From: Acidimicrobiia bacterium
GTDB taxonomy: Bacteria > Actinomycetota > Acidimicrobiia > Acidimicrobiales > Poriferisodalaceae
DNA length: 38,188 nt
Reading direction: 5' to 3'
Assembly: GCA_022827265.1 (NCBI GenBank)
Contig: JAJDTF010000004.1
Location: forward strand, 1-38,188
Of the stretch, positions 1 through 38,188 are shown in pieces. The notes beneath the pieces were generated by a model. That model had not been told where the DNA came from. It did not search any database and saw nothing but the letters and a program-made list of their open reading frames with translations. Position 1 is the stretch's first letter. Each line of letters opens with the position of its first letter. Position numbers and translations under genes: made by a program.

Positions 1-141
1 GCCCACATGACATCCACCACTCTCCTGGACAAAGCGCGCATGATGAAACCGGCCTCCACGGTCGTCGGGAACAGACGACCCCACCAATACACCGGGGAAC
101 CAGACGACCCGTGGACGGTCACCTATCCGCGCGGCCTCTAA
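1..141 (+). CDS. Possible C-terminal end of a gene entering from the left (partial)
   Basis: The frame is open from the first base to a TAA at 139-141 and would encode about 46 residues ending in TVTYPRGL. I do not recognise the sequence and no domain is visible. The composition is hydrophilic and proline-rich towards the end, compatible with the tail of a real protein. An open frame this short at a window edge could also be chance in GC-rich DNA. No upstream context is available to decide. Confidence 0.3.
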   Translation, partial: AHMTSTTLLDKARMMKPASTVVGNRRPHQYTGEPDDPWTVTYPRGL

Positions 142-195
142 CCCTTGGAACTAACCATCTAGCAGACTGCTTCGCTGGGCAATACAGTTGATGTG

Positions 196-203
196 CATTA
201 ATG
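196..203. promoter_or_regulatory. Candidate antitoxin operator palindrome
   Basis: CATTAATG is a perfect 8-base palindrome in an AT-richer patch about 30 bases before the antitoxin start, next to two ATGTG repeats (191-195, 201-205). Ribbon-helix-helix antitoxins typically bind short palindromes at their own promoter. No good -35/-10 pair could be assigned here, so this is only a suggestion. Confidence 0.25.
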
Positions 204-232
204 TGATGTAAGTGACAGTATAGAGGATGACT

Positions 233-454
233 ATGATGCAAGTCACTGCCAGAGTGCCCGACAGTGTCATCAAGACGCTGGATGCAGCGGCGGCCGAGCT
301 CAAGCGCAGCCGTGCCGATGTCATCCGGCAGGCGCTTGAGCGCTACGTGGAGGACTATCTCGACGTTGGTATCGCGCTCGAACGCCTGCGCGACCCGACC
401 GACCCTATGCTCGATTGGGACGACGTCAAGCGTGAACTACTCGCTTCGGATTAA
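233..454 (+). CDS. Ribbon-helix-helix antitoxin of a RelBE/ParDE-like pair
   Basis: A 73-residue protein whose N-terminal half matches ribbon-helix-helix (CopG/ParD-like) antitoxins. A short beta strand (QVTARVPDSVIKTLD) is followed by two helices (AELKRSRADVIRQALERY), and an acidic C-terminal tail would bind the toxin. These proteins neutralise the partner toxin and usually repress their own promoter. ATG codons in frame lie at 227, 233 and 236; the AGAGG at 222-226 is correctly spaced only for 233 or 236, so 233 is chosen. The 3' end overlaps the RelE-like gene by 23 bases. An 8-base palindrome (CATTAATG, 196-203) just upstream is a candidate operator. The role follows from family resemblance and the adjacent toxin. 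Confidence 0.82.
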   Translation: MMQVTARVPDSVIKTLDAAAAELKRSRADVIRQALERYVEDYLDVGIALERLRDPTDPMLDWDDVKRELLASD

Positions 455-692
455 GACGAGCGCGTCGAAGGAGCTGTCGCACGTCGAACGCGCCGACCGT
501 GAGCGCATCATCGACGCAATCGATCAGCTCCGTGAACATCCGCTGGTGGGGGTGCCGTTGAAGGGCGGCATGCGGGGCCTTCGCAGAATTCGAGTAGGTG
601 ACTACCGAGTGCTGTACGAGGTTCAGCACGACGTTCTCGTCATTCTCGTCGTATGCGACGCGTACCGGCGGGACGCGTACCGCCGCAGCTGA
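432..692 (+). CDS. RelE/ParE-family toxin
   Basis: An 86-residue protein starting at GTG 432, inside the end of the antitoxin gene. It shows the usual layout of RelE-type toxins: an N-terminal strand, two helices (SHVERADRERIIDAIDQL), a basic core (LKGGMRGLRRIRVGDYRVLYEV) and a final strand with arginines (YRRDAYRRS). RelE proteins are mRNA interferases and ParE relatives act on gyrase; the sequence does not tell which applies here. The reading frame continues upstream, but GTG 432 gives a family-typical length and the overlap expected of a coupled pair. The pair sits directly upstream of the helicase gene and may stabilise the island. Confidence 0.85.
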   Translation: MNYSLRIKTSASKELSHVERADRERIIDAIDQLREHPLVGVPLKGGMRGLRRIRVGDYRVLYEVQHDVLVILVVCDAYRRDAYRRS

Positions 693-746
693 CGAACACA
701 GGCAGCATTGGTTCCGTGTGCCATTGACCAAGGTGAAGGCAGGGTG

Positions 747-3700
747 ATGGACCTCAGTGACATCGAGGCGGGAGCGCGGCTGACCGGTGTCGTGGCCAAC
801 AGCGATGTCACTGTCGTGGCTGTTCAGATGCACGGGACGGCGTCCGCCACGTTGACCTACCGCACCGCGAGCGGCCAACTCGGTGAGCGGCTGATCACGA
901 TGGCCGATCTCGACGATGTCAGCGAGGTAGCTGAGAGCCACTGGTCCTTCGATGCGGATGGGGCCATGTTCAAGCTGGCGTCAGAAGCCCGGCGCATGCA
1001 GATGGCGCATCTCGCCGACCCGTTCGCCGCGGTGGACACGTCGAACATCGACCCCTACCCGCACCAGATCGACGCCGTCTACAACCGCCTCCTGACGCTC
1101 AAGCCGCTGCGGTTCCTGCTGGCCGACGACCCGGGTGCCGGCAAGACGATCATGTCGGGGCTGCTCATCCGCGAGCTAATGCTGCGCGGCGACGTGGCTC
1201 GGTGTCTCATCGTGGCCCCAGGCAGCCTTGTCGAGCAGTGGCAGGACGAGCTGTGGGACAAGTTCGGTCTCAGCTTCGACCTGATGTCGCGAGAGAGCAT
1301 CGAAGCATCCCGCACCGGCAACCCGTTTGTCGAGCGGAATCTGCTGGTCGCTCGCATCGACCAGGTGGCTCGGTCGGACGAGCTGCGTGCCCGCCTCGCC
1401 GCGTCCGAGTGGGACCTGGTGATCGTCGACGAGGCCCACAAAATGTCCGCTCACCGTTACGGCGACGAGTTGCGCCGCACCAAGCGCTTCGAAGTCGGCG
1501 AAGTGCTGCGCGAGTGCACCCGCCACTTCCTGCTGCTCACGGCCACGCCGCACAACGGCAAGAACGAGGACTTCCTGGCGTTCATGACGCTGATCGATCC
1601 CGAGCGGTTCGAGGGGCGCCTGCGAGCCACGGACGGCAGCGGCGCGCCCAGCGAAGTGCCTGATGTCAGTGACGTCATGCGCCGGCTGGTGAAAGAGAAC
1701 CTGCGGACCTTCGAAGGCAGGCCGCTGTTCCCCAAGCGCTACGCCCAGAGCCTGCAGTTCGAGCTGTCAGAACCCGAGACCGAGCTGTACGAGGCCGTCA
1801 CGGCCTACGTCCGTGACGAGATGAATCGGGCTGCTCGCATGACGGCTGAGGGGGATGCTCAGCGCGGCGTGATCGTCGGGTTCGCGCTTGCTGGCTTGCA
1901 GCGCCGGCTCGCGTCGTCGCCGGCCGCCATCTATCACTCGCTGCGACGTCGGCGCGATCGCTTGGCCGGCCAGGCAGCGGAGCTTCGGCAGCTCGCCGCG
2001 ACCGGGGCGCCCATACCCGTGCCCGAACTCCCCAAGGGTGTGCGCATCGCCGACTTGGAGGATTTCGACTTCGACGACTTTGACGAATCGGAGCTTGCCG
2101 AGCTGGAGAGCCTGACCGTCGATGCCGCCACAGCGGCCGCTACCGCCGACGAACTTGAGGCAGAAGTGCGGACTCTGGAATGGTTGGTGGAGCTGGCTGA
2201 CGGTGTTCGCAACAGCGGCGTGGACGCCAAGTGGACCCGGCTGCGAGACCTGCTGCGCGCTGAGCAGTTCGGCTCATCGCAGTGGAGCGCCGACCCTGAC
2301 GACGGAACCGGCACTCGCAAACTGATCGTGTTCTCCGAGCACCGCGACACGCTCGACTACGTCGCGGGCCGCATCGCTGCCGAGCTCGGCCGGCCAGATG
2401 CCGTCGTCACCATCCACGGCGGCATGAGGCGACAGGACCGCCGGGACACCCAAGACCGGTTCCGTGTCGATCCCACCGTGTCCGTGCTCGTCGCCACGGA
2501 CGCAGCCGGCGAGGGCGTGAATCTCCAAGTCGCCAACATGATGGTCAACTACGACCTGCCGTGGAATCCGAACCGCATCGAGCAGCGCTTCGGACGCATC
2601 CACCGGATCGGTCAGCGCAGGCCCTGTCACCTGTGGAACCTCGTTGCCCACGAAACGCGTGAAGGCCAAGTGTTCGAGCGGCTGTTCGCCAAGATCGAGC
2701 AGCAGCGAGAGGTGTACGGCGACCAGGTGTACGACGTGCTCGGCGACGCGCAGATCAACGTGTCGCTGCGGGATCTGCTGATGCGGGCGATCCAAGCCGA
2801 CACCGACCCTGCGCACGCCGAGTGGATGGACACTGTCATCGACGGTGAAATCGGCGAGCAGCTGCGCGAAGTCCTCGAGGAACGAGCCCTGGTGGCAGGG
2901 CTGGCTGACCCAGCGGCCAACGACGAAGTGCGACGCCGGATGGAGGAAGCCCGGGCTCGTCGGCTGCAGCCGTGGTTCGTGCACGACTTCTTCACCCAGG
3001 CGCTGCAGCTGTACGGCGGACGAATCTCGGGCCGGGAGCGAGGCCGCTACGAGATCACCCGAGTGCCTGCGTCGGTGAGAGCCAGCGCCGACCCCGCCCT
3101 CGGCCCCGTGCAGGATCGCTACGCGCGGGTGACCTTCGACAAAGACCACATGCAGCCCGATGGCGGTGCAGCTCGCACCCCTGGTCCGGCCGGAGACAGG
3201 GCCGAGCTGATTTCACCCGGCAGTGCGTTGCTGTCGGCGGTGGCCAGCAAGGTGCTCGATGATCACGGCGACACGCTGCGCCACGGTGCCGTGCTTGTGG
3301 ATAGCAGTGACCCTTCGACGGAACCACGACTGCTCGTGTACCTCGATCACGTAGTGACCGACGGCCGATTGGTGAACGGTGCCCGGCAGGTCGTGTCGCG
3401 CCGATTCCAGTACGTGGAGGTTGACCAGCAAGGCACAGCCAGCGACCCAGGTGCCGAGCCGTACCTGGAATATGCGTCGCTGACTGCCGAGCAGGAGGCG
3501 CTGCTGGCCGGACAGCTGGACACCGCATGGGCCGGCCCCGCGGTCGAGTCGGTTGCCCGCGATTGGGCGATTGAGCACTTGGCAGGGCCGCACCTTGAGT
3601 CGGTCGACGCCGTCGTTCAGGACCGAGTGGAGCGAGTCAGCGAGGCCGTTCGGGTTCGGCTTGAAGCCGAGATCCGCTACTGGGATCGACGCACGAACGA

Positions 3701-4316
3701 GATCAAGACGCAGGAGATTGCAGGCGGCAAGCCCACGCTGAATTCAGGCCTTGCTCGCAGGCGAGCCGACGAGCTAGCGGCGCGGCTGCTGCGCCGTCGT
3801 GCCGAGCTTGATTCGGAAGCCGATTTGCACAGCAGCCCGCCAACGGTGGTCGCCGCGGCGGTGATCGTGCCCCAGGGCCTGCTGGAAGATCTGGCGGGCG
3901 CCGCACCCGATCCGGCAGCTGCCGCCGACAAGGCGGAAACCGACCGGCGAGCCGTGGCAGCGGTCATGGCCGCCGAACGTGCCTTGGGACGCCAGCCAAC
4001 CGAACAGGAGCACGCCAATCCCGGCTTCGACATCATGTCGGTCGACCCTGAGACCGGCAACCACTACTTCATCGAAGTGAAGGGTCACCTGCCCCGCACC
4101 GACGAGATTCACGTCAGCGCCCGCCAAGTACGCCAAGCCCAGAACGACCCGGACCGTTGGCGACTGGCAGTGGTGTCAGTGCCCGATGACCCCAATGCCG
4201 AGCCCCAGGTTCGCTACCTGATCAAGCCCTTCGCTGACACGACAATGCCAACTGCCATGACGAAGGTCGGGCTCCAGGTGGCGGCGCTACTGGCCGACGC
4301 CGGACCACCCCGCTGA
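747..4316 (+). CDS. SNF2/superfamily 2 helicase with C-terminal DUF3883 nuclease-like domain (DISARM DrmD-like)
   Basis: A 1189-residue predicted DNA translocase. The first RecA-like lobe carries DDPGAGKT (Walker A, K133), VDEAH (D228-H231) and LLLTATPHNG. After an insert rich in acidic residues, the second lobe carries VFSEHRDT, ATDAAGEGVNL and the motif VI stretch QRFGRIHRIGQ. The C-terminal 100 residues match DUF3883: GFDI (D1095) followed by IEVKG (E1110, K1112), the D...ExK pattern of restriction-like nuclease folds. Helicases of this build accompany DISARM and related modification-dependent phage-defence systems. ATG 747 is chosen because AAGG lies 7 bases upstream; GTG 744 and TTG 708 are also in frame. 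It follows the RelE-like pair on the same strand. Its likely partners, the methylase and the HEPN/DUF499 gene, are 12 and 18 kb downstream. Helicase assignment is secure; participation in one system with those genes is inferred. Confidence 0.9.
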   Translation: MDLSDIEAGARLTGVVANSDVTVVAVQMHGTASATLTYRTASGQLGERLITMADLDDVSEVAESHWSFDADGAMFKLASEARRMQMAHLADPFAAVDTSNIDPYPHQIDAVYNRLLTLKPLRFLLADDPGAGKTIMSGLLIRELMLRGDVARCLIVAPGSLVEQWQDELWDKFGLSFDLMSRESIEASRTGNPFVERNLLVARIDQVARSDELRARLAASEWDLVIVDEAHKMSAHRYGDELRRTKRFEVGEVLRECTRHFLLLTATPHNGKNEDFLAFMTLIDPERFEGRLRATDGSGAPSEVPDVSDVMRRLVKENLRTFEGRPLFPKRYAQSLQFELSEPETELYEAVTAYVRDEMNRAARMTAEGDAQRGVIVGFALAGLQRRLASSPAAIYHSLRRRRDRLAGQAAELRQLAATGAPIPVPELPKGVRIADLEDFDFDDFDESELAELESLTVDAATAAATADELEAEVRTLEWLVELADGVRNSGVDAKWTRLRDLLRAEQFGSSQWSADPDDGTGTRKLIVFSEHRDTLDYVAGRIAAELGRPDAVVTIHGGMRRQDRRDTQDRFRVDPTVSVLVATDAAGEGVNLQVANMMVNYDLPWNPNRIEQRFGRIHRIGQRRPCHLWNLVAHETREGQVFERLFAKIEQQREVYGDQVYDVLGDAQINVSLRDLLMRAIQADTDPAHAEWMDTVIDGEIGEQLREVLEERALVAGLADPAANDEVRRRMEEARARRLQPWFVHDFFTQALQLYGGRISGRERGRYEITRVPASVRASADPALGPVQDRYARVTFDKDHMQPDGGAARTPGPAGDRAELISPGSALLSAVASKVLDDHGDTLRHGAVLVDSSDPSTEPRLLVYLDHVVTDGRLVNGARQVVSRRFQYVEVDQQGTASDPGAEPYLEYASLTAEQEALLAGQLDTAWAGPAVESVARDWAIEHLAGPHLESVDAVVQDRVERVSEAVRVRLEAEIRYWDRRTNEIKTQEIAGGKPTLNSGLARRRADELAARLLRRRAELDSEADLHSSPPTVVAAAVIVPQGLLEDLAGAAPDPAAAADKAETDRRAVAAVMAAERALGRQPTEQEHANPGFDIMSVDPETGNHYFIEVKGHLPRTDEIHVSARQVRQAQNDPDRWRLAVVSVPDDPNAEPQVRYLIKPFADTTMPTAMTKVGLQVAALLADAGPPR

Positions 4317-4349
4317 CCAGCGCGGCCATACCTGGCCCGACAAGAGAAA

Positions 4350-4390
4350 AGCCCGGCGCTGTCGCAGCGAACTGCAATCAGCACCGGGCT
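4350..4390 (-). terminator. Rho-independent terminator between convergent genes
   Basis: Arms 4350-4361 (AGCCCGGCGCTG) and 4379-4390 (CAGCACCGGGCT) pair over 12 positions with one mismatch around a 17-base loop. Read on the minus strand the stem is followed by TTTTCTCTT, a U-rich tail, so it best serves the minus-strand genes ending at 4396. The stem could also stop the convergent helicase transcript ending at 4316. Confidence 0.75.
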
Positions 4391-4395
4391 CGGTA

Positions 4396-4560
4396 TCAGG
4401 AACTTGACGACTTGTCGTCGCCGCCTCCTTGCGAAGATGGTTCTCCGCCGGGAGCAGGGCCTGTGGGCAGCTTCGACACGTCGACAGAACCCTTGGGTGC
4501 GTACCCACCGTGGCGCTCGACGCGCTCCGTTTGCCTACTGTCTCGTGCCTTATCGGTCAT
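4396..4560 (-). CDS. Small hydrophilic protein downstream of DUF6338 gene (GYxP-type)
   Basis: A 54-residue protein, charged at the start and rich in glycine, proline and serine towards the end, with the core RHGGYAPKGSVDVSK. Its ATG (4560-4558) overlaps the last 11 bases of the DUF6338 gene, so the two are probably translated together. The gene ends six bases before the terminator hairpin. Small proteins with a similar GY-x-P core recur, to my recollection, beside DUF6338-family genes. It has no membrane segment and no domain I can name. A disordered partner or regulator of the membrane protein is a reasonable guess. Confidence 0.6.
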   Translation of the reverse strand: MTDKARDSRQTERVERHGGYAPKGSVDVSKLPTGPAPGGEPSSQGGGDDKSSSS

Positions 4561-5281
4561 CGTCAGGACTCTCCGCTGCGGGCCTAGTCTCCGAACTCGG
4601 CTTCGAAGCCCGATCCAAGTTGACGAACTCAAGATACTCGACCTCGTCCCACTTGATGAGGAGCCCTCCGCCGGTGAAGTCAGGTGCCGCAGAACCCTGG
4701 GACGCATTGCCGTCCTGCCGCTGGTGCTCGCGATACCTGATCGCGCCAGAGCGCTGGTCGAGGTGCAGCGCTCGCCCGACGTAGAGGTCGAGCGCTTCCG
4801 CTTCCCCGGCAGCGTACGAAGGCGGCAAACCGGTGTCGTCGAACAGCCCACCGATCCAGGCACCCGACTTCATGCGGCATCGCACGAGACCGGAACGCTG
4901 TCGCTCGAAGAGGTGATCCCACGCTCGCGGTGCGCGCCGAGAGCCCAGCAGCAACATCACCCAGCGCTTGTTGTGACTTACGGCTCGCCCGATCGTCCAG
5001 CCCACGACCAGTGGCACGAGCAGGTACGCAACCGGGAGGAGCGCCAAGGCACGCGGAATCGGATCGCCTGCGGCGAAGGACTTCCAGTAGTTCGCGTAGA
5101 TCCAGTACACGGGCCAACTGCCAGCAGCCCAGATGGCGGCAGAGAGGCCTCCGAGACGCAGTAGCCAGTCGCGCAGACGGTTGCCGTAGCTCAGAGTGTG
5201 TCTGCGGTACCCCCATGCCGCGCAGGCCCCGGGCAGCAGCACGATGCCGACGACAACGACGCCTTGAAGCAGGGAGGTCAT
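4550..5281 (-). CDS. DUF6338-like membrane protein
   Basis: A 243-residue protein with three predicted membrane segments (about residues 4-24, 40-64 and 78-97). They are followed by a soluble domain of about 140 residues with the pattern CRMKSGAWIGGLFDD ... SYAAGEAEALDLYVGRAL ... GGGLLIKWDEVEYLEF. This matches my memory of DUF6338, in which a short membrane anchor carries a small beta-rich domain. Function is unknown, though such genes turn up in accessory and defence regions. ATG at 5281 gives the full first membrane helix. It overlaps the small gene downstream. The gap upstream to the next minus-strand gene suggests its own promoter between 5282 and 5441, though none was obvious. Confidence 0.7.
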   Translation of the reverse strand: MTSLLQGVVVVGIVLLPGACAAWGYRRHTLSYGNRLRDWLLRLGGLSAAIWAAGSWPVYWIYANYWKSFAAGDPIPRALALLPVAYLLVPLVVGWTIGRAVSHNKRWVMLLLGSRRAPRAWDHLFERQRSGLVRCRMKSGAWIGGLFDDTGLPPSYAAGEAEALDLYVGRALHLDQRSGAIRYREHQRQDGNASQGSAAPDFTGGGLLIKWDEVEYLEFVNLDRASKPSSETRPAAESPDDDR

Positions 5282-5601
5282 CGAACCGGGTCCCGCGCGG
5301 TGTCATGAGCGGCGACGGAATGCACCCGGCGGGTGCTTGCCTCAGGGTTCTGCTGGCGATGAGACGGATCGGGCATCGACATGTGAACGTAGCGACAAGC
5401 CTCCGACTCGCCAAACGAATTTCGGTGGATCTCAGTCGTACTCAGGTTGTTGCCTCAGTGACCGAGTCGCCGTTCGGCAGGTTTGGCAACAGACGAAGGT
5501 TCAAGATGTCGTCACGGATCCGTGCCAAACGGGCCGATGTCTCGTCCTGGCCAGTCTCACGAGCTCGACGTTGATTCCCCGTCACCGCTGTCGGCCTGCA
5601 T
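5282..5601. other. Intergenic stretch holding only a doubtful small frame
   Basis: These 320 bases separate the DUF6338 gene from the 1477-residue gene, both on the minus strand. Apart from the possible 47-codon frame at 5442-5585 I see no gene, repeat, hairpin or convincing promoter. Confidence 0.5.
5442..5585 (-). CDS. Possible small helical protein
   Basis: From GTG 5585 a frame of 47 residues runs to TGA at 5442. It starts 16 bases after the stop of the large upstream gene on the same strand. Its sequence (RARETGQDETSARLARIRD, then DILNLRLLPNLPNG) looks like a charged helix followed by a loop rather than random GC-rich translation. There is no clear ribosome site and no family I recognise. 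It could be a small operon member or chance. Confidence 0.28.
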   Translation of the reverse strand: MTGNQRRARETGQDETSARLARIRDDILNLRLLPNLPNGDSVTEATT

Positions 5602-8600
5602 TCAGAGGCCTCGACGCCAAGTTTCGGCGTCGCGTTCGTGCACGCCGGCCTCGTGCTCGTAGCTCTGGGCCAGGCTGGTGAAGAGCGCAGCAGTGCGAGG
5701 CCATTCTTGGAAGCGTCGGCTGTCAGCTCTGTAGCGCTCGGCGAGTTCGCGCTCCTGATCACCGCCGTCGGTTACGCCGCGCCAAGTAACGCCGCGCTGG
5801 TTACGAACGGCCACAAGCAAGCCCCGGTCAACGTCATCGCTGTCCAAGCGGTCGAGGAGGTTGCGGACGGCCTCAGGCGGCCAATCGCCGTTGGCTTCCG
5901 CCGGGGACGAAGCCAGAGCAGTCCCGATCATCTGATCGCCAATATCGGCTCGGTCGATCGCAGCCAGCTGCTCGCGGGCGCGATCAATCCAGGCGTTCAG
6001 CGGATCCACATCGGGCTCCGTCGTCTCATCGAGGCTTGGTGCGAATTGCGTCTTGGGCCAGCCGTTCAAGACGTGGTGGGCGTTGAGCGCCATCTGGCGT
6101 TGGGATTCGCTTGACGGAGGCTGTTCGTCTGGCGAAGCGCTTGCAGGCTTGAAGGCCAATTCGACGAGTTGAACAAAGAGGTCGGGGTTGCGATCCATCT
6201 CTCGGTACAGATTCGGGGCGCTGTGCTCTCGACCGTGGCGCAGGTACGAGTGGTACTGCCATTCCAGCACTGCGACTCGACCAACGCCGAGGTGATCACG
6301 GTGCTCGTCAAGCACCTCGAAGAGCGTGGTGATCTTGTATCGAGTGCTATGTCGATGCCCGGTATCTCGGCCGGTGTGCTCGACCCACTGCTCTAGGTAA
6401 CCGGCGGCGGCGTCGGCATACTCCGGATGGGACGAGTGATCGCTAGAGCCGAAAGCGAGGATTTCGAGGGCGAGCCCGATGCGCCCCACCCCGTGCAGTC
6501 CGCGGCACACCTCAAGCAACTGGCTCAGTTCGTCTGGGTGCCCGAGGTCGTAGTAGTTCGCCCGGCTCCAGTACTCCTTGGCGACCTCAGCGCCGAACCT
6601 GTCTACCTGCGACCACGGCTTCTCGATTGGTGGCGGAGAGCGCAACACATCGGCCACGACCTGGGCTGATGGGCTGTGTGTCGCAAGCAGCTCATTGACG
6701 CCGTCCCACCCCAACGACGCGAATCGATGATCGAAATAGCCCAAGGCAACCTGAGTGACCGAATCGGTCGCTTCGTGCATGACGCCAAGCACCATCACGT
6801 CGAGCGTTGGGTCAACTCTTCCCAAGGCCACGCCAACTCGGCGGGGTTGGTCAACCGAGGCTGCAAAGTCGAGCACCGCGTTCACGCCGTTATCGGACAG
6901 GATCGCCGCGACGGCCTTCATCTGCTTCGGCCACAACGCTGCCTGATACTGCTCGTACCCGTCCGCTGCACTTACGCCGTCGATGTACAGCAGGCCCGAT
7001 GAGAACAGATAACCGAAGGCAATGGCCGGATCCGCCGGTCGCATCCTGTCCCGTACCTGTTCGATTGCTTCCACGCTCGGCTCGGGAAGTGCCCACTCGG
7101 CACCTCGGAACTCGCGGTGACTCGCCGTGAGTTCCAGGAGCGCGGGCCACACTCTGGACTTGAAAGTCTCATCGGAACCGGATGCCGCAAGTCGGTCGAG
7201 GGCAGAAATCGCGCTGGCCAACAGATCATTCGGCAGATCGGCCATGTGCTCGGCCAGATCGACCCAGCGCTGAGGGTCATTGCTGGCATCTTCGATGAGC
7301 ATCTCTGCGATGGATCGGGTCACGTTGGCGAATTCGGTTTGCATGACGATTGGCTGTGCCGGCCTCCAGTCACGAAATTCGGGCAACGTGCCAGAGGTTT
7401 GGACTTCGTGGCCGCTCGGCAGCATCGACAGCATCAGTTTCCAGCCAACGTTGGCATGGTTGCGTCGGAGCATGTGGATGGCCCGGAGGCGCGCCTCAGC
7501 ATCAGCGGATGTGTGAGGCATCCACGAGCAGAAAATCGACGCAAGACTCTCCAAGGGACGGTTGAGATCTCGCCCGCCGAATTGCGTCGCGTCCCGTCTG
7601 CTGGAGTCCAACTCGTCTAGCCGAGCGAGCACGTCAGCCACAGCCGACAGATGCTCGGGCGACCACGCAATGACTTCGAGCGCGTTCAGGACTCGGAGAT
7701 GAGGCGACGATGGTCCGAAGTCGATCGGGCTTGAGTTGCTGTCGGCGAACAGCTCTCGTGTGAAGGCATGTCGATCTGCGAGGCAACTGCGAAGCGCTTG
7801 CAGTAGGACGTCGGGAGCTGCCTCGCCGAGCAAGGGCAAGATGTCAACGAGTGCCAACCAAGTTCGTGGCATCGGGTCGTCGATGGCAGCGCGGAGCGCC
7901 TGCGAAGTGACCTTGTTGGCCAAGTCCGAAGTCTGCGATGCGCTCGCAACGAAATCGGGCGACAGACTGCCCGCGAGGGCGAGGGTGGTTGCCATTCCCC
8001 GCTTCAACCGCAGCGAGCATCTGCCAATCACACCGTCGAGGCGGGCACGGAGCAGGTCCTCGCCGGTCAGCTCCCGCAGCGGGTTGGCACCGCACATCAC
8101 TGCGAGCGCCGTCTCAGCAAACTTCTTGATGTCGCCCGGGGTGAGCTGATCGCGGAGCAGCACCCAGGTGTCAGCGGGGGAGACGCCGTACCACTGCTCA
8201 TCGACAGCGACCAGCGGCGAGTCAGCCGCGTCGAGCTTGCGCAGCATCTCCGTGGCCTCGTCGTAGCTAGTGCCGGCGAGCTGAGCGACGACCTCGCGGT
8301 CCCCCTCGCGGGTTTCGTCCCAGCCTCCGATCAGCAAGCACGCTCGCAGCGGCGCGTCGATATGCCCCTTCGCCCAGTCCGGAATGTGGAATGCGGGGTC
8401 CTTAGCGAGGCGCCGTCGGAGCGCAATCAAGCTCGTACGGGCGATCCTGCCGAGTTCATGCGCTTCATGCATCTCGAATCCCGCCGATTCGAGTTGTTTG
8501 GCGACCACCTCCGAGTCGACTGCGTCCAAGGTAATGGCCGCCTGCGGGCTCCCAGGTGCCGGCACGATCATTCGATGCGGACTCCCGGCAGTTCGATGTC

Positions 8601-10035
8601 TTGCGTATTCCGGTGAAGGCACCGCGATGGTCAGAACGGGTCCGCTTGTCTGCTGACCCGGCTGAGTCGACAGTGCCTCTTGCGCAAACAACCGCGCGGC
8701 AGCCTCGTCACTGTCCACGTAGAGCACCTGCGCGAGGTTCATGCTTTCGGCTTCGCCGGCGCTGAGCGCCGCTGTGATGAATGCGATGATCTCGTCGCGG
8801 TGGACTTGGCCTCCGATCGTCAGAATGCCTCGGCCACTGCTGCAGTGCTCGCGCAAATCGGTGGCTGCTTTTTCGCGTCCAGCAAGCACGACATCCGCAT
8901 CTAGGGGCGTACTCGTCGTCGCCAGCCACTTCTCCCACCAACGGGACAGAAGACTGATGCCCTCGGTCGGCTGGCCAAGCTGGTCCCGCATCCAGATGGT
9001 CGTGGCAATTGCGCACGAGAGCCAGTCTTCGAGATTGTCGACGTTCAGGCCTCTGACTCGGTCGAAGTCATCGTCTCTCGTACGTTCAGACTCGAATGAC
9101 CGCCGCTTGGTCCACGGGGCGCAAGCGGCCGCCACATACGCGATCTCGGCGCGTTGGTCAGGTGTCGAGTTCTTGACTCGCTTCTCGTAGTCGCGACTGG
9201 CCTTCTTCTTGAGGCCGTCCTGTTGGGTCGTGAGTTCCCACACTGACTTTCCTACGGGCACGAAGCGGTTCCCGCGGGCACATCTCACGATTTCGTCCAA
9301 GCCAGACAACGCCGTTCCGGTGCCACCAGGCATATCGATCCACTCGGCCGACGGCTCGGTCTCGGCGATGAGGCTCCGAACCAGTCTCGGAAACTCCTTC
9401 TCCCCGCGATCGGACTTCGCCCAGCGGATCAGATCATTCCGACTGACCCGCAGCGATTCAGGCACCGTAGGCACGAGATGGACAGCGGGTTTCATGGCAC
9501 GCGCGAGATCGCAGGCGAGTCCGTAGTCCGCCTCAGAGCAGAGAGCCAGCATTCCGCTGCCGCGAAGTGCTTCCGCCATGCGTCCGAGATCCCGGATTCG
9601 GTGCGCCGGACGGGGGCGCCGAGCGGAGAAGTCGCCGAGCCTCTGGCCCGACCCGATCCATTCGCGTAGCTCCGCCAGGTCTTCGGCGGCAAGGTCGAAC
9701 GCCTCATGCAGTTCGGCTGCGGTCATCGCTGCTAGATCGGCGCTGAGTTGGCTGTCGCCCCGGAGCTGTGCCTCGGCGACGATCTGATCAAGCCAGCGTC
9801 GCCTCGCAGCGTCGTCCTGTAGTGGGCCGAGAGCGTGCAGCCGGCGCCCCGCAGCTACCAGCACCTGGTCGCGCGCGTCGGTGCCACCCGAAGCGGACAC
9901 CATCCGCAACCCCGTGATCCAAGCGTTCTCGAAGTCGTAGAAACGGGTGGCCTTGGCGATGCCCTCTAGCGCCGCCTCAAGACAGCGTTGTGCAGACTCA
10001 TCCTCCGGCTCGACGACGGCTTCGGCGGCGCTCAT
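5602..10035 (-). CDS. Large multidomain protein of unknown function, probable defence protein
   Basis: A 1477-residue soluble protein. The N-terminal 200 residues are helical. Residues about 235-290 hold a conserved-looking block, SGLDEIV ... VPVGKSVWELTTQQ ... KKKASRDYEKR. The layout (D247, E267, then lysines 276-278) resembles a restriction-like nuclease core with a displaced lysine. The next segment (PWTKRRSFE ... NVDNLEDWL) also looks like a module I remember from large defence proteins. Residues about 395-420 (RGILTIGGQVHRDEIIAF) sit where a P-loop would be expected, but no GxxxxGK[ST] is present. The rest is helical-repeat-like. ATG 10035 is chosen because its ATGA overlaps the stop codon of the upstream small gene; a TTG at 10047 is less likely. 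I cannot name the family. The nuclease idea is an inference from motif layout. Confidence 0.75.
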   Translation of the reverse strand: MSAAEAVVEPEDESAQRCLEAALEGIAKATRFYDFENAWITGLRMVSASGGTDARDQVLVAAGRRLHALGPLQDDAARRRWLDQIVAEAQLRGDSQLSADLAAMTAAELHEAFDLAAEDLAELREWIGSGQRLGDFSARRPRPAHRIRDLGRMAEALRGSGMLALCSEADYGLACDLARAMKPAVHLVPTVPESLRVSRNDLIRWAKSDRGEKEFPRLVRSLIAETEPSAEWIDMPGGTGTALSGLDEIVRCARGNRFVPVGKSVWELTTQQDGLKKKASRDYEKRVKNSTPDQRAEIAYVAAACAPWTKRRSFESERTRDDDFDRVRGLNVDNLEDWLSCAIATTIWMRDQLGQPTEGISLLSRWWEKWLATTSTPLDADVVLAGREKAATDLREHCSSGRGILTIGGQVHRDEIIAFITAALSAGEAESMNLAQVLYVDSDEAAARLFAQEALSTQPGQQTSGPVLTIAVPSPEYARHRTAGSPHRMIVPAPGSPQAAITLDAVDSEVVAKQLESAGFEMHEAHELGRIARTSLIALRRRLAKDPAFHIPDWAKGHIDAPLRACLLIGGWDETREGDREVVAQLAGTSYDEATEMLRKLDAADSPLVAVDEQWYGVSPADTWVLLRDQLTPGDIKKFAETALAVMCGANPLRELTGEDLLRARLDGVIGRCSLRLKRGMATTLALAGSLSPDFVASASQTSDLANKVTSQALRAAIDDPMPRTWLALVDILPLLGEAAPDVLLQALRSCLADRHAFTRELFADSNSSPIDFGPSSPHLRVLNALEVIAWSPEHLSAVADVLARLDELDSSRRDATQFGGRDLNRPLESLASIFCSWMPHTSADAEARLRAIHMLRRNHANVGWKLMLSMLPSGHEVQTSGTLPEFRDWRPAQPIVMQTEFANVTRSIAEMLIEDASNDPQRWVDLAEHMADLPNDLLASAISALDRLAASGSDETFKSRVWPALLELTASHREFRGAEWALPEPSVEAIEQVRDRMRPADPAIAFGYLFSSGLLYIDGVSAADGYEQYQAALWPKQMKAVAAILSDNGVNAVLDFAASVDQPRRVGVALGRVDPTLDVMVLGVMHEATDSVTQVALGYFDHRFASLGWDGVNELLATHSPSAQVVADVLRSPPPIEKPWSQVDRFGAEVAKEYWSRANYYDLGHPDELSQLLEVCRGLHGVGRIGLALEILAFGSSDHSSHPEYADAAAGYLEQWVEHTGRDTGHRHSTRYKITTLFEVLDEHRDHLGVGRVAVLEWQYHSYLRHGREHSAPNLYREMDRNPDLFVQLVELAFKPASASPDEQPPSSESQRQMALNAHHVLNGWPKTQFAPSLDETTEPDVDPLNAWIDRAREQLAAIDRADIGDQMIGTALASSPAEANGDWPPEAVRNLLDRLDSDDVDRGLLVAVRNQRGVTWRGVTDGGDQERELAERYRADSRRFQEWPRTAALFTSLAQSYEHEAGVHERDAETWRRGL

Positions 10036-10451
10036 GGTGCTTCCCAATCGTAAGAGGTGATCGCGTCAGGGCGAACGCCAATTCCAGCTCCTTCGAACGC
10101 CGCCACGGCGACCTCGAGCGCGCTCGTTCCTGGCTGGTAATGGCCGCTCATGTCGTTGAGTGCCGAGACGATCATCGTCGTCCCGTCGTACTCGACCGCG
10201 AACTCGCCTGCCGCCAGCACGGGCGCCCCGCTTGCGAGCACGGCGTGGGAGATGTGCCGGTACCGCTGTTGCCTGGGCGCCGCTACGAGTCCGCCTCCAG
10301 TCAGGACGACGAAAATCATGTCGACGCCTGCCGTCGCAAGCAGGTCGAAGGCTGCGCTGGGGATGCTGACGGGAACGATGCCGGCCTCGCGAGCGGCCTC
10401 CCGCTCTTGCTCCAGCAGATGTGGGTAACGGTTGTAGTACGGGGGTGACAA
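10032..10451 (-). CDS. Small SGHY-motif protein coupled to the 1477-residue gene
   Basis: A 139-residue protein with the signature RHISHAVL (65-72), PVLAAGEF (77-84) and NDMSGHYQP (99-107). I remember this combination from small stand-alone domains and from the ends of polymorphic toxins, without a firm activity. No ATG is available upstream of the conserved part, so TTG 10451 is taken; the frame is open back to 10493. The stop overlaps the next gene as ATGA, so the two proteins are probably made together and may work as a pair. It diverges from the plus-strand promoter at 10503. Confidence 0.6.
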   Translation of the reverse strand: MSPPYYNRYPHLLEQEREAAREAGIVPVSIPSAAFDLLATAGVDMIFVVLTGGGLVAAPRQQRYRHISHAVLASGAPVLAAGEFAVEYDGTTMIVSALNDMSGHYQPGTSALEVAVAAFEGAGIGVRPDAITSYDWEAP

Positions 10452-10502
10452 AGCGTCGCTACTGCCTTCACAGATACTCGATTCGACAGCACTCTACGAT
10501 GA

Positions 10503-10531
10503 TTGAAATATCATGAAACTATGTATATAGT
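10503..10531 (+). promoter_or_regulatory. Near-consensus sigma70-type promoter
   Basis: TTGAAA (10503-10508) and TATAGT (10526-10531) each match the consensus at five of six positions and are 17 bases apart, in an AT-rich island within GC-rich DNA. The small inverted repeat ACTAT-GTAT-ATAGT (10518-10531) overlaps the -10 and could bind a regulator. Transcription would begin near 10538 and cross the methylase relic into the gene pair at 10785. Confidence 0.6.
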
Positions 10532-10620
10532 ATGTGCGTCGAGTCGTTGCTGGTGCTGGCATCGCTGATCGGCGGCATCGGTGGCTACCGTGACGGACCG
10601 TGACCGGTGTCGCAAGCAGA

Positions 10621-10742
10621 CCGAAGCTGATTGAGGTAGCGCTGCCGCTGGCGGCGGCTCGAGCGGTGACCTGAACGTCGACGGCGAACTACTCGTCGGC
10701 TATAGGGGACTGAGACCAAACAACAACCTGCTGCCAACGGTG
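10621..10742 (+). pseudogene. Decayed 5' fragment of a DUF1156 DNA methylase gene
   Basis: Three blocks align in order with the intact methylase at 16280-16502: 10621-10656 (34 of 36 bases identical), 10657-10673 (15 of 17) and 10724-10742 (17 of 19). The first two are joined by loss of exactly 90 bases. The loss lies between two TTGGCGGC repeats present in the intact gene (16307-16314 and 16397-16404). The fragment still reads PKLIEVALPLAAARAVT and then a TGA at 10672-10674. A length difference of 11 bases before the third block also breaks the frame. No similarity was seen beyond 10742. It is a relic of either a duplicate or a related methylase. Confidence 0.85.
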
Positions 10743-10784
10743 TGTATAGGCGTTGGGTTGACTCGCACGCGGCATCATGTGGCC

Positions 10785-11516
10785 ATGCCTTCTGGCGACC
10801 CCCCGGGCGTGATGACGAATGCAGCGTCTCCTCCGCCGCGGTTGCCGGAATCGCTCGAACCGTGGTGGACACCCGAGCGCGATGAGCTGAACAGCTGGTT
10901 CGAGAACGTCGCCCCTCACCTAGCGCCTCTGTACCGGGCGGCTGTTCGAATGACTGAGGATGAGGAGTTTCCAGGTCGTGTCCACTTCATTGCACACGCG
11001 ACCCGCGAGATCCGCAACCGCTTGCCGGACGCGCTCGACGGCACGCTCAAGTTGCCGAGGTTGGATTATCGCCCCTGGGTTGAGAGGATCTGCGAGCAAT
11101 GGGTCGAGCAAGGATTCTTGCTAGATGGGACAGACGCATCCTTAAATGAAGCGGCAACGCCAGGGTCCGACGATGCGACGGTCGAGGTCTCAGTTGAGCT
11201 TGTTGCAGCTGTGGGACGCTTGGTCACGAAGCACCACGAGGTCGAGATAACCAAGGATGCGCTATTGGTGCCGAGGTTCGAGGCCCTGGCCGGGGAGGGT
11301 CCTCATCCTCCGTACGTATTCGATCGCTGGAGACGAGCATCGCGATCTGCCGAGAAGTTCGCCCACGCCAGAGACAGAGAACTTCCGCCGGAGGCGGACA
11401 GCGAGTGGACTCAGAACTTCCGAGATTTTGAGGGATTTCTGAGGGCAATATCTCAGCGTGCCCAGGAGAACATTGAGGAACTCGACGAACTCCTGAAAGC
11501 AGCGAACAGCCAATGA
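10785..11516 (+). CDS. Unrecognised protein, first of a coupled pair
   Basis: A 243-residue soluble protein, acidic, mostly helical by eye, with no signal or membrane segment. It contains the conserved-looking patch HFIAHATREIRNRLPDAL (about residues 68-85) and ends in a helical tail (NIEELDELLKAANSQ). I do not recognise the family. ATG 10785 is taken, with ATG 10812 (MTNAASPPP) as an alternative that removes a weak N-terminus. The stop overlaps the next start as ATGA at 11513, so the two genes are translationally coupled. The promoter at 10503 could drive both. Confidence 0.7.
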   Translation: MPSGDPPGVMTNAASPPPRLPESLEPWWTPERDELNSWFENVAPHLAPLYRAAVRMTEDEEFPGRVHFIAHATREIRNRLPDALDGTLKLPRLDYRPWVERICEQWVEQGFLLDGTDASLNEAATPGSDDATVEVSVELVAAVGRLVTKHHEVEITKDALLVPRFEALAGEGPHPPYVFDRWRRASRSAEKFAHARDRELPPEADSEWTQNFRDFEGFLRAISQRAQENIEELDELLKAANSQ

Positions 11517-14416
11517 GCGCCTGGAACCCACCTGACGAGAACCACCTGGCGGAGCTGCAGCGCCTGGCGGCACGTCGCGAGAATCGCACATACTTCTTCG
11601 ACCGTCTGGAGAATCCAGAGTGGGTGCCGGCGCTAGCGGAGCGCGGGTACTTTGACAGCCCGCCAGACCCGGTGCGCGACGAGGAGCAGGGAACCATCTG
11701 GTTCCCGCCGTGGCCTGAGGGTCGATACCTGAGCCGCATGGCTTCCAAGGCCCCGGATGCAGTGACTGCTGTGCTTGAGCGCGTGCCTCCGACGAGCAAT
11801 CCGGCAGCGACGCGCACTCTCTTGGAAGCGGCTCAGGCGCTTCCGGACGACCATTTCCCCCAGCTCTCAGAAACCGTATTGCGGTGGCTTCAACTGCCCA
11901 CCGGAACCCACTTCGCCAGTGATTTTGCCGAAGAAGCTGCTTCAGTCATTTCACGGCTGGCGCGTACCGGTTCAACTGAAGTTTGTCTTGAGGCCACTCG
12001 GGCACTTCTGGCGCCTGAGCGTCGCGGCGGTGCGACCGAGTCTGAAGAGAGCGATGAGTTTCGATTCTCTAAGCCAAAGGTCGTTGGCAGACTTGATGAT
12101 TGGCTCTATGAGCGCGTAATTGAGCAGCTCTTGCCGGATCTCGTGGATGCCACGGGCATCGACGGACTGAAGTTACTTTCGTCGTTGCTCGACCAAGCCT
12201 TGAGGCTGAGCAGCTGGGAAGGAGACCCGACCGACGAGGCGGACTACTCGTACATGTGGCGGCCTGCCGTCGAAGAGCACGAGCAGAACTTCCGCGACAG
12301 CGTGTGCGACCTACTCGTCGGGGCCGTGAGAGACGCAGCAGTGCGGTTGACGGGCGCTTCCGAGGACGATCTTGAAGCAGCAGTGCTGCAACTCGAGAAG
12401 GGCACCGTCTTGCACCGCCGCATCGCTCTGCACGTGCTGGCGCAAGCGACCGGTGGCAGCCATCTCGCAGCTGAGCGCATCACGGATAGCGCTCTGTTCG
12501 ATGACTACCGCTTCAAGCACGAGTACGCCGGACTGCTGCGAAGCCGGTTCGGAGAACTGTCGATGGAAACGCGTCGAGTGTTCTTCGATTGGGTTCTCGC
12601 CGGGCCAGATCTTGACGACTACCGCCGATGGCGCACTGCTCAGGATGCCTCTGCTCCTAGCGAAGCCGACGAAGCCGCGTACCGGGCACGCTGGCAGCGA
12701 GACTGGCTGAGCTTCGTATCCGACCATCTCGCTGGTGACTTGGCTGCGCTCCACAAAAGGCATCTGCAGCGCTACGGCGAGGCCGAGCATCCAGATTTTC
12801 TCACTTGGACATCGAGCTGGTCGGGGCCGGCAAGCCCGGTGACCCAAGACACGATGACCTCATGGCCGCCGAAGAAAGTCGTTGAGTACCTCAAGGAATG
12901 GCGACCTGACGCTGAAGGTGAGCACTTCGGAGCGACAAGAGAAGATGTTGGCCGCATCTTCAAGGACGCCGTCTCCGACAGGGCAGCGGCGTTCACGGGG
13001 GTGGTCGACGAGATCGCCCTTCTGGATCCAACATATGTTCGTCATTTCTTCGACGGCATCGAAGCTGCCGTCAAGAACGGTGCCCTCATCAGCTGGGGCG
13101 GGATGCTGCGTCTCATGGAAACTGTGGCGAGGCGTCCCTTGGCCGATGACCACGACCACTTCGAAGATCCTCACTGGGACCGCGACTCGGGCTGGCGTTG
13201 GACGCGCGGAGCAATTGCCTCCTTGATTGAGGTCGGGGTAGCAGAACGCGATAACGGGATTCCGTCTGAGCGGTACGAGTCCGCTTGGCGGATTCTCGAA
13301 CTACTGATGGACGACCCGGATCCGACCCCGGAATACGAGGCAACCAACCTCGCCAGTATGGGCCCACTCGCGCTGTCCATGAATACCAACCGCGGCAAGG
13401 CGATGCGAGCGGTCCTGTCGTACTCGCTGTGGCGCCGTCGAGGGCTGCAGGAACAGGGCATGGATACTTCGGCAGGGCTTGATCTGCTCCCCGAGGTTCG
13501 GTCCCTTCTGGAGGAGCGCCTGAAGCCCGAACAAGACCCATCGATCGCCGTACGAGCTGTGTACGGGGAGCGGCTCCCCTGGATTGCGATGCTTGACGAA
13601 CGCTGGGTCGCTGGACGCTTGCCGCAGATCTTCCCGAAAGATCAGCATCTAGCCGCTCTCAGAGATGCTGCATGGAACACGTACATCTGCTGGTGCAGGC
13701 CGCTCGACTCCATGCTTGACCTGCTGCGAGATGAGTATGACGCCGCTATCGAGCGAGTCCCTTCCAGCGGCACACGAGACCTGTCGAACTCTGAAGATGT
13801 GGACCAGAAGCTCGGCGAGCATCTCATCACCTACTACTGGCGGAGTCGGTTGCCACAGTCGACGCTTGACCGATGGTTCGAGGTAGCCGATGACAATCTC
13901 GCGTGGCGCAGTATGGAGTTCGTGGGGCGAGCGCTGCGAAACACCGAAGGCGACGTCGAGCAGTCCGTATTGGAGCGGATTCGTGATCTTTGGAACTGGC
14001 GGATCGGAGTCATCCAGAACCAGCCGGAAAAGCACAAGCTGGAGGCAAGCGCGTTTGCCGCCACGTTCGTGTCATCCAAGTTCGACGAGGAATGGTCGCT
14101 TGCCGCGCTTGAGTCCACGGTTAACGCAAGCGGTCCAAAGTGGCTGGGGCGAGAGGTAATCGAACGCTTGGCGGTGATCGCCGAAGCGAAGCCGACGATA
14201 GCTACACACATCACCCGACGAATTCTCGAAGGCGCCACTAATGATTGGGATCACATCGCTTGGAGAGACCAAGTTCAAGACATACTGAGAGCGACGATCG
14301 ACTGCTCTGACAGTGAGACCGCCGACAACCGGTCCGCGATCATTGACTACTACATCAGGCGCGGTTACTTCGACTTCAGAGTCTTCGGAAAAGAACCCGA
14401 ACAACGGTTGCCATAA
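11513..14416 (+). CDS. Unrecognised 967-residue protein, second of a coupled pair
   Basis: A large soluble protein with an N-terminal motif WFPPWPEGRYLSRMA (about residues 62-76). Long stretches of paired helices follow (PAATRTLLEAAQALP, FAEEAASVISRLA and others), suggesting an alpha-solenoid scaffold. No Walker motif, nuclease signature or membrane segment is visible. It overlaps the preceding gene by four bases and converges with the AIPR gene, leaving 29 bases between stops. Position inside the island and strict coupling to a small partner fit a two-gene defence cassette, but no function can be read from the sequence. Base composition is lower in GC than the flanking helicase and methylase genes in places. 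Confidence 0.75.
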   Translation: MSAWNPPDENHLAELQRLAARRENRTYFFDRLENPEWVPALAERGYFDSPPDPVRDEEQGTIWFPPWPEGRYLSRMASKAPDAVTAVLERVPPTSNPAATRTLLEAAQALPDDHFPQLSETVLRWLQLPTGTHFASDFAEEAASVISRLARTGSTEVCLEATRALLAPERRGGATESEESDEFRFSKPKVVGRLDDWLYERVIEQLLPDLVDATGIDGLKLLSSLLDQALRLSSWEGDPTDEADYSYMWRPAVEEHEQNFRDSVCDLLVGAVRDAAVRLTGASEDDLEAAVLQLEKGTVLHRRIALHVLAQATGGSHLAAERITDSALFDDYRFKHEYAGLLRSRFGELSMETRRVFFDWVLAGPDLDDYRRWRTAQDASAPSEADEAAYRARWQRDWLSFVSDHLAGDLAALHKRHLQRYGEAEHPDFLTWTSSWSGPASPVTQDTMTSWPPKKVVEYLKEWRPDAEGEHFGATREDVGRIFKDAVSDRAAAFTGVVDEIALLDPTYVRHFFDGIEAAVKNGALISWGGMLRLMETVARRPLADDHDHFEDPHWDRDSGWRWTRGAIASLIEVGVAERDNGIPSERYESAWRILELLMDDPDPTPEYEATNLASMGPLALSMNTNRGKAMRAVLSYSLWRRRGLQEQGMDTSAGLDLLPEVRSLLEERLKPEQDPSIAVRAVYGERLPWIAMLDERWVAGRLPQIFPKDQHLAALRDAAWNTYICWCRPLDSMLDLLRDEYDAAIERVPSSGTRDLSNSEDVDQKLGEHLITYYWRSRLPQSTLDRWFEVADDNLAWRSMEFVGRALRNTEGDVEQSVLERIRDLWNWRIGVIQNQPEKHKLEASAFAATFVSSKFDEEWSLAALESTVNASGPKWLGREVIERLAVIAEAKPTIATHITRRILEGATNDWDHIAWRDQVQDILRATIDCSDSETADNRSAIIDYYIRRGYFDFRVFGKEPEQRLP

Positions 14417-14445
14417 GTCGAGTCCGCTGATCCCGACATGCAAAC

Positions 14446-16182
14446 TTAGGGTAGAGATGCGAGCACTTCGCCAACAAAACCACGGCCTTTGGCAATCTTG
14501 TCCATTGATTCATCCGTGCTAGCCATTCTCTGCGCCAAGACTGCACGGACCTGACTGAGACACGACAACAGATCGGCGTCCGTTAGGGCCCGACTATCAT
14601 CTGCCAAGACAGCGAGTTGACGCGGTTCTGTGACCGGTGAACCCACAAGCTTGGCAGCAGCGAGCATCGCTACGTGAAATCGCAGATTGGTCCGCTCGGG
14701 CGCCGATGTGTTGGCCTCTGATGATTGAAGGAATCCGTCGACTTCCTTCTGTGCTCTCGCAGCCCATAGGTATACATTCAGCGGCGTATCATCTGAGAAT
14801 ATCTGGACGTAGTCAGCATCTGATTTCAACAAAGATGATGGCCGCGCGCGCGCATCGTCAGGACGGCTTAGACCAAGTGCCATAACCGACTGGGCGAGAA
14901 AAGGAATACCAATGATGCGACTCAGCGGCTTACCAATATTGCGGTAGTAATTCTTGCGTCGATCGTAGAACCAGCCATGGCCCTCAAAAAACGCTTCTAC
15001 TTTGCGCTGTATTTCGTCCGTGGCTCGTAACGATGCAACAGGAATGTTTGTCTGCTTATTTGTCGCCCGGATCACCCTGTCACGTGTGGTCTCATCGTTT
15101 GTTTCAAGGATGCGAACGAGCAAGCTTCTAGACAGCATCTGGTCATCGGGAGATGAATCCTTGAGCGCCAAAAACGTTGCATACGACGTTTGAAGCCCAT
15201 TGACGATTTGTACATCATCAAGGGTGTATGTCTTGCCTTGAATCGATACTCGACTGCAGATGATTGTTACTCCGTTGTTCAGCCACCAAAAGTCTGGAGC
15301 GTCCGCGTCGACAAGTGAACTTTGGATTTCCTTATTCACTTCGACGCCGCCCTGATAGTCTCGCACGTTCCAGTCAAAGATGTGACGTCGCAAGTCGCCG
15401 AATTCGTCTTTCAAGAAGTCAACGTAGTCGCCAAGCGACACGAGGGCAACGTGACTAGTCCCGCTCGTTGCATTCTCTTGGTAAGTCAGTTGAAGCGTGT
15501 AACCCTTGTTGCCGCTTGCCGCTTGCCATAGTTCGTCTGCTCCGACAAGCGTAACTGAACCCTCAGCGCCCGTGACCACCGTCGCAAGTTGCTTCTTGAG
15601 GTCCTCGGCTTTTGCATGAACTTTTGCGTGAATGCCAGATGTGTCGCCACGCGTGGCGTAAGTGAACTCGACCGCGACGTCTGGGTAGCGAACAGCTAAG
15701 AGCTCAAGTGCACTTCGAAAGAGCGAGAATTGCTCGATGACTTGAGGGGAATACAACTTTGTCAGTTCGGCAACTTCAAGTTCGAGGTTGAGAAGTCTGT
15801 TCAGCGAGGAACTCGCCAAGTCTATGGTGGCTTCCGTAAACGACGGGGTTCGTTTTGCCTGTATCACATGCAGCTTTATTGGAACATGTTGGCTTATGGT
15901 TCTAATCGGGAATCCCTCATCAAAGAGTTCAGCGTCTTCCGTAAGCAATTGTTCGCCGACGAATGTGTAGGTCCCATCGATACCGCCATCATCGGATCCG
16001 CCTACTATTCCTCCCATGATTTCGTCAGTCGAAAGATTGTAACGCTTGAGTACTTGCTGGCATGCGAATATCTCAAACGCGACGTCGTCAGATGGTTTGG
16101 TGTCAGTTTCGCTCCATTGAGCGGAAACCAATTGGTCGAGGAGTACGCGTGCATTGCTGGGAGTTGTCTTTGTCAACGTCAT
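14446..16182 (-). CDS. AIPR-family abortive-infection protein with nuclease-like N-terminus
   Basis: A 578-residue protein matching the AIPR (abortive infection phage resistance) family. The hallmark blocks are DFWWLNNGVTIICSR (297-311) and IVNGLQTS (326-333). The N-terminal region carries an E37, GGIDG (D69) and VIQAK (Q108, K110) arrangement. This is the E/D...QxK version of a restriction-like nuclease site, so DNA or RNA cleavage is plausible. AIPR proteins protect populations by halting infected cells. ATG 16182 has GAGG three bases upstream. Hand counts of two 60-base rows inside the gene give 28 and 31 G+C, against 45 in a row of the adjacent methylase. This suggests recent arrival from a lower-GC source. 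It faces the methylase divergently across 82 bases. Confidence 0.88.
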   Translation of the reverse strand: MTLTKTTPSNARVLLDQLVSAQWSETDTKPSDDVAFEIFACQQVLKRYNLSTDEIMGGIVGGSDDGGIDGTYTFVGEQLLTEDAELFDEGFPIRTISQHVPIKLHVIQAKRTPSFTEATIDLASSSLNRLLNLELEVAELTKLYSPQVIEQFSLFRSALELLAVRYPDVAVEFTYATRGDTSGIHAKVHAKAEDLKKQLATVVTGAEGSVTLVGADELWQAASGNKGYTLQLTYQENATSGTSHVALVSLGDYVDFLKDEFGDLRRHIFDWNVRDYQGGVEVNKEIQSSLVDADAPDFWWLNNGVTIICSRVSIQGKTYTLDDVQIVNGLQTSYATFLALKDSSPDDQMLSRSLLVRILETNDETTRDRVIRATNKQTNIPVASLRATDEIQRKVEAFFEGHGWFYDRRKNYYRNIGKPLSRIIGIPFLAQSVMALGLSRPDDARARPSSLLKSDADYVQIFSDDTPLNVYLWAARAQKEVDGFLQSSEANTSAPERTNLRFHVAMLAAAKLVGSPVTEPRQLAVLADDSRALTDADLLSCLSQVRAVLAQRMASTDESMDKIAKGRGFVGEVLASLP

Positions 16183-16264
16183 GTCCTCGAGAATGTGGGA
16201 GTCTCAGTTACGGCCGAGCGCCGAGAATCAACGAGGCATGTGTTTAGCAGGTAGGTTTCTCTTG

Positions 16265-19048
16265 GTGCGTGATGGTAGGCCGAAGCTGATTGAGGTGGCG
16301 CTGCCGTTGGCGGCGATCAACGCTGAGGCTGCGCGGGAGAAGTCGATTCGGCATGGACATCCGTCAACGCTGCACCTGTGGTGGGCGCGGCGGCCCTTGG
16401 CGGCAGCTCGGGCGGTGATCTGGGCTTCGCTGGTGGATGATCCATCAGCGGAGGGATACCGAGACCCTGATGGCAACCTGCTGGCGACGGTGGAGGCACA
16501 GGAGGCAGAGCGGCAACGTCTGTTCCGCATCTTGAAGCGGCTGGTCAGGTGGGAGAACTCCAACGACGCTGAGGTCCTGGCGGAAGCTCGGGCCGAGATC
16601 GACCGAGCCTTCCCGGCCGGCCCGCCGCCGATCCTGGATCCGTTCGCCGGCGGTGGAGCGATTCCGCTGGAGGCGCAGCGGCTGGGCCTGGAAGCACTCG
16701 CTGGTGATCTGAACCCAGTCGCTGTGCTGATCAACAAGGCAATGATCGAGATACCCCCGCGCTTTTCGGGTCTGCCACCCGTGCATCCTGATATTGACAA
16801 GAGCCTGACCACTTGGGAGCGGGCGCAAGGACTTGCAGCGGATGTTGGGGCGTACGGGCGCTGGATGCGGGACGAGGCCGAACGACGCATCGGCCACCTC
16901 TATCCGGATGCCGCCGGTCCCGACGGCGAGAAGCTGACGCCGATCGCCTGGATATGGGCGCGGACGGTCGAGTCACCTGATCCGAGTTGGTCAGGCCATG
17001 TGCCCCTTGTGGCGTCGTGGACGCTCTCCAAGAAGAAGGGCAAGCCGACCGTTTGGATCGAGCCGAACATCGATCGGGAGTCGCAGACCATCAGCTACGA
17101 GATTCGCGAAGGAGGCGGGCCCAGCTACGAACGCACTGTGGACCGAGGCAACGGAACATGCCTCGCCACGGGGGCAGCGATTCCTGCAGAGCGTGTTCGG
17201 CAGCAGGGGCGGGATGGCTTGCTGGGTGTCCAGTTGATGGCTGTGGTTGCGGAAGGTCCGGCAGGGCGGGTGTATTGCCCCGTCTCGGAGGCCCAATCCG
17301 CGTTTGCGCAACTCCCAGTACCAGACGCAGCACCCAAGGGCGCATTGGACCCATATCCACGCAGCATCTCCATCGATCTGTATGGACTCGATGAGTGGTG
17401 GAAGCTGTTTACGCCCCGTCAGCTCACGGCGTTGACGACGTACTCGGACCTGCTATCCGACGTTGCGAACAAGGCAGGCAGAGATGCGATGGCAGCAGGA
17501 ATGCAGGATGATGGCGAACGGTTGCGGGAAGGGGGACGCGGCGCCGCCGCATATGCCGATGCGATTATGACCTACTTGGCCTTCGCCATCGACAAGTGTG
17601 CCGATTACTGGTCAACGATCGCTACTTGGAGTAACTCCGGCGAGTTTGTTCGAGGGACATTTGGTCGCCAAGCCATTCCTATGACCTGGGACTTTGCGGA
17701 AATCAATCCGTTCTCATCATCGACGGGAAGCTGGATGTCGATGGTCGGCTGGCTCAACAAAGCCGTCGGGCAGCTTCCGGCCCCTCAGTCAGTCGCAAGC
17801 GCAGTTCAAAGAGACGCACGTGCCCATGTTGGCGAAGGATCAGGCACCATGGTCTCAACAGACCCGCCCTACTACGACAACGTTGGCTATGCCAACCTGT
17901 CTGATTTCTTCTATGTCTGGCTGCGGCAGAACGCTGCCGAAGTCTGGCCCGACGAGTGTTCGACACTGCTTACACCGAAAGCCGAAGAGTTGATAGCGAA
18001 CCGCCACCGGGCAGGATCGAAGGCGCAAGCTGCGGAGTATTTTGAGTCGGGCGTTGCGGATTTCATGGGGGCGCTCGCCGCCGCGACGAACAGCCAAGTG
18101 CCTGCAACCGTGTACTACGCCTACAGGGCCACCGAATCGATCGGCGGCGAGGCGCGCAGCACCGGGTGGGACACCTTCCTGTCGGCAGTCATCGGTGCCG
18201 GGATGCAGGTCGTAGCGACATGGCCCTTGCGCACAGAGAAGCCTGGGCGGATGCTCTCGGTAGGCACCAACGCGCTGGCGTCGTCGATCGTCTTGGCATG
18301 CCGAAAGCGACCAGATGCGGCAGTTATGGCCACGCGCGGCGAGTTCATCGCTGCGCTGCGGGCTGAACTACCCGAGGCCGTGCACATCTTGCAGTCGGGA
18401 AACATCGCACCGGTTGACATGGCGCAGTCCACCATCGGACCCGGGATCAAGGTGTTCTCGCGGTACGCCAAGGTTGTCGAGGCTGACGGCTCGGCGATGC
18501 GGGTGTCAGCGGCGCTGACGATCATTAATGATGTCTTGGGAGAAGTCCTAGACGGCGAGGAAGCTGAGCTCGATCGAGACACCCGGTTCGCGCTGACTTG
18601 GTTCTCGGAATACCAATACGACACTGGGTCCTCCGGCGACGCGGAGAGCGTGGCCAAGGCGAAGAACACCTCGCTCGAAGGCCTCACGGAGTCGGGTATC
18701 GGTGAGGCTCGGGCCGGCAAGTTCCGGCTCTACCAGCGCTCGGAGCTGGACCCGCACTGGTCGCCGGCCGAAGACGACCGGTTCACGATCTGGGAGGCGT
18801 TGCAGTACCTCGTGGCCGCCTTGGAGCGCTCCGAGAGCGAAGCCGCCGATCTGCTGCACACCCTCGGCGGCAACGGCGACCGGGCACGCCAGCTCGCCTA
18901 CCTGCTGTACCAGAAGGCCAACGACAAGGGCTGGGCGGCCGAAGCTAACGCCTACAACAGCCTCATTACCGCATGGCCCAGCCTGCGCGAGAGTGCCATG
19001 GCAGTGGCTGCCCGAGCCACAGCGCCGGTCGAAGCTCAGATGCTCTGA
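16265..19048 (+). CDS. DUF1156-domain DNA methyltransferase
   Basis: A 927-residue predicted DNA base methylase. It opens with the DUF1156 signature RPKLIEVALPLAAINAEAA and HGHPSTLHLWWARRPLAAAR. The S-adenosylmethionine site is ILDPFAGGG (D125) and the catalytic motif is DPPYYDNVGYANLSDFFY (D533-Y536), the pattern of amino-methylases acting on adenine N6 or cytosine N4. The large middle and C-terminal regions probably recognise the target. GTG 16265 is chosen because AGGTAGG lies nine bases upstream and homologous starts begin here. ATG 16238 and TTG 16154 are in frame but lack a placed ribosome site. In modification-linked defence, such an enzyme marks self DNA. A decayed copy of its 5' end lies at 10621-10742. 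Confidence 0.92.
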   Translation: MRDGRPKLIEVALPLAAINAEAAREKSIRHGHPSTLHLWWARRPLAAARAVIWASLVDDPSAEGYRDPDGNLLATVEAQEAERQRLFRILKRLVRWENSNDAEVLAEARAEIDRAFPAGPPPILDPFAGGGAIPLEAQRLGLEALAGDLNPVAVLINKAMIEIPPRFSGLPPVHPDIDKSLTTWERAQGLAADVGAYGRWMRDEAERRIGHLYPDAAGPDGEKLTPIAWIWARTVESPDPSWSGHVPLVASWTLSKKKGKPTVWIEPNIDRESQTISYEIREGGGPSYERTVDRGNGTCLATGAAIPAERVRQQGRDGLLGVQLMAVVAEGPAGRVYCPVSEAQSAFAQLPVPDAAPKGALDPYPRSISIDLYGLDEWWKLFTPRQLTALTTYSDLLSDVANKAGRDAMAAGMQDDGERLREGGRGAAAYADAIMTYLAFAIDKCADYWSTIATWSNSGEFVRGTFGRQAIPMTWDFAEINPFSSSTGSWMSMVGWLNKAVGQLPAPQSVASAVQRDARAHVGEGSGTMVSTDPPYYDNVGYANLSDFFYVWLRQNAAEVWPDECSTLLTPKAEELIANRHRAGSKAQAAEYFESGVADFMGALAAATNSQVPATVYYAYRATESIGGEARSTGWDTFLSAVIGAGMQVVATWPLRTEKPGRMLSVGTNALASSIVLACRKRPDAAVMATRGEFIAALRAELPEAVHILQSGNIAPVDMAQSTIGPGIKVFSRYAKVVEADGSAMRVSAALTIINDVLGEVLDGEEAELDRDTRFALTWFSEYQYDTGSSGDAESVAKAKNTSLEGLTESGIGEARAGKFRLYQRSELDPHWSPAEDDRFTIWEALQYLVAALERSESEAADLLHTLGGNGDRARQLAYLLYQKANDKGWAAEANAYNSLITAWPSLRESAMAVAARATAPVEAQML

Positions 19049-19163
19049 GCTGCCGGTGACGTCTCCCGAACGTCCAAGGCGACGCCGTCCGCAGCATCAG
19101 CCCGGCACAGCGGCGTACAGCGCCATTCCGAGGTTCAATCGGACATGCCGATGACGCGTGGCG

Positions 19164-19445
19164 TCAGCCGTACTGCGCTGCGGCCGCTTCTGTGGTCGTG
19201 TCGAGCAGTTCGGCGATGCGCTCCCACGTCGATCCCGCCGCATGGGCGTCGGCTATCAGCGCTCTGATGCGGTCGTGGTCGAGCTGCCCGGTGACCTCAG
19301 CTCGCTGCAGCGCGCACCTCAACCAGTAGTCGGCCGCTGGGTAAACGGGCGCATCGCCGGGATCGGCGGACTCGAAATAGTCGGCAATCTCGTCGCAATT
19401 GGCGATCATCTCGTCGATGGACATGTTGCGGAGATCAGTCGCCAT
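19164..19445 (-). CDS. Antitoxin-like protein, copy 1
   Basis: A 93-residue acidic helical protein, paralogous to the product of 22357-22650. The two share CDEIADY, ES-DP, a central helix and the C-terminal pattern A-G-TW-RI-E-L followed by QYG or RYG. The C-terminal part resembles a small helix-turn-helix (STWERIAELLDTTTEAAAAQYG). It lies four bases downstream of the toxin-like gene, and GAGGTG overlaps that gene's stop codon as the ribosome site. Partner order and size fit a toxin-antitoxin pair; the antitoxin role is inferred. Confidence 0.68.
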   Translation of the reverse strand: MATDLRNMSIDEMIANCDEIADYFESADPGDAPVYPAADYWLRCALQRAEVTGQLDHDRIRALIADAHAAGSTWERIAELLDTTTEAAAAQYG

Positions 19446-19449
19446 GGGT

Positions 19450-19695
19450 TCACCTCAAGAACTTCGAGCGGGCCTTCATTGCGTGGAAGATCAGATCGAC
19501 GTCCTCATCGGCATCGTATCTGACGCCGATCTCGCACATCTGCGCATCACGCCGGGGCCCCACCAGCATTTCCCTGCCGTCGTGAAGCGGCCACGACGAA
19601 TTGGCGTTGCGGTAGGCATGCAGGACGTCATCTTCGGCGATGCCGTGTCGGAGCGCTGAAGGCAGGATGCGCACGCGAACGAAGTTCGACGCCAT
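19450..19695 (-). CDS. Toxin-like protein with HAMKAR motif, copy 1
   Basis: An 81-residue protein whose core is RHGIAEDDVLHAYRN ... MLVGP ... EIGVRYDADEDVDLIFHAMKARSKF. The same pattern recurs in the product of 22647-22910, where about half of the core positions are identical by eye. Short proteins with a terminal HAM-x-AR motif are, to my knowledge, usually toxin-like partners of small antitoxins; a BrnT-like RNase fold is one option. ATG 19695 gives a compact length. The frame continues upstream without an obvious start. It is divergent from the coiled-coil gene at 19980. Confidence 0.62.
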   Translation of the reverse strand: MASNFVRVRILPSALRHGIAEDDVLHAYRNANSSWPLHDGREMLVGPRRDAQMCEIGVRYDADEDVDLIFHAMKARSKFLR

Positions 19696-19722
19696 GCCTT
19701 GGACCGTAGGAAGTGCGCCCGC

Positions 19723-19744
19723 CGGCGCCAAGTGGTTTTCGCGC
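19723..19744 (-). promoter_or_regulatory. DNA motif shared upstream of both paralogous toxin-antitoxin pairs, copy 1
   Basis: On the plus strand CGGCGCCA (19723-19730) is followed after five bases by TTTTC and then GCGC. The same 8-mer and TTTTC occur at 22940-22956, at nearly the same distance from the second toxin start (28 against 30 bases). The two would be read in different frames, so conservation is at the DNA level. GGCGCC is a palindrome and may be an antitoxin operator. Confidence 0.4.
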
Positions 19745-19913
19745 ACGGCACAGCGGGCAGCGATGCCCCACCGGCCAGGGTGATCGCCGGGACGAGGATG
19801 TCGCAGCCTCAAGCATCCTCCCGAGCCGCAACGCGGCCCCTTCGATGTCACACCCCTCTGGTGAGCTTGCTGGTGGCGGAACCGCCGCGAGTGGGGCAAG
19901 CGAACACGCTTGC

Positions 19914-19947
19914 TTGACATCTGGAGATTCCGTGAGCCGTTGACATC
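19914..19947 (+). promoter_or_regulatory. Tandem TTGACATC boxes upstream of the coiled-coil gene
   Basis: TTGACATC occurs at 19914-19921 and again at 19940-19947, 26 bases apart, 33-66 bases before the ATG at 19980. Each contains a perfect -35 hexamer, but no acceptable -10 follows at 16-18 bases. The pair may be a promoter with a weak -10 or a regulator's direct repeat. Confidence 0.3.
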
Positions 19948-19979
19948 GGGGAGACACCCCGAGGACACGAGGAGTAATC

Positions 19980-20870
19980 ATGAGCCAGCAGCGAGAACTT
20001 CGCCGACAAGACGCACCGACCTGTTTCCGGGTGGTGAGATCCATCCGACCCACCCGGTCGGAGCACCGGCACGTCGCCGATGCCCACGAATTCCAGAAGC
20101 TCCGCGAGCAGCTGGCGGAAGCCAACGAAGAAGCGCGCATGAACTGGGACGAGTTCATCAGAACACGTGACCAGTGCAAGGCGCTCGAGGAAGATCTAGC
20201 GGAACTGCGGCGCGACAACGACCGTCTCAGCAACCGGCTTCGGCGCTTCAGAGCCAGGATCGGGGAACTTGGCCGAGCGCGCAGCCAACTGGCCGATCAT
20301 GCGGAGCGCATCAACGAGGCCGAACACCGCACGGTGCAGGCACTCGCGCATGCCGCTGCTGCCGGCTCCGAGCCGGCCAAGGCCCGCAGTGTTCAGCAGG
20401 CGATCGGCTACGCGCGGTCCAATCTCCATGCGCTCAGCATCCCCGACGAGGTGGCCGAGGCCGCTGTCGAATCACTGGACAAGGCCAACAAGAGAGCATC
20501 TCGGGGCCGCAAGGTGATGGAGGCGCTCACGGCGCTGCATGCCTACGCCATCGACCCTGCGCGAGAAGGCGATTTCAAGCACTGGTGCGCTCAAGGCGGG
20601 CACGCCGGCGTGCAGATCAGTGCCAACCAGATCGCTATGTCGGAGTCTCAGAATGTGCAGCAGCGCAACGTCATGGAGTCCCAGCGCCGTTTCCTGGTCG
20701 ATCCGACGCTGGACCTTTCGGGACGCCGCGTGATGCTGGCTCACATCAGGATTGCGCAGGGGGAATCCGCGCCTCGCCTGCATTTCCTCGACGACACCCG
20801 GGGCAAGACGGGCAAGATCCACATTGGCTACATCGGGCCGCACCTGCCGACAGCGCGGGACCCGAAGTAG
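19980..20870 (+). CDS. Coiled-coil protein of unknown function
   Basis: A 296-residue protein. Residues about 35-120 form a charged coiled coil (KLREQLAEANEEARMNWDEF, then LEEDLAELRRDNDRLSNRLR). A helical middle follows, then a compact C-terminal domain containing LDLSGRRVMLAHIRIAQG, RLHFLDDTRGKTGKIHIGY and IGPHLP. That last block looks conserved and recurs, to my memory, in unrelated actinobacterial proteins with variable N-termini, but I cannot attach an activity. AGGAG at 19970-19974 supports ATG 19980. It lies between the methylase and the HEPN/DUF499 gene and is followed 130 bases later by another unknown gene on the same strand. A structural or DNA-end role beside those enzymes is conceivable but unproven. 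Confidence 0.75.
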   Translation: MSQQRELRRQDAPTCFRVVRSIRPTRSEHRHVADAHEFQKLREQLAEANEEARMNWDEFIRTRDQCKALEEDLAELRRDNDRLSNRLRRFRARIGELGRARSQLADHAERINEAEHRTVQALAHAAAAGSEPAKARSVQQAIGYARSNLHALSIPDEVAEAAVESLDKANKRASRGRKVMEALTALHAYAIDPAREGDFKHWCAQGGHAGVQISANQIAMSESQNVQQRNVMESQRRFLVDPTLDLSGRRVMLAHIRIAQGESAPRLHFLDDTRGKTGKIHIGYIGPHLPTARDPK

Positions 20871-21000
20871 CTGCACGATCGCGCGGCACCACCGGTCGTG
20901 CCGGCGAGTCTGATGGTCCGGTGGAATGACGGTGAGCGGCACCCTTACCGCAGACGGCAGGGTCCGCGAACGGCAAGAGCGGTGGGCTTACGCTGCGCCG

Positions 21001-22314
21001 ATGGCACGACCCAAGGCCCGCAACGGCGGGCGTGTGACGCCCAAGGGCACCCGTTCTCACGGCCGATCCGGCCGACGCAGCGCTCCCGGACGACATCGGC
21101 CTCAGCTCGACGAGGCGACCATACGTGAGCTCAAGATGCTGGAGGCCGATATCGAGGACTGCATCGAGACACACGACGGCGCCGACCTGATCGCGACGGA
21201 GAAAGCAGTGTCGTGCACGATCGGCCTGCGCCTCACATCCAACTGGAATCCGTACGGGGTCCGCGCTGCGGTGGCGCTGGCCCATGCCGAGGCCATCGGC
21301 AGTCCTGCAGGTGCGGTGATAGCTGCGGGCATGAGCGCTTACGGCCCGGCTCTCGCCCGCGGACGTGCCCGTCAGGTGCTGGATCGCATCCGAGCGGCCG
21401 ATGTCGCCGTTCCTGAATGGGTCGGGTGGCTGGGCACCGTGGAGCCGGTGGGCGCCACCAAGTTTCGTGACCAATGGGACGAGCACTGCGAGTTGGTGGT
21501 CGAATATGCGCGGCCGGACGGGTCGATTCACGAAGTCTGCGTCGGGATGCATCCATTCGGCTGGGGCATGGCGCACGACTTGGCCGTCACGCCGACAGGC
21601 GTGTGCTCTGGGCGGCTCGCCGACGCCGGGTTCGTCGCCGAGGAGATCGGCCTGGCCGAGGCACGGGAACTGCTCACCAAGGGTCTCGAGCTCCTGGATG
21701 GGGCACTGAAGGACTGGTGGGACAACGACCTTGACCTCGACGCCGATGTCGACTTGCGCATGCTCGTGGGGCAGCGCATCGAGACGCTTCCGGGCATCGA
21801 GCGCTCCAGCGGATCCGAAACCGACGACGGCGGTACAGACGCGGAGCACATTGCCGACATCGTGCGTGGATTCGTGGAACAGCCGGTCCCGCTGGGCGAG
21901 CAGCCGGGCGACATGGGGGAGATGGTGATGGCGGCTGTGATGTTCTCGCAGGCCTGCCGTGACCCCGATGTGCTGCGCTGGACGCCACCGAGAATCGAGG
22001 CATTCATCGAGCAGTTCCTGCCCTTGTGGCAGGAAGGCGACAATCCCGACGACTACGACCCGTTCGACGAGTTCGGCGAGCCGGGCGACGCCTTCGAGTT
22101 CGACGACGAGCGGTTGTCAACCATCGATTCAGCATTCCCGCGATGGCTGCGGCATACCGCTGAGCGCCGCGGCGACAGCGCGGAGACGCTCGAAGCGAAT
22201 CTCGCTGTCGCCCGGTCGTCGCTGCGGAAGCTGCGTGTGAAGGTGACCGGTTCGCCGATCCCGCTTGCCGCAGCCGCCCCCGCTACAGCGCCTGTCGCCG
22301 GCCAGACGCTCTGA
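21001..22314 (+). CDS. Unrecognised 437-residue protein
   Basis: The N-terminus is short and basic (MARPKARNGGRVTPKGTRSH). A folded region follows with helices (IRELKMLEADIEDCIE, VRAAVALAHAEAIG) and a block with HPFGWGMAHDLAVTP. A very acidic C-terminal third contains DWWDNDLDLDADVDLRMLVG and NPDDYDPFDEFGEPGDAFEF. I do not recognise the family; some features recall actinobacterial proteins with a basic SEC-C-like or ribosome-like tail, but no zinc cysteines are present. ATG 21001 is preferred over 20926 because TACGCT ends six bases before it, the arrangement of a leaderless transcript. It converges with the second antitoxin-like gene. Confidence 0.65.
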   Translation: MARPKARNGGRVTPKGTRSHGRSGRRSAPGRHRPQLDEATIRELKMLEADIEDCIETHDGADLIATEKAVSCTIGLRLTSNWNPYGVRAAVALAHAEAIGSPAGAVIAAGMSAYGPALARGRARQVLDRIRAADVAVPEWVGWLGTVEPVGATKFRDQWDEHCELVVEYARPDGSIHEVCVGMHPFGWGMAHDLAVTPTGVCSGRLADAGFVAEEIGLAEARELLTKGLELLDGALKDWWDNDLDLDADVDLRMLVGQRIETLPGIERSSGSETDDGGTDAEHIADIVRGFVEQPVPLGEQPGDMGEMVMAAVMFSQACRDPDVLRWTPPRIEAFIEQFLPLWQEGDNPDDYDPFDEFGEPGDAFEFDDERLSTIDSAFPRWLRHTAERRGDSAETLEANLAVARSSLRKLRVKVTGSPIPLAAAAPATAPVAGQTL

Positions 22315-22356
22315 CTTCCAGAGTGGATCGAGGTTGGCAGCGGCCCTCGTCGCCAG

Positions 22357-22650
22357 CTAGCGCGCGTGCGATGCTGGTCGATGCTGTGAGTTCTGATCTC
22401 CGTAGCGTTGCTCAGCTCCGGCTGCGTCGAGGCCGAGAATCTCGCCGATGCGTGCCCATGTGGTGCCCACAGCTCGGGCTTCAGCTACCGATTCGGCAAG
22501 TTCAGCGGCATCGACAGACCGGCGACGAGCAGCGCGAATGAGCAAGTACTCGACACCCGGCACGACCTCTCCCTCGGACGGATCGAACGACTCCATGTAG
22601 TCGGCGATCTCGTCGCACCGGTCGACTGTGTCAGCGTGGGTCCACTTCAT
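22357..22650 (-). CDS. Antitoxin-like protein, copy 2
   Basis: A 97-residue paralogue of the product of 19164-19445, with DRCDEIADYMESFDP near the start and GTTWARIGEILGLDAAGAEQRYG near the end. A 14-residue tail (DQNSQHRPASHAR) is absent from copy 1. Its ATG overlaps the upstream toxin-like gene's TGA by four bases, indicating coupled translation. It converges with the 437-residue gene. Confidence 0.68.
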   Translation of the reverse strand: MKWTHADTVDRCDEIADYMESFDPSEGEVVPGVEYLLIRAARRRSVDAAELAESVAEARAVGTTWARIGEILGLDAAGAEQRYGDQNSQHRPASHAR

Positions 22651-22910
22651 CGTGCTGCCTGCCAGAGTCGCGTGTATTTCGGGCGTGCTCGCATTGCGTG
22701 AATGATCATGTCCACATCGTGGTCTGGATCGTACAGCACGCCTATTTCCACGGGGAGCCCATCGGTACCTGGGCCGATAAGCATGTCGAAGTTCTCCCTC
22801 TCGAGGACCACGACGTCAGGTCGACGGTATGCATGCAGGATGTCAGCGATGCCGATGCCGTGACGATGAGCTGATGGACGAATCTCAGGCTCAGGCGCTC
22901 GCCAGCTCAC
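22647..22910 (-). CDS. Toxin-like protein with HAMRAR motif, copy 2
   Basis: An 87-residue paralogue of the product of 19450-19695. Shared blocks are RHGI-x(2)-D-x-LHAYR, ML-x-GP, EIGV-x-YD and VD-x-I-x-HAM-x-AR-x-K. GTG 22910 is taken as the start; the frame stays open upstream but the similarity to copy 1 at protein level fades there. It is divergent from the HEPN/DUF499 gene, with 67 bases between starts, so the pair could share regulation with it. The toxin role is inferred from layout. Confidence 0.62.
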   Translation of the reverse strand: MSWRAPEPEIRPSAHRHGIGIADILHAYRRPDVVVLERENFDMLIGPGTDGLPVEIGVLYDPDHDVDMIIHAMRARPKYTRLWQAAR

Positions 22911-22939
22911 CGGCGTGCAACGTACGAACCCAAGATGCT

Positions 22940-22961
22940 CGGCGCCAGCTATTTTCCCCGC
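22940..22961 (-). promoter_or_regulatory. DNA motif shared upstream of both paralogous toxin-antitoxin pairs, copy 2
   Basis: CGGCGCCA (22940-22947), a four-base gap, TTTTC (22952-22956), then CCCGC, matching the element at 19723-19744. It lies in the 67-base divergent gap, so a protein bound here could affect both the toxin pair and the HEPN/DUF499 gene. Confidence 0.4.
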
Positions 22962-22977
22962 AGGAGGCAGGTGCCTG

Positions 22978-25900
22978 ATGGTGATGGCGAACGTGGAGCG
23001 GGTCTCGAAGGCGCTCGACCTGCTGAGCGACGGGCTACGGCCCAAGTGCGAGCAGACCTGGCAGGGCTTCTACGGCGACGACTGGCTGGCCGCACTGCGG
23101 CGGCAGCTGCGCGGCCCCCAGAGCTCGGGCGACGTGAGCGACATCGCCTTCCTGCTGAGCGGCATGAAGGCCACGTGGAACGAAGTATTCGGGCACGGCT
23201 TCTCGCCTTCGATCCGGTCGCTCGTGTTCGAAGTGGCTGACACGCGCAACAACTGGGCGCACAAGCAGCAGTTCTCCTCCGATGACACCGTCCGGGCGCT
23301 CGACTCGATGGAGCGCCTTCTTGAGGCATTTGGCGACACCGAGCAGCGTCAGCAGATTCGCAACTCGCGCCGTGACCTCATGCGGCAGATGTTCGACGAG
23401 GAAGCGCGCTCTGAGCGGCGCCGCACCGCTGCCAAGCCCACCGAGGGCCAGCCCCAGGCGGGGCTGACGCCGTGGCGGGAGGTCATCACCCCTCACAGCG
23501 ACGTGCAGACAGGCCGGTTCGACCAGGCCGAATTCGCCGCCGACCTGTACGAAGTATCGCAAGGCACCGCCGATCACGAGTATCAGGACCCTGAGGCATT
23601 CTTCGCTCGTACCTACCTCACGGTCGGGCTGCGGGAACTGCTGGTCGGCGCGACCCAGCGTCTGTCGGGCAACGGCGGCACGCCGGTGATCGAGCTGCAG
23701 ACCAACTTCGGCGGCGGCAAGACCCACAGCATGATCGCGCTGCACCATCTGGCGTCAGGGGTGCCGGCGGCCAGGCTGTCCGGCGTCTCGGAGATGCTGG
23801 CTGAGGCCAACGTTGAGCTGCCCCCCCAAGTCAATCGGGCCGTGCTCGTGGGTCATGTCTCGTCGGTGTCCGACCCCAAACGGGTGAGCGCCGATACGGC
23901 GTTGCACACGATGTGGGGACATCTCGCTTACCAGCTCGGTGGCCAAGAGGGCTACGAGTTAGTGCGCGCCGATGATGAAGCCGGTACCAACCCGGGCGAG
24001 AAACTGCGCGAGCTGTTCGGGCGCTTCGGCCCTGCGGTGGTGCTGATCGACGAGTGGGTGGCGTACGCCCGGCAGCTGCCCGACGCAGGTTCCGACAGTC
24101 GGCGCGTGGCCGCAGGTGACTTCGACACCCAGTTCACGTTCGCCCAGGCGCTCACCGAGGCAGCGGCTGCGTCCGACAACGTCGTGGTTCTGGTGACGAT
24201 TCCCGCCTCGGACATCGAGACCGGCGGACCGCGTGGCCACACGGCGATGGAGCGGCTGAAGAACGTCGTCGACCGCACGGCGACGCCGTGGCAGCCGGCT
24301 TCAGCGGACGAGTCGTTTGAGATCGTGCGACGGCGGCTGTTCGACCCCATCACGCCGACCCAGGCACGGGTGCGAGACGGCGTCATCCGAGCCTTCAGCG
24401 AGATGTACCACGGCGCCGCCGACGAGTTCCCGCTCGGCAAGGGCGAGGCCGACTACCGGCGGCGCATGGAGCTCTCGTACCCGATACACCCGGAACTCTT
24501 CGACCGCCTCTTCGAGGACTGGTCGGCGCTCGACAAGTTCCAGCGGACCCGCGGGGTGCTGCGGTTGATGGCGATCGCCATCTCGCAGCTGTGGCAGCGA
24601 GGCGACCAGTCGCTGCTGATCATGCCGGGCAACTTGCCGATGGATTCCGCCGGGGTTGCGAGCGAGCTGAAAAAGTACCTGGAAGAAGGCTGGGACCCGG
24701 TCATCAAAGCCGATGTCGATGGCCCCAATGCGCTGCCGCTGAGCATTGACAAGACGTTCTCGCACTTCGGTCGGCTGTCGGCAACCAGGCGGGCGGCCCG
24801 CACCGTGTACATGGGCTCGGCACCACGGCCTGACGGCAAGCGTGGCGTCGACGTGAAGTCTGTGGTGCTCGGCTGCGTTCAGCCGGGCGAACCGACCGGG
24901 CAATTCGCGGACGCATTGCGTCGCCTGTCGGATCAGGCGACGCACCTCTACGTCGACGGTTCGCAGTACTGGTATTCGCTGATTCCGAATGTCACGCGCA
25001 TCGCGGCAGACAGGGCTGCTTCGAATTACAGCGATCGCGACGCCGATGATGTGGTACGCGAACGGATCGCAGCGCAACGAGACCGAGGCAACTTCGTGGC
25101 TGTGCACCCGTTCGCGGCCGGGCCAGGCGATGTGCCCGACAACGACGACGGCGCCCACTTGGTGGTACTCGAGCCGGGGGCCACGCACTCGGCTGGAGAT
25201 CAGAACTCGCCGGCCGTCAAGCTGGCCGAGCGCATCGTCACTCAGCGAGACGCCGGCCCCAGGTTGAACCAGAACCTGCTCGTCTTCGTGGCCGCGGCTG
25301 CGAACCGACTCGCCGAGTTGCGCGGCGCGACCCGGTCGTTCCTTGCGTGGAAGTCCATAGTGGCGGAACATGTGCCGTTGGATCTCACCGCCCAGCAGAA
25401 GCAGCAGGCCGACACCAAGCTGGCGGACGCGTCCAAGCAGGTCGACAGCCTGATCGCAGAGACGTTCACGCAGGTGTTGGTGCCGTTTCGGGCACCCGGT
25501 ACCGCCGACATCGACTGGCAGTTCACGCGGGCTTCCACGACGGGCGACATCGGCGAGCGCATCAGCCGCAAGCTGGGTACGGAGGAGAAGCTGATCGGCC
25601 GCTACGCCGGTGTGAGGGTCCGCATGGACCTCGACAAGCACAGTCTGTGGACCAAGCGAGGCGACATCTCCCTCGGTGCGCTGTGGGAGGCCTACGCCCG
25701 CTATCCGTACATGCCCCGCCTCACATCTCGCGATGTGCTCGAACAGGCCGTCAGCAAAGGCGTGTCAGAGCTGAACTGGCAGCAAGAAACGTTCGCCTAC
25801 GCCGAGGCCCACGACGGCGACAGCTGGGTTGGCGTACGCACTGCACAGCACGTCGTGCCGTCGGCCAGTGGCTTGCTCATTCACCCCGACTTTGCTCCTG

Positions 25901-26244
25901 AGCCAGCTCGACCCGCGGAGCCCGGCGAGGACGAGCCGACCGGTCCCGGCGGCGTGGCGCCACTTGGCGGTCGGGAGAGACCAGGCGGCGGGGGAGAACC
26001 GGACCCCGGCGGCGACGGTCGTCCCAGCCCCACCCAGTTCTACGCCCAGTTCCATCTCGACAGCGTTCGAGGAATCCAGCAGCTCAGCGACATCCTCGAA
26101 CACATCGCGGCACACCTTGGATCCGACGTAGAGCTCGAACTCGAACTCCGTGCCAACAACGACGACGGTTACGACGACGGCACTCGCCGAACGGTCAGCG
26201 AGAACGCCCAAAGCCTCAACGCCCAAGCCGCCGAATTCGAATAG
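22978..26244 (+). CDS. Swt1-type HEPN / DUF499 ATPase, predicted anti-phage protein
   Basis: A 1088-residue protein joining two modules. Residues 1-120 match Swt1-type HEPN domains, with ALDLLSDGLRPKCEQ and the catalytic-type motif TRNNWAH (R90, N91, H95; the Rx4H pattern of HEPN ribonucleases), followed by RALDSMERLLEAFG. Residues from about 160 on are the DUF499 ATPase: Walker A FGGGKTH (K248), Walker B VVLIDEW (D358, E359) and a long C-terminal region ending in acidic residues after a glycine-proline-rich linker. DUF499 proteins are repeatedly found with DUF1156 methylases in predicted phage-defence cassettes. ATG 22978 is supported by AGGAGG ten bases upstream. A sensible model is an ATPase sensor that releases HEPN RNA cleavage or guides helicase and methylase; the motifs are visible, the mechanism is inferred. 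Confidence 0.9.
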   Translation: MVMANVERVSKALDLLSDGLRPKCEQTWQGFYGDDWLAALRRQLRGPQSSGDVSDIAFLLSGMKATWNEVFGHGFSPSIRSLVFEVADTRNNWAHKQQFSSDDTVRALDSMERLLEAFGDTEQRQQIRNSRRDLMRQMFDEEARSERRRTAAKPTEGQPQAGLTPWREVITPHSDVQTGRFDQAEFAADLYEVSQGTADHEYQDPEAFFARTYLTVGLRELLVGATQRLSGNGGTPVIELQTNFGGGKTHSMIALHHLASGVPAARLSGVSEMLAEANVELPPQVNRAVLVGHVSSVSDPKRVSADTALHTMWGHLAYQLGGQEGYELVRADDEAGTNPGEKLRELFGRFGPAVVLIDEWVAYARQLPDAGSDSRRVAAGDFDTQFTFAQALTEAAAASDNVVVLVTIPASDIETGGPRGHTAMERLKNVVDRTATPWQPASADESFEIVRRRLFDPITPTQARVRDGVIRAFSEMYHGAADEFPLGKGEADYRRRMELSYPIHPELFDRLFEDWSALDKFQRTRGVLRLMAIAISQLWQRGDQSLLIMPGNLPMDSAGVASELKKYLEEGWDPVIKADVDGPNALPLSIDKTFSHFGRLSATRRAARTVYMGSAPRPDGKRGVDVKSVVLGCVQPGEPTGQFADALRRLSDQATHLYVDGSQYWYSLIPNVTRIAADRAASNYSDRDADDVVRERIAAQRDRGNFVAVHPFAAGPGDVPDNDDGAHLVVLEPGATHSAGDQNSPAVKLAERIVTQRDAGPRLNQNLLVFVAAAANRLAELRGATRSFLAWKSIVAEHVPLDLTAQQKQQADTKLADASKQVDSLIAETFTQVLVPFRAPGTADIDWQFTRASTTGDIGERISRKLGTEEKLIGRYAGVRVRMDLDKHSLWTKRGDISLGALWEAYARYPYMPRLTSRDVLEQAVSKGVSELNWQQETFAYAEAHDGDSWVGVRTAQHVVPSASGLLIHPDFAPEPARPAEPGEDEPTGPGGVAPLGGRERPGGGGEPDPGGDGRPSPTQFYAQFHLDSVRGIQQLSDILEHIAAHLGSDVELELELRANNDDGYDDGTRRTVSENAQSLNAQAAEFE

Positions 26245-26268
26245 CGGGCCTCTGCGCCGAATATTCAC

Positions 26269-26297
26269 TTGGCTCGATATAGAGTAAGTTCTATGTT
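26269..26297 (+). promoter_or_regulatory. Promoter and inverted-repeat operator of the HigBA-like pair
   Basis: TTGGCT (26269-26274) and TATGTT (26292-26297) are 17 bases apart, each matching four of six consensus positions. Transcription would start at about the GTG at 26304, so the mRNA is probably leaderless. The inverted repeat ATAGA (26279-26283) / TCTAT (26290-26294) lies between and over these boxes, a typical site for HigA autorepression. Confidence 0.5.
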
Positions 26298-26303
26298 CAT
26301 TCC

Positions 26304-26678
26304 GTGGCTTGGGAGATCAACGGCACCGACGAGTTCGCCGAGTGGTTTGGCCGACTTGAGGAACCCGAACAGGACGAGGTGATCGCCGTGGTGGAGCTGC
26401 TCGCGCGCGATGGGCCAACGCTCGGTCGACCTCACGCCGACCGCATCGCGACCTCGAAGCATCACAACATGAAGGAACTCAGGCCCCGCAGCGAGGCCAA
26501 GCACCTCAGGATTCTCTACGTGTTCGATCCGAGACGTGAAGCGGTCTTGCTGCTCGGCGGCGACAAGGAGGGGCAGTGGGATCGCTGGTACGCGAGCGCT
26601 GTTCCCGAAGCCGAACGGCTCTACGAGCGCTATCTCGCGGAGATCGACGGCAGCGGCGACTCGAACGTCGGTGGATGA
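26304..26678 (+). CDS. higB: HigB/Gp49-type toxin (RelE superfamily)
   Basis: A 124-residue protein with the HigB/Gp49-like layout: two N-terminal helices (TDEFAEWFGRLEEPEQDEV), the strand block HNMKELRPRSEAKHLRILYVFD, then a terminal strand with basic and aromatic residues (LLLGGDKEGQWDRWYA). Such toxins cleave mRNA at the ribosome. Toxin precedes antitoxin, as is usual for HigBA. GTG 26304 fits the promoter spacing above. The extended tail (GSGDSNVGG) is unremarkable. The gene follows the HEPN/DUF499 gene on the same strand after 59 bases, but with its own promoter. Confidence 0.85.
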   Translation: MAWEINGTDEFAEWFGRLEEPEQDEVIAVVELLARDGPTLGRPHADRIATSKHHNMKELRPRSEAKHLRILYVFDPRREAVLLLGGDKEGQWDRWYASAVPEAERLYERYLAEIDGSGDSNVGG

Positions 26679-26698
26679 CAAGGACGGGAGACCGCGAC

Positions 26699-27076
26699 AT
26701 GGGACCCAAGAAATTCAGCCAGATCGTCGGCGACATCGGACCGGAGCGGCGTGCCCGCATTGACGCGATCAAGCATGCGGCTCAAGCGGAGGCTGTTGCG
26801 TTCAATCTCGCGCAGCTCCGCAAGCACCGGCAGCTGACCCAGGTTGAGCTCGCACAGCGTCTTGAGCGGGCACAAGCGTCGATTTCGGCCATGGAGACCT
26901 CGCAGGACAACCTGCTCTCGACATGGCGAGCGGCGGTCGAAGCGATGGGCGGGCGACTCGAAATGGTCGCCGTCTTCGACGATGAGCGCATCACTATTCC
27001 TGCCGGTGCGCCAGCCACGGTGCCCGAGCCGACTCGTCCGAATCCGGGTATCTCGGAGGTGCGCGGAGCGAGGTAG
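26699..27076 (+). CDS. higA: HigA-type helix-turn-helix antitoxin
   Basis: A 125-residue protein with an XRE/Cro-type helix-turn-helix at about residues 38-68 (LRKHRQLTQVELAQRL, QASISAMETS). It should bind and repress the operator upstream of the toxin and neutralise the toxin. GGGAG at 26686-26690 supports ATG 26699. An in-frame ATG at 26675 would instead overlap the toxin stop as ATGA and add eight residues; both are possible. The proline-rich tail is variable in the family. Confidence 0.85.
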   Translation: MGPKKFSQIVGDIGPERRARIDAIKHAAQAEAVAFNLAQLRKHRQLTQVELAQRLERAQASISAMETSQDNLLSTWRAAVEAMGGRLEMVAVFDDERITIPAGAPATVPEPTRPNPGISEVRGAR

Positions 27077-27150
27077 CCGGTTCGCAGCGGGTCAGCACTC
27101 CGGATGACTGGGCGCGCCCGTGAAGATGCTCACTCCTAGAGTCGTCGTTG

Positions 27151-27738
27151 ATGGGAGAAGCAGTTCCGTTTCCGGCTACGCAGCCGCGGGGGTACGAGTG
27201 GCTGGACGGCGAGCCGGCGTTCGATGCCGGGCGGCACCTGCAGCTCGAGGAACCGGCCGAGGTGCTGATGCTGGCCGACCTCGGCTATGACGCCGCCGAG
27301 ATCGCCACGAAGGCCACGCCGGTGGCGCTGTCGTCACCGTTCCGGATGCTGAGCGACGAGGGCTCGGCCATCGTGCTGGAGACCGCCCGGCGCTTGCGCT
27401 GTTTCACCCGCCCGGCGGGGGAGCGCATCGAGCGGACCGTGCGCGGCGGCTGCTACCGCTCACGCTGGCTGCGGGACCTCTGCCTCAGCCCCGAGGTGAC
27501 GGCACACCTCACGTCTGACCTGATCGGCATCGACGACCCCGAGACGCTGTGGACCGAATGGGCCAAGTTCGCGGCATGGCGCAGCAAGGATCGCCTGGCG
27601 CACCTGATCGACGAACTGGAGTTCACCTCCGACCGCGACACCGTCATCACCCAGCTCGAAAGCGCGATCGACGATGCGCAGCGCGCCATCGCCGAGATGC
27701 GCGCCGGCGAGCAGGGCCTGCTGCATTACGGCGACTGA
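27151..27738 (+). CDS. Protein resembling the N-terminal part of an actinobacterial oxygenase-like family, apparently lacking the catalytic part
   Basis: A 195-residue protein. Residues about 35-125 (ADLGYDAAEIATKATPVALS, then SPFRMLSDEG, RGGCYRSRWLRDLCLSPEV) resemble, from memory, the N-terminal region of a larger family with a 2-oxoglutarate/Fe(II) oxygenase fold. The HxD...H metal ligands expected downstream are absent. Instead there is an unrelated helical tail (LAHLIDELEFTSDRDTVITQ, LESAIDDAQRAIAEMRAG). It may be a truncated or recombined gene, or a distinct protein using the same N-terminal domain. TAGAGT ends eight bases before ATG 27151, fitting leaderless expression. Similarity is from recollection, so function is open. 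Confidence 0.6.
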   Translation: MGEAVPFPATQPRGYEWLDGEPAFDAGRHLQLEEPAEVLMLADLGYDAAEIATKATPVALSSPFRMLSDEGSAIVLETARRLRCFTRPAGERIERTVRGGCYRSRWLRDLCLSPEVTAHLTSDLIGIDDPETLWTEWAKFAAWRSKDRLAHLIDELEFTSDRDTVITQLESAIDDAQRAIAEMRAGEQGLLHYGD

Positions 27739-27907
27739 GCGGCCGCATTCGCGGCAGCAACCGAACTCATTCCAGCAGCGCGGGCTGTTGCTGCACCGCG
27801 AGCGACCCAGCGGCAACCCCGCGGGAATTCCGGTGCGTGAATGGTCACAGCGTCGAGACCCGGTTGCGATGGCGCGCAGCGGCCGGTTGATTTGCGATGC
27901 TGGCGCG

Positions 27908-29335
27908 ATGCAAACGCAGATGCTCATTGGAGGCGATTGGCGAGGTGCCGCTGGCGGCGGGCTGATCGACGTGGTCGACCCGGCGACCGGCGACGTTGCT
28001 GCCGGTGTCGCGGCAGGAACCCCAGCCGATGCCGTGGCCGCGTGCGATGCGGCTGCCGCAGCGCAGCCTGGCTGGGCAGCCACAGCGCCCCGCGTCCGCT
28101 CGGAGATGCTGCGTGACTCCCACCGGATCCTGATCGAGCACACCGACGAGCTGGCCGACCTCATCACGCTGGAGAACGGCAAGCCGCGCGCCGACGCCAT
28201 CGGCGAGGTGGCCTACGCCGCAGAGTTCTTCCGCTGGAACGCCGAGGAAGCCGTGCGCATCCACGGCTCCATCAGCGTGGCCCCCTCGGGCGCCAACCGC
28301 ATCATCACCCGCCACCCGCCGGTGGGCGTCGTGGCCATGATCACGCCGTGGAACTTCCCGGCCGCCATGATCACCCGCAAGCTCGCCCCGGCACTGGCCG
28401 CCGGCAACACAGTGGTCATCAAACCGCCCCGGGAAGCCCCGCTGACCTCGCTGCGGGTCGCCGAGCTGCTGGGCGAGGCGGGGGTGCCGCCGGGCGTGGT
28501 CAACCTGGTGCCCACGGCCAACTCGGGCGCGTGGCTCGACGCCGTGGTGGATCACCGGGCCGTGCGGATGCTGTCGTTCACCGGTTCCACCGAAGTCGGA
28601 CGGGTCCTGCTGAAGCGCTGCGCCGACCGGGTGCTCAAGGTGGTGATGGAGCTCGGCGGCAACGCACCGTTCGTCGTGTTCGCCGACGCCGACCTCGAAG
28701 CCGCCACCGCAGGCGCCATGGTCGCCAAGATGCGCCACTCAGCCGAGACTTGCACAGCCGCCAACCGGTTCTTCGTGGAGGCGCCGGTTCATGACGAGTT
28801 CATCGAACGGCTGGCAAGCGAGATGGGCGCGATGAAGGTCGGCAACGGCAGCGACCCCGGCGTCACCTGCGGCCCGATGATCAACGCTGCCTCGGTGGAC
28901 AACATTGACCGGCTAGTGCGCACGGCGGTCGACGGGGGAGCCACGGCCGTGACCGGCGGCAGCGCCGTCGACGGCCCGGGCTTCTTCTACGAGCCGACGG
29001 TGCTCGGCGGGGTGGAGCCCGGCGCGCCCATCACCCGCGAGGAGATCTTCGGCCCCGTCGCGCCCGTCTCCAGCTTCACCGACACCGATGCCATGATCGC
29101 CGCCGCCAACGACACCGAGATGGGCCTCATCGGCTACGTGTACACCCAGGACCTGGCCAAGGGACTGGCGGTCAGCGAACGCATCGAGGCCGGCATGATC
29201 GGCCTGAACCGCGGCGCCGTGTCGGACCCCGCAGCGCCCTTCGGCGGCATGAAGCAGTCCGGCCTGGGCCGCGAAGGCGCCAGCGAGGGCATCTACGAGT
29301 TCTGCGAGACCCAGTACATCGCCGCCGAGTGGTAG
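27908..29335 (+). CDS. Aldehyde dehydrogenase, succinate-semialdehyde-dehydrogenase-like
   Basis: A 475-residue NAD(P)-dependent aldehyde dehydrogenase of full family length. Visible are the cofactor region PWNFPAAMITRKLAPALAAG, the SFTGSTEVGR loop, MELGGN (general base E248), the nucleophile in ETCTAANRFF (C282), EEIFGP and the C-terminal PFGGMKQSGLGREG. The ANRFF context after the cysteine and the overall order match GabD-type enzymes that oxidise succinate semialdehyde, though related aldehydes cannot be excluded. ATG 27908 is chosen for length, with GATGCT ending six bases before it. It is convergent with the class II aldolase gene and has no obvious GABA-pathway neighbour, so its substrate is uncertain. 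Confidence 0.88.
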   Translation: MQTQMLIGGDWRGAAGGGLIDVVDPATGDVAAGVAAGTPADAVAACDAAAAAQPGWAATAPRVRSEMLRDSHRILIEHTDELADLITLENGKPRADAIGEVAYAAEFFRWNAEEAVRIHGSISVAPSGANRIITRHPPVGVVAMITPWNFPAAMITRKLAPALAAGNTVVIKPPREAPLTSLRVAELLGEAGVPPGVVNLVPTANSGAWLDAVVDHRAVRMLSFTGSTEVGRVLLKRCADRVLKVVMELGGNAPFVVFADADLEAATAGAMVAKMRHSAETCTAANRFFVEAPVHDEFIERLASEMGAMKVGNGSDPGVTCGPMINAASVDNIDRLVRTAVDGGATAVTGGSAVDGPGFFYEPTVLGGVEPGAPITREEIFGPVAPVSSFTDTDAMIAAANDTEMGLIGYVYTQDLAKGLAVSERIEAGMIGLNRGAVSDPAAPFGGMKQSGLGREGASEGIYEFCETQYIAAEW

Positions 29336-29357
29336 CTGGCGTGCTCGGCGCAGGCGC

Positions 29358-30161
29358 TCAGTCGAGGAAGCTGGGGTCGCGCTCGAGCACCTTGTCGTAG
29401 ATCGGCTGGTAGCTGAACCAGCCGGCCAGCGGGCTGCCCGTCTGCGATGCCGTGAGCTTGGCCGATTCGTGGCGGATCGGGATCGGCGTGCCGGCGGCCT
29501 CAGCCAGCAGCTGGCTCTGGCAGGTGCGCTCCATGGTGATGAACCACCACGCGGCCTCGTCCACGGTCTGGCCGACGGTTAGCAGCCCGTGGTTCTGCAG
29601 GATCACCGCCTTGCAGCTGCCGAGCGCCCGGCCGATGCGCTTGCCTTCGGACGTGTCGAGCACCACACCGGTGAAGTCGTCGAACAGGGCGTGGTCTTCG
29701 TAGAAGGCGCAGGCGTCCTGGGTGAGCGGGTCGAGCAGGCGGCCCAGGCTCGACCACGTCTTTCCGTACAGCGAGTGGGTGTGCGCCGCGGCAATCACGT
29801 CAGGCCGGGCCTTGTGCACCTCGCTGTGAATGGCGAATGCTGCCTGGTTCAGCGGGTAGCGCCCCTCCACGATGTTGCCGTCGTGGTCCACCAGCAGCAG
29901 GTCGGACACCTTGATCTGGCCGAAACCCACGCCGAACGGGTTGACCCAGAAATGGTCCGTCAACTCGGGGTCGCGCGCGGTGACGTGGCCGGCCACGCCC
30001 TCCTCGAAGCCGAACAGCGAGAACGCCCGGTACACCGACGCGAGGCGTTCCTTGCGGTGCTGTCGCTCGGCCTCGATCGTGTCGAACGTCGGCGCCTGCG
30101 GCATCGGGATCTCGGTGAACGGGTCGGTGGCGGAGTCAGTAGTCGTCGTCACGGGGCCCAT
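29358..30161 (-). CDS. Class II aldolase/adducin-family protein
   Basis: A 267-residue protein with the metal-binding histidines of class II aldolases: AAAHTHSLYGK (HxH) and LQNHGLL. The upstream GVAGHVTARDPE block corresponds to the substrate loop. Relatives act on sugar phosphates such as fuculose- or ribulose-phosphate, and many members remain uncharacterised. Absence of a phosphate-binding signature that I can identify leaves the reaction open. ATG 30161 is favoured over upstream in-frame codons because residues before it look non-conserved. It diverges from the CoA-transferase gene across 234 bases. Confidence 0.82.
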   Translation of the reverse strand: MGPVTTTTDSATDPFTEIPMPQAPTFDTIEAERQHRKERLASVYRAFSLFGFEEGVAGHVTARDPELTDHFWVNPFGVGFGQIKVSDLLLVDHDGNIVEGRYPLNQAAFAIHSEVHKARPDVIAAAHTHSLYGKTWSSLGRLLDPLTQDACAFYEDHALFDDFTGVVLDTSEGKRIGRALGSCKAVILQNHGLLTVGQTVDEAAWWFITMERTCQSQLLAEAAGTPIPIRHESAKLTASQTGSPLAGWFSYQPIYDKVLERDPSFLD

Positions 30162-30395
30162 CGTACGACCCTCGGCCCTCGCCAGTCCGAGGCCGGCGTG
30201 TCGAGGTGTGCGGAGAACCTGCAGCAGCATGCCGAGCACAGCACGGAAACGCCAGTCTGAGAAACAGCGCGCCGATATGCAACTGTCCATCCGTCACCCG
30301 CTGTGCCTTGCCCTCGCAAGCCGCCCTGTGCATCGCCGTCGTGACCTCGTCCGCCGACCCGGCTTCTGCGACCGCACCCGCGTAGTGTCCACCCG

Positions 30396-32684
30396 GTGAG
30401 CAGGGACGACGCTGTTGCAGCGAGCGGCGCGCGCGTTCGGTGCCTCGCGGGCGTGCGGGTCGTCGAACTGACCACTGGCATCGCCGGGCCGTACGCGGCA
30501 CGTTTCCTGGCCGACCAGGGCGCCGACGTGGTGAAGGTGGAGCCGCCTGGTGGTGACCCGTACCGCGCCGACCCGGGCTTCCAGGCCGTGAGCCGCAACA
30601 AGCGCTCGGTGGTGTCCGAGGGCGTCGAATGGGAACGGGCTCCACTCCCCGCCGGCATCTCGGGGCCGCCGGCGTCGCTGCCCGGCATCCTGCGTCCAAC
30701 AGCGGCATCGATGAGCGCGCCGCTGCTGGGCGAGTTGCTGTCTGGCGCCGATGTCGTGTTCGTGCCCGACAGTCCGACCGCCGCGGCCGTTAGGAGACAT
30801 GCCCCAAGCGCAGTCGTCATCTCGTGCCCGACGTGGGGCGACGAGGGACCGTACGCATCCCGCGCGGGCACTCCGTCGCAAGTAGCCGCCGTGACCGGCA
30901 TCGGCTGGAACCAGATCAGCTACTCCGAAGGCCCCGTCGAGCTGGTGGTGCCGCTGGCCTCGTACGGGGCCGGAATGCTCGCAGCGATGGCAGCCGCAGC
31001 GGGCCTGTACGCCCGGCGGGCCCGCGGCTTGGCGCCGACCTACACCGTCTCGGAGGTGTCCGGCTCCGGCGCCATGCAGATCGGCGATTTCGAGGTGCCC
31101 GAGATGGCCGATCTCGACCGCGACGGCTCCTGCCCGCTCGGTTCGGCCGGCCGGCTTCCGGTGTACCGGCTGTTCCGGGCCGCCGACGACCGCTGGATGT
31201 TCGTGGCCTGCGGCACGTACCCCTTCTACGTGGCAATGCTGCGAGCCATCGGCCGCGAGGATCTGCTGGGCGACGAGCGCTTCCCGGACCCGCCGTGGGG
31301 CCTGCTCGACCTCGAGCCGCTGGCGGAGATCACGCCGATCCTCGAAGACGCTTTCGCAGCCCGCCCGCTTGCCGAATGGCTGGAGATCTTCAACGCCCAC
31401 GATGTGCCCTGCCAGCCGACCCAGACCCGCGAGGAGTTCATGGCATCCGAGCTGGCGAAGGTCAACGGGCTCGACACCACCGTTGAGCACCCTGAACTCG
31501 GGACGGTGCGCACCCCGCCCCAGCCGATGTGGATCGACGGCTGTGACCAAGTCGCGCTGCAGCCGGCGCCGCTCCTGGGCGAGCACACCGCCGAGGTCGA
31601 GGCCGAGCTGGCCGACGGCCTGTGGACTCCAGCGACCGGCGGCGTCGGCCCGCCGGCCTCTGTGCGCGAGACTGCGACGCGTGAGCCTGCGAGCCTGACG
31701 GTGCCCGAGGCACCACTGGCGTGCGTGCGTGCTGTCGATCTCAGCTCCTTCATCGCCGGGCCGGTCATCACCCGCCACCTGGCGATGCTCGGCGCCGAGG
31801 TCATCAAGATCGAACAGCCCGGCGGCGATCCATTCCGAGTGCTCGGCCCGTACTTCAACGGCTGGAACCAATCGAAGCGCTCGATCTGCCTGAACCTCAA
31901 GGATGCTGCCGACCACGCAGTCATGGCCGAGCTCGTATCGGAGGCTGACGTGATCGTGGAGAACTTTCGCCCCGGCGTCGCGGCACGCCTTGGCGTGGCG
32001 GATCAGGACCTGCGGCGCATACGCCCCGATGCGGTGCTGGTGAAGAGCCCCGGCTACGGCCGTGACGACTCCATGGCCGAAGTGCCGGCGTTCGATCCGC
32101 TCCTGCAAGCCCTCGGTGGGATCATGACGGCGCAGGGCGGCGACGCCGAGCCGGTGTTCTTGACCGTGCCGGTGCACGACGCCGCCACGCCGATGATCGC
32201 CTCGTTCGGGGTGCTGTGCTCGCTCTTCGCGCGCCTGGTCGACGGCGAAGGGCGGACGGTGCGCACGTCACTCACCCAGACCGTCACTGCCGCGCAAGCG
32301 GCCGAGTTCGTGGACTACGAGGGGCGGCCGCCCGCCGAGATGGGCGGCATGGACTACCGGGGCGCCGGCCCCGAGCGCACCTACCTCGAAGTGCCCGATG
32401 TCGACGGCCCCGAGTGGGTCTGGCACCAAACGACGCCGGAGGGCACCAGCGACCTGCCGGTCGAGCGGCGCGGCTTCGTGAGGGCGACCGTCGCCGTCGA
32501 CAACCGTCACGTCGTCGACCTGCCGGAGACCGAGTGGGGCCCGATGATCCAGCTGGGCTCCCTTGTCGGCGGCATCGACGTGCCGATGCGCCGAGCCCCG
32601 TACCTCGATGAGCACCATGCGGCGATCATCACCGAGCTCGCCGCATCCCGCGGCACCGGCACGCGGCCGGCGGCGGCCGACTGA
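30396..32684 (+). CDS. Two-domain class III CoA-transferase (CaiB/BaiF)
   Basis: A 762-residue protein made of two CoA-transferase domains in tandem. Each begins with the family signature: VVELTTGIAGPYAARFLADQ near residue 22 and AVDLSSFIAGPVITRHLAML near residue 444, both followed by a GGDP loop. The second half keeps the expected catalytic aspartate in VPVHDAATPM (D595). At the corresponding place the first half reads VPLASYGAGM, with serine 189 where aspartate is expected, so it may be inactive or structural. These enzymes move CoA between carboxylic acids. GTG 30396 is supported by TAGTGT ending seven bases upstream. The molybdenum hydroxylase gene follows 50 bases later on the same strand. 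Confidence 0.88.
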   Translation: MSRDDAVAASGARVRCLAGVRVVELTTGIAGPYAARFLADQGADVVKVEPPGGDPYRADPGFQAVSRNKRSVVSEGVEWERAPLPAGISGPPASLPGILRPTAASMSAPLLGELLSGADVVFVPDSPTAAAVRRHAPSAVVISCPTWGDEGPYASRAGTPSQVAAVTGIGWNQISYSEGPVELVVPLASYGAGMLAAMAAAAGLYARRARGLAPTYTVSEVSGSGAMQIGDFEVPEMADLDRDGSCPLGSAGRLPVYRLFRAADDRWMFVACGTYPFYVAMLRAIGREDLLGDERFPDPPWGLLDLEPLAEITPILEDAFAARPLAEWLEIFNAHDVPCQPTQTREEFMASELAKVNGLDTTVEHPELGTVRTPPQPMWIDGCDQVALQPAPLLGEHTAEVEAELADGLWTPATGGVGPPASVRETATREPASLTVPEAPLACVRAVDLSSFIAGPVITRHLAMLGAEVIKIEQPGGDPFRVLGPYFNGWNQSKRSICLNLKDAADHAVMAELVSEADVIVENFRPGVAARLGVADQDLRRIRPDAVLVKSPGYGRDDSMAEVPAFDPLLQALGGIMTAQGGDAEPVFLTVPVHDAATPMIASFGVLCSLFARLVDGEGRTVRTSLTQTVTAAQAAEFVDYEGRPPAEMGGMDYRGAGPERTYLEVPDVDGPEWVWHQTTPEGTSDLPVERRGFVRATVAVDNRHVVDLPETEWGPMIQLGSLVGGIDVPMRRAPYLDEHHAAIITELAASRGTGTRPAAAD

Positions 32685-32734
32685 GGTTCGTGGCCCGGCT
32701 CGAAGATCGGAATCTGCCTCACTACGGTGAGCCC

Positions 32735-35083
32735 ATGACGACGGCGCGACTTGCTTCTGAGGACCTGCCGATGCTGCGCGGCACGGCGGCCTTCACCGCC
32801 GACCTGCCGCTGCCTGATGGATGCCTGCACGCTGCGTTCGTGCGCTCGACGGTGGCCCACGGCGAGGTGCGCAGCGTCGATCTGCGTGAGGCCGAGCAGG
32901 CGCCGGGCGTTGTTGCGGTGTTCGAGGCGGCGGGCCTGGGTTTGGAGCCGCTGGAGTACTACCGGGCCTCCACGCTCGGCGGTGAGATGGCTCGGCCGCT
33001 GCTGGCCACCGAGCGGGTCCGGTTCGTCGGCGAGCCGATCGCGGTCGTGCTGGCCAACTCGCCAGCGCACGCCCTCGATGCCGCTGAGCTGGTCGCAGTC
33101 GAGATCGACGAGCTGCCGGCGGTCGTCGACGCCGAGCAGGCTGCAACCGACGACGTGGTGCTGTTCCCCGGTGCGGGCACGAACGTGGTGCGCCCGCTCG
33201 ATCCCCCAGATGACGGCGGATTCCTGTCGCCGCCCACTGTGCTCGACGAACCTGCTGCGCCCCCGGCCGCACCCGGCGAGGACCCCTGCGATGGCGCCGA
33301 GTGCGTGGTGGAGCTGGTCTGCGAGAACGACCGGATCACGTCGCTGCCGATCGAGCCGTGCGCCATTGTCGCGACGCCGTTCGAGCTGATCCGGGGCACG
33401 CCGCTGGCGCAGGGCGCTTCGCCCGACTGCGAGCTCGACATCTGGAGCACCGGCCAAGGGGTGCACAGCGCTCCGTACCTGTACCGGCGGCTGCTGGGCA
33501 TCCCGGTGACGGCAGTGCGAGTCCGCGAACCCCACGTCGGCGGCGGGTTCGGCGGTCGCGGCGATCCGATGCCGGAGTTCTTCGTGGTGGCCCGGGCCGC
33601 ACAGCTGCTGGAACGTCCGGTGCGCTGGGTGCAGAGCCGCCAAGAGCAGTTCGTCTCCATGCCCTACGGGCGCGGGCAGCGACACCGCATCCGGATGGGC
33701 TTCGGCCTCGACGGCCGCATCGTCGGAATCGACGTCGTCATGTGGTGCGACGCGGGCGCCTATCCGCACATGGCGCCGATGCTGACCGCGGCCAGCTACC
33801 GCCAGAGCACCGGTCTGTACCGGGTGCCGCGGCTGCGCTACCGCATCGGCTCCGCGGTCACCAATGCCCCGCCCACCGGCGCGTACCGCGGCGCCGGCCA
33901 GCCCGAGGTGAACGCCGCGCTCGAACGGGCCATCGACGTCGGCGCCCGCAAGCTCGGCCTTGACCCTGCCGACGTCCGCCGCCGGAACCTGCTGCGCGCC
34001 GACGAGCTGCCGTTCGACACGGGCACCGGCATCGTCCTCGACAGCGGCGACCCGCACCGTGCGTTCGACACCGCCCAAGAACTCATCGGCGCCGAGCATT
34101 GGCAGGCGCTGGCAGCCGAGCGCCGCGCAGCGTGCGAACGCTCGGCCCTGATCGGGGTCGGGTATGGGTGTTACAGCCAGACCTCGGGCAGCGGCGACGA
34201 TCCCGACTACGCCTCGCTGGAGCTCGGCGCCGACGGCAGCGTGCTGGTGACCTGCGGCAGCCACGGCCACGGCCAGGGCCATCACAGCCTGTGGGCCCAG
34301 ATCACCAGCGCCCGTGTCGGGATCGCCGCAGGCGCCATCCGGGTGAACGACGCAGATTCGGTCACCGCCAGCGCCGCGGGAGTCACGGGCGGCTCTCGCA
34401 CGTCGTTCGTGCTGGGCAGCCAACTCGCCGAGGCTGCGACCGAGTTGCGGGCCCGCATCTGCGAGGTCGCAGGCGGCCTGCTCGAAGCCAGCCCCGACGA
34501 CATCGACGTCACCCCCGACGGGGCACATGTTGCCGGGGTGCCGTCCCGCCTGGTCAGCTGGACCGACATCGCGGCAGCGGCGCCGGAGGGCATTTCGGCG
34601 ACGGTCACCGAGCGTCGCAGCGGAGCGACCCACCCTTACGGCACCCACGCAGCCGCCGTGGAGGTGGACGCCGAGACCGGTCGCACCACGCTGCTGGCAT
34701 TCGCTGCCGTCGACGACTGCGGTCGGATGCTGCATGAGGCCTCCGTGGAGGGTCAGCAACACGGGGGCGCCGCAGCCGGCATCTCACAGGCGCTGATGGA
34801 GGCCGCACGGTGGGATGCCGACGGCACGCCCCGCACCACCACGCTCGTGGACTATCTCATCCCTGCAGCGGCGGACGTGCCCGCAATCGACACCGCCCGG
34901 CTCGCCATACCGACCGAACGCAACGAGCTCGGCGCACGAGGCATCGGCGAGAACGGGGCCATCGCCGCCCCGCCCGCCGTCCAGAACGCCGTCATCGACG
35001 CCGTCGCCCATCTCGGCGTCACCCACATCGACATCCCCCTCACTCCCCAGCGCGTCTGGGAAGCAGTTCGAGCCGCTCAATAG
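32735..35083 (+). CDS. Molybdenum hydroxylase large subunit (xanthine dehydrogenase / CO dehydrogenase family)
   Basis: A 782-residue molybdopterin-binding subunit. It begins with the a/b hammerhead domain ([20 protein letters not shown]). It then shows [27 protein letters not shown] and, near the C-terminus, GIGENGA with the conserved catalytic glutamate (E739). This family hydroxylates purines, aldehydes and N-heterocycles, or oxidises CO. The CO-specific cysteine loop is not apparent, so CO dehydrogenase is unlikely. TACGGT ends six bases before ATG 32735, suggesting a leaderless start. No FAD-binding or iron-sulfur subunit gene is nearby, so the enzyme needs partners elsewhere or is a single-gene variant. 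It may be co-transcribed with the CoA-transferase and metY. Confidence 0.88.
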
Positions 35084-35126
35084 CGAAGCAGTGCTTGAAT
35101 GCAGGCACACGACCCCGGAGGCACCC

Positions 35127-36422
35127 ATGGTCGAGCCGGATTTCCTGCACTTCGACACGCTGGCGCTGCACGCCGGCCAGCGCCCCGACCCGACCACCGG
35201 GGCGCGAGCCGTGCCCATCTACCAGACCACCTCGTTCAGCTTCACCGACACCGAGCAGGCGGCCAGCCTGTTCAACCTCGAGATCCCCGGCCACATCTAC
35301 AGCCGCATCTCCAATCCCACGGTTGCCGTGCTCGAGGAGCGGATCGCCGCGCTTGAGGGCGGCGTCGGCGCAGTCTGCACGGCGAGCGGCATGGCGGCGT
35401 TCCACCTGGCGTGCGCCACAATCGCCTCAGCGGGCGACCACATCGTGGCCAGCCGCAACATCTACGGCGGCACCCACAACATCCTGAGCCTCACGCTGCC
35501 CCGCTTCGGCATCACCACGACATTCGTCGACCCCCGCGACCTCGATGCGTGGCGCAGCGCCATCCGGCCCAACACCAAGGTGCTGTTCGCCGAGACGCTC
35601 GGCAATCCCAACATCGAGGTGCTCGACGTGCCGGCTGTGGCCGCGGTGGCTCATGAGGCCGACCTGCCGCTGATGCTCGACGCCACGTTCACCACGCCGC
35701 ACCTGATGCGGCCCATCGAGCTGGGCGCCGACATCGTGATGCACAGCGCCACCAAGTTCCTCGGCGGTCACGGCGTGGCGATCGGCGGCGTCGTGGTGGA
35801 CGGCGGGCGTTTCGACTGGGCTGCCTCGGGCAAGTTCCCGACGCTCAGCGAGCCCTATGCGGGCTACCACGGCATTGCCTTCACCGACGAGTACGGGCCA
35901 CAGGCACTGTCGATGCGGGCCCGAGCCGAGGGCTTGCGCGACTTCGGCGCAGCCATGAGCCCGACGGTGGCGTTCCACCTGCTGCAGGGCGTCGAGACGC
36001 TGCCGCTGCGCATGGACCGTCACGTCGCCAACACCGAAGCGGTGATCGAGTTCCTCACCTCCCACGACGCCGTGAGCTGGGTGAGCCACCCGTCGGTGCC
36101 GTCACACCCCGACCACGAGCTGGCCAAGCGGCTGCTGCCGCGGGGCGCCGGCGCGATCCTGAGCTTCGGTGTCGAAGGCGGCCGTGAGGCCGGGCGGCGG
36201 TTCATCGAAGCGGTGCGGCTGGCGTCGCACCTGGCCAACGTGGGCGATGCCAAAACGCTGGTGATCCATCCCGCCAGCACCACCCACCAGCAGATGAGCG
36301 CTGAGGATCTGGCTGCCGCCGGGGTCGGCGAGGACCTGGTGCGGCTGTCGGTGGGCCTCGAGCACCCAGGCGACATCATCTCGGACCTGTCCCGCGCCCT
36401 GCGGGCATCGCAGAAGGGCTGA
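35127..36422 (+). CDS. metY: O-acetylhomoserine sulfhydrylase (O-acetylhomoserine aminocarboxypropyltransferase)
   Basis: A 431-residue PLP enzyme of the Cys/Met metabolism family. Features are FDTLALHAGQRPDPTTGARA and VPIYQTTSFSF at the N-terminus, SGMAAFHLA, and the PLP lysine in HSATKFLGGHG (K210). The C-terminal HPASTTHQQMSAEDLAAAG is characteristic of MetY-type enzymes, which make homocysteine from O-acetylhomoserine and sulfide. GGAGG at 35117-35121 supports ATG 35127. It starts 43 bases after the hydroxylase gene and runs four bases before the hydrolase gene. No metX lies in the window, although the next gene is an alpha/beta hydrolase like MetX. Confidence 0.93.
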   Translation: MVEPDFLHFDTLALHAGQRPDPTTGARAVPIYQTTSFSFTDTEQAASLFNLEIPGHIYSRISNPTVAVLEERIAALEGGVGAVCTASGMAAFHLACATIASAGDHIVASRNIYGGTHNILSLTLPRFGITTTFVDPRDLDAWRSAIRPNTKVLFAETLGNPNIEVLDVPAVAAVAHEADLPLMLDATFTTPHLMRPIELGADIVMHSATKFLGGHGVAIGGVVVDGGRFDWAASGKFPTLSEPYAGYHGIAFTDEYGPQALSMRARAEGLRDFGAAMSPTVAFHLLQGVETLPLRMDRHVANTEAVIEFLTSHDAVSWVSHPSVPSHPDHELAKRLLPRGAGAILSFGVEGGREAGRRFIEAVRLASHLANVGDAKTLVIHPASTTHQQMSAEDLAAAGVGEDLVRLSVGLEHPGDIISDLSRALRASQKG

Positions 36423-36426
36423 GCCC

Positions 36427-37278
36427 ATGGCAGCAGACAACGGCAACTCGCCAGCAGGGAGCGCGTTCGCGCTCGAAGTTCGCGGCCGTGCAGTCGGTAT
36501 GGCCGCCGGGGGCGTCGTGCCCGATGCGGCGTCAGCGGCCGAAGCGCCAGTTGTGCTGCTCGTGCACGGCGCCGGCATGAACCGCACCGTGTGGCAGCTG
36601 CAGACACGCTGGCTGGCACACCACGGCTACACCCCGCTGGCCATCGACCTGCCGGGCCACGGCAACAGCGAGGGCGAGCCGCTCGGGTCGGTGGCCGAGA
36701 TGGCCGACTGGCTAGGCGATGCCATCACCGCAGTGGGGGAGCGGCTGGACTGTGCCCAGGTGCGTCTCGTCGGACATTCGATGGGGTCGTTGGTGTGCAC
36801 CGAGGCGGCTGCCGCCGACGGCGATCGGATCGCCCGGCTGGTGCTGATGGGCACTGCCGCCGGAATGCCCGTCCATCCAGCCCTGCTGGACGCCGCCGAG
36901 AAGAACGAGCTGCTGGCACCCGAGCTCATGACCGCATGGGGGCACGGCAACCGGGCGCATGTCGCGACCAATCCGACGCCGGGCCTGTGGATGCTGGGCG
37001 GCAGCGTGGCCCTGCTGGAACGAGCCGACAACGGCGTGATCCATGCCGACCTGTCTGCCTGCGCGGCCTATGAGGCCGGTGACGTCGCCGCCCGGGTGCA
37101 GTGCCCGGTGACCGTCATTGTGGGCAGCGAGGACAAAATGACTCCGCCGCGGGCTGCGGCACCGCTGATCGCCGATTTCGCCGACTGTGATGTGGTGCAC
37201 CTCGCCGGCGCCGGCCACATGATGATGAACGAGGATCCGGCCGCCGTCCGCACGGCGCTCGCCAAAGCACTCGCCTGA
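36427..37278 (+). CDS. Alpha/beta hydrolase
   Basis: A 283-residue alpha/beta-fold hydrolase with the full triad: nucleophile in VGHSMGS (S118), acid in VGSEDKMTP (D236) and histidine in GAGHMMM (H264). The oxyanion region is VLLVHGAGMNRTVWQ. It starts four bases after metY, so the two are probably co-transcribed. The length and short lid suggest a general esterase or thioesterase rather than homoserine acetyltransferase (MetX), which is longer. Substrate cannot be told from the sequence. Confidence 0.88.
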   Translation: MAADNGNSPAGSAFALEVRGRAVGMAAGGVVPDAASAAEAPVVLLVHGAGMNRTVWQLQTRWLAHHGYTPLAIDLPGHGNSEGEPLGSVAEMADWLGDAITAVGERLDCAQVRLVGHSMGSLVCTEAAAADGDRIARLVLMGTAAGMPVHPALLDAAEKNELLAPELMTAWGHGNRAHVATNPTPGLWMLGGSVALLERADNGVIHADLSACAAYEAGDVAARVQCPVTVIVGSEDKMTPPRAAAPLIADFADCDVVHLAGAGHMMMNEDPAAVRTALAKALA

Positions 37279-37419
37279 GTACTCGAACCCGCAGGCATAT
37301 GTTCCATAGCTTCGGAGGCGGCAGGAGACTCTGCGACGTTTTGACCTGCCGGATCGCGGGAGCAGAGGGCTCAATCGCCTCCGGAGCGGGCGCAGCTGCC
37401 CGAACGGCTCCATGCCGGC

Positions 37420-37458
37420 TGCGCGCTCCGCGCTGTGTCGGACGTGCGCGCTCCGCGC
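37420..37458. repeat. Short direct repeat between genes
   Basis: TGCGCGCTCCGCGC occurs twice, at 37420-37433 and 37445-37458, 25 bases apart, in the 239-base gap before the dehydratase gene. Each copy can form a small hairpin (GCGC...GCGC). No function is evident. Confidence 0.5.
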
Positions 37459-37517
37459 GCGGCTGCCATCATGTGCCGGCGGCAACTTGACACAACCTGC
37501 CGCAGAAGGAGCCGGAC

Positions 37518-38057
37518 ATGGCAGTCGAGCGATTTCCCGTCGAGGCCTCGCACATCCTGATGTTCGCGAGGTCAATCGGCGACACGAATCCGATCTACAG
37601 CGACCCGGAGTACGCAGCGGGCACCGAGGTCGGCTCGATCATTGCGCCGCCGACCTTTGTGCAGTCGAGCGCGCAATTCGACCCCGACTACTTCCTGCGC
37701 CCCAAGCCCGACAAGAAGTGGTTCGGCAGCGGCCGCACCGCCTCGGGCACCCTGGTGCGCGACCTGTCCGAAGCCGACGGCGACGACGTCGCCGACGAGC
37801 GTGAGGACGACAAGCAGTCCGGTGCTGCGGCAGGCGGCCTGCACGCCGAGCAGCACTTCACCTATCACCGGCACCTCGAGCCAGGCGACGTGCTGCACAC
37901 GGTCACCTACGACGGCGAGCGCTGGGAGAAGCAGTCCAAGCGGGCGGGCATCCTCAAGTTCTCCGAGGCTGTCACCGAATACCGCGACGAGGACGACGAG
38001 CTGGTCATCACGGCCAAGGGCGTCGGCGTCGTCACGGAAAAGGTCATCGACAACTAG
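37518..38057 (+). CDS. FAS1-like dehydratase (MaoC N-terminal-type hotdog protein)
   Basis: A 179-residue single hotdog-fold protein resembling FAS1-like/MaoC_N dehydratase subunits. It has the start FPVEASHILMFARSIGDTNP, then IIAPPTFVQ, a charged insert of about 25 residues rich in D and E, and the strand block HAEQHFTYHRHLEPGDVLH. Such subunits usually pair with a MaoC-type partner carrying the catalytic Asp and His to hydrate enoyl-CoA. No partner is in the window. The mycobacterial HadA/HadC proteins are relatives. AAGGAG at 37506-37511 supports ATG 37518. Confidence 0.83.
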   Translation: MAVERFPVEASHILMFARSIGDTNPIYSDPEYAAGTEVGSIIAPPTFVQSSAQFDPDYFLRPKPDKKWFGSGRTASGTLVRDLSEADGDDVADEREDDKQSGAAAGGLHAEQHFTYHRHLEPGDVLHTVTYDGERWEKQSKRAGILKFSEAVTEYRDEDDELVITAKGVGVVTEKVIDN

Positions 38058-38097
38058 ATGGTTAGTTCCAAGGGGTGGGGTCCACCGTTGGTGGGGT

Positions 38098-38188
38098 GAG
38101 GGTGTCCAAGCTCGGGTGTAGTCACGCTTCGATTTTGGAGGTTCTCGGCATGGGCCCGGACTTGGACACCCTCGCGACTGCACTGTAT
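38098..38188 (+). mobile_element. Left end of an insertion sequence (partial)
   Basis: The window ends inside a transposase gene, so only the left part of the element is present. A perfect 13-base inverted repeat (38098-38110 GAGGGTGTCCAAG, 38161-38173) flanks the transposase ribosome site and start. The outer terminal repeat cannot be fixed without the right end; it may begin near 38075-38100. Confidence 0.55.
38150..38188 (+). CDS. Transposase N-terminus (partial, runs off the window)
   Basis: Thirteen codons read MGPDLDTLATALY. I recognise D-L-D-T-L-x-T-A-L-Y as the start of DDE transposases common in actinobacteria (IS982/IS4-like group). GGAGG at 38137-38141 is eight bases before the ATG. 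Family assignment rests on this short stretch only. Confidence 0.6.
   Translation, partial: MGPDLDTLATALY

Follow-up and report, generated by a model that had tools for sequence, protein, structure and literature searches.

A stump of hmaB, the DUF1156 methylase gene of the HMA anti-phage system, lies between hmaA and the intact hmaB of the locus analyzed here. Judged by its sequence, it is the start of such a gene: decayed coding DNA that has kept its native upstream region. We favor, with a probability of about 0.68, the reading that the stump belonged to the resident hmaB, and that a donor segment carrying cargo genes and its own hmaB recombined into the resident gene, with the left joint inside the resident start. 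Same-genus relatives have the corresponding empty site, the stump is colinear with it, and the intact gene aligns as another allele. From this arrangement we infer that a single event joined the segment by homology on one side and without it on the other.

Anatomy of the locus

The window, that is, the whole 38,188-nt stretch analyzed, is an entire contig (C97) of a 3.8-Mb genome assembled in 163 contigs. It encodes an HMA system on the plus strand: hmaA (helicase with NOV_C; 708-4316; Pfam, PADLOC HmaA 1277 bits), hmaB (16262-19048, likely starting with the GTG at 16265; Pfam, PADLOC HmaB 1041 bits), and hmaC (DUF499 ATPase with HEPN_Swt1; 22915-26244; Pfam). Same-genus loci used for comparison are L004 (JAJDZE010000145.1, genome G1576; the same locus as L266), L265 (G1574), L268 (G1573), and L269 (G1577); the intact hmaB allele of the window is nearest that of G1577.

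Two sets of cargo occupy the hmaA-hmaB interval, together with smaller ORFs. The older set (5602-10451, minus strand) consists of a 139-aa ORF (10032-10451) and a 1481-aa ORF (5602-10047) and lies directly upstream of hmaB in L004, L005, and L265. Neither ORF has a Pfam or NCBIfam match, and the 1481-aa ORF has none in PADLOC. The same operon occurs in same-genus L267 (G1579), where no HMA gene was found in 19 kb, and may thus form an independent module. Next come the putative upstream region of the resident hmaB (10452-10599, plus strand), which is shared with the minus-strand operon and is 86% identical to L266 over 161 nt and 76% to L265 over 162 nt, and the stump itself (10600-10742, plus strand). 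Within this upstream region, GGCTACCGTGA at 10583 is also present in L265, L266, and L268 and is absent from L269. The newer cargo begins with a plus-strand pair (10740-14416): a 258-aa ORF (10740-11516) and, just after it, a 967-aa ORF (11513-14416) whose product has partial similarity to the Dsr1 profile (PADLOC Dsr1 135 bits; NCBIfam Dsr1 32.5 bits, far under the cut-off of 1400). An AIPR/AbiU gene on the minus strand (14446-16182; Pfam AIPR, PADLOC AbiU 602 bits) completes it. In successive 1.5-kb steps, the GC content of the newer cargo is 0.605, 0.612, 0.561, and 0.530, against 0.614-0.667 in the rest of 1-27 kb; only the right half stands out, as the left half is hardly under its lowest neighbor (0.614).

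Outside the interval, a 462-aa protein encoded between hmaB and hmaC (20926-22314), with no match in Pfam, PADLOC, or NCBIfam, is related at 93% to a protein of L269 and at 33-35% to proteins encoded between hmaA and hmaB in L265, L268, and L269. Positions 189-695, which hold a 142-aa ORF upstream of hmaA, are 89% identical to L269 10904-11410, upstream of hmaB there; small modules thus also switch sides of hmaA.

How sound is the match between the stump and hmaB? The three blocks of the original prediction recurred with the same counts: 34/36 (10621-10656 versus 16280-16315), 15/17, and 17/19 (10724-10742). Within the window, blastn returned blocks in order and on one strand, as expected from the claimed common orientation, at 36/39 (E 7.7e-11), 27/33 (E 8.8e-4), and 17/19 (E 0.13). 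The local alignment score of 63.8 compares with a mean of 21.1 and a maximum of 41.0 in 2000 dinucleotide shuffles, the control against which the relic had been proposed to be judged. For 42 relic bases, the best ungapped place elsewhere in the window is hmaB (35/42), the next best reaching 25/42. The proposed span of 10621-10742 held as a match but not as the beginning of the gene: a GTG aligned with the L004 start lies upstream, at 10600, from which conserved codons extend to 10656 and similarity to about 10742. Around and upstream of this GTG, positions 10030-10618 are homologous to DNA upstream of hmaB in relatives.

The decay itself is as first described. A loss of exactly 90 bases between repeats appears as a 90-nt in-frame gap between TGGCGGC repeats (relic 10648, intact 16397), at relic coordinates 10648-10656, and the in-frame TGA and the frameshift (a 1-nt gap) come after it. 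The first 39 bases differ from intact hmaB at three positions, all silent (AGA/AGG, GTA/GTG, CTG/TTG). The relic also aligns to a DPDGNLL segment that is common to intact hmaB and L004 and missing from 12 other relatives in the alignment; the hmaB genes of L265, L268, and L269 have similar segments.

Presumed resident and incoming alleles of hmaB

An uninterrupted locus had been expected to run from the DNA upstream of the relic straight into a full methylase, and L004 has this arrangement. It is 88% identical to window positions 10380-10625 over 246 nt and continues into a 942-codon hmaB, with the same 139-aa and 1481-aa genes upstream and, downstream, 121-aa and 296-aa genes at 93% amino acid identity to those of the window (the latter cut by the contig end). 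It is borne out also in L265, which has the same gene order as L004 and matches the window at 79% over 275 nt before an hmaB that stays open to the contig end (290 codons). In L268, 77 nt of leader and start (81%) precede a full hmaB, without the 1481-aa gene. Because all of these run the leader straight into hmaB, the window DNA from the stump to hmaB is extra relative to them. The L004 1481-aa protein is only 57% identical to that of the window, so the loci differ elsewhere too; the region recombines often, and a single event is not proven.

Where does the intact gene come from? It is nearest L269 in 32/38 sliding windows, the exceptions lying at 16715-16790 and 18596-18821. Amino acid identity in the central region is 79% to L269 and 58% to each of L266 and L268, while the ends do not separate the alleles (91% and 89-93%). 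The DNA upstream of the intact gene has no match in the four same-genus loci L265, L266, L268, and L269, unlike the DNA upstream of the stump, which matches L266 (86%) and L265 (76%). The relic is identical to intact hmaB at 94/129 sites and to L004 at 95/129; at the 23 sites where those two differ, it agrees with intact hmaB at 9, with L004 at 10, and with neither at 4. Its second part (95 bases) is equally near intact hmaB, L265, L266, and L269 (64-66/95; L268 unaligned), and the stump itself therefore cannot tell the alleles apart.

The original prediction had left two alternatives, cargo that entered with duplication of the methylase start or replacement of an older methylase. Replacement fits better than plain duplication, given an intact hmaB of another allele, its unmatched upstream DNA, and a stump that resembles L004 as much as it does the intact gene. 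The same findings, another allele with unrelated upstream DNA, depart from insertion with a long target duplication. The two alternatives partly merge in that the cargo probably came with a donor hmaB. Near the 3' end of hmaB, L266 is as close to the window as L269 is, and positions 18601-20552 are 94% identical to L266, which suggests, without proof, a right-hand joint in that vicinity. The resident locus may also have had a G1577-like hmaB already before the insertion.

Under the favored reading, the donor segment would have consisted of the Dsr1-like pair and the AIPR gene followed by its own hmaB, and would have recombined into the resident hmaB. Its right side would be anchored by homology within hmaB, perhaps near the 3' end, and its left side would have joined the resident gene within its first ~75 codons and without long homology. 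The old upstream region, start, and stump would stay in place, with the new cargo in the middle and an intact hmaB bearing the donor start downstream. The useless stump would then decay by the 90-nt deletion between short repeats, the TGA, and the frameshift. In general form, one donor end would recombine in hmaB or hmaA and the other would join inside the resident copy, whose cut end becomes a stump.

A search for the AIPR gene in 296 genomes of the window's class gave four distant matches besides the window and no donor locus. Among plasmids, AIPR matched 76 records, all at <60% identity (47.5% in the best of 8 listed), and the Dsr1-like protein matched 8 records at 25.3% at most. As no donor locus was found, the position and the nature of both joints in the window are tentative.

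Stumps in other HMA loci

Is the window a singular case? A survey of 249 loci yielded 156 distinct intact hmaB genes, 148 of them with at least 1 kb upstream; several of these loci are MAG contigs. A gene counted as "intact" if its tblastn chain began no later than residue 12 and ran past 60% of the query, a definition that takes in some split genes and perhaps other DUF1156 methylases. Eight same-strand stumps of the hmaB start were found upstream of hmaB in 6/148 loci (the window, L010, L078, L174, L197, and L217), a non-random, enriched sample for which L174, L197, and L217 were taken because of extra start fragments in listings. In the part not chosen for stumps, 2/73 loci were accepted (L078 and L010). 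The opposite-strand control gave one borderline match (L256, E 4.5e-5), which is not counted as a stump. The hosts are an Acidimicrobiia MAG (L010), a Desulfobacteraceae MAG (L078), and members of the class of L078 (L174), the Thauera class (L197), and the Arthrospira class (L217). The L010 stump is the weakest, at 32/41 nt (E 8e-5) plus similar leader DNA. In the four loci with hmaA in view (the window, L078, L174, and L217), the stumps have ORFs on either side; L078 has a single ORF of 113 aa before its first stump.

Outside the repeat-rich Arthrospira-class loci, strong upstream copies in a segment scan came only from the first 210 nt of hmaB. Copies of internal segments are found mostly in Arthrospira-class loci, on both strands and many per locus, and are taken for dispersed repeats without a separate repeat test; elsewhere there are three borderline matches (L134, L024, and L132). 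Matches to the hmaA 3' end in L218, L240, L242, L244, L246, and L247 were likewise set aside as such repeats, again with no dedicated test; those in L134 and L217 stayed in the analysis. Weak matches in L012, L013, and L034 were not counted (6 real matches at ≥31 bits versus 1 in five shuffles), nor were start fragments that are lone or broken with no intact hmaB in view (L122, L175, L177, L179, L180, L181, L185, and L187). A common breakpoint at WWARR codons, seemingly shared by L078, L174, and L175, was abandoned as the stumps of L197, L217, and the window end elsewhere. Stumps of the hmaC start were found in 0/81 loci; with gaps >800 nt in only 24 of these, the sample is too small to set hmaB apart from hmaC.

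Two side observations concern hmaB itself. In L057 and L074, the first hmaB is followed downstream by additional long copies in tandem. In Arthrospira-class loci (L218, L240, L242, L244, L245, and others), the match to hmaB is frequently fragmented, with a break near residue 246 in several of them, and short repeats occur both within the gene and upstream of it.

The clearest locus is L217, from the cyanobacterial class, whose stumps separate toxin-antitoxin-like modules: hmaA is followed by nucleotidyltransferase and HEPN genes, a first stump, HicB/HicA, a second stump, a small gene with a PIN gene, and hmaB. (The names HicB, HicA, HEPN, NYN, and PIN rest on Pfam.) Each stump is an hmaB start (121/133 and 188/203 to the intact start) fused to an hmaA 3' end (54/60 and 48/52). 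Both joints read alike, the hmaB and hmaA ends meeting in a GGAAAGAAC-like stretch present in both genes. The small gene has no Pfam match, and we label the pair VapBC-like. In L243 (477/628 nt) this last module is the sole occupant of the hmaA-hmaB gap, as is a HicB-like part of the other module in L241 (156/199 nt). L134, from the window's class, is a mirror case, with 343 nt of the hmaA 3' end (84%) repeated inside the gap. The same process has probably acted in other HMA loci, leaving stumps of hmaB 5' or hmaA 3' ends between successive modules.

Among 124 loci with hmaA upstream of hmaB, the gap is at most 120 nt in 41 and exceeds 200 nt in 83, reaching at least 800 nt in 69. Seven of 10 scanned proteins upstream of hmaB in relatives have a Pfam match: SIR2-like, Abi_C, peptidase M78, HATPase, C5 methylase, UvrD helicase, and DUF4062/HATPase. 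By annotation alone, the gap in Escherichia coli (L194-L196) is occupied in AW1.7 and ES7 by an AAA ATPase gene plus an HNH gene, and in LH13-b by just a 375-nt ATP-binding gene; hmaB of ES7 is annotated as two genes. We tentatively propose, although the odds are somewhat against it, that the hmaA-hmaB gap is an integrase-free cassette slot, in which recombination within the two conserved flanking genes stacks modules and exchanges them between strains, each module having an hmaA 3' end and an hmaB 5' end as its borders. Stumps would then record the order of arrival, the newest module being next to hmaB if hmaB anchors.

Alternative routes and comparison with known systems

What else could have left an hmaB start on both sides of the newer cargo? 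The main rival, unlikely in our estimate, fits L217 equally well: a circle bearing the cargo together with the 5' end of hmaB, and in L217 with the 3' end of hmaA as well, would integrate by a single homologous crossover, duplicating the start and giving an intact gene with a donor 5' and a resident 3' part. The hmaB 5'-hmaA 3' joints of L217 are those expected of a circularized hmaA3'-cargo-hmaB5' unit, and the window has the same anatomy, but no circular form was seen, and the exchange must reach far into hmaB as the intact gene is G1577-like in its central region too. It is improbable that the hmaB start was duplicated in tandem in this lineage and the cargo then inserted between the copies. 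Both copies do lie on the same strand; however, a recent duplicate should follow intact hmaB rather than divide between it and L004 (9 versus 10 of 23 sites), and the regions upstream of the two copies are unrelated.

Integrative elements are known to insert at the 5' end of conserved genes, as would a site-specific recombinase or transposon aimed at the hmaB start. We rate this route as very improbable: the stumps end at different codons, roughly 15 to 76, with no constant joint, and Pfam detected no recombinase family among the 18 window proteins scanned. Pfam, PADLOC, and NCBIfam gave no recombinase among the larger newer-cargo proteins scanned. Chance similarity or an assembly artefact is hardly credible. 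The contig does come from a fragmented assembly, yet the stump and the intact copy differ (36/39), the shuffle control and colinearity with two relatives argue for a real match, and the same pattern occurs in other genomes.

Recombination of a donor segment into the resident hmaB, the reading we prefer, bears on the open question of how unrelated systems come together in defence islands that lack obvious mobile elements. Conserved core genes of one defence system look like docking sites, and left-over gene ends like a readable record of past insertions and of the newer cargo. Similar scars in unrelated bacteria suggest that such clusters commonly acquire additional genes by this route. Stumps can therefore point to candidate defence genes, and the process is testable by comparison and transformation assays.

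Restriction-modification units, for example in Helicobacter, insert with long target duplication. The window likewise has a defence gene between two copies of a resident sequence and an empty site in relatives; here, in contrast, a complete hmaB of a different allele takes the place of the second copy, and the targeted gene belongs to the core of a defence system. The HMA system frequently occurs with Septu, according to the PADLOC paper (PMC8565338), and DUF499-centred BREX-related type 1 systems are treated in PMC12839542. The window shares with the HMA system of these sources the helicase, the DUF1156 methylase, and the DUF499 ATPase; the available portions of both accounts do not describe methylase-start stumps or cargo stacking between hmaA and hmaB. 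Searches of the literature on HMA/DUF1156, defence islands, displacement, and target duplication gave no stump-leaving insertion in anti-phage operons among the matches listed.

In integron gene-cassette arrays, modules are stacked between repeated sequences and their order of arrival is readable. Unlike these, the HMA loci studied here revealed no integrase or constant recombination site. Integron arrays are compared with the effector arrays of type VI secretion in excerpts of Kirchberger et al. (PMC5361080), who suggest that homology-facilitated illegitimate recombination "perhaps" acts there beside ordinary homologous recombination. As far as those excerpts go, the likeness is that a module is inserted in a conserved cluster, the end of the displaced gene is left behind, and arrays arise from repeated events. 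Effector 3' ends and old immunity genes are left in the type VI arrays, whereas methylase 5' ends or a helicase-gene 3' end remain here; the setting is an anti-phage operon, and the cargo flanking these ends on the two sides is unrelated. These differences aside, the mechanism proposed for the window is akin to the displacement suggested for effector arrays of type VI secretion.
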